This document shows positions 1-64,000 of a DNA stretch of 64,000 nt, piece after piece. Within the stretch, counting starts at the first letter, position 1, and each line of letters starts with the position of its first letter. Under the pieces are notes generated by a model. That model was not told the DNA's origin and searched no databases. It saw only the letters and a list, made by a program, of their open reading frames with translations. This DNA comes from Xylogone sp. PMI_703 (lineage: Eukaryota > Ascomycota > Leotiomycetes), in contig JAJTUQ010000001.1 in the NCBI GenBank assembly GCA_021399445.1, positions 8,742,001 to 8,806,000 on the forward strand. Reading direction: 5' to 3'. Position numbers and translations under genes: made by a program.

Positions 1-218
1 TACTGTATGGGCTCTACTGTGCAGAAGCCAACAACCTACGGTCGCTGGCTGGGTTGCTGGCTCGAACTGTACAGTCGGAAAATTTTAGTAGATATCTATT
101 AGTGGACAATCATGCGCAAACAAGTGAGAATATATTATTGTTAAGCTTAACTGAGGTAAGTCCACCAAATCGTCCAAATGTCAAAATGTCGTCCGCTTAG
201 AATGGCGGAACCCCCACA
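1..218. other. Left-edge sequence without a gene
   Basis: I see no supported gene here. The only larger-scale signal, similarity to the region near 26.9 kb, begins at about position 219. Confidence 0.5.
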
Positions 219-465
219 CGGTACTGTACACCATTGCGATGCACATGAAATAGCGAGTTATAAATAATCGCAGTATTAACTCTCTTCTGGAATTCCACTA
301 GTCAACAGCCTCGTGTCATCTGGATGAAGGACCCAGGGGACGGCCCTCGAGAAGCCTCCGCTGTGAGAGAGGCACCCATTTTGCTCAAGAGACGAAAAGT
401 CCGTAAGGGCACGCAAAGTTGCTGGGAGTGCAAGCGGCGCAAGATTCGATGCACCTTTGTGACGC
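219..465 (+). pseudogene. Partial copy of a Zn2Cys6 regulator gene (5' part)
   Basis: This stretch is a diverged duplicate of 26868-27110, the promoter-proximal region and first exon of the Zn2Cys6 gene at 26967. The shared part includes the leader just before the start codon and the first three zinc-ligand cysteines (QSCWEC...RC), starting at the ATG at 324. Similarity stops abruptly near 465, before the second half of the zinc cluster. The remaining frame runs into unrelated sequence and ends at 575. Only half of the binuclear cluster and no activation domain remain, so I read it as a non-functional gene fragment left by a segmental duplication or insertion break. The match is by eye, not by alignment software. 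Confidence 0.75.
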
Positions 466-1214
466 CTTGTGAGGTTCTCAAGAGGCATCTACTGATACTT
501 TGGTACAACGAGGGATCACTTCCTAATACGAGAGTCCGTGTATGGTTCTGCTCCGCCGCGGCGGAATATGCATAAGCCGTTGATCAGGTTCGGCTATGTA
601 ATAGTAATACCTTGAACGTTATATAAGTTCATCCTGATAGAGATAAACGGAAAAGCTTAAATATGACATCCACTGTAATGTTTATAAACATGCAAAGGAG
701 TTGTTATAAAATATCTTAACATCGACTTTTCCTCTGGAAGTCCATAGCGATAAGGTCTATAAAGAATTATCCCGGCGACCCCTCTTCCGCCGCAGGAGAG
801 ACGTGCACTGGACTTATATATTAATATATTTGATTTTTTTTTAAAAAACTTATCATTATATATAAATTTTATAAATTTTATATTATTAATAAGGCTAAGT
901 TACTAGGAGAGTTATATGATCTTACAGTATATCAAAACGTAACAATGCCCCTCCTCTGTGTTGGAGAGGTTGCGGGATCACCGATCGAATTAGGCTCACG
1001 TATAACAATTGAAGTAAACTATCCTCCTAAGCTAACTGTACCGTGGTTAATCCTGCCCTAGATTAACTGTTATACGGCCTGTATGTATGGCCCGTATTAC
1101 AGTGATTGCCTATAGCCTATAGTAGGTTATAACACTCTGAAACTGCACTACAACTAGAACCCTTCGTGTCATACCTTAACGAACCAACGAACCAACGAAC
1201 CAAGATAACCAATT
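466..1214. other. Gene-free stretch with AT-rich core
   Basis: No gene is supported. Positions 810-900 are strongly AT-rich with runs of T and A. A short direct repeat of the unit aacgaacc lies near 1180-1204, just past the 3' end of the CCCH gene. Confidence 0.5.
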
Positions 1215-2404
1215 TCAAGTCCTGTCAACACTATGCATCTCGGGTGTAAAACGACAACCCTTCCCAATCCTCGCACACGCTTTATCAGGACACTGGTGTC
1301 CCAACAAGCAATTTTTATCTTTGCACTGGAGCCCAGATGAACATGGTGCCTGGCGTGCGAGCAATCGCCGAGCTTCAATCCCTTTCTCATCAAGCCTTAC
1401 TCCATGCACGAAGGCGCAATCTGGATAAGGGCACTCTCCCAGAATGTGGTACCAGTTGCAGAGTTTCTTATCTCTCAGGACCCTCACGAGTGATTGGGGT
1501 GGGTTAATGATAGCATCAAGGCGTTGGCCCTTACTATTTTGCAACACTGGATAATCCTTACGCGCGGGAATAGTCACTGGGTGGTCGTCTGTTCTGACCG
1601 CAGCAGCATGGACAGGGCTTGCAATTGTGGCAGCGTAACTAAGTGCATTTGGAATTGGAGTGGAAGGGGGGGTCGTTGAGAATGATACTCTCCGAGATGG
1701 TAGCTTTGTGTTTCTGAAAAGATCCGGGAAACACACAATGGGGAACTTCTCTTTTAGTCTTGCGAGCTCTTTGACAAATCGAGGTCCTTCAATCAGAATG
1801 ATTCGCGCGCTCTTAGAATCATCTCCCACGTAGGGCTGGAGAAGTCGCGCGTAACCGTTATCCGCAGATCCACCGAATATGACTGCCTGGCACTGAACAT
1901 CAGCCATAGGATGTCCCATGTTAAAACCACGAACGAATGCATCAAAATCAGCTGTACTATCCAGAATCTTATTATGACAGTATGTTGATGCCAAACCCTT
2001 CATGTTTGCATATACTCGGACTCGGATTTGGATGTGGCTTGGCAAGCCAAGCTCATGTGAAACATACTCGCACACTTTACTCCTCAGATGGCGGGCTGCC
2101 TCCATCCCTCCTTCTCTGGCAGATTCAACAAAGCGATCGACGAACTGTGAAGAAATAGCACTGAGCAAATATACTTTGAAACTATACCTATATGATGGGT
2201 CAAGATATGATGAATGCTTATTTACCGGCACGGAATCACCATCGATCAAAACTGAAACAAAACTGTTAGAACCCTTTGCACGCAGTTAATAAAATGTCCT
2301 ATAGAGGAAGGTTCGGAGAAGCGTACAATTTCCTCTTCTATCTTCTTAAGCTTAATGTGAATATCATAGTGCTTCGATTGGTACAAGTGAGATAACACCA
2401 AAAG
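1215..2404 (-). CDS. CCCH zinc-finger protein with DUF7923-like domain
   Basis: The main exon (1215-2273) begins with the segment SFVSVLIDGDSV, typical of the fungal DUF7923 nucleotide-binding-like domain of tandem CCCH proteins. It ends with a CCCH finger (CNWYHILGECPYPDCAFVHG) and further Cys/His clusters (CSSGLQCKDKNCLLGH, then CR...H). Such proteins are thought to bind RNA; that role is family inference. An upstream exon ending at 2327 reads as a short charged helix (KLKKIEEEI) and joins in phase 0 over an intron at 2274-2326 with a plausible branch site. I cannot find the true start: the upstream frame stops near 2405, where the degraded regulator next door begins. The gene may therefore be 5'-truncated. 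The left boundary is the stop codon. Confidence 0.65.
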
Positions 2405-2424
2405 CTCTAATTAGATCGGGATTC

Positions 2425-3711
2425 TCACATTTCACTTTTAAGGCAACCCCAGTAGAGACTTTCCTCCACATATCTCTCTGAAGCAAAGTTTTCAGTCTCA
2501 TTGCTTGGATTTGAATGGAACTCCTCATCCCTCTTGTTGCGAAGACTTTCTTTCGGTTGCAGCCGACCATTTGACTGAAGCAGTGCAAGGCATTGGTTTG
2601 ATGCGTGAACAAAAGCCTTCCAGCCGGAGATGATCTGGTTTACCGAACAAAGATATACGCCTGTCAAGAAAGTACACTGCCCGGCGAGGATTGAGTTCTC
2701 ATGATGCAACATACCGATCCAGCGCTGAGAGGCTTGGAAGTATGCCTCAGCCATTTTTAGCCTCTAGCAGATTTTGAAATGCCTGGTTGAAGTTCTTGCT
2801 CTAGCGAGCTAGATATCGTACTAACGGCACAGACAAGCAACTGTAGAGTGTGTTAGGATATTCACCGCATTGTCATTGAGGAGTCGTACAATTAAGCAAG
2901 TTTTACCATCCCACTGAGGCCCAGAAAAATCGAACTCTTGAACGTACATGCGAAGAGTGTTACTATCTAACACTGGATTCTTAATGTTGTTGTTGAAAAG
3001 AAAATTATCCACCAGATGATTTAGAATGTCAGGTCCTAGACTCTGCAGTGCTATTTCAATGTCTTGCTCAGTCACCGTTGTGGTAGGGTCATCATTTGCA
3101 AGGACTTCAGTGGTCGGGGTATGTAGGTCTTTAAGGAGATGCGGGAGCAGTCTCGAGAAAATGGGCCATTTTAACACAGCCTCGAGTGACATGTTAGATG
3201 CGTGAGAGAGGATTTCTGTCGACGTTGGTACATCAATAAGGAGATTGTTGCCGCTCATATTTAAGGGTTGTGACATCGGTGCCAGTTGACTAGTCTGTTG
3301 ATATTGTTCATATCCGGAAACTCCTCTGGGCTCGGAAACACCTGGCAGTATAGAAGGCTTGGTAGTGTGATACTTCGAACTCATGTCCTGTAACTCGTTG
3401 GTGGATCGAAATGCATCGCCGATAGAAGTACGTAACTTGGAGTCAAGCACCTCATTGATATGTGCTTTAAGAGTTTGTTCAAGTTGTCCAATCCGGGTCA
3501 AAATTTCTAGGCTGCCTCGATCCAACCTCGAGATGTCTGGTTCAGGGTAGCGGCAGTCTCCTCCTGAAGTCTTGCAGAAACCACATATTGGCCGCTCGCC
3601 GTTACATTTTGTTTTTCGAGCTCGACAGACAGAGCAGGCAGTACTTGCACGTTTACGATCGTAAATTGCTGCTGGCCTGGCACCTCGAAGTTCAAGTGTG
3701 GCCTCCTCCAT
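2425..3711 (-). pseudogene. Zn2Cys6 transcription factor, frame-broken
   Basis: The N-terminus carries a Zn2Cys6 cluster (CSVCRARKTKC then CGFCKTSGGDC) near residues 26-53, followed by a predicted linker/coiled region and the start of a fungal regulator middle domain. The reading frame breaks near 2825: an extra base would restore a CAVS-like continuation. It breaks again near 2757, just before MAEAYFQASQRW, and stops at 2425 after ESLYWGCLKSEM, a motif normally followed by more than 100 residues. I found no credible introns that repair these breaks. It lies beside ribokinase and nucleoside hydrolase genes, and its promoter contains a motif shared with the transporter promoter. It was therefore probably the local pathway regulator. 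Confidence 0.7.
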
Positions 3712-4201
3712 GCTGCTATCCAGCGCGAGGATATACAGATATGAGTGCTAATAGTAAGAAAATTTCAACCTCGGTACATCATAGAAGTGTATTTGTAGGT
3801 GACTGTGGGTAGACCGACGGACGGAAGAGATGAAGGAATGCACTAGCTGCAGTGCGTATTTTAGCTGGCTCGCTTGGTGATAGGCGCAAATTCACCATCA
3901 CTCAACTAAAAGGCACTTGTGAGAAAGTCCCGTAGAAAAGAATAAGAAGATTTCACACAATAATATCTAAGTATATACAAAAGGCTTCTAATGTTCATAT
4001 AGTGGGTTTTCCACAAGCTGTTTATTACCTATAAATCGCGGTAATTATGTATTTGATATCACTGGGAATAACTCCATTATCAATATCAATGTGGTTATAG
4101 TTCTTTCTTAATAGAGTTCGGTGCCGAATTTACTGTTTAAATGATATATTAGCTAACTCCCAGATATGAAGTAATAATGGTGGTTTGCGTCCATGACTGT
4201 T
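3712..4201. other. Intergenic region upstream of the broken regulator
   Basis: No coding sequence is supported. The region is the promoter side of the Zn2Cys6 gene and the 3' side of the ribokinase gene. It contains one copy of the AATTACCGCGAT motif described separately. Confidence 0.5.
4034..4046 (-). promoter_or_regulatory. Candidate operator copy (AATTACCGCGAT)
   Basis: The minus strand reads TAATTACCGCGAT here. The same core occurs twice at 7311-7324 and 7379-7392 upstream of the transporter. It lies about 330 bp upstream of the regulator start. A shared binding site for the cluster regulator is an inference from recurrence only. Confidence 0.35.
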
Positions 4202-5240
4202 CTAGCCAAGGTACTCATATGCAAAGGGGATGCTTTGAATTGCACCCCTTCGCTGAACACAGACGGAAGCAGCAACATTCGCATTCCTGACTACATTCTC
4301 AATCACATGTTCAAAATCAGTAACTGATGCTCCAGTAGCAACAAATTTAGCGAATTCAGAGGCAAAACATCCCACAAATGTGTCACCAGCTGCTGTTGTG
4401 TCGACCACATTCGTGATTTTGACTGCATCTACCCAGCCCTGTTTACCTGTACTTGTAGAGAAAAATACGCCGTTTCCGCCAAGAGTGATTAAAATAATAC
4501 GCACTCTGGAAATTTCATGAAGCTGCTGAGTCAACGATTTTATCCAGATATCTCGTGACTCCATATCGCAGTTAGATAGGTCAGACGTTCTCGTCAACAA
4601 GTATGTAGCTTCAGTCTCATTCGTGACTAGAACTGTGGTATTGGAAATGGAAGCAAGCGGTATGCCTTCAGGAAACATGGGTGCTGGATTGAAGATCGTG
4701 TATATACCATTTCTGTATCTAGGGGCATTCCCATCATCCCTATTCAAATGTCGAAGAAGCACTAGGGTTGTGTTGTGTCTAGGAATCTCGCCCTGAAGAA
4801 CAACCACGCTACATGGTGGGCACTGGTTTTCGAGAGTCGCAACGATCTTTTGGATGCCATTCATCCCCGAATGATTTGCCCCTGGAATGACCAGAATCCA
4901 ATTATCTGCCGCATTGCTTTCTTCTACAATGATGGTGTCCGAGCCTGTTTGTTCGTTGACCATCTCCTCCAGACTCCACCATTGTTGGTTTGAGGTAGGT
5001 CGTATAATAATGGTCATCAGAACCAACAGCTCCGATCATGCTCACCTGGACATCTTGCTGATATTTCGAGGTGAAGGACGCATGACCGCAAGCAACTGCT
5101 TGATTTGCTCCTTTGCCTCCGCCAGAAATGAATGCAATTCTGGCAGTTAGTGTTTCTCCCTTTTCTGGACAACGTGGCGTGAATATAACGAAATCAACGT
5201 TAATGGAACCGATAACAACGATGTGTGGAGAAATAGACAT
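4202..5240 (-). pseudogene. Ribokinase (PfkB family), single frameshift
   Basis: The gene would phosphorylate ribose released by the neighbouring nucleoside hydrolase. The N-terminal half (start 5240) has the family opening IGSINVDFV, the glycine-rich GGGKGANQAVACG segment and a GAVGSDD motif. The C-terminal half has NDW-to-PGANHSGMNG, the NETEA motif and the catalytic VVDTTAAGDTFVG signature, ending at 4202. The two halves lie in different frames that cross near 4980-4990. One surplus base, or two missing, separates them, with no room for an intron. Everything else looks conserved and of normal length (about 345 residues), so this is either a very recent pseudogene or a sequencing indel. Confidence 0.8.
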
Positions 5241-5827
5241 TCTTGCACTCTAATGCTTGAATTTCATGCGTTTTGTCTTCACGAACCACAGTCTGTTGGC
5301 CAGTTCAATATCGATACCAGATTTTCGTAACATGTATTTCTTCGATTCGACTCTATTAGAACGGTTGCTCTGAGCTTTAAATTATCGCCCCTGCTCAGGT
5401 CTCATGTTCCATCTTAACACAGCATGTCGTAAGCTGCGAGTCCTCTATTGGGCACTTGGGCGGCTGTACTTAATTAGAACAAATACTAAGGTCTTATAGA
5501 GCTCCACTTTTCACCGTTCTAGTTTTCAGCTTATCCTCTAATTTTCGTAGCCCCTATTCAAAATTCTAGCGGGGCCTCATCTACCTTCTCTACGACACTA
5601 AGCAAGAATAATAATCCCGAGTATCTCCAAGTGGCCAAGAATCATGTGTGAAATTAGTCAAGCAGATTTTGAGATGACCAGTTTACATTGATTGGCAAAC
5701 AGTTATGAAGCGTTACGTTCTGACAGTGTAATACAGCTAAGGAAAATATATTGACGATAAATACGGTCTGGAGGTATGAATTAAGCTAAACAAACATTCG
5801 TTCTTTAGTTTCGCTATCTACTAACGA
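5241..5827. other. Intergenic, no gene seen
   Basis: This is the promoter side of the ribokinase gene and the 3' side of the nucleoside hydrolase gene. No coding or RNA feature is supported. Confidence 0.5.
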
Positions 5828-7107
5828 TTAGGACACTGGTAGGTAACTGGTTGCCTCGTCTGCTTGTGCCATACAGGACTCAAGGACTTCCCAGAATTTT
5901 TTGACATCTATGCTCTTGGAATTATCGAACCCTCATCTGGAGATGGCGTAACTACTGTCCTCCCAACCTGCTTGCCTGAGAGAATAACATTAATGCTCCA
6001 TCTTTCTTGGCTATAATTTAAGGTATCAATATTGAGTTCAGTGTCGGCATGATTGAACAACAAAGCTGCAACTGCCAGTATATCGTGCAGAGGAGGGCCT
6101 GATTTAGTTTCAGTACAGCTGGCATATGAGTTATGATAAAACATAATGAGCTCGTAGAATGTCGTTCTTAGGCGTGTTGCACCATGCCGACCGTTCAGCA
6201 AACGCTGTCGTACTTCGGCCACAGCACATGCTTGGTGCGTCAGATCTAGAGGGATAAGAACGATCTTGGGTCGGAGGATGGAGTTTTGAAACACACTCTG
6301 TGCAGACTCTGGATCACACCAGACGTTAAATTCAGCGTATGGAGTGGTGCCTCCTTGAGATAGGGTGCCATCGTCCTTTCCGATGGAATCCGCAGCCAGG
6401 GATACACGGGCAAAGTTGCTTCCAATGGCACCTCCCATTATACTAAGTCCCTTTATGTGTGCCGCTACCTCGGGGTATGTTGCGAATAGAAGTGCGACAT
6501 TTGTTAATGGTCCAATAGCTACGAGCCATGCTGATTTTTCTTCCGTTGCCATCAGTACCTCCCGCATTTTTTCAATCGCGTTATGCTGCTCTGGGGCTGA
6601 AAGTGCCGGCTTAGGCAATAGCTCTGTACCTCCTAATCCACTAGCGCCTAAGAAATCGTGTCATATTTCAGTAAAAACTTTCAATAACCTATTCAAAAAG
6701 CAATACAAACCGTGGAAATCCTCGGCGCTTCTGGGAGGCCGGCAGAATGGCTGTGAAACTCCGGAGAAAACTGGAATATCGGATCTCCCAATCGCCTCCA
6801 ATATCCTCAAGGCATTGTAGGTCGTGTTTTTCAACGAACTATTTCCGTGGACAGTACTAATTCCCAGAAGCTCCATAGATGAATGATACGCGGCGAGAAG
6901 TATTGCGAAGGCATCCTAGCGGATTCTGGGATAAGCATAACCGCGATATACTTGATAGAACATTACTCACATCGTGACCTATCAATATATTAGCACTGAC
7001 TACGAGAAACTCTTTGCTTGAAAAGGTGATGCTGAAATCATTTCTATACCTGGATCACAATCTATCCACAGTGGAATCTTGTCGCAGGAAGCTTCAATAC
7101 TTCCCAT
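5828..7107 (-). pseudogene. Nucleoside hydrolase (IunH family), late frameshift, 8-nt microexon
   Basis: The product would split nucleosides into base and ribose. Inferred exons are 7050-7107, 6971-6978, 6711-6915 and 6647 downward. Exon 1 ends in the signature WIDCDPG, the 8-nt microexon supplies GHD, and exon 3 starts DAFAILLAAY. Together they restore the hallmark DPGHDDAFAI motif that binds calcium and ribose. Later come the IGPLTNVALL segment and HDILAVAALL. The frame reading up to 5908 ends prematurely. A one-base shift near 5912 restores the expected C-terminal helix (IDVKKFWEVLESC), which would end at 5828. The gene is divergent from the transporter and sits beside ribokinase, making a nucleoside catabolism unit. 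Confidence 0.78.
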
Positions 7108-7796
7108 GTTGATAGTAGCTGAAATGTGCAGTGTATTTTTCCAACGCTGACGGGTTGTGTTTGATGATACTTATGCCTTTTGTATGCCGGTGATAAACCC
7201 CGTCCCGTGTTTCCCTACACTTTCCCCGTAGCCATATGTGGCATTGACAGTCGCGTTCATAGTATTGCAAGTCAAAGCAAAACAGGCCGTCCTTCTCTTC
7301 GGGATTGTCGCCGAATTACCGCGAAGAATGAACAAGGTGTAGTTCATTCAACCGAATCAGAAGCCGTCGGGAGAATCACCGAATTACCGCGATAAGGTTT
7401 TGTTTCTGCGCACTAACCAAATTAGTGACCCGCTTAGCTCCTATTTCCAACACAAAACTTGCTACACGTGACCTTGGCAAGTCCACTTCCCATATCCAAC
7501 ACAGTATAAGCAATTAGCTTGAAACTAATCGTGGAAGAACTCCTCCATAGGGGAAATCTTAGGATCCGGGTAGATATCCTATCAGTACCCCGCAAATTCT
7601 GGATGGAATGGCCCCAGATCTGGGGGAAGATGGTGATATAAACGGGAAAGTCTTCTTTGCATCATTCAACCTCGAACCGCGTATATAAAGGACTCTTTGA
7701 TCCTTCGAATAAGGTGCTATCTCCACCTCATATCTCATTCATTTTTCAACTTTGCTACTGAAATCTCACTTTCCCTATCCTAAATCTCTTACGACT
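7108..7796. other. Divergent promoter region between nucleoside hydrolase and transporter
   Basis: A shared upstream region holds two copies of a 14-bp motif and, near 7681, a TATA-like element (GTATATAAAGG) about 115 bp before the transporter start codon. No coding sequence is supported. Confidence 0.5.
7311..7392 (+). promoter_or_regulatory. Paired candidate operators CCGAATTACCGCGA
   Basis: An identical 14-bp motif occurs at 7311-7324 and 7379-7392. Each copy is preceded by a TCGGGA block at the same distance, so the repeat unit is about 26 bp with a 6-bp variable middle. The CGG/CCG content suits a Zn2Cys6 regulator. The same core is present in the promoter of the adjacent Zn2Cys6 gene. 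Confidence 0.45.
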
Positions 7797-9614
7797 ATGT
7801 CTCCCGTCCCTTCAGTTATGGATATGGAAAAGGATGCTACGGTACCTATCCACCAAGAGGAGGCCCCCTTGCAAGTCATCAATCAATTGAACAATGAGGA
7901 CCACCAGATGCCCAAATGGGAGGCAGTTGAGCGCAATCCGCAAGCTTTTTGGTGGTCGATCTACGCAGTTTGGACCATCCTGCTCGTGAGCTTCGATAAC
8001 CAAGCATCGGGAATTGTTTTTGGGATCCCCCAATTTCGAAAGGATTTTGGCTACTACTTCAACGGGAACTATGTTCTTGATGCGAAATGGCAGTCTGCCT
8101 TTAGTGGTACGCCGTTGGCGTCGTTAGTATACACCTCACTCTTATTACCTGGGTCTAATCGGTGTCTGTCCAGAAATCTCATAAGCTCTCTTACTGCTGG
8201 TCAAGTCTCCGACAAAATCGGCCGACGATACACAATTGTGATTGTCCTTTTAATCTCATTCGCCGCGGTCACATTAGAGGTGGTTGCTGTCACAAATGAA
8301 GTCTTCTTCGCTGGCAAGTTTTTAAACAGGTTTGCAACTGGTACACTGGCGTCTGTCTGCGTGACCTACATTGGAGAGGTAGATGGACTCCACCATTACT
8401 TAGTTACACAAAAAGTACTAATTAACGGATGTCAATATAGATCAGCCCACTGGCCTTATACGGTTTGCTCACTTGCATGAGTGCTCTCTCCTACACTGTC
8501 AGTCCCTTTATTGTAGCGTTGATAATTAATAGCACAAGAACATATACTAATCGATGGGCATACTGAGCTATTTTCTGCGCGTAATACGGCTTCTCTGTTG
8601 TCTTCATTATTCTTGTTTGGTTTATGCCCGAGTCACCTTAGTGACTGGCGTCACAAGACTGTAATGATAAAGCTCTCTAGAGCCTACGATGTTTAGGATA
8701 TCGTGGAGAGGACGATTCCAGGCACTTGTCTTTAATAAAGATCATATTGGAAGAAATTTATTGGAAAACAGAAAGTGTAAGTTATTTAGAGTACTTCAGG
8801 AGCTCAAACCTACGTCAAACAATTATTTCAGTAACATTACTCTTAATCCAATCTCTAGCTGACGTGGTATTTGTGGCATTTTATATAATTTATTATATTC
8901 AGCTTACGGGCTTTAACGATAAGATGTCTTTCAAACTCCAAATAACATAATAGGTTTATTCTATAATTAGGAACATTATATCATGGTTCGTGATCAACTC
9001 GGTAAAGAGACATAACCTGATATTCTAAGACACTTTCGGACTTATGGTCATCCTAATAATATGTAGTGGTTACGCCGACTTGAGAATTATTAACTCGATC
9101 AAGGCCACAGTAACTTTACTTTTTCTATACTGCTGGTTTGTAAGTTTCCATGACCAATGCCTAGTGGTTGATCTTTGCTTACGACCTACGTTACTAGTAC
9201 AACCTCATAATCAGCGCTACCGTCTTCATTTTACTATACGAAGTGTCCACGTCGTGTTTACGTGTGAAGATTATCGCAATTAATATCTCCCTTCAGAATT
9301 GCTTGAACCTAATGTGGTCATTTGTTATACTGTACTTATTTAACCCGGATAGGGCCAACCTTGGGTAGGTTTTGAGATGAAAAGTTTTTATAGTTTAGCA
9401 TTAACAGTACCTTAGTACGAAGATTGCATTCATCTTTGGTGGACTTGCCGTTTTCTGTGTCATCTACCTCTGGTTTTATCAACCCGAGACCTCATTCCGT
9501 TCATATGAGGAGCTCGACGAAATGTTCATGAAGAAGGTACCAGCACAGGAGTTCAAGGGGTATATAACAGACACTGAGAGGCGTGGTGAATCACCCAAAG
9601 ATATGGCCATGTAA
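7797..9614 (+). pseudogene. MFS sugar-porter family transporter, RIP-like nonsense mutations
   Basis: Start MSPVPSVMDME at 7797. The N-terminus has WSIYAVWTILLVSFDNQASG, the sugar-porter loop GQVSDKIGRRY, and later YIGE..ISPLAL. Coding similarity continues through TM segments (SYLEYFRSSNLRQT, YYIQLTGF, WFVINSV, FNPDRANLG) to a normal sugar-porter tail (FYQPET...YEELDEMFMKKVPA) that ends at 9614. Several codons have become stops in ways expected of C-to-T or G-to-A change: TGA after NRWAY, TAA after IFCA, TAG after MPESP. The gene is therefore dead, although its C-terminal exon is nearly pristine. By context it carried a sugar, ribose or nucleoside. Confidence 0.8.
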
Positions 9615-10369
9615 ATATCGAATTTGGTAAGCCAACGCAAGATCAAGTGGCTTATTAAATATCGCAGTACTATGTGTCAATCTACTGGCCTGTAATATAT
9701 AAAATTTCTATTGAAATACTAGGCAGCCTCTCTGTAGATAGAAGATCCAAGCGGCATAAATAATCACAATGATTACCAGGATTACTTAATGCAGAACCTG
9801 TTTTAAAGAAGAGGCTTATAGTACCGACAAATAAAAATCCCGTTAAATAATGTAACTAGATATGCAACTTCTGTTTTCTATTTAGTTCAGTTTCACTGAA
9901 CATGAGTTTACGACACAGTTAGGAGATTTTGTCCAAGGTCCTAAATGTAGTAGAAGATTCTCCGAGACGATTTATTATATTCCTGAATAACATAAAAGAT
10001 AAATATTAAGAGGAATAAGAAATCCTCGACGCGGCAACTATTGTGATGCAGCTGATTCGTATATCGGCTGGCTAGGTTCAAGTATCATTTAATTTAGGAC
10101 AAGCCTAAAGTCATCCGGGCATACATTCAATTTTATCGTCACTAGTAATTCTAATGCCTTCTCGATTATAGACTTTTATTAATCTCTGATAGCTAACGAT
10201 ATTACTTACATGTTTGAAATCACACTAACATAACAACTAAGGATAAATAGATCCCTAAAGCCTAAAGGTATCAGAAGACCGGCGTGCAATAAGTAAAAAA
10301 CTTGCCCTTAGATTCTATGAGAACTCAGACTAAAGTTCAGACATAAATAGCTATTCTGTTTAATTACAT
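9615..10369. other. AT-rich gene desert, part 1
   Basis: High A+T with frequent stops in all frames. No gene or clean repeat recognised. Confidence 0.5.
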
Positions 10370-11100
10370 TACACAGCGTCCTTAACAAGCAGCTCCTTAG
10401 CTAAACTAACAAAATGCGGTCCTTCATAATTACTCCTCCTAATGATCCACTGTACTATAACTAAAACGTTTAATCCGCCAGCGATCAAGCATGTATAATC
10501 GTTAAGACTACGAACAAGACTATAAAGGCAAAGAAAGTAATGCTAAAGCTGACATAGATACAGTTAAGCATCATGTAAATGATTCCATACAGCAGAACCA
10601 TATTGAAAGGGTTATGGTAAGTATGATCAACTGTTTTAAAGAACTTACTGAACGGTGTTGTGTTATCTTTAGCTAAAGTCCAGAATACATAGAATAAGGT
10701 CAAGTAACAGCTGATAATTACGACCAAAGAGGGCAGGAAAGTGAGGATGAGAAGGCGGAAAGAACTTCCAGTTGATCTGGTGTATTGTTAGTAGGTCTCG
10801 GCCAGAGGGAAAAGGTAAGTGGATTTAAAAATAGTGATAAGGTTAATAATGCCATAAAAGAGGACGATCAAGTAGAAGAAGGCTATGATGAAACTGATGA
10901 TGTACTAAGTGAGTATGACTTTAGGAATATTGCCGGAAAGTTTAAACAGAAAATTCAAGATTAAATATGGAGAAAGGGAATATATACTTAGGAACTTCCT
11001 CCGTGAGATCTGATAACATCTGACCTGTACACAATGAATACACCATTCAATAAACTTAGACAAAACGTGAATTATCACTCTTATATCCTGTCTCATTCTA
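10370..11100 (-). pseudogene. Amino-acid/GABA permease relic
   Basis: The minus strand from about 11100 to 10370 reads as a decayed APC-family permease. Recognisable pieces in order are ISCYLT...FWTLAKDNTTPFSKFF, then HNPFN...YGIIYMMLNCIYV, then CLIAGGLNVLV with a WIIRRSNYEGP tail and AKELLVKDAV. These match the GABA/choline permease pattern of fungi. In-frame stops and many hydrophobic replacements, usually towards A/T-rich codons, point to RIP. The first half of the protein is not recognisable. The longest open piece is 10485-10727. Boundaries are approximate. Confidence 0.6.
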
Positions 11101-12647
11101 CTATTCGATCTATATGAACTTAGAGCTTTTATATCCTAGGCGCTTAACATGTAACATTATGGTTACTATGATCACTGAGACAAAGAAGCTGAGTAACATT
11201 AACGTTCCTCTAATAGCCTCAACGGATAATACACTGGCTTTGGTCACACTAGTATTTTACGTTTATTTTATTAACTCATTTATAGATACCGCATTTTTGA
11301 TAATTATCTTGTCGTGTATTTTTATTTTTAAATCTTATAAAATATCTGCACAGTTACCCCATAGTACAAGCCATCAGGCTCATTCTTATTTATGGATATA
11401 TTTCCTAATCAATGAGCTAGCTTGGGTGGCTAACAATTCCTAATTGGTATGTAGTACACAAGTTCCCTAAACTAACGTAGTTTACAATAAAGCTTCTCCG
11501 GGGTGGTGGTATGTCTCTATCTAACAGGCAAGGTAGTCAAATATTGCGTTCTATACTTCTATAGCTTTAGGGTAAATAAGAATTAAGATGGAGTTTTACA
11601 TACCTAGAGATATTAAGTAGGTAGACGGCGTTAGAGGCTCGGGGAGCACTAGGAACTCTATCTTTATCTTAGTTATACAAAATAGATCCGGGGTCCTCAA
11701 ATTTCCATTCTTTGATCAGCCTCTGCAACTGATCGTTTCATATAATCTCTTTTATACAGTATAACTCCCATATAAACTATTTTGTCTTTCGCCCTAGAGT
11801 TGTAACAGTCAGTATAATTATCAGTTATCTTAAGTATCGTAAGGATACGTTATTCTATTATATAAGAGTCTTTCTAACATAATTACTTAAACTAAAGATA
11901 TATAAGGTAAATTACTAAATTATTCATAAATAAAGGCAAATCTTCATATAAAATAAACTCAACTGCATGTGTTTTTATCAGATAGAAGAACTGGTGCCCT
12001 AGCAGCCGGGAACGTGGTCTCTTCCTTTTACTTCTTCAGTCTTCATCCGTAACAATTATAATCATAATTCATAATCGCTAACTTTTCACTAGATTTTCGT
12101 TTTCATTTCTCTTTATTTAGGCCTTTCAAATGCCTTTATTATATTTCAATTATTAAGAATATTAACATACTTAAGTTAAATATTAACTATGAATTAATTT
12201 ATCAACAAAGAATATATATTCAGATTATTATTATAATGTAAAAAATTCAGAATACTTATTGTCTTATATATTATTAATCTTGACATAATATAAAGTTGAA
12301 GTACAAACAAGCAGAGCTAATCACTCAATAATTAAAGCATAAAAGCATTCAGACTGTAACTAATCCATCAACGGCCCTGAATGTTGGGATTCTCAATTCT
12401 AAGGCGAGATGTATTATGCCTGGTCCCTTAACACCATTGTTCTTATATGCGAGATACAGGCACATTGAACTCTTACTTTCACATTCTTCCTACTACTCCG
12501 TCTCTTCGCTTGCATCCATAATGCTTTCCCACTAACTATGACAAGCTTATCAATTATAGCGTTCTATTGCCAGTCCTTGACTCAAGGAAGCTGTTTCCAT
12601 CAACATCAACCACGTTTATGTACCCGTGTCTACACTTGCTCTTAAGA
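11101..12647. other. AT-rich gene desert, part 2
   Basis: Very AT-rich, with no supported gene. It may contain the unrecognisable 5' half of the permease relic. Base composition rises sharply at about 12640, where the dioxygenase gene begins. Confidence 0.5.
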
Positions 12648-13900
12648 CTAGACAGGGGTAACATTCACCACGCGTGTGAACCGTGTTGAGGAGGCCGTAT
12701 TTGGTTCGAAGTCTGGTAACTTTAGATCAGGAAAAACTTTCTGGACTTTGCGGGCGAGGTATTGGGACCAAGTGCCATTGACATCGCGGAAGGTGGTCTT
12801 TCCCCAGCGATCGTGTGCCCGTGTGGTCTCCGCTTCCGTCAATGGTGGCAGATGATCTAGCGATAGACGCCTCATGTCAGCGCCCCAGGCAAAGTCAAAG
12901 AACAACGGGAATGAATAGCGTGGGGCTGCAGTTGGGCTTGGGCGCTGCACACGATGCGGCCGAGAGCAGAAACGGCCCGAGGTTAGTTGATCTAACATAT
13001 CTCCGACTGGAAAGATAAGGATGGTTAGTGCTCACAGAACGGAAACTACAACAGCTCTTCACAAAAATGGTACCGGAGAGAGATTCTATACAAAGACTTA
13101 CCATTAACTATGAAGCTATTTTCGATCACAGGTACATCAACCCACTTATCAGACGGTGAGAGGATCTACACCTCGGTCACTATATTATTTTTGGTATTCG
13201 GCTCAAAGATGCCTACCTGGAGTCCTGGCGAATCGGCCTTCAAGATAGTAAGATACCCAAAATCTGTGTGCTCGCCAATGCCATAGCTCTTCCGCTCTTT
13301 TTGGATTGCCGGGGGATGTGCGTCTCCTGGCGCCGGTGATGGTGCGTACATAAAGCAGCGGAACAGCACCACAGGTTCGGGGTAAAGGAACTTACGATGC
13401 AGCTCGCATTCATCCAGTCCCAGGCTGAGAGAAATCATGTCTGTTAATGCTTTGCCTAGCTGGCTCACTTGTTCGACATATGCCATGACGTTGCCGCGCA
13501 TGTTAGGAAGCGTTGAGTCGGGAAATCGGTTGTGTCCATGAAGTGGCATACCCGTCAGGGGGTGATCATCATCATGCTCGGGGCCGATATAGAAGCCCTC
13601 TTTCCAATCTTGTTGGCCGTGAGTGTGCTCGCCACCAAGAGGCATATATCCTCTCCATGCAACGCCACCATGTGTAACATCAAGTGCTAGCTTTTGCTCT
13701 AAAGGAAGGGCGAAAAATTCTTTGGCCGCTTGGAGAAGGTCCGTTTGGCTTGCCAATGTAACTTGTGTCCCCGTCAGCAAGAAAAAGCCCCAAGTCGAAA
13801 GAGCTTTGTATATATCCTTGATAACGTCTTGTGCTTCTTCCGATCTGGGAGCGGCTAGATAGGGAGCCATATCGATAAGAGGAATGATCTCGCCCGCCAT
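12648..13900 (-). CDS. 2-oxoglutarate/Fe(II)-dependent dioxygenase
   Basis: Predicted to be a soluble oxidase that uses 2-oxoglutarate and O2 to hydroxylate or desaturate a small molecule. Three exons (13217-13900, 13102-13165, 12648-13006) give 368 residues with consistent phases. The N-terminus (IPLIDMAPYL ... WGFFLLTG) is the DIOX_N part. The catalytic triad is visible: H211 and D213 in GEHTDFGYL, and H267 in RPHRV, with the 2-oxoglutarate-binding R279 in PRYSFP. I chose the start at 13900 (MAGEIIPLIDMA) because the family normally starts just before this motif. No frame damage. It is co-directional with GTP cyclohydrolase I and the fusion gene, which suggests a tailoring step in one pathway. 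The substrate is unknown. Confidence 0.88.
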
Positions 13901-14554
13901 ATTGAGGGTACAGACGTTAGATGGATTGAAACAAGCTAGAACGGATCCTATACTATTAGGACCTTGAGCAGATGACAGCCGCAAGAGAGTAATGTAAATG
14001 TCTGGAGTAATTCAATCCTGCCTCATCCTCTATAGCGGGGTAGTTATCCTATGGCATGATGACATGAAGTTAGTGTACGCCCTGGCAACGGGAAACACAA
14101 CTAAGGGCCAATGAGAAGTCGAACAAAGGCAGAGGGAATCCTCAGCTGGAGTAACAATGTAGGATTGTTGAGGCCTCCCGACTACATAACATACCCATCG
14201 GCGATCCAAGACGATAATATCTTGGGATAAAAAACCCCGCATTGTCGATGGTTCTATCCTATTCGGTCAACCAAACTTCAAAAGAGGCCTCCCAGCCACC
14301 CAACCCTTACAGCACCCAACTCTTACAGCGCCCACTTTGCATAGAGGTATGTGAGAAATTCCAAAAGAGAGACCTGAACTTGAGCTGACTTGCAGTTTTA
14401 AATATGTGTGTGGTAGCACAAATATGTACATGCAATATAAAAACAGTGACACAACTCTGGTTCATAATGTAATTGGGCGAAGCCCCGCACTCTTCAATCC
14501 AATCTAGTTAATTCTAACAATATCCGTGATTCATGATGGTATGAATGCGTGATT
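13901..14554. other. Intergenic, no gene seen
   Basis: Lies between the dioxygenase start and the GTP cyclohydrolase stop. Short frames here show no family features. Confidence 0.5.
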
Positions 14555-15686
14555 TTACTTCCGCTTAATGCAGTTCCAAAATTCCTCTCTCGTTGCAGCG
14601 GTTGACAACAAGCAGCCGAGCATACAACTGGTGGTGGTAATTGTTCTTGATTTCTGCACTCCACGCATCACCATGCAGAGGTGGCTAGACTCCACAACGA
14701 CGGCGACGCCCTGTGGCTGGAGTATTCTGAAGAGAGCAAGACCAACTTGCTTTGTGAGCCGTTCCTGTATCTGAAGCCTCCGTGAGAACATTTCGACTAT
14801 TCTAACGATCTTGGAGAGGCCAATTACTCGGCGGTCGGGAATATACCCGATGTGCATCTGGCGTTGTTAACTTGTAATACAGGCCAAGAACCGGGTTGCT
14901 GATCATACCTTCCCCGAGAATGGCACGAGATGGTGCTCGCAAAGCGAAAAGAACTCAATGTCTTTCACGATAACCATCTCGTGATGGTCTTCGTGGAACA
15001 CAGCACCGTTCACGATGGCTTGCAGGTTTTCCTCGTAGCCTTTCGTGAAGAAGAGCATAGCCTTAGCATAGCGCTCCGGGGTATCAAGCAAGCCCTCCCG
15101 GTTGGGGTCCTCGCCGACGCATTCTAGGATTGTCTTCACAGCACCTGACAGCTTGGCTACGCGTTCTTCCTTTTCTTTCTCGGTCGCCGTCTTCCTCTGG
15201 AGTGTTCCTTGGCCTTGCAACAATTCGTTAGCTGGTAATCTCACGCTGGAAAATCTACTCACTTGGCCAACTCAAGTCATCAGCGTTGAGGGTGGTTGGG
15301 TGCTGGATGTAGCTCTGTGTATGGTTTGTAGCCAACGGTGTTCTCGGAGGCCCACTGTCGTTGCACCATTTCACGTCGATCTCACTATATGCCATCCGAT
15401 GTCCCTCATGGCAGTTGCTGCCATCTATATTCGTGCCTGTGTATGCTTCCGGGAAGTGTCCATTCGACCCATCTAAGTTCACGACGTGGTAACTCCGGTC
15501 GGAGTTCTGTGTCTGCGCAAACGAAGGGCCTATCTCTTTCTCGCCGAGGGTCTCTGAGGATACGCTGAGAGGCGAGTGACCATCAATCAAATAAGAGGGT
15601 ATTCGAGGAGTCAGACTGGAGGGCGCTGGTTCCATGGCTCCGGAACTCTTTCTGGACGGCGAAAGGCGACTTTGGAGGTTGTGCAC
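14555..15686 (-). CDS. GTP cyclohydrolase I
   Basis: Converts GTP to 7,8-dihydroneopterin triphosphate, the first step to folate, biopterin and other pterins or deazapurines. Three exons (15263-15686, 14909-15213, 14555-14857) give 343 residues. After a low-complexity N-terminal extension of about 140 residues, the catalytic domain shows [43 protein letters not shown] (zinc ligands in CEHH), [15 protein letters not shown], the QERLTKQ helix, and [13 protein letters not shown] with the third zinc Cys. The protein ends [11 protein letters not shown], like the fungal FOL2 family. Some normally strict positions differ (for example [10 protein letters not shown]), as in a specialised paralogue. 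Its place between a dioxygenase and a phosphoribosyltransferase fusion suggests a pathway-dedicated copy. Confidence 0.9.
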
Positions 15687-16677
15687 TAGTATTTGCTCAA
15701 TGACAACTAATTAGAAGCTAGCATGAATGCTGTAAATCTATAGCAGGCTTGCGGGGATAACTAAATAGTGCGATAGCTGAGTTAAGTATTCGAGAGTAGC
15801 GTTCACCACCCGCCGTATTCTCCTAAATATATAGGACTGAAACTAAAAAGTGGTCAATCCCACCACTAACTACCCCTGAATATGACATGGCTGTCAGCCA
15901 CCAATACCACCCTATGGGAAGCTCTCAAATTGATGCTGGTCAAGAATTTTTCTCTTATTTGCCACTGAATTGAATAATTCAATCAATTATGGCTCTTCGT
16001 GTAAGATTAGCTTTCGTCTGTGTGCCCAAAGCTAGGCCGCAACTGTCATTCTTTGCAGTCTCCCAAGTTAACTATTTCAAATCTGAATAAATAGAACTGT
16101 TAATACAGCTTCGAGACTGTTAGTTTAGCCACAATTCTGCAACAAAATACTAGTTTTATGTTATATGTTGAACTGTACAGTACATATGCAATATCGAGAG
16201 TGTGATATTGCAATGTCAGGACGCCGGCTTGCATCCTTGAATACACTGTAGCCTCCATGGTATCTACGGCGTAACTGTAAGCACTAGAATGATAATCGTC
16301 AATCTCCTGCTGTTTCTAAACGCTCTTTTATGAGTAGTGGATGGAACAAAGACTGATACTACGAGCAATAAGGGGGAGATGACAGGAGATTTGCCGTATG
16401 CGCCTAAGAGGAGTGATGAGTTGGACAGACGAACGGAAAAGCGAACTGGTAGAAGGAAAAAGAGATGGAAGTGGAAATAAGAAGTGAAAGGCGAGGCAGT
16501 AACTCTCGAACATTTAGGCTTGAGTATTTGTGACCAGCGGGGTTTAGCATGAAAGTAATGGCCAGGACTGGAACAATTAGGATAGTACATGGCCCAGAGT
16601 GAGAAGCTTACACAGTTAAATTATCACGAGCTATCCATAGCACAAGCCCAAAATCCAAAGATCCTTTCCTTCTTGTT
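15687..16677. other. Intergenic (1 kb), no gene seen
   Basis: Promoter side of GTP cyclohydrolase and 3' flank of the fusion gene. The open frame at 16264-16590 has no recognisable family features and biased composition, so it is not called. Confidence 0.5.
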
Positions 16678-19600
16678 CTAAACACCTCCAAAGACCAAAA
16701 TGCTATGAATGTTAATTCTGCCAAACCGATGTCGGCGCAACAGTTCTCGACCACGTTGAACCGGGAATTCAGCGATGACCATGATGCTAACATGCTCGGC
16801 GTCAACACCAACCTCACCTAATAGCTGTAGAACTGCACAAAGTGTCACCCCGGTGGAAAGCACATCGTCCACCACCACTACCGACGCACCTCTAGGGATC
16901 AAATCTCGCTCCATCTCGATCCGCTTCTCTTTTGAATTATTAGACGCCAACGACGAGATATACGACGGAGACTTCGTAACCGAAACGGTGGGTGGAGGGA
17001 GCTTTCCAGCCTCCCGGATCAGCACCAAGGGCAGATCAACCTGCGAGGCCAACGCCGACGCATAGACAAATCCCCCGGCCTCGCAACATACAACCGAATC
17101 CACTTTGGCCCAGTCACCGGTGAAGTGGGTTTGCAGTAGAGATGTGCACAGGCTCAGCCCACCAGGGCGCTGGGAAATGCCAAGCACGTGGCGGAATTCG
17201 ATACCCTGCCGTGGGAAGTCAGGTACCTGGAGTACCATGTCGGCCAGCCGCCGCAGGTCCTTGTGGATGAAGGGAAGGAGATAACGTTGGGCAAACCTCT
17301 TTGCTGCTTCGTCTCCAGGCGTGTCATTGTCGAAGATGAAACTAGGGCAGTAGTCCACAGCCATCAAATTTGGCCCACTATTGTTACTGTTCTCTCCTCT
17401 GTGGCACCCTCGGCGAACTTGTCGCATCCCTTCGCTAGCTTTGACGCGAATCTCGACCAGCCTACTATCCGGTACCAAATGCGAGAAGGCTGCGACCGGC
17501 GCCTCGTCTCTCATCCCAGTGATTAGCAGTACGTCCACATCCGCAGCACCATGCACTACATTCAAAAAATGCTCCTCTGGCAACCCAGGCCGTTGCCGCA
17601 CCTGGTCCTGGAAAAACTTCGTCAGCGCCGCCCGGTATTGCTCCTTGTAGGCACGGTCCCAAAGCAGGCGGTTCAGGTTGACGCCCGTAGCCGCTGCGTA
17701 TTCCCGCTTGGTTGCATCGCTAATGCTCACGACCCGAGCCGTGAGGCTCTTGTAGGTGCACGTGGTGAACATGGAGGCCCAGACATCAGCGCAATAATCC
17801 TTGCCAGCACAGCTTTCGCCCGTGACAAGAAGAATGAGCTTTGGTTCAATCGGTGCCTTCGGGAGCGGGCAGGCGTAAGCCAGCATATTGCCCGGATCCA
17901 AGCTGGCTTTGAGCCGGGCCAGGCGCGATTGATTTGGCCCAAAAGCGTTGGCCGCCAGCGTTGCATCTCTGGGGTCCGGGCCAAGGTCCGCGCCATAAAC
18001 TCCGCTGCTCCAGGGTAACAAGTCCCCAGCGACACGGTAAACCCAGCGCACGGCAGCTTGAGCGACGTCGGTTCCATCCTGCTCACGGAGCCAGACACCA
18101 GTTATTACACAAGCAAAGTCCCAGTCTCGACAGCCAAAAGCTGTCGCATCAGCCGCGACATCGCCAACCGCTCCACCACCATGTAGCAGATGGAAATAGC
18201 AGAGAGGCGAGGGACGAGTCTCGATGGCCATTAGCAAGATGTCGGCTACGTCCACAGCCCCGATGCGTTTTAAGAATAAACATCGCTTGAACGACGAGGT
18301 CTTGCCGCCGCCATGCCCTCCATGCATCCCGGACATATACATCTCGCTGTCAAACAGACCGACGCTGTCCACAATCTTGAAATTATTTTCCGGCCCCAAC
18401 ATTGTTGCTAGAGGCGTAGGTGTCTCCAAGGCTTGCCGAGACACGAAGGATTCAAACATGGTCACGCCAAGATGCAATTGGTTGTTATCCCAGTACAGAT
18501 ACGCGTCTGCAGAAGAGTTTGGGGGAGGCTTGCTGGCGGCGAAATTGTCAAGATCTCTGAGCTTGAGCCGCGCCTCGAGGCTGTCACGCAGCGGGACAAC
18601 CCAGTTTCGCACCGCATAATTCGGAGCCGGGAAAGCCTTAAAGGTAACACTGATGACGATGCCAAAGTTGGTTCCTGCCCCTCTGATCGCCCATAATAGA
18701 TTCGTTTCGCCTTTCGGGCGCACAGCGCCGACTGGCCAGTGTTGGCTTGGTACATGGCCGACGCAGAAGACCTGGCCGGAGTCAACGCTTACCACTACGG
18801 CACCGACGATTGCGTCGCACGTGAGCCCGTGCAGCCTCGCCATATGGCCAATGCCGCCTTGCAGCCACAGCCCCGCCCCAACGCTTGGACGCGACCCCAG
18901 GGGCACGGTCAAGCCCGCGGCCTTCGCGGTGCGGATGACATCCCCGGTCGTGCAGCCCGACTCCGCGACGACCAAGGACCCGGAGCCGGATTTTCGTTCC
19001 TCCGCCCCGCCAGAGACAACGACGTGTGCCTGGTCAAAGGCCCCCATGTCGACCGAGACGACGTTGGGCCAGAGACAGTGGCCGCTGTGCCCCCCGCCCA
19101 CCACGGCCAGGCCGACCCTGTGCTTCCGAGCCCATTGGACGCACCGCTGCACGTGCTGGACCTCTGTCGGCCTGACAATCAAGGCAGCGCGGCGCATGCG
19201 AGCTTCTGGATTCTTAACCACCCTTTCCTTCACCCATGGCACCTGCGCTGCTAGCTGCGACAACGTGGTCGCATCTCGGGTAAAGGCTGCCATGATGTTG
19301 GGCGAACTGAACAGAAGAAGGTCTGGGTGGGAGTCCTCTCGACGACCCAAAGCCCGACACACCTTACGCCAATCGACTCGGATGGCCGCGGTCACGTCCG
19401 CATCCTGCATGGTAAACCCCGCGACGAAAGTTGCAAAACAGTCCAGTGCTTCATCGTTGTCTGCTACACTGACGACTCCAGTAGGGAAGGATGCCGTTCG
19501 ATGGCACACCACGCCGTCGAGGTGCAGAGTGTCCCGATGGAAAACCACCACCATTCCCTCTTGCGGCCGCTCAACCAGCATTTCCAGCGCCCGTCTGATG

Positions 19601-20130
19601 AACCGGTGCTTGGGCTTCATACCGTACATACTATGGCAGAACAGGACAATGTCGTATTTCTTGTCATTATCTCCTGGGCCGGTCCTGGCACCGCTCCTCA
19701 TGTTGTCCTCTAGAGTAAACGGAATTCGATGGATGTCGGGTGGATATTCTAGAAACGGCAGAAGGGACTTTATCTCGGAGGTGGAGCAGAGCCATTCCTC
19801 TAAACTTTCAGCAAAGGAGATGTTAGGCTCGAATGCAGTGTATTGCCTGACCTTCTGCCTCAGATGGCTCGGAAGATAGCCAAATATGCTCTTCGGACCA
19901 GGTCCAATTTCTAGGACCGAGATATGAGTACGCGAGTTCAAGAGGAGCGCTACCAATTGAGATAGTTGAGGGACAATAAAATCTTGGTACGTCATCCATC
20001 CTGAGCTTCGCACTAAGATGTCGAACCCGGCGCTGTATTGTGTATCAGACAACGGCAGCTTCGAGGATGAAGTCGTTGCCTCATTAGCCTTCTCCCTAAG
20101 GGTTTGTTTTAAACAGTCGATGGTGGCCAT
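16678..20130 (-). CDS. Four-domain fusion: methyltransferase-like, FAD oxidoreductase, phosphomevalonate-kinase-like, adenine-phosphoribosyltransferase-like
   Basis: One uninterrupted 1150-residue frame. Residues about 60-260 resemble a class I SAM methyltransferase (motif VLEIGPGPKSIFGYLP at 72-87; FCHSMYGM at 164-171). Residues about 300-755 are a BBE/PCMH FAD-linked oxidase: GGGHSGH at 345-351 holds the expected flavin-linking His, and VGAGLWLQGGIGHMARLHG the FAD contact. The usual cysteinyl-FAD position reads SRPS, without Cys. Residues about 763-945 have a P-loop (TGESCAGKDYCADVW) and a KEQYRAALTKFF helix like animal-type phosphomevalonate kinase. Residues about 950-1150 are a type I phosphoribosyltransferase with the PRPP loop VVVVDDVLSTGVT (1084-1096) and DFPRQGIEFRH as in adenine phosphoribosyltransferase. 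It is GC-rich compared with the AT-rich flanks. The chemistry is inferred: building and oxidising a ribosylated, methylated heterocycle. Confidence 0.85.
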   Translation of the reverse strand: MATIDCLKQTLREKANEATTSSSKLPLSDTQYSAGFDILVRSSGWMTYQDFIVPQLSQLVALLLNSRTHISVLEIGPGPKSIFGYLPSHLRQKVRQYTAFEPNISFAESLEEWLCSTSEIKSLLPFLEYPPDIHRIPFTLEDNMRSGARTGPGDNDKKYDIVLFCHSMYGMKPKHRFIRRALEMLVERPQEGMVVVFHRDTLHLDGVVCHRTASFPTGVVSVADNDEALDCFATFVAGFTMQDADVTAAIRVDWRKVCRALGRREDSHPDLLLFSSPNIMAAFTRDATTLSQLAAQVPWVKERVVKNPEARMRRAALIVRPTEVQHVQRCVQWARKHRVGLAVVGGGHSGHCLWPNVVSVDMGAFDQAHVVVSGGAEERKSGSGSLVVAESGCTTGDVIRTAKAAGLTVPLGSRPSVGAGLWLQGGIGHMARLHGLTCDAIVGAVVVSVDSGQVFCVGHVPSQHWPVGAVRPKGETNLLWAIRGAGTNFGIVISVTFKAFPAPNYAVRNWVVPLRDSLEARLKLRDLDNFAASKPPPNSSADAYLYWDNNQLHLGVTMFESFVSRQALETPTPLATMLGPENNFKIVDSVGLFDSEMYMSGMHGGHGGGKTSSFKRCLFLKRIGAVDVADILLMAIETRPSPLCYFHLLHGGGAVGDVAADATAFGCRDWDFACVITGVWLREQDGTDVAQAAVRWVYRVAGDLLPWSSGVYGADLGPDPRDATLAANAFGPNQSRLARLKASLDPGNMLAYACPLPKAPIEPKLILLVTGESCAGKDYCADVWASMFTTCTYKSLTARVVSISDATKREYAAATGVNLNRLLWDRAYKEQYRAALTKFFQDQVRQRPGLPEEHFLNVVHGAADVDVLLITGMRDEAPVAAFSHLVPDSRLVEIRVKASEGMRQVRRGCHRGENSNNSGPNLMAVDYCPSFIFDNDTPGDEAAKRFAQRYLLPFIHKDLRRLADMVLQVPDFPRQGIEFRHVLGISQRPGGLSLCTSLLQTHFTGDWAKVDSVVCCEAGGFVYASALASQVDLPLVLIREAGKLPPPTVSVTKSPSYISSLASNNSKEKRIEMERDLIPRGASVVVVDDVLSTGVTLCAVLQLLGEVGVDAEHVSIMVIAEFPVQRGRELLRRHRFGRINIHSILVFGGV

Positions 20131-20592
20131 TTCAATCCAGCATATGTACAGGTATTTGGCATTGATGATAGTTTGAGAGTCTTAAACAATTGTACATTAA
20201 AACAGTGTAAAAATAATGATAAACCGGTAACGAGAAAGACCGCCTATAAAAGGTGAAACATCTGTGTAACAGTACTATACTTAATCAAGATACATTGTAT
20301 ATTATAGTTTTTAATGTATAAATATTAAAAAAGAAAATTTAAGATTATTATTTTAAGATCAAAAATTTAAAACCCTTTAATATTAATTTTAAAAAAAAAT
20401 GGTTTTATGATTTTTACGTATTATATTAACTAACTAATTTTTAATAATAAAAATTAAAGATAATATTATGAATTTTTTACTTGGATAAATTCAAGTATAA
20501 TTAATAATTATTATAATTTTTAACTTCTTCAATTTCAAATTTCTTGTGAAATCCAGTTTTAAGAAATAAAAATGCTTTTACTATAAATGATC
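20131..20592. other. AT-rich spacer
   Basis: Promoter side of the fusion gene. It switches abruptly to extremely AT-rich sequence from about 20280 to 20540. No gene. Confidence 0.5.
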
Positions 20593-21410
20593 TTAGCATT
20601 CATCTATTGTTTTACTCATTGTTTTATTCATTGTTTTATTCAACCATGCAAATATAGTTCTCGTCAACTCCTGCACAGCACTAGTCTGACAATGATAACC
20701 CGCAACACCGGTGAAAGAATGTAGAGTAGCCTTGTCGCCCAGAGCATCCTTCAGCTGCTTCGGCTGCCCCCGGAAAAAGACCTCGTACTCGGCATCGCCG
20801 ACGAACACAGGTATCTTGATCTTGTTGACAACATCCCTTAGATGAAACTGCTTGCTCTGATTGAAAAAGTTCGAAGGCGAGTGGGTATGGAAAAGACCAC
20901 AGGCCTTGATCCAGGCCCCAAGCAGGGTCGGTGGAGAGCTTCCCAGCTTCCCGTAGCGAAACGAGCTCATTGTCAAATTCCCTCTAGTTCCCTGCTTCGT
21001 AGATGGCCAGAATTTCAGTTGATAGTTGTGCGGAGAATGCAGCATAGGCATCCCAGACACCATCGATGAGAACCGCCGCAGCCAGTCGAGGCTCGAAGGC
21101 CACGGCACGGGCAGCCAAATAGCCACCAAAAGAGTTGCGAACAAGTGCAAGTTGGTGCTTGTCCACGACCTGCGACTTTTCCGAGAGAATATAATCCACC
21201 ATGGGGGTAACGACGTACTCCTATTCCAGGATGAAGCCGACGTTCTGGTCTCGGCGCACGGTAGGTTGGCCCGGACCTTCATAGGTTATGCAATTCCATC
21301 CTAGAGCCAGGGCAGGTGCAACGAAATAATGGTAAGAGTCTTCCTGTGCGGCATCGTAGATCATAAGTGACTTGCACAGCATGCCGTACTGCAACGCAGT
21401 GTTTCACGCG
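20593..21410 (-). pseudogene. Alpha/beta hydrolase (Ayg1-like), nonsense and frameshift mutations
   Basis: Minus-strand reading gives YHYFVAPALALGWNCITYEGPGQP, then a stop where a Trp codon (TGG) has become TAG. It continues MVDYILSEK, the nucleophile elbow RNSFGGYLAARA, AVLIDGVWDAY, and in another frame the C-terminal half DVVNKIKIPVFVGDAEYEVFF...GYHCQ with the Asp and His of the triad. This is the pattern of the fungal Ayg1-type hydrolases that trim polyketides and other metabolites. The 5' third is missing beyond about 21410. It lies directly upstream of the fusion gene on the same strand and may have belonged to the same pathway. Confidence 0.65.
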
Positions 21411-24400
21411 AATATTGAATTTAGTAGCTCATAAATTGATTTTTTTTTTAATTGATGACATTTTTGAAGCGATCATATTGCCTAATATGGAAAGTGCCAC
21501 GACTTAGCTCTCTGAAGGAAGGGAGGTCGCTATACATAGAGCAGAAACGATTAGCAGCATGGAAATGACCTCTGGTAGAGGCTGCATATGCACCTCCATT
21601 ATAAGAGCGGCGACATTATGCATAAAATTGTATGCTGGGTTGTCCGGTTTTGCACGTAATCCTCGGTATCAGGTTATCGTTCACACTATTCAAGATGCAC
21701 ATCTTCGTCTTGATCGGAAGGGATTCTGTAGATCGGTATTTGCAATGAAATCTAGCAAGAAGGGAACGGATATTAGCAAGAAGGGAAAAGCGAAGGAAAT
21801 TTCTGCAAAAGTATATGCCCTTCAAACGGTTTTCGAACGTTGATCAGCACAACTGCCAACGTGATGATAATCAACGCAACGATACTACTCTACCACGTTA
21901 TGAGTCGATATCGCCTTTGATACTTGATCGGGGTAGCAAAATGAATGCCGAAATCCAGGACACATCTCGGCCGAGAGAGGAACGAATGCTCACTAATACA
22001 TGAGCTAATAATATCGTCTCTTCAAATTAGCTTTGTTCGGAATGGCTGTATTAGAATTTATAAGGTGCAATTGAACCTATTCTGTTAAATAATCAGCTTC
22101 TATTGACAAATCGGCTACTGCATCGTAGTGTTATTAGCATTTACAAGTTAGCTAAATCAGATTTGCATTATACTTTACTCTAAAAGTAATATAATTCCCC
22201 GTTAAAAGTAACTTGTTTTGTGACTCTTAGAAGTCCAGCCAAGTAATTTTCCTAATCATCCCTCAAACTAGATAGTACTTAGCTTTTATCGTGTGATCTT
22301 ACACTTTTACGTAGATTTGTTAATACTGTATAACATTATATAACTTTAGGGTCTTAAAGAAAACTAAAATAATACTCTAGATAAATATAAATTACTTAGC
22401 ATATTTGAAATTTACAGATTATATTTAGTTTTAAACACTTAGTTATAAGTTAAAAACAATTAAAACATTATTCGACTCTTAAGAGAAGAAATAGAAGATT
22501 ATAGTTATTAGAGTAACGTATATGTGAAGATTATGACCATTAGGCTCATATTATGGAAGTGTTGGTTCACTAGGCACTACCGTATTGTAGGGTTGAATAG
22601 GCTTATATTGGCTTATACATTGTATGCTTATCATTCTATTCAGTATTTAAGGAGTTGCACCCTTAAATACTCTCTTACCGGATTATTAGTCGTTCCACTC
22701 CGATCGCATAGCTACCGAGCGCCAGTATGCTCTGCTCCCATAATTCCTAACAGTATAGTCAAATAATCTTGTAATTAGAAGATAAAAAATAAAGTAATTT
22801 TAAAGAACGGAGATATAGTTTATAACTAAAGCTAATACGAAAGTCCTCCTCGTCTTAAAATAAAAATAAAAATAAAATAAAATTTAGAGAAAACTTAATA
22901 TCATAGACGGATTAATGTATATAGATAAATGATAAGTTCAATATAAATGTCTTATTTGCACGAGAAAGAGTACCCTATTATATGAGTTGCTTTTCTATAA
23001 TTGTCTAATTGATTTTTGTATCACCGAATCGCTTCGTAAGATCACGCTCTTAGTGTTCTATAACAGAAAACCATAACGGTTATATATTCAGAGGTAAGAG
23101 GCTTATTCCTTTCCGCAAAGGATTCTGTAACTTAGACTTAAGGATTTTTCTCTAATAAGTAACAGGTGCTAAGATCATATCCTACTTTGTGTCCTTTGGC
23201 ATAATTGCCTTGTATTTAGTCACTTTGTACTCAATTGAATAGCGTATATAAATTGGAGGAATTTCATCGTATGTCCTCTTGTTATCCTAATCGACAAACT
23301 GATAAAATCTAAATATATCTACCTACGTGGGTTGTTAACTAGACACGTTATCATATAAGTCTCACGGCTCTTCTGGATCATAAGAGTCATTGGAAGGAAT
23401 AGGGTTAGTCATCGTCACATTGAACACCTTTTGAAGGATTAGGTCATAGGTTTGAGGGGTTTAGCCCTAAGGAATACTCTAGCAAGAAATGCCAAATGTA
23501 AAAAATTAGCTATTTAACCTTATATCATCATAAGTTGTTAGTAAAATTGTCCTTCGCTAAGTATGACTTGTTACTGAATGCTATATCTCAGGGATAGCTT
23601 GAGATAGTTAATCCTCGGCGGGGTAACTAATAGGTGGTTATTCTTGTAACGTTATCTGGGCGTAAAAGTGCTTACACATAAATAGGGAACGTATAATCCG
23701 TTAGTACCTTGTTGATAGTAATCGTTTTATCTCCAATTTTGTTAATATGTTAATTCATTCCGCTAAACGCTTATATTATCAGTTTCTGATAACGTTGAGG
23801 TTTTGTAAGAGAACCGGATTCGTATATAGTAGAGATACCAAAGTCTTCTTGAGAAGGAGAATTCTAACGTAACGTTATTGGATTAACTAGTATACATCCG
23901 ATTTTTGGCCGTTTTGAACGTTCCTCTAATGACTTCTCGGGAAAGTTGTGGTTATTATTGCTTTGGCCGTTCTTCATAATGATACTATGCTTAAGAGATA
24001 ACATCTTATTTTAAGGTACAGAATCGGATAAAATAGATATTTCCCTTTTTGTATCCTTTTTATTGTTAAAGATAGGTATACTGTTAGATTCCTCAATGGT
24101 CTTACAGGAATCTATTGTGATCATCTTAGTAGTTTTGTATCCGCTGTAGGGTTATATTATTCTTTCGCATTCGTTTTCACGAGTGAGTTCAGTAAGATCC
24201 GCCCACCATCTTAATTGCAGTCCAGGCTACTACGTCCTTTCTTTCCTGTTATCTCTTCGTAATGACTGGCTATCTATTCTCGGGGAGTAACGAAGGGCTA
24301 AAAGCCAAAGTACACAATATGATACCTAGGATGCCCCTATCAATACAACTAGCCTGCTTCGAGACGCTTAACGCAGTCTTGCTTGCTTGTTGAAAGCCGA

Positions 24401-25172
24401 GACATCCATTTCGCTCTCTTTACATTGTCCCCACACATGGTGGATATTAGAATCTGTCACAAGATATCATCATCATAAAATTTTACGCAGTTAGGATCAT
24501 GCTCACGGAATTCATTCTTTACCTGGTCATTAAGGTCTACATCCCTCAGCTCCAGTCACTGTTTTGAGACAGATCGCAGACCGTCCGAATAGAGGTCAAC
24601 AACCCACCATCTATCATCTTCCTAAAGGAATTTACGGGCAGCCTCTATACGATGTCTTCACTCCAAATATACGAGAGGCTGATCGGGATCAAACACTTGG
24701 TAATCGTCTCTGACACTAAATGGTTCTCTGGGAAGACTTCCGCCGGGACACTAGCACAGGAACGTGATTTTCAGTATCTAGAGGGTCACAGCCATCCGAA
24801 CGAAAGATTCTAGCGAGCCTCTTGATATTCTTATCATCTTTTGTTGTGGGTTGTCAGGCAGCTCTTCGTGTTGAAGCTTGTCGAGTGGTACTTTCGCTGA
24901 TCCGTAGAACGCCCTGCTCTTTTCTCGGAAGACCTGCAAGGCTTTCCCTGACAAAATTTCGGTAGATAATTCGTTCATTTTGAGAGAATGCGTTCGCTCG
25001 TACTAGTTCTCCATATTTCCGTCTTTATAATAACATTCACTCCTTACTATAATGTAACTACGCCAGGCCGGACGAGCCGCAAGTTGTTTGATTAACGTTA
25101 GTGGTATATGATAGCAGTTATCAACGCACCATCTAGAGCACGAAGTTAAGTCTAGAGGCACAGAATTTCTAC
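21411..25172. other. AT-rich gene desert, RIP-like
   Basis: About 3.7 kb of highly AT-rich sequence, most extreme from 22000 to 24200, with no gene I can defend. It probably contains RIP-degraded repeat copies, but I could not recognise a reverse transcriptase or transposase signature. The small frame at 24778-24978 and the frames at 21559-22003 show no family features. Confidence 0.5.
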
Positions 25173-26760
25173 TTGCCAAGCCTGGAGTTAGTTAGAATTG
25201 GTTGCAGCAAAATCCATGGACCATATATCCGTAAAAGAAGGGGGTTAAACATTCTGATGGAACCTCAGTTGGACCGGCTCGCTCCCAAATCGATTTATAG
25301 TGTTGTTAAGCTTCTTCCATTGGGGTTGGTTGCCGTTCCTTTCACTTACGTGTCAATATTTGTACTCTTTGCTCGGGGAGATATATTGGGACCCACTACG
25401 GCATTGTAATCCGCCCGATCCTAACGGAAGTCAATACCATCCTTATTATCAATATTACAAAACAAATTATCTTCTAGCGTCATTGCTCGAGAAAGATTTA
25501 CCGAATTATATCTCCTGTTTCCAGTGCAAACGTTATCATTACATCTCGGGGGAGACGATACCGCAATACGTTCCCCTCTCAAGACAGGACCCTGTCACGG
25601 CTCGTGGTACAGATATATTTCATTATAGTTCTTGGCAGAAAACCAACTTGTACGCGTCGTATTGTTTTGCTCCTACTGTGACTACGCTCCCACCTACTCA
25701 CGGTACGTATCACGTATATACGTATAAGACTAGTAGTTGTATGATAAATTGTATTGAAGTAGGTGCGGGTGGAGGAGTAGTATACTCCCCCTTCCCTATT
25801 GGGACTAGTGCTAGTTACACGTGACCGGATCCCAACACCTATGCTATTTTTTATGGCAATGAAACAACATCGACAAAATCAAGATTCCCGAAATATTACT
25901 GAAGAAATTATCGTCAAAAGGGCTTCAATTATTCTCTCCGTCGATTGTTGAATGGTATCACCAATCAGTTCGGATCCACGAGGGAAGATCTCTTCTGCGG
26001 CATCAGACCATATCTACATCGGCTCCAAAAAAGCCAATAAAGCATTTTGATTTCTGGAACAAGAGAGTATGCTCACATATGGACATATTAGCACAGCCAG
26101 AGAGAGAAGTTTATCGTATTTGCCAAGTAGGAACACTATTTCACGCAACACTAAAATATTTCGATCCATTTAAGAACAAGCTGAAGCATTTGGGAAATGC
26201 CGTTTTTGTTTAACCGAAGTTCAATTTAATTATAGGAAATTAAATGGCAAGACTTTGTCGACATTTGTCCAGTATAGAAAGATCTTGGGGAAGGCAAATT
26301 ATATCTGGACCCTATATGGCAAAGTCATCTTGGTCTTCTATGTGATGGTCGTCCAAATATTCAATATAACAAACGCACAAGGATGAACTTCGAGCTCGGG
26401 TCAATTTGTTCCAGATTTGAGCAAGGGTATGAGTTCAAGTACGACTCACTTATAAGCTCCGCGGAAGCTTGTGACATTATAAAGATTAAAAATGCATTGC
26501 GTTCACACAACAGATTTGTGGTTAGACACGCTCTTTCCAAATTTTTTAACTACGAAGAAACCGTATTAATCAATGATTCATGTTCGAATAACACAAACAG
26601 CATCGGAGATTCTCTGTTCAAACTTTCTCGCAAAAAGGAGAGAAAAGTATCAGTTTCGAAGAGAAAAGATGAGTATAGTGGATGCAAAGTGCCTTCGGAA
26701 CTGTACTGTTATAAAAGTAGGCACTATGATATATGATAAGTTTGTATATGAGCAGAGTTT
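25173..26760 (+). pseudogene. Relic of a fungal F-box-type protein
   Basis: The first part reads like a degenerate F-box helix region followed by TCQYLYSLLGEIYWDPLRHC. Next comes LLASLLEKDLPNYISCFQCKRYH, matching the widespread fungal F-box family whose members carry a CxxC-x-x-H segment after the F-box. Downstream pieces in alternating frames (CRFCLTEVQFNY, GRPNIQYNKR, GSICSRFEQGYEFKYDSL) fit the C-terminal half of the same family. At least three frame changes and several stops occur between 25820 and 26380, so the gene is dead. No function beyond the family name can be given. Confidence 0.55.
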
Positions 26761-26867
26761 TGGGTGAAAATGGCTGAGTACGCGATCCACCAATAAATCA
26801 GTAAATGGTTAATTGCAGTAGGTTTCCGAGCTTTTGTCCCAATGGTCAACCGTAGAACCCCGACATG

Positions 26868-27110
26868 GTACACCATATGCGATACACATGAAATAACGAG
26901 TCCTAAATAATCGCAATATCGACTCTCCTCTGAAATTTCATTAGTCAACAGTCCCATCTCATCTAGATGGAGGACCCAAGAGACAGTCCTGGAGAACCCT
27001 CCGCTGCGAGAGAGGCACCCATTGCGCTCAAGAGACGGAAAGTCCGCAGGGGCACGCAAAGTTGCTGGGAGTGCAAGCGGCGCAAGATTCGATGCACCTT
27101 TGCAACGCCT
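26868..27110 (+). repeat. Duplicated segment shared with 219-465
   Basis: The leader and first-exon sequence of the Zn2Cys6 gene at 26967 is repeated in diverged form at the left edge of the window. Similarity begins around the ACATGGTACACCA block and ends right after ...TTTGCAACGCCT. Confidence 0.75.
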
Positions 27111-29207
27111 AAAGAAACCACGTGTGATGGATGTAGAAGTCGTCGGACTAGATGCATTGGCCAAGAGTTTTATGATGAAAGAGTGGCAGCAGGCAAGAAG
27201 GTTGAAGAGATGGCCTGTTATTTTGAGGTTATAGACTGAATTATCTGACAATGAAAGCAGCCGAACCCCAAGAGTGGCCGATCCAGAACTGCCACTGCGT
27301 TACTACCTGGCATTGTAGCTACAGATCCTACATATAGTCTGGATCTCGATGGTCTGCTAACAACCAATCTCAATGACCTCTGCAGCATCCTCTTCACAGT
27401 GTACCCGACGCAGCAGGACCTCGATCTCATACTGAGCATCCCAGTCAATGTAGCGATACTATGGCACGGCACAGTTTGCCGGCCATACTCTGCAATCTTC
27501 TCCAAAGAGGTTGCAATCTCATCTAGAGGCATATTGGAACAACCTCCAGCAGGATCCCATCCCGTCCTCATAGCAAGAAGACTCTTATTACTAGCTTCCT
27601 TCTTACAGGGAATTCCAGTGTGCTCTGCTAGTATGCTCACTGGCCTAAGTTCAGATTACCGTGTCATTATGTCTCATTTATTCAACACTTCTACGAGGCT
27701 GGTGACAAGTAATGACGAACTACTTAGCTCCCTCGAAGGTATAGAATGTGTCATGATTGAGAGCATGTACCTGAACAACGCTGGAAATCTCCGTCGTGCT
27801 TGGTTGGCAAATCGTAAGGCAATGGTCCTGGCACAGATGTTGGGACTACATACGGGTATTCATTCATCAGGGACGATACTTGAAGAGAACACACGGGAAC
27901 GTATCGACCCTGATTACATGTGGTTCCGCTTGGTATGTACAGATCGGTATCTGTCATTAATGTTAGGCCTACCACAAGGTTGCTTCGGAGACCACTTTGC
28001 TGACCTGACAGCACTTAATCGCTGTATGGCTGTGGACTGCATGGAACGCATGGAGTCAGTCGCTGCTGGACTCATTCTCCAGCGCAACAGTGTCGAACGG
28101 ACTGACCTTGCAGCGACGCTCAGAATCGATAAGATGCTCCAAGAAGCTGCGGCTTTGATGCCACCACAGTGGTGGCTAACGACTCCGAACCTCATTGCCA
28201 TTACTGGCTACGATGCCGAAGGATTCAAAGAAATCATCCGTGTCATGAGCCACTTTACACACTATCATCTCTTGGTTCAGCTCCATCTGCCATACATGAT
28301 GCTGGCTTCCAATAAAACAAGTTACGACTACAACAAGATGACTGTTGTAAATGCTAGCCGTGCTATCGTTGCTCTGTTCTTGTCTTTCCGTGACTCAATA
28401 TCAACTCCCGCATATTGCCGTGGCATTGATTTTATTGCCTTTATTGCTAGCACGACGTTGTGCCTAGCACATATTGAAGCTCGCCGCCAGCACAGAACTG
28501 GGTCCATCTTTCAATCACTTCAACATCAGCGTTTAGCTGATCGCGGATTACTCGAACGCACTCTTGAAGTCATGAAGACCATGGCTCAAGGTACCCATGA
28601 TATCGTTGCCCAGAAGATCTCTGATGTCCTTCAGCCACTCCTCGCTATCGAAAATAACTCTTCTAGAGGGGACAGTTACAATATCTGCGCCTCTTCGGAT
28701 GTTGATAAACAAGAGTCTCAATTGCTTGGTGATACGAGTGATGCTTTCCATGCTCTTCATATACAGATACCATATTTTGGAACCGTCAAGATTGAGCATT
28801 GTCCTACTATTCCTGGTACTGTTGAAACTGTACAAAGACCCTCTGAAGAGCAGTTCTGGGATCCATATACATCGCATATAGATGATTCAAGCCTTGTTGT
28901 TCTCCATGGACCAGGGCATTTAAACGGGGACAAAGAAGGGGAGCTTACTTCCCCGTCTCGGCAACCTGGCTACGAACTTAGCCCTGTTCTGCCTGCTAAT
29001 GCAGACTGGCAAGCCGTACGATCGTATCCAGACGAAACAGACCCACTTCTCCAGCCTGGATTAACATGGGGAACACATGGATTATCTGCTTATACGGAAG
29101 GGGGAGAAGAGAGCTATCTCCTTGTGCCGGGGCTAACAGCAGAGTTAGACAATTGGGTCTTACAGGGCGTTGATCTGGCTCTATTTCATAATTTTACGCA
29201 AATCTAG
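26967..29207 (+). CDS. Zn2Cys6 transcription factor
   Basis: A nuclear regulator of the Gal4 class. The first exon (26967-27200) has a basic stretch and a complete binuclear cluster with Cys 33, 36, 43, 53, 56 and 63. A small intron follows. Its acceptor after ATGAAAG at 27257 with a CTGAC branch is good, but the donor GTTGAA is weak. The second exon runs to 29207. That exon holds the fungal regulator middle domain: NLRRAWLANRKAMVLAQMLG, then DPDYMWFRLVCTDRYLSLMLGLPQG, which corresponds to the conserved RR/WW and DR..S motifs. The tail is acidic and proline-poor, as expected of an activation region. About 727 residues, no frame damage. It has no obvious cluster partner; the nearest neighbours are relics and an NLR gene. 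Confidence 0.82.
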
Positions 29208-29479
29208 GTGGATAAATGAATCTGTTATGGACTTCGAGATTGTGAAGAGGGGAGAGGGCGTTGTCAAGCGTTACACGTGGAGAGGTAGTAAACATTGATA
29301 TAACATATCGAACGAGTTTTCGGGGGCTCAGTCCTATTGTATTGGCGTACCCCAGTGAGCCGCAATAATAGAAGGATGCTTCGAGGAAATTGTGTTTTAG
29401 ATGTGAATAAATTAAAAAGATCTAAGTGTTGGAGCTTTATTTACTGCTTTGACGCTAGGATTAATTATGGTTTGTATAT

Positions 29480-32400
29480 TTACATTGGGAACTTAGGCCC
29501 TTTTCCCGCGGCCTCTTCAATAAGGGCAGAAACTTTATCATGGCCAAACCTCTTTGCGTGCCAAATTGCGTCATGTCCATCATCATCCTTCCGGGAGATG
29601 TCAACCTCGGCACTGTTTAAAATAGCCTGGACGACGTCTAAAAGTCCTTTGGCAGCCGCACGCATAAGCGGCGTTCTGTTCCACGGATCGGTGATGTTAA
29701 CGTCAACTTCGGGTTTGCTAAGAAGGCGCAGGGCCATCTCTGTTGCATCCCAATATATGGCGAGCATCAATGGGGTTCTACCGTGGGCATCTTCGACATT
29801 AATATCGGCATCATTGCGGTCGAGGAGAAGGTCGATAATCAAAGAGGAATTACGTAAGACTCCTTGATGGATCGGTGTCCATCCATTACGGCTTTTTAGA
29901 TCCGTTTTGGTTGAAGGGTGTTGAAGTATCGTTTGAACAACTTTGATCTTACGTGTACTAACCGCGAGGTGTAGCGGTGTTTGTCCCTTCATGTTTTGGA
30001 CGTTAACATTGATACTCTGATGCATTAGGAGCATCTTTAGTATATCCATCATCGTTTCCTCTTCCCTAGAAGCAGCTATATGGAGCGGTGTATTACCATT
30101 TTGGTCCCTAACATCGAGTTGAATACCTTCGCAGGCTAATAGAGTCTGGACCATCTTCGTACTATCTTTATCAGATTGGAAAACTGCTTGATGTAATGCG
30201 GTAATACCCCAGGCATTGGATTGATTGAGGTCAATATTAGGTTTAGCAAGAATTAGCCTCGCGACGTCTATGTTGCCAGTCATCACCACATCACGAACCC
30301 GAGGTCGTTCAGCTTTTGACAGAGCGTTGATAGCCTGATCGCTTGAACGTAAGTAGTCGAAGATTACTGGGTCCGTAAGCTGGTATGCGTAGTCAATAGG
30401 ATGCATACCCGAGTTGTCAAGTAACCACGGGTCTAAACGTTCACGTAGTTCAATCAAGTATTTTGTCGTTTCTACTTCGCATGCGCCCACGGCATAACTT
30501 AGTGGAGTGCGGCCAAGGCTATCTGGAGCATCTAGGGCATCCATTTGCTTAAGAAGGTCTGGCATAAGGATATGAAGTCCCTTTTCAGCAGCCAGATGCA
30601 ACCCTGTGTAGCCCCTTCGCAATGCGAAAGTAGAAGGTTGCCTTACAGAAGTTGCCAGCCTCTCGCATTTCATATCATTGGAGAGCAAGCTAAGCAGTTC
30701 GAACCGGACCTTTTCACTCAGGGGCTGTGGAGGTTTAAAATGTTGTGCCCAGTACGCGGTCATATACTTCTCCAATTCCACAATGGCATCATTTGATTCA
30801 GCCCCATCCGGCTGAGTTGGATCGTCAGATCTCTGAAATTGTAGATATGTAAGACAAATCAATTGGAGCTTCTCATACGCATCTGGAACCCAAATAGATA
30901 AATAATGCCGGAAAAATTCCTCTGTCGTGTAGTGAACGAAGCGGATAACGCTTTCTCCGGAGGAACGTATCTTAGGCACAAGAAGACCACAGGATACGTC
31001 AATGATGAGCTCAGAGTCTGGTTGACCGTCCCTGTCTAGTTCCTCATCTCCTATCTGAATTGAGAGGGCTTCTCTTAATTGATCTATATTGAGAAATGTA
31101 TCATGATATTGAGTCCAGATGATGGCCATGCGGGCCAAGTCGCGGCAGTTGATTATCGATCCTCGAAAGATTATCTTGGTACGCTTTATCGACAGCATCA
31201 CTACCACTTGGGAGTGTTATGAGGGCATCCTTGATATCTCTTTTGCTCGTCCTACCTTTGAGAGCCTCAAAGTGGAGCTGCGCCAGGAGGAACATCCCAT
31301 CAGCCGCTTCAATAATCTTATTGACGATTGTCGCCTGCAGTTCCAAATCTTTCTGTACGAATCTACCCAGAGATTTGAGTCTTGGCTCAAGGTAAGTTCG
31401 CACGTCGTTATCATTTGCTCTGATTATCGATCGCATGCATCCCTCGCTGAATAGCTCCGTCACCTCGGGTACCTCCCTGCCTGTCGCCATTAGTCTTATA
31501 TCTAGCTCTTCCTGCAGTGAAAACAACCCCTCTAACAATTCGGCTCGCACTTCAAGATTACACTCGTCTAATGCATCTAGTATAATATATGTAGTTCCGT
31601 GAGCGAGTATAATACTTCGCAGGGCTTTGTTTAGATCTTCTTGTGACGGTCTTGCGCCCCTGTTACTAAGCAATTCATGTAGACCTAAGACACTGGCAGG
31701 AACATCTTGCAAGTCTAGGAGAAGTTGCTTGATGAGCAAAGCTAGCAGATCATAGGCCCCTTGAGATTCGCCCTTCCTGTGATTAAAGAAGATGAAGCCA
31801 ATGCCGGGCGAGACCGATCCTGGAGTATGAGGTTCTCGAAATCGTTGCCATAAGTACTGAACGACGACCACGGCAGTCATGCTCTTTCCAGCCCCCGGCC
31901 GGCCCGCGCAGAGCAATGTAGATTTGCTGCACTCTCGATACCGCTGGAAATTTTCAGAATCTAAGAACCACCCACCGGTCCCATGCTGCCAGCCTTTAAT
32001 GATGTTGCTCTGATCCGCTGCAGGATTGGCATCAGAAAACCATTCAGCTATAATAAGACGTCGTATTGCTATTTTTTGGTTCGCTGCATCCTCACTAACT
32101 AGACGAAGAGCTTGGGTGTCGGACAGAATGGATTCTGTGAGCTGCAGTATCGTTACTGAGTGTATTGCATCTTACTTGAGCCATGTAGTAGTATCTCGAA
32201 TCAATTGCACATTTTCCTTTATTTCTTTGGTCTGGGATCTGCTAAACGTGAGCCGTTAGAGATCAAAATAACTCAGAGGTTAGCTTACAGTCCATCCTCC
32301 GACAAAGCCAACGTTAAGGTGGATTTGAGGGCTTCCACCTGACGCAGAAATCGATCGAGTTGTCGTTTACGATATGGCCAAATGGCCGAACTCAGCACTT

Positions 32401-32695
32401 TTCTGGCTCCTTTTCCGACCTGTAGCTGTTTTACCACGGTCTCCATTGCAACCTTGATTTGCTGGAGAGGTCCATTGGCTTCGAGCATCCAGGCGGAGAG
32501 GTGGTCCTTGGACGATTTTGCCTTAGCATCAAGGTTATGTAATAGTCCATCCAAAATTTGCAACTCCGAGACTAGCTCTTTTCTCTCCTCTTTTCTATCT
32601 TTGACATCCGAAAGATACTCTAATGCCGTGATAGTGGTTCCAATAAGCTGAAAGATGCTGGCGCTCAGCCCAATTAACGTTGAGACAGGATCCAT
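29480..32695 (-). pseudogene. NACHT-ankyrin STAND (NLR-like) gene, one stop and one frameshift
   Basis: Fungal STAND proteins act in non-self recognition and cell death. Exon 1 (32289-32695) encodes a helical HeLo-like N-terminal domain starting MDPVSTLIGLSASIFQLIG. Exon 2 from 32241 adds a coiled linker. A TAA at 32172-32174 interrupts that linker, and a CAA-to-TAA change would explain it. The NACHT part follows with Walker A GRPGAGKSM and Walker B YIILDALDEC. Near 31145 the frame shifts by one base, after which a winged-helix-like segment and about ten ankyrin repeats run to 29480 (GNTPLHIAAS, GQTPLHLAV, GRTPLMLAIY and others). With two lesions it is likely a pseudogene. Otherwise the protein would be about 1060 residues. 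Confidence 0.78.
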
Positions 32696-33516
32696 GGTAA
32701 AATTTCTTCGCTATTACCAAGGCCCCTTGGCTGAAGACCAATATTGTATTGAAAGATGGACGAATCCCATCTATATAGTTGTGAGTATTGATCCAAGACC
32801 ATCTTTAGCCTCGCGCTAAACAAGACACTGAATCATAGCCAGTATTGCCCAGGACGATCTCAGACCCAGCACTTCTTGAAGACACACATGGTGAAATTTA
32901 TAACCAGTACTTATAAGAAATTTCCAACAATCTGCAATGAACTAGAAACATGAAGATATATCTTACGATTGGAACGCGGCGTGGGTGACACGCTTCTGCG
33001 GGGTCTCTGCACCGCTCAGGGCACTGAGATGGCGAGCATGGGAACTAACTGAGTTGAGGAAGTTTGTCAGGAAATTACGCTTATGTAATTGTACTGACCA
33101 ATCGCACCGCATACGGTCAGCAGTGAGATATATGAAGAGATTGTCCCAATGTATTGTACGTCGTCAAAGAATATAGCAAATTGAGTTTCTGTATGATGCA
33201 AATTATATATGTAATAACTTAAACTTACATGCTTTGACGTTTGACAAGTTATGAGCTCAAATAACTTGCAATAAATAACTTATCAACTTCCTGCAAAGCA
33301 TCGTGCAATAAGATTAAATTTTTACCAATAATCGAGAAACACACCGTATTGATTTGAATTCATTCAAATCCTTTGGTAAATACTATGTAAACTACAGTTA
33401 TTGAGCTGTATGTACAAGTTGAATATCATTCGCCACGCATCATCATAATTTTCACCTCTTCCAGGAGGATGTTTTCATTTCGCTACGGTCATAAGATCAT
33501 TGACAAGCCTCTCACT
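32696..33516. other. Intergenic, no gene seen
   Basis: Promoter side of the NLR gene and 3' flank of the LPMO gene. No coding feature. Confidence 0.5.
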
Positions 33517-34896
33517 TTAGAGACATTGGTAGTAGTATGGTGGTGAGACAGCAGAACAAGTAGAACCAGACTAGATAAAGTTTGTCAGCCATCAAAACTG
33601 TAAAAGAGGAATGAACGCAATATTTAGGTAAGTACTTACAGCGCAAACGGTGCATCCGGTGTATGGCTGCCCGCCACACTGTCCATATTTAGGAACAGAG
33701 CAGCTTCCACCAGGGGCACTCGTGGTGGTCGGTCTAGCTGTTGTAGTAGATCGAGTTGTTGTACCAAGTGTAGTAGTAGTAGTCTGTCCCCTGGTGGTGG
33801 TTGTTGAGCCACCAGTTGGTCCGCTTCCGCCACCTCCTCCAGTGTAGGTAGGCCCGGGAGCTGTTCCTGTTTCGACACCTGCACAGCCGGCACCTGCTGA
33901 TTTTGTGCTTCCTCCAGAGTACACGGCTGGGCCTGGGTCGACGTATGTGGAGAGAGGTTGGTAGATGTTAATGAGGATTCCTGGGTCAGTAGCCTTGTAA
34001 GCTCCAGGGAAGTTGACAAGCGCTGGGCTTGCAGAGCCACCTCCGGTAATGGTAAGTTGGACTATTACATTGATCAATATGGTCAGTATATTACCTCAGG
34101 ATAGCATCATGGATTGATATCGAGAGAGGATTGATTGATTTAGAGGACATACAGCAACTCATGTAGAGCTGGGCTCCACCTGGACTGCTAGCAACATGCA
34201 AGGCAATAACCTCTGCACGAAGAAGATAGTCACCGGCTGGGATATCGGATGGAATTTTGACGTTCATTCTTCCGCAGCAGTTGTTCAAATCTTTCGTTCC
34301 CCAGTTGTCACCTTGCCCATTGCTTGAGCCCGCCAACTATCAATATCAGTAAAACAGCTCCGTTTCAATTGTTAATATTATACGAACATGAGACCATGTA
34401 TCAGAAAAGATTTTGAACCAGCCATCGGAGCCGTCTGCTGTTGATGAATCATCAACCTTGCTCAGGTATACGTGTACTGGTCCAAAGTGGTCTCCTCCAA
34501 TGGCTTCATTGGCACAGCTTCGATCGCCAGGTTGCTGGTGCATCTCGACAGTGACTTTTCAAGTGAAGTTAGCACATGCAAGAGTGACAGCCTATTACAG
34601 TACCAATCACTTACCAGTTGATCCTGCGGAAACAACACACTTATTAGGAACGCCTCGTGCGCCATTGACGTTGCATCGGATATCATTGCTTGTCACATCA
34701 GTAACGGGGTTGTTGGACGGAGGCAGTCGAGCACAATATGCCTGGTGAAAAGAAGTTAGTTTTTAGAAGTAAGGTGCGATAAACTTCTACATATCTCGTC
34801 CACTCCATTAACCCATAGATCTTGGAATGTAGCGTGGCTAGCTGCCTGTTGAGCAGCTAATGCCGCAACAAGTGATACAAGAGCGACGGATCTCAT
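33517..34896 (-). CDS. AA9 lytic polysaccharide monooxygenase with CBM1, first splice donor damaged
   Basis: A secreted copper enzyme that oxidatively cleaves cellulose. Six inferred exons: 34795-34896, 34615-34741, 34388-34554, 34153-34336, 33640-34061 and 33517-33570. They give 351 residues: a signal peptide of about 20 residues, then the obligatory His1 ([13 protein letters not shown]). The second copper His lies in [12 protein letters not shown], then [12 protein letters not shown], the fold segment [17 protein letters not shown], a Thr/Ser/Gly linker, and a C-terminal CBM1 ([13 protein letters not shown] ... PPYYYQCL). Five of the six exon-exon joins are clean. The first donor reads GAG|ATATGT instead of GT. 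Using the next GT shifts the frame to an early stop. The gene therefore looks complete in coding sequence but probably mis-spliced, unless a rare AT donor works. Confidence 0.8.
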
Positions 34897-37143
34897 CGTT
34901 TCCAAAATATGCCTGAAATGCAGACTACCAAGATAAGAAAAATCATGGGGAAGGAAAAGGTCAAATATATATACACGAAATCATGTCTGCCATGTTCTTT
35001 TACCGGAGATCGACATGCAAATAAGGTTTCTACCTCTCTTGGGAGCCATAATTCTATACGACGGCCCTGCGGTCCTAAAATCTCGTGTAGGATTCTCCAC
35101 AAGGCACTCCGGCATTTTTAACGCCAAGGTGTGGAGTAGCAGGACTCTCGAGCTCCTCAAGTCATGTGTGCCGTCGTGTTTATTGCTTAATCAATGAGTT
35201 ATTAAAATGTAACACCGGAGTCTAAACTTTGACATGAACTGGCGAATCAAAATTTTGTTCTGGTGTTCGTGGTAATAGGCGTTGTATTTTGCCGGAAATG
35301 GGCGGGTGAAAGGGGTGAATTCCCCAGGCCAAGGAATTCGCTAAGGTCGTCTCACGGTAAGCATGGAGGATCCAACAGGGCTTCTACGCATGGAGATTCG
35401 GAATTGTAGGGTATTACTGCCGAAAAGTCTCTTTGGTGACAAATAATGACGTCGTCACTATAACTCCTAAGCTGGTGTCTTATGGCAGACGGGTTAAAGT
35501 CGATCTCGTCGTTTATATTTCTAGACTTAGTAAAGTGTCTGTAAGTCAATCAGATCCTCAGACGCCATTTGAAAGCCCCTGCTGATCGCATGCTTAAATC
35601 GATGATATAAATAACTCGTATCATAGATAGATAAGATTGAATAGTAGAGCTTCATAGGCATGAGCCTCCAAGTGAACTGGAGATATGACATTTTCAAATG
35701 GTGAAATGCTGATGAAATTATATCGCTGGAAATGGCTTTTGCAACTTTTTAGAAGTATCGGCGAAACTTAAAGGTTCTGAAAACTAGTATTTATAAATAA
35801 TGAGATTATTTTAACTCACTGCTATTAAGGCGTACGGCTGGCTGCATACTGTAGCGATTGTAGTCCACTTACTGTACTGTACCGGTACTGTACGTACTCT
35901 GGTACGAGTGCCTTTTGTGGGCCGTAGAATATAGCCAAAAGTCCAACAACCAATCGGAAACGAGGTTTTGTAGAATAGGAGGAAAGAAGATCCGTTGTAG
36001 CCATTGTATTACTACACAGTACTAAACCGTGGTGCGTGGGATTATGCACATGGCCAGCCATACTTATGGCTATAGGATCCCCATTATGTTGCTTGTACGC
36101 TATAGTAGGTTAACTAGTCTTGCTATATAAAGCGTGAAGAACTTGGTAATGCATCTCTGTGAAGATAGATATTTTAGTTGTGGTTCCTCCGCAGACTCAA
36201 GCTTTGGTTTGCGAATCCGATCCACGATGCTACAAATGAGCTGGGTCATTGCATCTGTCTTATCGTTCTAGAGACGGGTTTATGACTACTAGATGCATAC
36301 ATGATTATGAGCCTCGAAACTACAGGTGTATCAACATGCTGTTATGCGCGTGTGGTTTGATAACACAAAATGTGAAGCAATACTGACCAAGAAAACTAGA
36401 TCCGTTCTATGGGTTGCTCTTCAACATATCTATGGCAATAGTATTTGATATATTATGTTGAGAGGGCGCTTAATATCGTTTGAGTTATCTACTGCTCCAG
36501 CAGCAGCCACCTTTCTGAGCCCTCAATCTTATCGCCGCCCTGCGATGATGACTCAGAGTATGCTGTCTTTAGATCGACGACATCCTAGTTGTAATTTTAT
36601 GCGCATTCTTACTGGACTTTAGCTATATACTGATAGCTGTTATAATCTAACACTAAAGGAGGGGTCCAAACAGGACTCTTCGGATGTTCATAGCAAACGT
36701 TCAATCAGCGGGGCATTTCCGTATTTGCTTGGCATTCCGACTTCTCTGCCATTGCGAGTCGCAATAATGGATCGGAATGTCTTTTCTTCTCCTTTTCCGG
36801 CTCTCCTTACTACATATGCTTAACCACGGGTAAGTTATTGCAGATTATGATTCCTAGGTGGTGGATCTTTTCAAGTGGCCGGCACCTCGAACGATTATTA
36901 CACAGCCGCCAATCAGATTTCTGTGTGATTCTGAACCTTCCCGTCTTGATGTAGTCTAGGACCAGACTAAAATAGTTATACTATTGGAGGGGCAACTTAC
37001 TCCAGGGCAAGTATTAATCAGATACTCAGAACTCTCATTTCTGCGACCTGGTGACTCGACCTCGTTACTCTTCATTACCCTTTCCAATCCTAACTAAAAG
37101 TATTCGTCACAAACCTTATTCTTATTACCTAGTCTTTCTTTTC
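34897..37143. other. Intergenic (2.2 kb), no gene seen
   Basis: No supported coding sequence. Small palindromic GTACCGGTAC elements occur near 35875-35890. A CT-rich leader with pyrimidine runs precedes the amidohydrolase at 37060-37140. Confidence 0.5.
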
Positions 37144-38217
37144 ATGGCTCCCAATCAAGCTAAAGTTGCTATTCAGCATGTTACCGTCTTTGATGGCCAA
37201 CAAATTAAAGAGGACCAGACAGTTGCCTTTGAAAGCGGCTTGATTGTATCTGATGCCACAGGCGCCGAGACCGTCATCGACGCAAAAGGAAGTTTTCTTA
37301 TACCCGGCTTAATTGATGCACACGCCCACGTCCATGATGCTGAAGACCTCGCTCTCATGGCCCATTACGGAGTAACAACGTGTCTAGACATGGGCACGGC
37401 GAACATTGCACTTTTGCAAAGCCTCAGCGGTGGTGTCGGGACGTGTGACGTACGCAGCTCCGGAATCCCAGCAATGCCACCGGCAAGCCGTATAACGAGC
37501 AGGCCAGGATTTCCTCAGAAATGGCTGGTATCGGTCCCTGAAGATGCACCGCGGTTTATCGCGGATCGTATTTCGGAGAGAGCAGACTATATCAAAGTCA
37601 TGATAGAACCAGAGGGGCCAGATCAGCCAATTGTCAAAGCCTTGGTAACAGAAGCGCGTGTGCAAGGACGCAAGATCATTGCCCATGCAACAACTTGTGA
37701 TGCGATTGAGAAGGCCATCGATGCTAACGTCGACGTTATCACTCATGTTCCATTAGAACAGTCACTAAGTGATGAGGCGATCTCAAAAATGAAAGCAGCC
37801 GGGTCGGTGGCTGTGCCGACCTTAATCAAGATGTTAGCTACATCAACAAAAGATCCAGCGGCATTCGACTTCTCCTATTCAAAGTCTGCGGTCCAGAGTA
37901 TGAAAGATGCAGGTGTACTTATACTAGCAGGCTCTGATGCCAACAAGAACTCAACTGGTGCTGGCAAGGTCTCGTATGGTGACAGCATGTGGAAAGAGCT
38001 GGAACTGCTGGTGGAAGCGGGTTTGTCGCCCGTCGAGGCTCTCCAGTCTGCCACATCCCTTTCAGCCTCATTCTTTGGTCTCGGTGATCGTGGAATGGTT
38101 GCTGTTGGGAAGAAGGCGGATCTGATTTTGCTATCAGGAAATCCGCTGGAAAAATTTAGCAACAATTTGATTCAGCGAGTATGGTGTGGTGGAGTGCAGG
38201 TTGAAGCTAGTGCGTAA
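37144..38217 (+). CDS. Amidohydrolase (imidazolonepropionase-like)
   Basis: A metal-dependent hydrolase of the cyclic amidohydrolase superfamily, cytosolic. I start it at MAPNQAKVAI (37144) because the leading beta-sandwich strand of the family begins there; the frame upstream lacks conservation. Visible metal-site features are LIDAHAHVHD (residues 57-65), the ADYIKVMIEP lysine, the histidine of IIAHATTCDA, the histidine of DVITHVP, and AGSDANKN with the catalytic Asp. The C-terminal strand set GKKADLILLSGNPL closes the beta-sandwich. It is 357 residues, the normal length, without introns. The substrate cannot be told; relatives act on imidazolonepropionate, prolidase-type dipeptides or mycotoxins. 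No cluster partner is obvious. Confidence 0.88.
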   Translation: MAPNQAKVAIQHVTVFDGQQIKEDQTVAFESGLIVSDATGAETVIDAKGSFLIPGLIDAHAHVHDAEDLALMAHYGVTTCLDMGTANIALLQSLSGGVGTCDVRSSGIPAMPPASRITSRPGFPQKWLVSVPEDAPRFIADRISERADYIKVMIEPEGPDQPIVKALVTEARVQGRKIIAHATTCDAIEKAIDANVDVITHVPLEQSLSDEAISKMKAAGSVAVPTLIKMLATSTKDPAAFDFSYSKSAVQSMKDAGVLILAGSDANKNSTGAGKVSYGDSMWKELELLVEAGLSPVEALQSATSLSASFFGLGDRGMVAVGKKADLILLSGNPLEKFSNNLIQRVWCGGVQVEASA

Positions 38218-39159
38218 TTTTAAAGAGACTGGCTGGTGATTGAGATGAAAAGTCTCAGTCAATGTTGCCTCTAAATGGATCAATATGTATATATTTCATT
38301 CGTTGGATTTGAGCGAAAGAGCCAAGGAATTGACAGAACCAAGGGATTAGCAAGTTTCTTTGAATGTCTAAAATCAGGGTGAACTTACTAGATATCTGAA
38401 TAATGAATGGTGACCTATCCGAGTATTTTCTCATCCCTTCATATGGTGCGAAGCGGCCCCTCTGTATCTGTAGAAGTCATATACTCTATAGCAAGCAGAA
38501 GTCTTTACGAAAGCACCATCGAGATCAGGGAATATTTGAGAAAAGTGAACAATGCGTTCTTTCTGAAGGTAGTCATTTCCGAAAACGGCCTTGAGACTAG
38601 TACCATGGCGGACAACAGTCTGCGGTGACATATTCCCAAACCTGACTGAGTGCCTTGCTTCTATTTAAGCTATAACTGTATGAGCGCATAAAATATAGTT
38701 AGAACCTACACGGAGGTACAGCGGTTAAGTGTTTTTACGGCACTAAGAAGTGATAGCTCCTCTTGGGATTATTCCGGTCGACTTCCCTTACCATACCGTC
38801 CTTGGGCGCTCTGATAGTGTGTACTTGTTGAGATGGTGTTCGTCGATCTGTATAACTCTCCAGAGTATAGCGCCATGCAATCACGGTCTTTAGAACCAGT
38901 CATAACTGTAGACACTATAACCAATTTAGTAGCTTAGCATTTGTTCCATAATGTATTTTACCTTCCAGTACTCTATCTTGTTGAGATCTGAAAGAAATTA
39001 GATTGTATATTGCCTATAGTATAATGATTCGCATAGTAGTTACTATCCGTAAAGTTTGACCTTCACAAAATATATGATAAGCAGCTTGAACCTAGGCAAC
39101 TGAATTGATCTTTATACGCCTATACTCACTACCGGGATACTTGGTTCCAAAATACTGTA
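38218..39159. other. Intergenic, no gene seen
   Basis: Three overlapping small frames near 38403-38631 occupy both strands without family features. Nothing supported. Confidence 0.5.
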
Positions 39160-40480
39160 CTAAACGGCCTTCCCTCTTGCCCCTTCCCTGAGAAAATTGG
39201 ATAGTCCGTCATTTACAGGATACATATACGCAGCTTCAGGATCAAACTCCAGGCCAATTCTAGCCTCCGGGGGAATTCTAAGCTCTGGGTCGGCCAAACT
39301 TTCTAAGGTGCCGATTCTTTCTCTCCATGATTGAAATGCGGCTTTAAACTCATCGCCTCGAAAATCGTTTGGCCATCCATGCTCTGAGTACAAGTTCTGG
39401 AGACTGTAGTATTCGTTTGCCTCATCTTTCATTGCTCGTACTATCCACATATCCTGTGGTCGTGCACTGGTAAATAGTTCGGGATTTGTTCGTTGATAAG
39501 TAAAGTATTCTTCCGGTGGAGTCAGAATCTTTGGCTGACAGTCTTCCCACAAAGGGACCCAAGTCAGAGACATGAAGCGATCATTCCATTCTGAAAACAC
39601 TTCTGCCACTGGCCTTTTAGGTAGTTCAAAATATGGCGATTTGGTTTTATCTTTGCCTCCCCATTCGATAATAGTTCCTGTTAGCTATCAGTATAGTTCC
39701 GATTGATATAGTTATGATAAATAGTTACAGACTGTCCTGAGTATTATATATATAATGGGTGCCATAATATGCTCCTTCTGTAAGGCGGAAATCCCACGGT
39801 GCAATGTCATTATATCCAGTCTCGAGTGGATCACGTGCAGACTCAACATCATTCCAAGATGGGTTCAAATATGACATTGAAAATGTGTTGTGTGGTGCAA
39901 GTTCAAAAGAATCTGTCAAGCCCATATAACGTTTTGAGTTGATGTACGGAAGATGATGCATCAGCTCAATTACTTCGCTTGTGAAACCGGCCATTTTGAG
40001 GGTTTGCAAAGCAAGAGGAGGGTTGATATGAGGAGGAAACTGGATATCTGACGGCTGCAGATATTTCATTGACAATAATGTGTTGTATATTTTTTTCATC
40101 CCTTCTATTAGATCATGGTGATCGGTTGCCATTTTGCTGGAGTAAGCTTTAATTGAAACTCTCTCAGAGCACTCCTGTAAATCTCGTTGAAGCCAGTCTT
40201 GCTTAACTTTTCGGTGTCTCTCCCACATTTCATTTCGTGGTGGATCCCTGAGGCCGTCGTAGTGAGAGCGTTTAGTTCTATCCCAGGGTACTGTAACCTC
40301 GTCGTATGGGTCACAAAGATCGCCCCATCTAGCGCAGCTTTCACCTGTAGATTGCTTGAATATAAATACAACAATGTGCAGCTTCTAGTTCTCACATCTT
40401 GGATTCTTCCTATCACATTCTCTGCCTCTTTCAACACATAGTTTACAGGATTTTGAACGAAATTGGTCACTGAGGCTCAT
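39160..40480 (-). CDS. Zn2Cys6-type protein of unknown function
   Basis: Three exons (40396-40480, 39733-40344, 39160-39677) give 404 residues with consistent phases. The first splice joins CKLCVERGREC...RNPRC-type sequence to ESCARWGDLC, making a C-x2-C-x6-C-x6-C-x2-C-x6-C pattern like a binuclear zinc cluster at residues 12-36. The usual basic region is weak, so DNA binding is uncertain. The rest matches a fungal hypothetical family that I recognise only by its style: PHINPPLALQTLKMAGF, LMHHLPYI, PWDFRLTEGAYYGTHYIYNT, and a tail DFRGDEFKAAFQSW. No membrane segment or signal peptide. It lies immediately before the RiPP precursor on the same strand, but I cannot say whether it belongs to that cluster. 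Confidence 0.7.
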
Positions 40481-41329
40481 AATAATGACTAGCGCAGCCT
40501 TTTTCCCACGATGCACCATTGATAAGAGTGCAAGTTGAACGTTCTCTCTTGATTCAGGAGACAAAGAAAACGAGATGTTGCGATATCAACGAAGTGCGCT
40601 AAACCTAAATAGTAGCACACCTACTAATAGATAAAAGCTCAGTATCTGACGAATAAGAATCTGAGCACCTGCTTCTACAGATAAATCGAAATGAGCGAAT
40701 GTACCCTATGAGCTGTATATACTATTTGAAACAAAGTGCCGTGGATAAGACAGAACTATAGTTTTCCTATAAATGCAGAGGTTTTTAAGGCACGGTCCGC
40801 TCCTATTTACTATTAGTATCTTTGTCCCTTGTATTCGTCAGTAGCGTCCCTACAAGAGAAGGCCTTTATAGACCGAGTCCGGCATATTGAAAGGAGACGT
40901 CTTATATTATGCCAAAGAGATGATTTAGCAGATTTCATCAAACGCTTGCAAAGCTCTTAGAGAGTATAAAAATGAGTTATGTCTTAGTTTCAATCCCAAA
41001 TCACGTTTTGAAAAATCGATTGGCTCTGTTACTTCTGGGATAAGATAGGTGAAACAAGAACAGAAGGTGCATGTCAGACATAGTTGTCATGTGTTCAATC
41101 TAGACCGCTATCACAACTCCTCTGTAGATGATTACGTGAATTAGAATGACACCATGACCAACATCGGTGCGTTATCTTCTATGATAGAGCACTGCACATG
41201 ACTATGAAATACGTCAAAATCATATTGCACTTAATTGCCAAAGACCTTTACACTTAGCTACCAACATTCTGCGATCTTCAAAAACAGGGATTTGCCAATG
41301 GCATGGATAGCAGCCGGTTACTCTACTGC
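40481..41329. other. Intergenic, no gene seen
   Basis: Promoter side of the unknown gene and 3' flank of the RiPP precursor. No coding feature. Confidence 0.5.
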
Positions 41330-41575
41330 CTACCAGTCTGCATTTCTGTACTGAGGCTCAGCCTCCGCTTCACGCTTCCAATCTGCATTCCTGTACTGGG
41401 GATCAGCCTCCGGCTCACGCTTCCAATCCGCATTCCTGTATTGAGGCTCTGGTTCACGCTTCCAGTCTGCATTTCGGTATTGAGGTTCCGGCTCACGCTT
41501 CCAGTCTGCATTCCTATATTGAGGCTCAGCCTCTGCCTCACGCTTCCAATCGGCATTTCTGTACTGAGGCTCGGC
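41330..41575 (-). repeat. Six-fold tandem repeat encoding the peptide core
   Basis: Repeat units of 39-45 bp inside the precursor exon. Length differences are multiples of 6 bp, that is, whole dipeptide codon pairs. Synonymous third-base differences (for example GCC/GCA/GCG for Ala and GAT/GAC for Asp) with an unchanged core indicate purifying selection at the peptide level. Confidence 0.85.
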
Positions 41576-41742
41576 CTCACGCTCCGCGATACTCTGAACC
41601 TCAAAATCAGACTATGGAGAAGCTAAAAGTGAAGAAAGGGAGTAAGGACTATGCGAACCAAGGCGACTTTCTCTGTTGGTGCTGCTAAAATAGCATTACC
41701 AAGCAAGGCTGCTGCTATAACGCTGTATACGGGAAACTTCAT
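41330..41742 (-). CDS. Kex2-processed RiPP precursor with six QYRNADW cores
   Basis: Exon 1 (41659-41742) encodes a signal peptide (MKFPVYSVIAAALLGNAILA). Exon 2 (41330-41611) gives 93 further residues, 121 in total. I chose the 47-nt intron because it joins both frames in phase, but its donor GTTCGC is weak; donors at two neighbouring GTs are also in phase. After a short leader come six near-identical units ending in QYRNADW, each but the last followed by Lys-Arg. Between Lys-Arg and the core lie only Glu-Ala, Glu-Pro or Asp-Pro dipeptides, the substrates of Ste13-type dipeptidyl peptidase. This is the layout of UstA-type RiPP precursors and of alpha-factor pheromones. UstYa-type oxidases nearby favour the RiPP reading. 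The core has a Tyr for cross-linking. I know no characterised product with this core. Confidence 0.82.
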
Positions 41743-44290
41743 GATTGGCGGTGATGATGTAGACCTGAATAATAGTGCTAATTCGCTAGTTGGACGGAAG
41801 ATCTCGATCCTATGGTGAATTACTTGAAGGTAGGGGGATAAGAAGCGTTTATATACAGTCTTCTTCAATTCATTCGGAATTCACCAATACCCGTATTCAT
41901 TGTGTTCCCTCTTAGAAAGCCTATCTTGCATGCTTATTTTGCTAAAAATTCTAGTGTAACTTCAAGCTCTTACCTCTTGGCTACGTAGTACTTGACGACC
42001 ACCCATGCGCAGTGTAAAGAGAAGGCTGGCCTAAGCATCTCATTTACCTTGGCCAATTTCGAGGAAACTGGAGACGAGATGAACGGTACATAGTTTAAGC
42101 AAAGGAAATGGCGTCTACCCAATAGCAAAAGTACCGCACTATTTTATCTTTTAGAAAGAAACTACTGCTTTGCTATCATTCTGACTCTATAGAGAGCTAG
42201 GATTAACTTATGCCGATCTTTTTAAAGACCGTATTACAACGACGCTCCTATTACGGGCCTTATGGATGCTGTATAAAATATACAGGTCAGAGCGACTCAT
42301 ATGGCCACAGATTTGCGTGGTATCATTTCCGATTTCCACTCGCCAAGAGGGGTTTTTTCTGCAGGACTCTAGAGGTGTGCATGATGTGGATGCGTGGGTT
42401 TACGGAGATAATAGTATCCTGTCGGACCGACAAACTACCAAGATTGTCTCCTACCCGTTCAATCAACATTTCTATCATAAATACTTTGGGTTTTATCCTG
42501 TTTTAAAACAATCGTTTCCACTTGCCTCGTGAATAATGATTTTATAGACTATCTCATACCTCTCTTCTCCAAGATATGCACTCGCCAGTGAGCAACAGGA
42601 TCCTCTGCCGGACATAATTTTAGCCGCAGAATCCGTAGATGCACCACGTCAGCATTAGTAGTGCTGAAGATACTCCGTAGATGACTGCATAAGCTTAACT
42701 ACTAGTATGGAGCATATTTGGGATCACAATTATGCACCTCCGAGCAATCAGATCACTGGAAACCAGTTGTTTCGAGCAAGGGTAAGTGATGATGTGTGGC
42801 ATAAGGTAGTAAGCAAGTTCTGATTTGCAGTAACAATAGGTGGATGTGACTGCTCTTTCATAAATGGTGTTGTCCAAGGTCTTGGAGGTTTGAGTTAAAT
42901 ACACTTTTACATTGCCCAATCGTTACACCTTTGTTAAATTACGGTAAAGGCTGTAAGCTGGAGAAAGCATTGGGCAGATTCCAGATCTTCTTCTGAGGCT
43001 GTCAGGGTAGGCGTAGCTGTTCGTAGTTTGTTTCTGCAATAGGCAGGCATACTAAAGTAGGGGTATTTAGTGACCAATGGCACGATGCCGAGTCAAATCG
43101 GCAAAAACTAATTATCAGTACTTCGTAAAAGTTACGATTGCTACACTAGCGGTACTAGAAGAAATATCAGGAGAGATTTACTTCGGGCTACACATATACG
43201 CCTAAGTCCGCTCAGCCGGCTCATGCATAATATGACGGCGAGAACACATTTAACGTACGTGAGCGCTGGTCAGCCTCAACAAGAGAGAACCAGTGCCCCC
43301 ACCCACCCTCAACTCCTCCGTAAGCACACTTGCAGGTGTTAGGTCGTACAGCAGTTGGAAAAGCCACCCTCTATACACCCCAATAATACCTCCACTGCTA
43401 CAAATATTGGCAGCATCCTCAATTTGCTGCAATAAAAACGATAATTTGTCCTGATACCACAACTACAGAAGAACCGGCTGCATGTACACGAATATGGTAT
43501 GGTATTTGGTGCCCTAGAACCGGGATTTGCAAAGTACATAGCACCTTCCGATAAGAGTAATAATCACTGCGGCCGAAACTCCACATAGGAGGTACACGCA
43601 GTCATCCGGGGATACTTTCCTTTTGCAGGTCTTGACAGCTTCGGTTAAACGGTGTGGAGCCGTTGTTATGCACCGAATTTCTACGGCCTTGGCAGTTCCT
43701 GTATCATGTCGAACTCTCCCGGAGGGCGCCATGTGGGTTCCCATGTAGGTGGGTGAGATTTTACGGTTCGGGGTTTGAAGTTACGGTAGCTAAACTACCG
43801 CTGAGGAGGCCGCTTAGTAGAGAACACACGTTCGGTGTAATGAGCAATATTTTAGCGTTTTATGATTAACGGTTGTGGAGCACACATAGTCGCATCCGAT
43901 AGTGGATGCTCCATATCTACAATAGGCAATATTTAGTACATGCGAGGTATGAAAGAATTTGTTGCAGTAATGGTAGCGTAGATACAGGATACTACACGGC
44001 AAACGTGCTTTAGGCCCAGCACACCTCTAAGCAGTAGTGTTTCTCATAGTTATCCTTATCTGAGACTAGATTGTATGTTAAAGGAAGAGATTACATGATA
44101 TCCTGGAATAATGACATAAACTGATCAAAAAATAACTCTACTTTGTGTCATCCCATGATACTGTATCCCGGATTGTGTATCCTTTTTACGATCTAAGACA
44201 ACCTTCATTAGCAAACTTATGAAGTATTGTCACGCTCTATACACCCTGTAACTTCCTCAATTCTCTCAGTTTTGGCTGTGGGTGATAGAA
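41743..44290. other. 2.5 kb between precursor and first oxidase, no gene seen
   Basis: Open frames at 42210-42532, 42695-42919 and 43250-43870 occupy both strands without recognisable motifs. I do not support a gene, though a small unrecognised cluster gene cannot be excluded. Confidence 0.4.
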
Positions 44291-45498
44291 ATGGACTTGA
44301 AATGGCCCAACCTTCAAACTCCTTCCCACGGAAGTGATAAACTTTACAATGCTGAAGAAGCACAGCCTTTCATATCTGGGGAAGATTCCACTACTTCAAA
44401 TACTAGAGGGGAATATAGCATTATATTACGAGTCTTCGGGTTATTATTTCTTATACCGCTTCTATTTCTCAGCGGTCTCACTATCGTGAACTTTACTCGC
44501 ACCTTCAAATTTGGAACGTATGAAACCGGCTTCGTTACAGATTTTGGTATACTTCCAATAATTGGCGCACGTTCATTCAATGTAGGCATGTAAAATTGCT
44601 AACCACGTTGATTTGTGAAGGTCCTGCAAGAGCTCTGCTTCAGTCTGAGCAGCGACGATTCACGGGAAGTATTGTCTTCAATGCGGATGGCAAGCCATAC
44701 ATGATGGTAAACGATCCTAATGAAAGACAATATGTCGGCAGGCCTAGTCCGGAAATCGATAGTGCGTGGCATACAATTCTTGATGGTATGAGCCTATCAT
44801 TCTGTCCATCTTTGAGCTTCTTCGCTCTCTTACATGGCCTAACGGGCTGCTAGGTTACCATATCATCGTATCTGATGGGGAACAAAAGCGCATGTATGAA
44901 TCGGGTGGTATATATCGAAGCAAAGAAGGGTATCAAGTTGGGTATGTTATGAGATAATTACGAGCTATATTTCGACTTTTAAACTTGTTATTAGGTTTGC
45001 CATGTTCCATGCCCTACACTGTGTGGTGAGTTACTCTCCGGGGGCCCGTTAACAACCACTGAAAATTGACGTCTCCTAATAGAATGTGATTCGCATGTAT
45101 CTGGACCAAGACTACTACACCGACGTTTTTGCTAAGTGGGCTAAGCTTGACTTGAGACTGCATATTGGTGAGTGCTAAACATACTAGACTGTAGCTTTCC
45201 ATGGATGGGCTCAATTTCTGGTGTTTAACAGATCTCTCCGAGTAGTTTGCACAGATGCTATCTCCATACTGTACTAACGTATTCGCCAGATCACTGCCTT
45301 GACTATATCCGCCAGAGCATCCAGTGCCATGGTGATCTCACTCCCGTCCCAATGCGATGGTGGGAAGCAGCAAACAGAGTCTATTCTGATACAGCATCAT
45401 TGCATACTTGTCGACCGTTTCAAGACATTAGGGACTGGATAACTGAGAGACATAATGGAAGTTTAGCAGTTACGAAACTGACGGATAACGAGTTCTAA
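44291..45498 (+). CDS. UstYa-family (DUF3328) oxidase 1
   Basis: UstYa proteins are copper-type membrane oxidases that cross-link RiPP cores. Six exons (44291-44546, 44621-44785, 44854-44941, 44995-45025, 45083-45167, 45290-45498) add up to 277 residues with all phases consistent. A cytosolic N-terminus is followed by one membrane segment at about residues 44-65, then RFTGSIVFNADGKPY, YVGRPSPEIDSAW, and the two hallmark motifs: HALHC (175-179) followed by NVIRMYL, and DHCLDYIRQSIQCHGDLTP from residue 209. The family start MDLKWPNLQ at 44291 was chosen over an upstream GTG. The last intron is long (122 nt) and has a CTAAC branch. No damage. It is the closest oxidase to the precursor. Confidence 0.88.
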
Positions 45499-46053
45499 AA
45501 TCGTTTTTGGAGCGACCCCTACCATCTTTGATATTGTCCTTTTGAGTTCTTGGTCATAGCTCGTTATAACAATAAGATAATAACCATTAAGCAAGACAGT
45601 TTATCTCATCCAAAAGATTCTGCCTCATCTGAAACTCGACCTTTGCCATTTACTAGGGGCGGAGAAAGTAGTTCAAACAGTTTATAGTAAAGATCTGGAT
45701 TATCATGATGTTATCACTCTTGGACCATCTCTCCTTCATGAAAGGCTCCGCGCTGCTCTTTATGGCATGCGTCCTAGCCTATCCAATGGGTCTGTTAGTT
45801 AGGCTATGGGTTGGTTAATAGGCTATGAAATGGAACAATATATTTCGCTATTATGATGAAGCAACTTAAGTCAATTGTTACTAGCCCCAAATAGCAATGC
45901 GAGCTATATGCACTGACTACCGTACACAGTCTCAGTAGAAGAGATACGTGTAAATACATGCATTCTACAGCTAACTAATCTAGAACCACTTTTTTATGTA
46001 ATCATTCCACTATTGTATGTTTTACTTTCCTCCAACAAACGATCCGCCCGGTG
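45499..46053. other. Intergenic, no gene seen
   Basis: No supported gene. A short frame near 45716-45830 has a hydrophobic start but no further support. Confidence 0.45.
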
Positions 46054-46164
46054 ACAGTGGTGGGAAAAAAATTCAAAAAAATTCAATAATATTTAATTTA
46101 ATTTAATTACCAGATTTTGAAAAAGTAATTAATTAGTAATTAAATTAAATTAATTCCAACACTG
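46054..46164 (+). mobile_element. hAT-type MITE
   Basis: A 111-bp AT-rich hairpin with imperfect terminal inverted repeats (ACAGTGGTGGGAA at the left, complementary to TTCCAACACTG at the right) and a TTAATTTAATTTAATTA-type inner palindrome. It is flanked by an exact 8-bp duplication GCCCGGTG (46046-46053 and 46165-46172). CAGTG ends and an 8-bp target duplication are hallmarks of hAT transposons. It is too short to encode a transposase, hence non-autonomous. Confidence 0.8.
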
Positions 46165-46432
46165 GCCCGGTGTCCGTAAAGCTCCGATTGTACCGTATAT
46201 TCTCAAATCTACTAGAGTTATACCATCCGGGGGGGGACGGACCTTGTGTCAGCCGCTACCCATACAAAAGGAGTTCAAGATCCTTGTATAATCGACACAA
46301 TCTAATACGTGTTAGGCTAGCCTAACTCTGGTAGATGTGAGAATATACGGTAGTGCTATTCTGCGACTGAAGATCTGACCGGAAACGAGACACTTCCTTG
46401 AATGTTTCCCCTTGGCACCAAGAGTTGTATTA

Positions 46433-47920
46433 CTATCCCCCCCCCATAATACTTGTCACCCACAAAGGCCCTGGTAAGGGCTTGAGCCAGGGAGGTAGCC
46501 GGGGGGGTGTCAGCTTACGGCTCGTATCGTAATTATCTGCTGGAGAGTATTTGTAAGTATATTTCTATAAGAATTCCTATTACAGTATACTTCTTACTAC
46601 TCCTTGTTTTTGTACAATCATGATCGAAGGTAAACAACTTAATTTCTAATACTTTGTTGGACCTCCGTTAACAATAATCACAATTTTACACCTATCCCAC
46701 TAACTATTGTACAGATTCTGAATATATGAATCAGGAACAGCATTCTAAGCCTGTCTGATTATTTCCCTCAACTCCTCCAAAGGTATAGAAGCTACATTAT
46801 ATCTTACGTGCCAGTAGTGTTCCTGAATCTAATTTTTCGTTCAATTCCACACATACTCAATTAAATTCAGGTCTGGAGAATATCTAAGCCACTTGATATT
46901 TTGAATATGACGTAATTTAAGATTTCTGGCTGTCAACCGTGATCTGTGTAAAAATGTATTATCGTGCATGTAAGTCATCCAAGGATATTGAGCCATAAGT
47001 ACCTCGAACTCTGAGAGTATATATCGATCATATTTCTCTGAATTCATCTTGCCCCATTCTTTCTTCCAGAACTTAGCTGGCTCCTTTTTACCTGCTATAA
47101 TTGAGCCATGGAATATCCAAGTAGGCGTTTTCGAATATTTGTGTTGAACTACACCAATATCAAGTCGATCAGAGCTATCCTTTTTCACTGTAGCATATGT
47201 CGTTGTATGTGCTTTTTCCATAGCCCAAACCTCGTCTGTGAATATCTGACTCTATAGCCGTTGTAGTGTCCAAGTTACTGCTACTTCAGCAAAGGCAACA
47301 CGCTCTTTACACACTTCCGGGTCTTCCGAATATCTCTTTTTTGTGGTTGTCCTCCGGCAATAACCAAGAAGATCGAACGCTGTATGAATTGCCATTTCTC
47401 CAATATCTTGTAATCTAAGCTCGGGAGCTCTCTGAGGGATTTGACGGTATGGTATTCGACGGTGTGAAGGGGAAGCTTGAAGTTAACGATCAAGGTCAGC
47501 TCTTTTGGGTGAATCAAGGAGTGAACCACGGCCACACTTCTTTTTCTGAGGGGTGAGTGGGTTTTTTCTGGTATATATGATTTGTTTTTTGGTGACGTGT
47601 AACGTTCGTTGGATTTCCTCATATGTGTGACCAAATAGAAGAGCTGTTTTGATTGCAAGCCGGTCGTCGCGTGTAGTCATACAACTGTTTTCCCTCTGAG
47701 GGCGTTGATTCACGAAGGGGTCGTCCATGTTTTGGTGTATACCGAAAAAATAGTAGTATGAAGTACAGTATAGTAGAAATTATTATAAAAAGTACTTACA
47801 AATACTTTCTGACAGGTAATTAGAGAATACGAGCCGTAAGCTGACACCCCCCCGGCTACCTCCCTGGCTCAAGCCCTTACCAGGGCCCCTGTGGGTGACA
47901 AGTATTATGGGGGGGGATAG
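46433..47920 (-). mobile_element. Tc1/mariner element with long inverted repeats
   Basis: A 1488-bp element bounded by CTATCCCCCC...GGGGGGATAG and flanked on both sides by the TA target duplication (46431-46432 and 47921-47922). Terminal inverted repeats of roughly 125 bp (46433 to about 46557, and about 47796 to 47920) match closely in opposite orientation. The interior carries a degraded DD34E transposase on the minus strand. It is inserted between two UstYa-family genes. Confidence 0.9.
46751..47728 (-). pseudogene. Tc1/mariner transposase, nonsense-mutated
   Basis: Start MDDPFVNQRPQ at 47728, then a helix-turn-helix region (AIKTALLFGHTYEEIQRTL). The catalytic parts are FTDEVWAMEKAHTT and MHDNTFLHRSRL...YSPDLNLIEYVWN, with 34 residues between the second Asp and the Glu (DD34E). 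Reading the same frame through reveals in-frame stops, including TAA after KRADLDR, TAG before SQIFTDE, and TGA/TAG where family Trp codons are expected after EYVWN. These are G-to-A or C-to-T style changes, so the copy is inactive and RIP is the likely cause. Confidence 0.82.
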
Positions 47921-48899
47921 TATTAGTTCCCATGAAGATTTTGTTCCCAATAGGTTCAAAGGCTGGAAGCCCAGAAATACGCGGTCGCTTAACTTCATGG
48001 ATACAGGACAACCTTCTCCGAATAACTGGTGAACTGCTCATGTCAGACTTCAAATTCAGGGCAGCAAAACCTTGCAAAATGCACGGGAAGGTGGACGCGA
48101 TGCCGACACATATTGGTGGAAGGTGGCGATAGTATCTCTAACCACTACACGTACGAAAGATACTGTTTCCCGCTGATGAAAAAGAGTTTCTCCGACGAGC
48201 GCAAGCCGAGTACACATTGAGTAGTAAATAATCATATTATGCAAGGGTTTTATGCCGAAAGCGAATGACAAGCTGTAAGTATTTGGCATAACTTAAATCT
48301 TACCAGTGCTGTACTTGTTTGCAACTTGGCCTCACCGAACCTGACATGGGCGGCATTTTAAGCATAAAATAAGGCATCTATTAGTGGGGGTTGTCGACCA
48401 GAGCGACTGCCTAGTTGGTTATAATGCTCACAGACCAGAGGATCTTATTATTGGTAAGAACAAGTCTGGCTGCTAAATCTCAAGGGTTAGAACGAATACA
48501 GCTAGCCTAATAGGGTTATATGTCCGAGGTCATACTGGAGGAAGGAGCTAGAGTGCGTATATTTACGAGGCATTGTTCGTAGTATGGTGTCAGACTTCGT
48601 GGGTGGATATACTTGATGCTGTGGCACAGTGCACTTTACTCAGCTAACTCAATTTACAGTGCTGCACATAAGCAATCCCCAACGTAATGTATATCCCGGC
48701 TTAATTTTGTCAGAAACATTCGTTCGATATACTGCACATTGTGAGAATCTTGGGTATCTTGAATTATCCAACCTTGCGATGAAACTGCAGTGCTACCCAC
48801 TACACAGTATACCTCTATACTTGCATGAACAGCTAGCTCACGCCATATTGTCTTTCATCAGTTAAACAAGTAGTTGACACCAAAACCTTTAGCAAACGA
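47921..48899. other. Intergenic, no gene seen
   Basis: Flank between the transposon and the divergent UstYa-like gene. No supported gene. Confidence 0.5.
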
Positions 48900-49577
48900 A
48901 TGATAATTCCGCCCGAAGTCTTTTCTACAATTTATCTCAAGATTATGGCACGTTATTCACTATTGAGATCGGAAATCAGCGAAGACAATCTAAAACCCGG
49001 CCATGAATCCAGAATCTTGAGTTTCAATTATTTGGTTCTGAAAGGATTAATTCTTTGCCTCGCGTTGTATGGCTGTTTTGATCTTGGGAGGAAAGCATGG
49101 ATGTCCTGGGATCGCGGAAGCTCCTGTTCTTGTGGCCAGTCGCCGGCTGAAGCTATCATTCGAGGTTGCAAATTCGATCCATATGCAGCTGCTTGGCTGC
49201 CAGATCATTGTCGTGATGATGACCAGATTCAAGAATTCTGGCAGATGGAAATGCTCGCCAATAGCTCTTGGAGTTTCTACGACCACACAAGCAAGAAACA
49301 GCTCACAGTTGAAGAAGTCTCGATGATGGCCGGTGTTGTCAAGGATCATCATAAGAGTGAAGCCTTGGTGACGACCACTACAAATTGGCATCATATGCAC
49401 TGTCTCTACGTTCTACTGAAAGCATTTCGGTCAAAGCACACCGGAATAATAATGGAGCCCAGATATACAGAAGACCACCATGCTACACATTGTGTCAAAA
49501 GTGTTTATGGTTGGATCAGTGCACAGCCTGCTGCACGCGTAGTGGATAGCGAATCTGAAGTTGATATATACGCATAA
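48900..49577 (+). CDS. Divergent UstYa-like membrane protein 2
   Basis: A single-exon frame of 225 residues. One membrane segment lies at about residues 44-60 after a polar N-terminus. The luminal part has Cys pairs (SCSCG), a GCKFDPYAAAWLPDHCRDD segment, then a histidine-rich NWHHMHCLY (163-170) and DHHATHC (192-198). The two HxxHC-like motifs recall UstYa, but the conserved surroundings differ (no DYxRQ). It belongs to the fungal family often found beside DUF3328 genes, with GCxxD..A..W..HC. An alternative start MARYSLLRSE at 48945 fits the family's usual N-terminus equally well. Inferred role: partner or alternative oxidase in core modification. Confidence 0.75.
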   Translation: MIIPPEVFSTIYLKIMARYSLLRSEISEDNLKPGHESRILSFNYLVLKGLILCLALYGCFDLGRKAWMSWDRGSSCSCGQSPAEAIIRGCKFDPYAAAWLPDHCRDDDQIQEFWQMEMLANSSWSFYDHTSKKQLTVEEVSMMAGVVKDHHKSEALVTTTTNWHHMHCLYVLLKAFRSKHTGIIMEPRYTEDHHATHCVKSVYGWISAQPAARVVDSESEVDIYA

Positions 49578-51911
49578 TATTATTGTTAATTTCTCTCCTT
49601 TTTCATCTTCTTTTGGATTTAAACCGGCTTCAGCTATTATTTAAAGAAAGGGACGTATTAAGGTATAATTCGGAGAACCCCATCTGCTGAAAGTATTCAA
49701 TCAGAGCTGCCCATCCGCCTATGAAGAAACAATTGACTCCTAGCTTAGGCCTGCGATTACAGGATATTTGTATACCTTATTCCTGATGTATGGGGTTTAG
49801 CTGTAACACTAGAAAGTATGGTAATACCTTCGTGGCCATTGAGTGATACATGATGCGGAGATAGTAGATGTTTATCGAAATCCTTTATAGAAGTCTTACG
49901 AGCAAAATTGTGGTTAAAAACCTTAATCTACTTGCTCTTTTATGATTCCCACTCAGCTCCCGAATACCATCCTAGGATGCTACCTTGTATCTTAATGGCA
50001 TATTAACTATATATTCATCGAAGAGGATAATGATCATTTGAATCAAATTGAATCGTTGTCGGCTGATCCCGACAGCTTGGAGCCCTACAGAACCTAAGTA
50101 ATTTGGGGCTGACGGTTAAAAAATCAAACTGCGAAGAGAACTCACGGATCCAAGCATGTGTACTGCGATTACACGTGTATAATATTGTAAGAGTACATTG
50201 GGAAGTAGAAATCCTGGGTAGTGCGCGTACCCCCTGAATATGGGGCCTTACGCTGCCGAAATCATAAAGAAACAACAAGAAGCAGCCGAGGCACTGGTGC
50301 AACTAGGATTACTTAATATCCACAATCATGTAAACCCCCCCTACCGGTGGGTTTATCTTACTTGTGTCCATAATACTGGCGAGCCACTTAAATTCGTCCC
50401 AGGCCCCCCCTAATCATGCATGAACTGAGTTGGTGCCCACCGTATTACGATATTAATTTCAGTCTTAGTCCCTGAACATCGAACTATTGCTCTCGCTTGT
50501 AAGGCCAAGTTATTCGTGAACAGGATCAACCGATTCGGAAAGTATTCGAAGGGTAATATGATATTTAGTGCTGTTGTACAAAAGTCAGTTATTCAAGTTT
50601 GATAAGTTAATTACATAACACAGTACAAAATCAAGAAAAAACCCATCGGAAAGACGTAAAGGTGACCAACGGCCATCAACTGTGAAACCATGCCTTCGGC
50701 GTCTGTAGGGTTAACCAGGGCAAGGGGGTCGATAATACGGTAACGAGAAACCAGTGGAGTGTCCAACTAAGCATATGGCAAGCAGCCGCAATTCGGGACC
50801 GAAATGACGAAAAAAATACTTTACTGACCCTCGGGACCTGCGGACTTACAGCACTTATTTCATCCACTACCGGCCTGCCATAGGCTATTCATTCTAGGAA
50901 TAGTTATGTGCTCGGCACCTTGAGCTCCTCAAAAAAAAACTTCACATGGCGAAGCCGCACTTTCAGCGACTATTGTTCAAACAGCGCCGAACTTATCACC
51001 TATGTGTGCTTACAGTTCATATTTGATAATAAGATCCGGAAACAGTTATAGTGGATAGGAGCCTTATTTTACCAAACTTCTTGAAGTTAATTGACAATTA
51101 AAGTTAATGAATTGAGTAAGAGATGGTTAAAATGTACTTCGTAATGAGTTTTGGTGTGGGAGAGGTGACATCGTGTCGGTGATTTACCGACAATAAGTCC
51201 GGCTGCGATTTCGATGTCACCTTCCGCTTCGTAAAGTGTAGTCAGCGGAGAATTGACGATTGGCATAAGGCATACGGAAAAGAGTAGTTAAGTATTGCAA
51301 AGTAGGGGAGACTTTCACTTCTCCTTATTAGGTAAGTAACTTCTCAATTTTGTGTCGACTTAACCAAACTTGGCGGCTTTTACAGCCAAGCTTGCCAGGT
51401 ACTGTAATATCATTATTCGGGGTTATCCCCTATTAGTATTGGGCAAATACTCAATCGCTGGCCTTCCGTAGGTCTGACGCACTTTGCTGACGCGCCTACC
51501 ACTACGTGTGGCGAGCTTGGCTAAGATATCGTGGATATGTAAGGTTTTAGGCTGTTTTAAATTTTATCAATGATATCAGTTACAGGGTACTCCAGTAAGA
51601 TGCTAAATTCTCGTCGGTAGCTTACACGAACCCTGGCGGCATGTTCTTACCGGGAGCGGCTTTCCCGGCCGGCGAAAGGAATACCGTTGATATGCACGTC
51701 CCATAGTACAACCTGGCTATAGGACGCGGCATCATTAACTTGATCAAGAGCAAAAATAGACAGTTGCAATAGGAAAATGTACTAGCTTCCAGGACTGTTA
51801 CTACAATTCCGCTTAGATTTCAAGATTGCTCTGTCGTTAAGCATCAGAAACAAAGATAACTCGACCGTAGACTTTTATTTCTGGCTAGCTTTTGGCACAT
51901 AGAACCGATAA
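49578..51911. other. 2.3 kb intergenic, no gene seen
   Basis: Only short frames with no recognised motif (for example 50015-50302, 50676-50867). No supported gene. Confidence 0.45.
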
Positions 51912-53968
51912 ATGGGTAAGAACTCTTCCAGCCAAGTAATTGATAATAAATGAGCAATCAAGATATTGATTTGCATTTTAGGTGGCTCTCGAAGCCTTAG
52001 CGGATGTTGGACGTGTCGATTACGCAAGAAAAAGTGCGATGAGGAAAGGCCATTCTGTAGTACCTGTAGCTCACTGGGGTTATACTGTGATGGTTATGAA
52101 GAGGTACCCTCTTGGAAAGATGGGCATTCCAAAGAGAGCCGATATCTTGCCATGATCAAGTCACACATTAAAAGTAATTTCAGGAGGAAATGTCTACTTC
52201 GAGCGCAGGCAAAACGTCATAATCACATGCATACTGAGGGTGAAGGTTATGATCACGCTATAGAGGCACTTACTCCTCCTCAAAGTGTTTGTATGCCGGC
52301 AGGTAACTCCCATAACGATGTAACCCTACCGACAATAGAGGGTAACGGGGCCGTACGACGAGAGTCTACGGAGAAGCCAACCCTGGAACATGGTTTGTTT
52401 GGTATTCCTCAATGAGAAACTATCTGCTGATGTATTATAGGGCTACAATCTGTGGATAATACCATTAGAGGACACCGGGGTATTCTCGCTGACGAATCGC
52501 AGAATGTTGTCTGGCTCAGTTTAATGAACACTTCTTCAGCTCTAAAATCAGTCCCACAGCTATCATTGCCTGATGTGGGCACTAGCCAACTAAAATGTCT
52601 CTCAGCCTCAGCTATCGATACGTCGACTTTGAGTAGTGACAGTGTCAGTTATGATATCCGGCGCTCGAAAGCCCGGGAATCAGAACTTGTCATGTATTAT
52701 ATTGACACCGTATTTTACATCCAGTTTCGTTTTTACTCGTTCGCATTTAGGACAGATCGGCGCGGCTGGCTTCATGAGTTACTGAGTGAAAAACCATTTT
52801 ATAATGCCTGTCTTAGCCTTAGCTCGTATGCTGATGCTATGCTACACACGGAGATAGCAATTGAAAAAGAAGTGAAGTTACGAGAAAGTGACGAATACTT
52901 CTCTAAAGCTATTGCTGAATTGAATTGTCGTCTACAAAGTCAGTTTAGAGGGGCGGTTCCGTCTAGAGATGACATAAGTATTGTTATGTGCATCATTCAA
53001 CTAATATCTCTAGAGGTATGGAGACTTATTATGATATAAAAAAATACTATTTGACTCTGATTATTTATTAGCAATTTCAAGGAGGCAAAGGCAACTGGAA
53101 AATACATTTACAGGCCGCCATAAATCTCCTGCATCGTCTTACCCCAGTATTAGAAAATTTGATGTCAGCTACTAAAGCGTCGACTGGCATTCCAATCCAC
53201 TCCAAAGGAAGAAACCCAAATTTCTGGCATTTAGAAGAAATGCTTTTGAAATTTGCCTTTGCTATATTCTTGTGGTTTGAAACAATTGCTTGCACATTGG
53301 AAAAGTTTCCTTCATCACTCTTCCAGTCATGCAAACATCTTTTAGAGCCTAACCTTATAGATTTGACGTGGGTAACAGGTTGTGAAAACTGGGTTTGGCT
53401 ACAGATATCAGAGATAGCAGCTTTACAATCCTGGAAAGATGACTGCCAGCAGCTGGACATATTAAGCTTGAGAGAATTGACTCGAAGAGCTACAGCAATT
53501 GAAAACAAATTAACAAAAAGGGATGAGAATAGGACTGAAAGTGTGGGACGTATACCTTCCATGTCGCCCACTGGCATCGATCTGCATGATATAAGTGCCA
53601 CCATTACGAGAATATTTAGTTTAGCTGCATTGACATACCTCCATGTTGTTGTCTCTGGTCCCAATCCTAATTTACCAGAGATCCAGTCGACCGTATCCAA
53701 AACCCTGGCCAAATTAAAGGAATTGAACGATCGGCGCTTGATTAGAAGTTTGGTATGGCCATTTTGTGTGACAGGGTGTCTAGTGGAAAAGAAAGACCGG
53801 ACGACTATCAAGAGCCTTTTGATCGGGACCTCACTCGAGGAACCGGGTAATCTATGGTCCGCTTTTCGAATCATAGAAGAGTGCTGGAAGATGAGAGACA
53901 GCAAGCAGGGACACTGGGAATGGAGACGTGCTATGGCTAGTTTGAATGAGCACGTATTTCTCATTTAG
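51912..53968 (+). CDS. Zn2Cys6 transcription factor, candidate cluster regulator
   Basis: Four exons: 51912-51915, 51982-52401, 52441-53015 and 53072-53968, giving 631 residues with consistent phases. The first exon is only ATGG. Splicing it through a GTAAG donor to GTGGCTCTC makes MGGSRSLSGCWTC..., which is the usual short N-terminus before the zinc cluster. Cluster cysteines are 10, 13, 20, 27, 30 and 37 (CWTCRLRKKKCDEERPFCSTC). The long C-terminal part has the helical fungal regulator region (YYIDTVFYIQFRFY; QFQGGKGNWKIHL; FWHLEEMLLKFAFAIFLWFETIACT). No frame damage. It sits between UstYa-like genes 2 and 3 on the same strand, so it is the best candidate for the RiPP pathway regulator. Confidence 0.85.
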
Positions 53969-54765
53969 CGGGCATGTTTATTATAACCGGAATGAGATTG
54001 GGTTGATTCATGTAAGATAAATCTAGATCTACCGTGATATCTGTAATTGAATTCTGGGAAATAAACCTCTTGTGGCTCCTAGGCGAGAGGCACGAGGGGG
54101 CATTTTAAGCTATTGACTTTTGCGTCAAACTATCGAATAAGTTAATCAGTCTCCGTCATTTTGCGAGTTCAATTTAAAGAACTTGAAGCCAGGCTTCCCA
54201 GTCATATAGGAGGAAGCGTCGTCAGGTGTATGTACTAATTCAAAGAAATTGACTCACGGTTATGGCCATAACTCCCAAACTTACGCTAATAATTAGCTTG
54301 TATCAACAGCTAGGTAACATAATACTTCCATATTTGTATATTGTCTTCGATTATTTACTGGCGCTAATGCTGCGGATGATGAATTGGGAACAATATATGG
54401 ATGCGGGAGGAAAAAACTCGCCTCGCCTTTCCTAAGATGTCAAGAGCTACGCCAAGGGTTCGGAATTCTAGAAATCTTATGTAAATAGTCCTGGTTGCTC
54501 GCGACGGCTTTCCGGATTATTCGCAATTATATGTGCTGACAACTACTTTAACCATTTCCTTCTTTACAGCTGTTCACTTGTTACGATTTAGATTCTTCCT
54601 GTGTACGACGAGGAGCTGGCATTATTATATCGAATTCCATATCATCCATGCAGCTCAACGTAACACATTCGGTGTGTTGTACCTAGCTCAGCCTGCCATC
54701 TAAGGAGGCCATATTTACGAGCTATTATTTCGCAGTTCTCTCTCAACCTTGAGCGCTTAGCAGCT
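53969..54765. other. Intergenic promoter region
   Basis: No supported gene; upstream region of UstYa-family gene 3. Confidence 0.5.
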
Positions 54766-55706
54766 ATGAGTGACTACGATGTAGAGGAAGATGCTCTGTC
54801 GGAAGATAAAGCAGAGACCTGGAGATCACTGCTCGACGGAACAATAAAGCGCCAGCAGCTTGCATGCGGAGGCAAACGATGCCAATGTAGTCCTGGCCGA
54901 GAATTGAGAATTACAGACATCGCCAGCATAATTCTGTTTTGTTTGTCAGTTGTTTTCGTCATATCTGCCCTTCGAATATCAAAACAATGCGGAAGTATTT
55001 CTCACTTTTAATAGTAGTTGCAATACTGCGAAAGTTGAATGGCTGATTTAAAGTTCTAGTTAGTATTCATGAGGAATTGTTGACAGTGCGATTTATGCCT
55101 GATGAATTATACAATCCTCCGCTAAGAACGCAAGAGAGCGACCTTGCGTGGACCTCTTATCCAACTGGGGGTCTGTAAAGATGTATATTCCACACTTTTC
55201 TATTTACTTACTAACTATTCATTCATTAGGGTATGTGTTAATCAATGATTCAGCAAGAAATATTGCACCGCCGTCCCTCGTCAGGGATGATCTTGGGGGC
55301 ATGCTTTATTCGGTGTCCGGCTTCCATCAAGTACATTGTCTGTATGTTACAGTGCCCTTCACATTTGAAAATCGTATACTGAATTTATTCCAGAGCCATA
55401 ATTCGAAACGCTTGGTTTCTCGTTCTTGAAAATGGACCAGATGCATTGGATAAAACAGAGGCATTTCCGCATCATCCACATGGTGATCCGCTCGCGCCAC
55501 ATGTCCAACACTGCTTCGACTATCTTCGTCAAAGCCTTTTATGCCATGCTGATAACACCTTGGAACCATTTGTAAAGAGTGACGGCTTCACCTTAACAAA
55601 CCGTGGGTCTAGTGGTTGGGGAGCAGTTCACCAGTGTAAAAGTTGGGATTCGCTCTCCAAGTGGGTTGAGGAACACGACGCTTTAACACACGGGTGGGAG
55701 GGATAG
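54766..55706 (+). CDS. UstYa-family (DUF3328) oxidase 3
   Basis: Four exons (54766-54994, 55060-55170, 55230-55341, 55394-55706) give 254 residues with consistent phases. A cytosolic N-terminus with an acidic start (MSDYDVEEDALSED) precedes one membrane segment at about residues 49-69. The luminal domain contains GGYVLINDS and GFHQVHCL (HQVHC at 146-150, split by an intron right after Cys, as in family genes), then IIRNAWF, and finally HVQHCFDYLRQSLLCHADNTLEP from residue 187. The middle stretch between the membrane segment and HQVHC is short and lacks the usual YxGxPxxxxDxxW form, reading YNPPLRTQESDLAW instead. No stops or frameshifts. Confidence 0.87.
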
Positions 55707-57351
55707 TGTGAACCAGTTATCTTATAGAACGGCGACTCAGCAGCTGAAATTTTGGGTCTGAAATAACATTGTGTGAGCTAAGTAGCGCATTAAATTTCAT
55801 GAATAATGATTCTGGAGTTCTACACAAGACAGGATAAACTATAAAGTTTTATTATTTCAAGTTTCTATATCTTACTTGAGTCATCTAGGGATTCTGGTAT
55901 ACCGATCTATGTGATCTATTTTATTATAATGTATTCTCCGCAATCCTCCAGAATCCAAGCTTTTGTGTTCTTGTGAACATACAAGTGCAAGAAATATCAA
56001 GGCTATACATTCCCCTTGATAGAATTGGCGTTGTAATAGTTATCATGTGGCCTTTGCCAGTTATGGAAATAAAACTCCCTGGCCTGCATATTTTGTTGAT
56101 TACCACCTGTCATCAAAGAACAACGCCCTGGATAGAGTGTGCACAATTCTTTCTTTGTTTTTGTGTGTACAACCTTGAATATGCACTAATCCTGGGGCCT
56201 AGTGTGGTCAAGTTGGTATCTATAGAGAAACAACTATGTGCAGGTAACCTGCTTACACTTTGCAATGGGTTATTAAAGAACAAGTGAGGTAGAGCTGCCA
56301 TGGCCTGTCTCCATTGTTACAGGTGTATGTAGCAAAGGGTGTTTGAATATACCAAACTACTTAAGATTAATGAAGCTAGCATTAGGTAGAAGTTGAATTG
56401 AAATGTCATATTCACTATGTAAATAATTTCACGCAATCCACTAGTGGCACATAAATACGACGTGTGGTATTTGCTGTAGCAAAAATCTTGAGAATGGGTA
56501 CAATCGGACACAAAATGCCTCATAGTGAGGGTCTGGTCTGCATTCCGAAGGTCTATATGAGTCAGCACTACTTGTGGGTTGTAACTACTGTAGAAGTGTA
56601 GCTTTGGATGAGTTTGGAAAGGCGAGCCGGATCTTAACGAGCTCGTGTAATATTTCCGAATATAATGAATTCGTCTTATGCAACTAAGCACTCTTAATAA
56701 TATATATCATCGCCGACAGGGACTAGGCATAACTGGACCTGATATCAGTTTTCACGAAATTTGAAAAGGTGAGTTGGATCTCACAATAAAACTCAACATG
56801 TTTCCTTTATGGTGTCTAGAAATGTAGACTCGACTTCTTTCATTAGCCAATTGGACTCGTCGCTCAACCTAACACTACTGCTGATAGATGCCTATAATAT
56901 ACAATCACGTAATTGTATCCCGAGAGATATCTATTGGCCTGAGCTAAATCCACTCATAGTGCGTAGATTTAGAGGGGCTACGAGTGGATTTAGTTCGGGC
57001 CTGCCTATTTGATGTCGGGAGTGTTCAGCTGAGCGACGTGCCCGATTGGCTTGAATACAGGTCTGGTCAAGAGGATCCATATATTAAGTGCAAGCATAAC
57101 TGTTCTGACATAGTGGTACATTAGTAGCTCCATGACTAGTCATTAAAGTTTGTACAGGCATAAAGGTACGAGTTCCCTTTGCGGTTGAGTTCAGAGGTTG
57201 AGTTATATTTTCTTCCGGGGGTTTTATACACTGCTGTATCTCTTATCCCCGGACTATACTATTGCTCCCACGACCGGTAACTTCACTGTCTTCACTCTGT
57301 GTAGTATCCTCTAACGGGATATTATAACCATAGCGATTTGAGGTATATATA
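55707..57351. other. 1.6 kb intergenic, no gene seen
   Basis: Frames at 55973-56287 and 56317-56691 lack motifs and are A/T-biased. A small palindrome (CACTCATAGTGCG / TACGAGTGG type) lies near 56950-56990. No supported gene. Confidence 0.45.
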
Positions 57352-58367
57352 ATGGGCCGGAACTCCGGGAGTGGTTCCAATTTCAGTCATCAATACGAGC
57401 CAGTAGAAGAGAACCATGATCAAGATACGGTAGATCTTCAGAATGCAAAGCCATACACATCGCCAGTCCGTAGTACCCGTGGCTCCGGAGTGGTGTTTTG
57501 GATACTGGTGGTCCTGAATTTGTTGGCTCTAGCTTTAGTGTATAGGTACACGGTCCGTGAGGACTGTGCGTGCCCAGCAAGAGGTGGCAGTAGAACGTTG
57601 AACGTTTTGGACCAAAGTAGGTGCTCACGACGTTGATATTGGGCAAGCTAATTAGTATCCGATCATAGTCCCGATGAAAAGTGTTATATTCAAGCCTGAT
57701 AGTCGATTCTCTGGTAATCCTGTAGACAAAAATTCTCCCTGGCAAGAAATGAACCCCAGTCTGTGCTTCCTTGCCGATTCTGAACCGAATACTAAATGCT
57801 AATACTTAGAATAGTGGGACATGGTTTTATAGAAATTGCGGAACCTTGGAGATGGGGTCTCGAAGGTGGGCACCCAATGGGTAATCCTTCTTTACCAGGA
57901 AGCGAGGGCTACTTGATATCGATGTATCATCAGTTGCACTGCCTTGTAAGCGCATTCTATCTTATAATTAATCTAATATATGTGCCTTTGGGTTCTCCGT
58001 TGGCGTATCCTCCTCCTCTTTCCCTATAACTGAGATATCCCTTTTTTACTAATGTTACTCATTTCGCCAAGGCTGCAATCAAAGCAGCTGTAGCAGGAAT
58101 CAAGCATAATAAACCTGAGCATTTGAACCACTGTTTTGATTATATCCGCCAGGTAAGAGCAACATTTCTCGTACTTCTTTATAAACTGACAGGTCTGTCT
58201 AGGGAATCATGTGTGCCGGGGACTTAACACTTGAACCTACATCCCTCAATGGTGTGCAGACTAATGGTGCAAGTGGATGGGATGTCGAACACTACTGCAA
58301 AGATTGGGATGCAGTATACAGCTACGCGTCACGTCATGCTGTCAATAATAGAACCAGCATATTGTAA
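57352..58367 (+). CDS. UstYa-family (DUF3328) oxidase 4
   Basis: Five exons (57352-57616, 57669-57758, 57815-57945, 58072-58152, 58203-58367) give 243 residues with consistent phases. One membrane segment lies at about residues 46-64, followed by a Cys pair (CACPA). The luminal domain has RFSGNPVDKNSPWQEM, the form of the YxGxPxxxxDxxW motif, then HGFIEIAEPWRWG, GYLISMYHQLHC (HQLHC at 157-161) and HLNHCFDYIRQGIMCAGDLTLEP from residue 179, and a WDVEHYCKDW tail typical of the family. No damage. With the neighbouring regulator and oxidases it forms the right half of the RiPP cluster. Confidence 0.88.
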
Positions 58368-59004
58368 ATAATACTCTGACCCCTTAATGGTGATATAAAC
58401 TTAAATCTGTTGCTTTTATATCAATATGAATCTTAACACTGAAGCATTGACTACCTAAAAGTTTCAAGACAAGCATCTTTTATCAATCAGAGTTATTTAA
58501 CTTGTAACTACTACGCTTACAAAATCAAACTCATACCTAAAGAAGGGATACACTGTTATCAGCCTTAACTATCTTCAGATATTGACTCTCATGATGTATT
58601 CAAATGGCATATAATCTTATATGACTAATAGGCAGTCCCGCCTAGGAACAGAGTTGGCTTGCGAGCAGAATTTGGAACAACTGATTCAATAATTAAAGAC
58701 CTCTAATAGCGTTCCTTAGACAAGACACTAATATTATCGAATAGTAGCAGGCTAGTAATATGCTAATGTTATTGGTTATAAAATTCGAAGCTAACGGAGA
58801 GTGACACGGGTACCGGAAAATATATATGCATTGTATGCATGATCATACCCTGTTAGTGGCTTATAGAATGCTTCTATTTCTGGCATTGCTTCTGCTAATT
58901 GACGTCATCCTGCCTCGATACATTTTATGGCTTGTCCCGAATTATCAGGCTATGTTATTCCTCTGAAATATACAGATGCTATATCTCAGTGCTTTCAGCA
59001 TAGA
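58368..59004. other. Intergenic, no gene seen
   Basis: Convergent 3' flanks of UstYa-family gene 4 and the GST gene. No coding feature. Confidence 0.5.
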
Positions 59005-59886
59005 TTAATCTTTAGTATTGCGCCCACTAGCAAGATAGGCAGCAACACGGGGTCGTTCCTCAAACGCCTTTCTAAATTTCACTAATACATCCGGCATGGT
59101 GGCCTAGAGGTCCCGAAAGACAGGATCAGTAATGATATCTCGAAACATTTAGATGAATGATACACTAACCGGCTGCGCTCCTGTCTTTTCGTTATTATCT
59201 ATAGATTGATAAATTGCGAAATCGGTATAGGTGACTTTATCCCCAAGGAGGAATGGACCGCCATGCTCAGAATAATACTTCGAAATAACATTGTAGAACT
59301 CCGGCACGGTCTTGTCTTTATATTCATCTGTTGGCTTGGAGAGGTTGGCAACCCATTTAGACTAAATGAAAGTTATTATATCAACCGATCCATGATTCAA
59401 TAATCGGAACACCTTACCCGCCAGTCAATATACACGTCGGCAACCGCATCTACGACATACTTTTCCAGGCTAGTTTCACCATCGTAAGAGCCCAGCTCGC
59501 GTGACAGATATCGCAAGATGGGAATATGCTACAAAAGTAAGAAGTATCAGGGTAACAACTCCTGTAGGTTTTAACTTTGAGTCTAACCTGTCGTAATAAA
59601 ACTCCATTGTAATCAAGGACGGGTACCAGCCCAGTGATAGTAATTCCCTTTGCCTTCAGGTCGGCGCTTGTTTTCGGCCATGTATCGTCAAAAGCGTAAC
59701 GGATATCCTCAAATGCGATACCTGCATCTTTCAAAAAGAGACTATGGTACGAATTGATTAGTTTATCGTTTCTGTCGTGGATTCCATCCCAGGACGCCAG
59801 CTGACAAATACCTACCGTACTACTTCCCCGCGACCCAAGCTACCGAGTTCGAGATAGTGCAGGATAGGTTTAGCTGAAGGAGGCAT
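59005..59886 (-). CDS. Glutathione S-transferase
   Basis: Conjugates glutathione to electrophiles, cytosolic. Five exons (59816-59886, 59588-59741, 59418-59528, 59170-59361, 59005-59103) give 208 residues with consistent phases. The N-terminal thioredoxin-fold half starts MPPSAKPILHYLELGSLGRGE and contains the active-site Tyr of HYLELG and the LVPVLDYNG cis-Pro loop, with RQ...HIPILRYLSREL after it. The C-terminal helical half has GGPFLLGDKVTYTDFAIYQ, the N-capping region, and a tail RPRVAAYLASGR, as in sigma/mu-like fungal GSTs. No damage. It lies 640 bp past UstYa-family gene 4 and may serve in detoxification or in a late step of the peptide pathway; that link is inference. Confidence 0.85.
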
Positions 59887-60655
59887 GATAGATGGTATAA
59901 AACAGCTACTAATCTCTTCTAATCCTAATTTTTGATTTATGATCTTTAAATTTTGATTTCTGATCTTTGATTTCTGATCAGGAGATGCGGGGTGTACAGT
60001 GGTACTACTTTATAAAGGGTGCGGAAGCTAGCCAGATGGCTCCCCTCTAGCATTTGGAAGCAAGATGCCTAATCAAATCCAAATGGAGTGACCTCACAGC
60101 CAATAAGAATGGGAGCCAAGAGAAGCTATAGGAGAGTTAGGGAAATGGTTGCGCGAGATGATTTTCCATTTTAGGAGCTAAGATGGTGAGATCTGGAAGC
60201 CTCCGGCCGATGTCCCCGCTCTTCCCGCTATCAACTCATAGCTCGGCTACTGTATATTATCTTTTGGAGACATTTTGAGTATGAATTAACTTAAGCATAA
60301 TAACCAATAACCAAGTGATCCGAGTACAATCTATGGTTTCATGTATCCGTTCTACAGCTTGACCAGCACCCTATTCAAGTCGCCGTGGACAACCTATAAT
60401 GGATGATCTAGGGAATCGGATGTATCGTTCATAAAGTGTAGATAGATGGCCAGCAATACTGACTGCTCACAGATGTATACATCTCTAGTCCAACCAGTCA
60501 AATTGTACGACAGTTCCTGGTTGTTTGAATGCTCATAGTCTAGATCGAAATTGAGGTATATATTGGGAGCCTGTTTGAGGATTCGATTCTTCGGTCCTTT
60601 TTAAAATCGCCTTATGTAATACTGCTGTTACTTCTTTGTGGCCGTTCGCCTCTGT
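59887..60655. other. Intergenic with short tandem repeat
   Basis: Upstream of the GST gene. Around 59931-59981 a short AT-rich unit like TTTGATTTCTGATC is repeated about three times imperfectly. The last 120 bp hold the readable tail of the broken NLR gene (NGHKEVTAVLHKAI). Confidence 0.5.
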
Positions 60656-63600
60656 TCACATCAGAGGCGTCCAACCATATATATAGTCCTTGGAATTTGG
60701 GTTCACGTTGCCGTGGGTGAGCAGTATCTCAACAATTTCTTTGTGCCCGTTGGCTGTTGCTAAAGATAGAGGGGTTCGACGGTCACCGTACCAGTTGTTG
60801 TTTGGGTTGGTTGAACTTTTAGTGACCCATAACCTCAACAAAACAGGTACATTCACTGCCTTGGGTAACAGTATCACAATATTATCCATCTCATCCTTTC
60901 CAAGGAGTCGCTGCTTTACTATCTCAAGCAACAACTTTGTTATCCCAAACGGTCTTACTACTCCTAGAAGTAATATTACTGTAGCTATGTGACCCTTCTT
61001 TATTACAAATGAAGGCGCCATATGACAGTCTATACTATCCCTGGCGTCTGGTTTGATACCGCTCTTGGAGAGTGGTAAACGTGTCATTGGCATATGCCCA
61101 GCTATTGCTGCCCAGTGGAGTGCAGTATGACTCATAATCCGATCCCTTGTATTCACATCAACATCGTCTCTTTCGAGAGGTAGCTTCACTGCCAGTTCGT
61201 TGCCACAAAGTGATGCATGCAATAGTGGCGTAAAACCAACCATGTCCCTTTGATTCGGGTCGATACCCTTTTTATCAAGAAGCAGTTTTACTATTGTGCC
61301 ATCGGCCGACGATCCTCCACATGCCATGGAAAGCGGCGAGAATCCGGCTATACCCTTTGAGTTAATATCCGTGCCTGCCTGAGCCAGCAGCTTCTTAACA
61401 ACTAGCCCATTTTTGTCCCCTATAGCCCAGGTCAGCGGAGTATCGTATCTATCATCTTTTGAGTTTATATCAATGCCTTTTTGGTCAAGAAGTAAGCTCG
61501 TAACCGTCTCATGCCCATTTTTCAAGGCAAACCGTAGTGGCCCTAGACCATCTTTATCTTTCCTATTGACGTCAATACACCTTTCTGAGAGAAGCACCTT
61601 CACTACAGCCTCGTGTCCCTCATTAGATGCCCAGAACAGCGGCGTACGACGGCAGATATCTTGAAAATTTGGATCATGTCTTTTTCTCAATAACTCTTCT
61701 GTCGCGTCCTCGAGACCGAAGTAGGCGGCGAGATGTAGGGGTGCCATTTGTGACCCATCACTATATCCGTATTCGTTGTTAAAGCCATTAATGCTTGACC
61801 TAAGCTAGGGACCAGTGATTCGGTCTCTAGAAAGTCGAGAATAGTCTGATTAAGCTCCTGTGAAGCGGCACGAGCATGATAGCCCCAGTTTTGAGCGGCA
61901 TATTTATAAAATGGATATCTTCTTAGGCGATCTTTAAAGTCGCTATCTTTGGAATAAATTCCAGTAAAGTGATCAAATGATAAGTAGGTAATACAGAACC
62001 TTGTAATTTCCTTTTGCGCATGGGGAAACCAGTTGTCTAGTGTCCTTTCTAGATATTCCCGCAATGTATCATGTATCAAGTGGACTGTACCAGTTTCCCT
62101 CTTAATAATAAGTCCAGCGCATACCGATAATATATGTTTAATTTGCGGAGTACTTTCCCCATCAAGCGTGGAATCATCGATGCTTGTCGCTAGGGCGTGT
62201 TGGAGCTCTAGTTCCGTCAGGGGCCTTTTGGTAAGCGTGATCCATGCCATTGCTTCTTTAGCCAGTTCTGCCAAGTCAATATTCTGACTCTCAATTCGCT
62301 CCATGGCTTCAGTGTAGGCTACGTCGTAGGCTGAAGAGCCTACTGTGAATTGTGAATTGTTTAAGCGCTCTTCTAATATCTCTGGGCGACCGCTTCCCAG
62401 TCAGTGAGTCTAGGTGTAGCTTGGCGAGTAGAAACCTAGACCGCTGTTACCTCAGCCACATTACTTGAGAATGATTTAGAAAAGGTACTTACATTCCAGT
62501 GGAGGTCTCTAAAATTTCAGTCTTGATTTCCTCTTGTAAACGCATATCTTTAGACACAAATTCCGGAAACTGGGGCACCATTCCGTCTACATATGTCCGC
62601 AAGTCATCGTCAGTAGCATGGATTTTTATCCGGCTGCTTCCTCGAAATATTTTCTCAATCTCTGGGATGTGCGGTGAAGTAGCAAGGACATTCAGCCCGG
62701 TCTTTGCTTGAAGGTCGAAAATTTCAGAGAGAAATCTCATGCAATCTCTCTTGAAATTTTGATATTCATTATCCACACCATCAACTATAATAAACACCCT
62801 TGAATATTCAGCAATAACCGACCGTAATACTTCAGAGATTTCGCTAAACGATGGCCGAGTACATCTGTACTTGTGATCTGCGTAAAGGCTCTCGAGTCTG
62901 GTAGGCAAGGAAGGCTGCGCTTGCACTAATTGCTTCAAAAGTGCTAAGAGTAGATCGGTATCTCTCTGGCCATATTGTGGTTTGTAATAGCAGTATACAT
63001 AGGCTATACCGACACTAAGGTCACTGCGAAATTTATTCTGCAGGTAGTCAATGGCGATAGATGCCATCATTGTTTTCCCGGCACCTGGCTCGCCAGGACA
63101 GAAGAGAGTCTGATTTCTCTGGCTGAGCCAGTAATTGAACTCTCTTGATTCGATAAACCATTTTCCTGTTCCCTTCTGTTGCTTGTTGATATAGTTGCTT
63201 AGGTGCAGACCGTAGTCCACAGGGGTGAGCCAATCAGCAATAATTTGACCCTCTCGATCGTTGTTTGATTCTACCAGCGTGTCTATCTTATCTTGGGTAT
63301 CTAAAGAGATATACCTGGAGATAACTACTTAGTTTAAGTATATCGTAGTTCGAAATTTCCTACATACCGTTTCACTTCCTCGACTGGCATATGGAAGAAC
63401 AACTGTCTGGCATAAGCTGCCGCAGCGGCTGCAGCATATCCATGCCAATTATCGTTTTTATGTGAGTCACAATAGTCGGAAATCCCACGGATAACAATGC
63501 AAGGAAAGTCTAACAGTGCCCCCGCTGCCTCCATCTCAAAACAAAGGACCCCATATTGCTGAGCTAAGTGGTCCCGTAGCTCATCGTTTCTTATCACCAA

Positions 63601-64000
63601 ACTTCCAGATGCGATTGTGCCCATATGAGCGACAACTCGTGAGCCATTCGTTTGGTCCTCATCACCGGTAGATCTTTTCAGCTGCATACGAGGATCACAT
63701 CCACATTCGTCACAAAGAAGTTCCCGGTTTCGGTGGACATAGTCTCGCTGGTAGAGTCGGTCGTGCTCTAACCCAGGATGTCTATACTTCTGAAGTCCGC
63801 TAACATTTGTGTCGATCCTGGTAAGATTCTTTGCAACAGGGTCATCGGGCATCCAGTCTCGCTGGGCTTCTAAGTCAAACACGGCGTTCAACAACACCCG
63901 TGGCGGCGGAGCAAGGGCCCCAGTACGTCTGAAGCATCTTGCTTCTGCTTTGCCTCGATCGTATTCAACCGCCCCTGAATGTTCACCCGTGGGCTTACTA
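60656..64000 (-). pseudogene. PNP-NACHT-ankyrin NLR-type gene, frameshifted, runs off the right edge
   Basis: From the right edge: a nucleoside-phosphorylase-like N-terminal domain (GTIASGSLVIRND, CFEMEAAGALLDFPCIVIRGISDYCD, AAAAYARQLF), then an intron at 63315-63367. A NACHT domain follows, with Walker A GEPGAGKTM and Walker B VFIIVDGVDN (62493-63314). After an intron to 62435 come a helical and winged-helix part (TKRPLTELELQHALA) and ankyrin repeats (APLHLAAYFG, RRTPLFWASNEGH, FTPLLHASLCG and others). Near 61780 one base is missing between ...QALMA and the NNEYGYSDG-type continuation. A TGA at 60656 cuts the last repeat while coding-like sequence continues for about 45 codons. It is likely inactive unless these are sequencing errors. 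The true 5' end lies outside the window. Confidence 0.8.

Follow-up and report, generated by a model that had tools for sequence, protein, structure and literature searches.

The closest described systems are the dikaritins, or ust-RiPS (ustiloxin, phomopsin and asperipin-2a), in which a secreted precursor carries repeated cores separated by KR and UstYa/DUF3328 genes lie within a few kilobases. A tyrosinase is present in the ustiloxin and phomopsin clusters, and is not known from that of asperipin. The locus described here, from a 64,000-nucleotide stretch of Xylogone sp. PMI_703 that was analysed as a whole (the window), resembles these systems in its repeated cores, its nearby UstYa genes and a putatively secreted precursor. 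However, its spacers are of the Ste13 type, built from XA/XP dipeptides, and its core, Q[YF]xNx[DN][WF], has no obligatory Tyr. The partner enzyme that stays constant is a divergent UstYa relative whose score does not reach the Pfam cut-off. No tyrosinase was seen in the modelled region, none of the window proteins scanned (a part of the open reading frames) giving a Pfam match to one.

The Agaricomycete Ste13-type KEPs (QYKAPSW of Coprinopsis, SGVAADW of Pleurotus and SGTGEASAADW of Lentinula) described in the available part of PMC9769878 also combine KR and XA/XP with a short core and a C-terminal Trp, and QYKAPSW shares the N-terminal Gln of QYRNADW. Those peptides were detected as linear or pyroglutamate forms, whereas UstYa-family genes adjoin every member of the present family. 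Ascomycete α-pheromone precursors have the same Kex2/Ste13 layout and multiple identical copies, but here the core is unlike the two-Cys type of Leotiomycetes, UstYa genes are neighbours, and three paralogues carry different cores. On the enzyme side, DUF3328 copper enzymes such as CctR place a TM helix beside HxxHC(x)nHxxHC on paired helices, as does U2, the divergent relative, in its predicted structure. CctR hydroxylates a non-ribosomal cyclic peptide, according to the available text of PMC12435403, whereas U2 falls short of the PF11807 cut-off and would act on a putative peptide substrate. Kex2-repeat/UstYa pairs, including some of the Ste13 type, are already known; in the accessible portion of PMC7329392, DUF3328 genes accompany 22% of 7878 Kex2-repeat precursors, and of the 76 precursors homologous to putative basidiomycete pheromones, 17, of the Ste13 type, have such genes beside them. 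What is new is this subfamily, together with a partner enzyme below the Pfam cut-off.

The QYRNADW precursor

The precursor gene (41330..41742, minus strand), recognised from its reading frame, encodes a signal-like leader and six units of (XA/XP)n-QYRNADW-KR, the last QYRNADW copy running up to the stop codon. The initial annotation had proposed a secreted precursor with six such copies, and this was borne out, with the strand assigned as minus, one intron and a signal-like start. Exon 1 runs from 41742 to 41668 or 41659 and exon 2 from 41611 to 41330; the intron, placed from the reading frame without RNA, starts at 41667 or 41658 and ends at 41612, giving a protein of 118 or 121 aa. The N-terminus is hydrophobic and signal-like, with a 12-residue mean of 2.32 from residue 8 (hydrophobicity only, no signal-peptide predictor).

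The repeat array (41333..41611, minus strand) holds six identical cores with the spacers EAEP, EAEAEP, EPEP, EPEP, EPEADP and EAEAEP. At the dibasic Kex2 sites, KR precedes five of the six cores and ER the first. The cores differ from one another only synonymously, at five of the seven codons; in 15 pairwise comparisons, 43 codon differences were synonymous and 0 nonsynonymous. A scanner for repeats with dibasic sites gave two matches in the window, both being this array in two frames, and none in 30 sequences of 64 kb from a first-order Markov control, which does not imitate coding sequence. Because of the synonymous-only differences and the empty control, the six-copy repeat is not due to chance. 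A literature search on the core sequence gave no match, and no peptide of this kind from Xylogone was found, as judged by titles and abstract starts.

Paralogous precursors in the genome

Two paralogous precursors are present in Xylogone sp. PMI_703, on contigs C3 and C21, with 69% and 65% identity over the array. The cores are QFSNKDW in one and QFRNTDF/NF in the other. Across the three precursors, Q1, an aromatic residue at position 2, N4 and an aromatic residue at position 7 are constant, D6 is nearly so, and Cys is absent from all cores. Position 2 is Phe in both paralogues, position 7 is also Phe in one, and Tyr stands in the window core; the Tyr/Trp-containing core of the initial annotation thus fails as a general rule for cross-linking. 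XA/XP dipeptides make up all spacers (20 of 20 units), every spacer is of even length, and KR stands before 18 of the 20. Read as Kex2 and Ste13 sites, these spacers define a predicted 7-mer core, as in α-pheromones and linear mushroom peptides. The cores in C21 show 85 synonymous and 7 nonsynonymous codon differences, while those in C3 are codon-identical, with no readable selection signal. Given the ratios of 43:0 in the window and 85:7 in C21, the cores at these two loci are under purifying selection.

The three loci are unlinked, and each holds a U2 ortholog and at least one UstYa gene. The precursors lie 2.7-4.4 kb from a UstYa match at every locus, the closest PF11807 match in the window being at 3.5 kb. 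The window and C21 share the order precursor (minus), UstYa (plus), U2 (plus), which is rearranged in C3. In C21 an isolated N-terminal exon resembling that of U1 has the look of a relic. Beyond precursor, UstYa and U2, no gene was common to the window and the 20-kb C3 and C21 stretches at E 1e-6. The interval 41.3-59.9 kb had been taken as one cluster, a unit that we reject since the genes found again at the other loci are limited to precursor, UstYa and U2 types.

Genome-wide (50 Mb), the pattern KR-[ED][AP]-[ED][AP] gave 44 matches against 22 in a reverse-read control, and its clusters were confined to the three precursor loci, with five matches each. The looser KREAE pattern gave 79 matches against 39 in its control and formed four clusters, which besides the three precursors include one other Kex2-repeat gene. 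In all four clusters a PF11807 match lay 0.6-4.4 kb away, 1.3% of the genome being within 5 kb of such matches; these searches target precursors of this layout and miss other layouts, and the three loci are paralogues rather than independent samples. The two paralogous loci support a UstYa-associated Kex2-repeat precursor, from sequence comparison, far more strongly than the window does by itself. This part of the proposed UstYa-type RiPP cluster stands, while its one-unit boundary and its Tyr/Trp rule do not, and the Ste13 spacers had been overlooked.

A different Kex2-repeat gene of this genome, similar in its core end and with three GSSNNADW copies at C1:5.90 Mb, has its nearest PF11807 match 948 kb away; NADW-ending peptides therefore need no UstYa. 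The scanner also returned antisense and other-frame shadows of the arrays, a doubtful frame (L002) and a low-complexity repeat (L024), which were not counted as precursors. Searching a protein database with the precursor gave six matches with xDW or NNW cores and KR, of which the three named ones are from basidiomycetes. These homologues are distant and share mostly common KR, Trp and acidic-Ala/Pro features; the search did not return the C3 and C21 paralogues, so it says little on absence in other fungi.

UstYa-family genes and their neighbours

The UstYa-family genes U1 (44291..45498, 277 aa, five introns), U3 (54766..55706, 245 aa) and U4 (57352..58367, 243 aa), all on the plus strand, score 137.6, 96.4 and 78.8 bits against PF11807, for which the cut-off is 25 bits. 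Each has two HxxHC motifs, and all of U1 to U4 read through intact in the window gene models, in agreement with the three intact classical UstYa genes first annotated. U1 has a single hydrophobic N-terminal segment. Its C-terminal exon is nearest to a UstYa gene at C12:5.80 Mb (52%) rather than to those of C3 or C21, and its one match among PDB sequences (a tRNA ligase, E 0.68) was taken as chance. The best match of both U3 and U4, among five other loci compared, is the UstYa of C1:2.618 Mb, and neither was found in the paralogous precursor loci.

U2 (48900..49577, plus strand) is a single-exon gene for 225 aa, with a TM anchor and HxxHC motifs at 164 and 194. Its annotation as a divergent UstYa relative proved sound in that both motifs are kept, although its 19.1 bits against PF11807 fall under the cut-off of 25, and by that score it is not a Pfam member. 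The AlphaFold2 model (pLDDT 71.9, pTM 0.61; motif blocks 86-89) has a long N-terminal helix and places both HxxHC motifs on helices. By motif and predicted structure, U2 is probably DUF3328-like. A Foldseek search with this model gave none at 0.001; the 136 matches at E ≤10, the best at 1.7 (ferritins), were taken as no match. The U2 alignment likewise gave 0 matches among PDB sequences at E 1.

The orthologs of U2 at the two paralogous loci share 69% and 68% identity with the window copy and 72% with each other, the next best match being 41%. Their dN/dS is 0.11-0.16, with dS of 1.0-1.6 and dN of 0.17-0.19, and on these values the linkage of precursor and U2 has outlived a long neutral divergence. 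U2-type proteins have 42 matches in the genome, 32 of them within 10 kb of a PF11807 match. Searching proteins with the U2 alignment gave 14 matches, five from Xylogone sp. PMI_703 itself; among the other nine, the three from Scytalidium lignicola, Stipitochalara longipes and Talaromyces stipitatus are at 21-23% over the whole alignment, and none of the 14 is a close ortholog from outside Xylogone sp. PMI_703. U2-type proteins make up a divergent UstYa-like group that is well represented in this genome and, being near or below the Pfam cut-off, could escape mining.

The Zn2Cys6 regulator (51912..53968, plus strand; 631 aa model) was confirmed by Zn_clus (39.7 bits) and Fungal_trans_2 (191 bits) matches, with its first exon re-modelled. 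For the annotated GST (59060..59886, minus strand, low end approximate), a partial gene model, the C-terminal piece matches GST_C_3 (50.5 bits), and an N-terminal piece of 84 aa gave no match. Neither the regulator nor the GST comes up again in the stretches of C3 and C21. The pathway membership of U3, U4, regulator and GST is unproven because they are not common to the three loci. Between U1 and U2 lies a Tc1/mariner-like element (46.4-47.9 kb) with a weak DDE_3 match. Between the modelled features there are three more ATG-to-stop open reading frames of at least 80 aa, two of them mutually overlapping, and multi-exon genes made up of short exons may have escaped notice.

Candidate pathway and competing readings

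We consider it probable that the Kex2/Ste13-processed repeat precursor yields the heptapeptide Q-Y-R-N-A-D-W, modified in the secretory pathway by UstYa-family (DUF3328) membrane oxidases. The signal peptide would take the precursor into this pathway. Kex2 would cut after KR, Kex1 would remove K and R, and a Ste13-type dipeptidase would strip the XA/XP units. The trimming would leave exactly seven residues, and the Gln at their N-terminus may form pyroglutamate by cyclisation. At least one UstYa-family protein with two HxxHC motifs would carry out the oxidation of the peptide, with cleavage either following or preceding it. Because U2 is the enzyme conserved with the three precursors, it is proposed for a common step on the constant residues, and the variable classical UstYa genes may serve core-specific steps. 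A Tyr-phenol ether is ruled out as the general modification, since two of the three cores carry Phe at position 2.

In each of the three gene sets, UstYa-type enzymes go together with a repeat peptide of pheromone style, which suggests an undescribed family of enzyme-modified small peptides. A more tentative proposal, which we regard as possible but doubtful, is that U2 and its relatives form a branch of their own among the UstYa-type oxidases, mostly overlooked by Pfam mining, that acts on Ste13-trimmed pheromone-style heptapeptides. If true, the fungus would produce three or more pheromone-like peptides in oxidised form, pyro-Q[YF]xNx[DN][WF], with a Tyr-independent modification, bridging α-pheromone-type processing and dikaritin-type chemistry. 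Three diverged pathway copies, which differ in their cores and keep one enzyme constant, amount to a within-genome experiment of nature. With them one can test the residue requirements of a UstYa-type oxidase, the need for Tyr and the idea that RiPPs may include pheromone-style peptides.

QYRNADW might instead be a linear pheromone-like or signalling peptide, released by Kex2, Kex1 and Ste13, perhaps as a pyroglutamyl form, and secreted unmodified, with the UstYa genes serving otherwise. We judge this rather unlikely, but it is a serious rival because XA/XP spacers, here in 20 of 20 units, mark linear α-pheromone-like and mushroom peptides. QYKAPSW and pyro-QYKAPSW were obtained from the Coprinopsis precursor in Pichia, and linear -AADW peptides occur in Lentinula and Pleurotus (PMC9769878, available part). 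The xDW/NNW cores with KR in the database matches, the named ones basidiomycete, and the GSSNNADW gene without UstYa neighbours also fit an unmodified product. The genomic context speaks the other way: a U2 ortholog and UstYa lie near all three precursors, which have nothing else in common, and in the accessible portion of PMC7329392 (7878 precursors) DUF3328 neighbours are given for 0 yeast α-factors and 3 of 216 fungal pheromones.

That the precursor is the α mating pheromone of Xylogone sp. PMI_703 was rejected as highly improbable, despite its α-factor-like layout, since there are three paralogues with differing cores, Leotiomycete pheromones are described with two conserved Cys (PMC6339444, as far as its available text goes), and UstYa neighbours speak against it. 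The accessible portion of PMC7329392 also lists a pheromone type to which the genus Scytalidium belongs. No Cys-type pheromone was found in this genome, with one weak match lacking a credible gene and one lacking flanking KR, but these searches covered one core and one pattern, and a miss says little. It is also very unlikely that the cluster is decaying or silent, its genes intact but the pathway unused, and U3, U4, regulator and GST accidental neighbours. The Tc1/mariner-like element and the relic-like exon in C21 would suit such a state, but U1 to U4 are intact in the window, and U2 has retained a dN/dS of 0.11-0.16.

The precursor and its core peptide

The precursor gene (41742-41330, minus strand) encodes 118 or 121 residues; its single short intron was positioned from the reading frame. 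A hydrophobic N-terminus is followed by six identical QYRNADW cores; the initial annotation had already named a secreted precursor with six core copies. When all 50.13 Mb of the genome (25 contigs) were searched in tblastn fashion with this precursor, 10 matches came up. Two of them are clear paralogues (E 4.6e-28 and 9.8e-27), and the others include Kex2-repeat genes that match less well. The paralogue on contig C3 carries 6 x QFSNKDW, and that on C21 carries 8 x QFRNTDF/QFRNTNF.

The spacers of the three precursors are even-length runs of XA or XP dipeptides in 20/20 cases. KR stands ahead of 18 of the 20, and the first copies have ER (window) and QR (C3). Judged by sequence, all three carry the Kex2/Kex1/Ste13 layout, which is that of alpha-pheromones (PMC6339444). 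The Ste13-type XA/XP feature was absent from the initial annotation. This layout sets the core at seven residues with Gln first. The DNA of the six window copies varies at five of the seven codons; across the 15 pairs, 43 differences are synonymous and none is nonsynonymous, which means that the peptide itself is conserved. In the C21 cores, synonymous differences outnumber nonsynonymous ones 85 to 7, the 7 coming from one D/N change. The C3 copies are identical in DNA, so selection is not readable there.

UstYa-family genes and their conserved linkage

U1 (44291-45498), U3 (54766-55706) and U4 (57352-58367), all on the plus strand, are intact, spliced and over the cut-off of the Pfam UstYa/DUF3328 profile PF11807. 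U2 (48900-49577, plus strand) is a single-exon relative that, at 19.1 bits, falls short of the 25-bit cut-off. All four contain two HxxHC motifs. The initial annotation had proposed three intact classical UstYa proteins and one divergent relative. Both motifs were present in 13/13 and 14/14 U2-like proteins in two separate alignments, and in 29/29 U2-like ORFs from 30 loci, where one motif was required when choosing ORFs. PF11807 was matched by 8 of 13 U2-like proteins at E ≤1 (best 1.1e-5), a count that does not separate those over the Pfam cut-off from those under it. In the AlphaFold2 model of U2, built from 14 sequences (pLDDT 71.9, pTM 0.61), the N-terminus forms a long helix and the two HxxHC motifs lie on separate helices. 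No convincing likeness to this model was found among solved structures. The predicted layout is like the two-motif helix layout of CctR, a DUF3328 protein described as a binuclear copper enzyme in PMC12435403, and by analogy U2 may contain copper. A Tc1/mariner-like element lies between U1 and U2 (46400-47930; inverted ends recognized by eye), with its transposase ORF in two pieces and a DDE_3 match under the cut-off.

Among 42 U2-like matches in the genome, the two closest to U2 sit at the C3 and C21 precursor loci (69% and 68%; next 41%). When the window was compared with 20-kb stretches around these precursors at E 1e-6, only precursor, UstYa-type and U2-type genes were common. One UstYa gene is common to C3 and C21, with exon pieces 55-85% identical, and a U1-like N-terminal exon, apparently a relic, remains on C21. 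The U2 pairs have dS values of 1.00-1.55 and dN values of 0.165-0.190 (ratios 0.11-0.16). Because the set was kept together at such divergence while no other neighbour was shared, the sequences point to a joint function. Of the cluster initially drawn at 41330..59886, the precursor, UstYa-type and U2-type parts recur, whereas the Zn2Cys6 regulator (51912-53968, plus strand) and the GST-like gene (59060-59886, minus strand) have no counterpart in the stretches from C3 and C21. U3, U4, the regulator and the GST may belong to the pathway. Compared with five other loci, U3 and U4 best matched a UstYa protein in a locus with AGADW repeats (44%).

Kex2-repeat genes across the genome

Xylogone sp. 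PMI_703, whose contig C1 contains the window at 8742001-8806000, is placed in Leotiomycetes incertae sedis. Its genome gave 108 PF11807 matches, many being exons of one gene, which together with the U2-like matches group into 55 clusters by 15-kb linking. To our eye, from this genome alone, the set is unusually rich.

The pattern KR-[ED][AP]-[ED][AP] had 44 genome matches vs 22 for the backwards pattern; the window, C3 and C21 each account for a cluster of five (15 in all), and the other 29 are single. KREAE had 79 matches vs 39 backwards, with four clusters, the fourth (C19:416.8 kb) consisting of NPLIASGAYGTY repeats in a different Kex2-repeat gene. The nearest PF11807 matches to the four are at 3547, 2652, 4443 and 631 bp; sequence no more than 5 kb from a PF11807 match makes up 1.31% of the genome. 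We give no p-value for this proximity, since the three paralogues cannot count as independent samples and both patterns are biased towards this layout. A GSSNNADW Kex2-repeat gene with three copies and its own leader (C1:5903719-5903967) is 948 kb from the nearest PF11807 match, which speaks against a universal link between Kex2 repeats and UstYa.

Further Kex2-repeat genes beside a UstYa or U2-like gene, drawn from the extracted loci, have an 11-fold KRDFAEPLLGE repeat (L040), AETEILGDNDSYTLSPKR (L055), SSGTAVGPVAEEVVETYDKR (L059) and a 12-fold EPYKITVGQR repeat. The AGADW gene (C1:2620600-2620900) adjoins UstYa and appears disrupted, because its repeats read in two different frames. A DDGSIRIPVTGVPPPKR / DDGSIRIPVTGVPPP gene (L033 429-689, minus strand, C19 near 864 kb) adjoins a U2-like gene whose nearest PF11807 match is 444 kb off. 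Given this distance, a precursor may suffice as the partner of a U2-like protein.

Fate of the heptapeptide and neighbouring genes

We regard a RiPP-like pathway, in which UstYa-family proteins would modify a heptapeptide from a pheromone-style precursor, as the fairly probable reading. As the conserved partner, U2 is our candidate for the enzyme common to the three loci. Q1, aromatic 2, N4 and aromatic 7 are constant in the cores of the three precursors, and D6 mostly so. Two cores have no Tyr, so a Tyr-phenol bond was ruled out as the common step. The main rival is that the heptapeptide stays linear and unmodified. This has precedents in QYKAPSW of Coprinopsis and in Pleurotus and Lentinula peptides ending in -AADW (PMC9769878); it is to be set against the joint retention of the precursor with UstYa-type and U2-type genes.

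The combination of Kex2-repeat precursors with DUF3328 is not new in itself. PMC7329392 reports the pairing (22% of 7878), with DUF3328 neighbours at 17/76 homologues of putative Ste13-type basidiomycete pheromones. The core had been called unrecognized among known products, and we likewise found no report of QYRNADW or of Xylogone peptides in open-access literature, judged mostly from title-level information.

Adjoining the precursor is a multi-piece gene (39160-40384, minus strand), three ORF pieces of which were scanned and matched no Pfam family. A single 1167-aa ORF (16678-20181, minus strand) has FAD_binding_4, phosphomevalonate kinase and phosphoribosyltransferase domains over the cut-off and a weak methyltransferase match. 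With neighbours read by eye as GTP cyclohydrolase I, 2OG-Fe(II) oxygenase, nucleoside hydrolase and ribokinase, it is perhaps a nucleoside or pteridine-type cluster. Two NLR-like genes (29480-32171 and 60656-63328, both minus strand) combine an NPHP3_N/NACHT-type ATPase with ankyrin repeats, the latter read by eye in the second gene.
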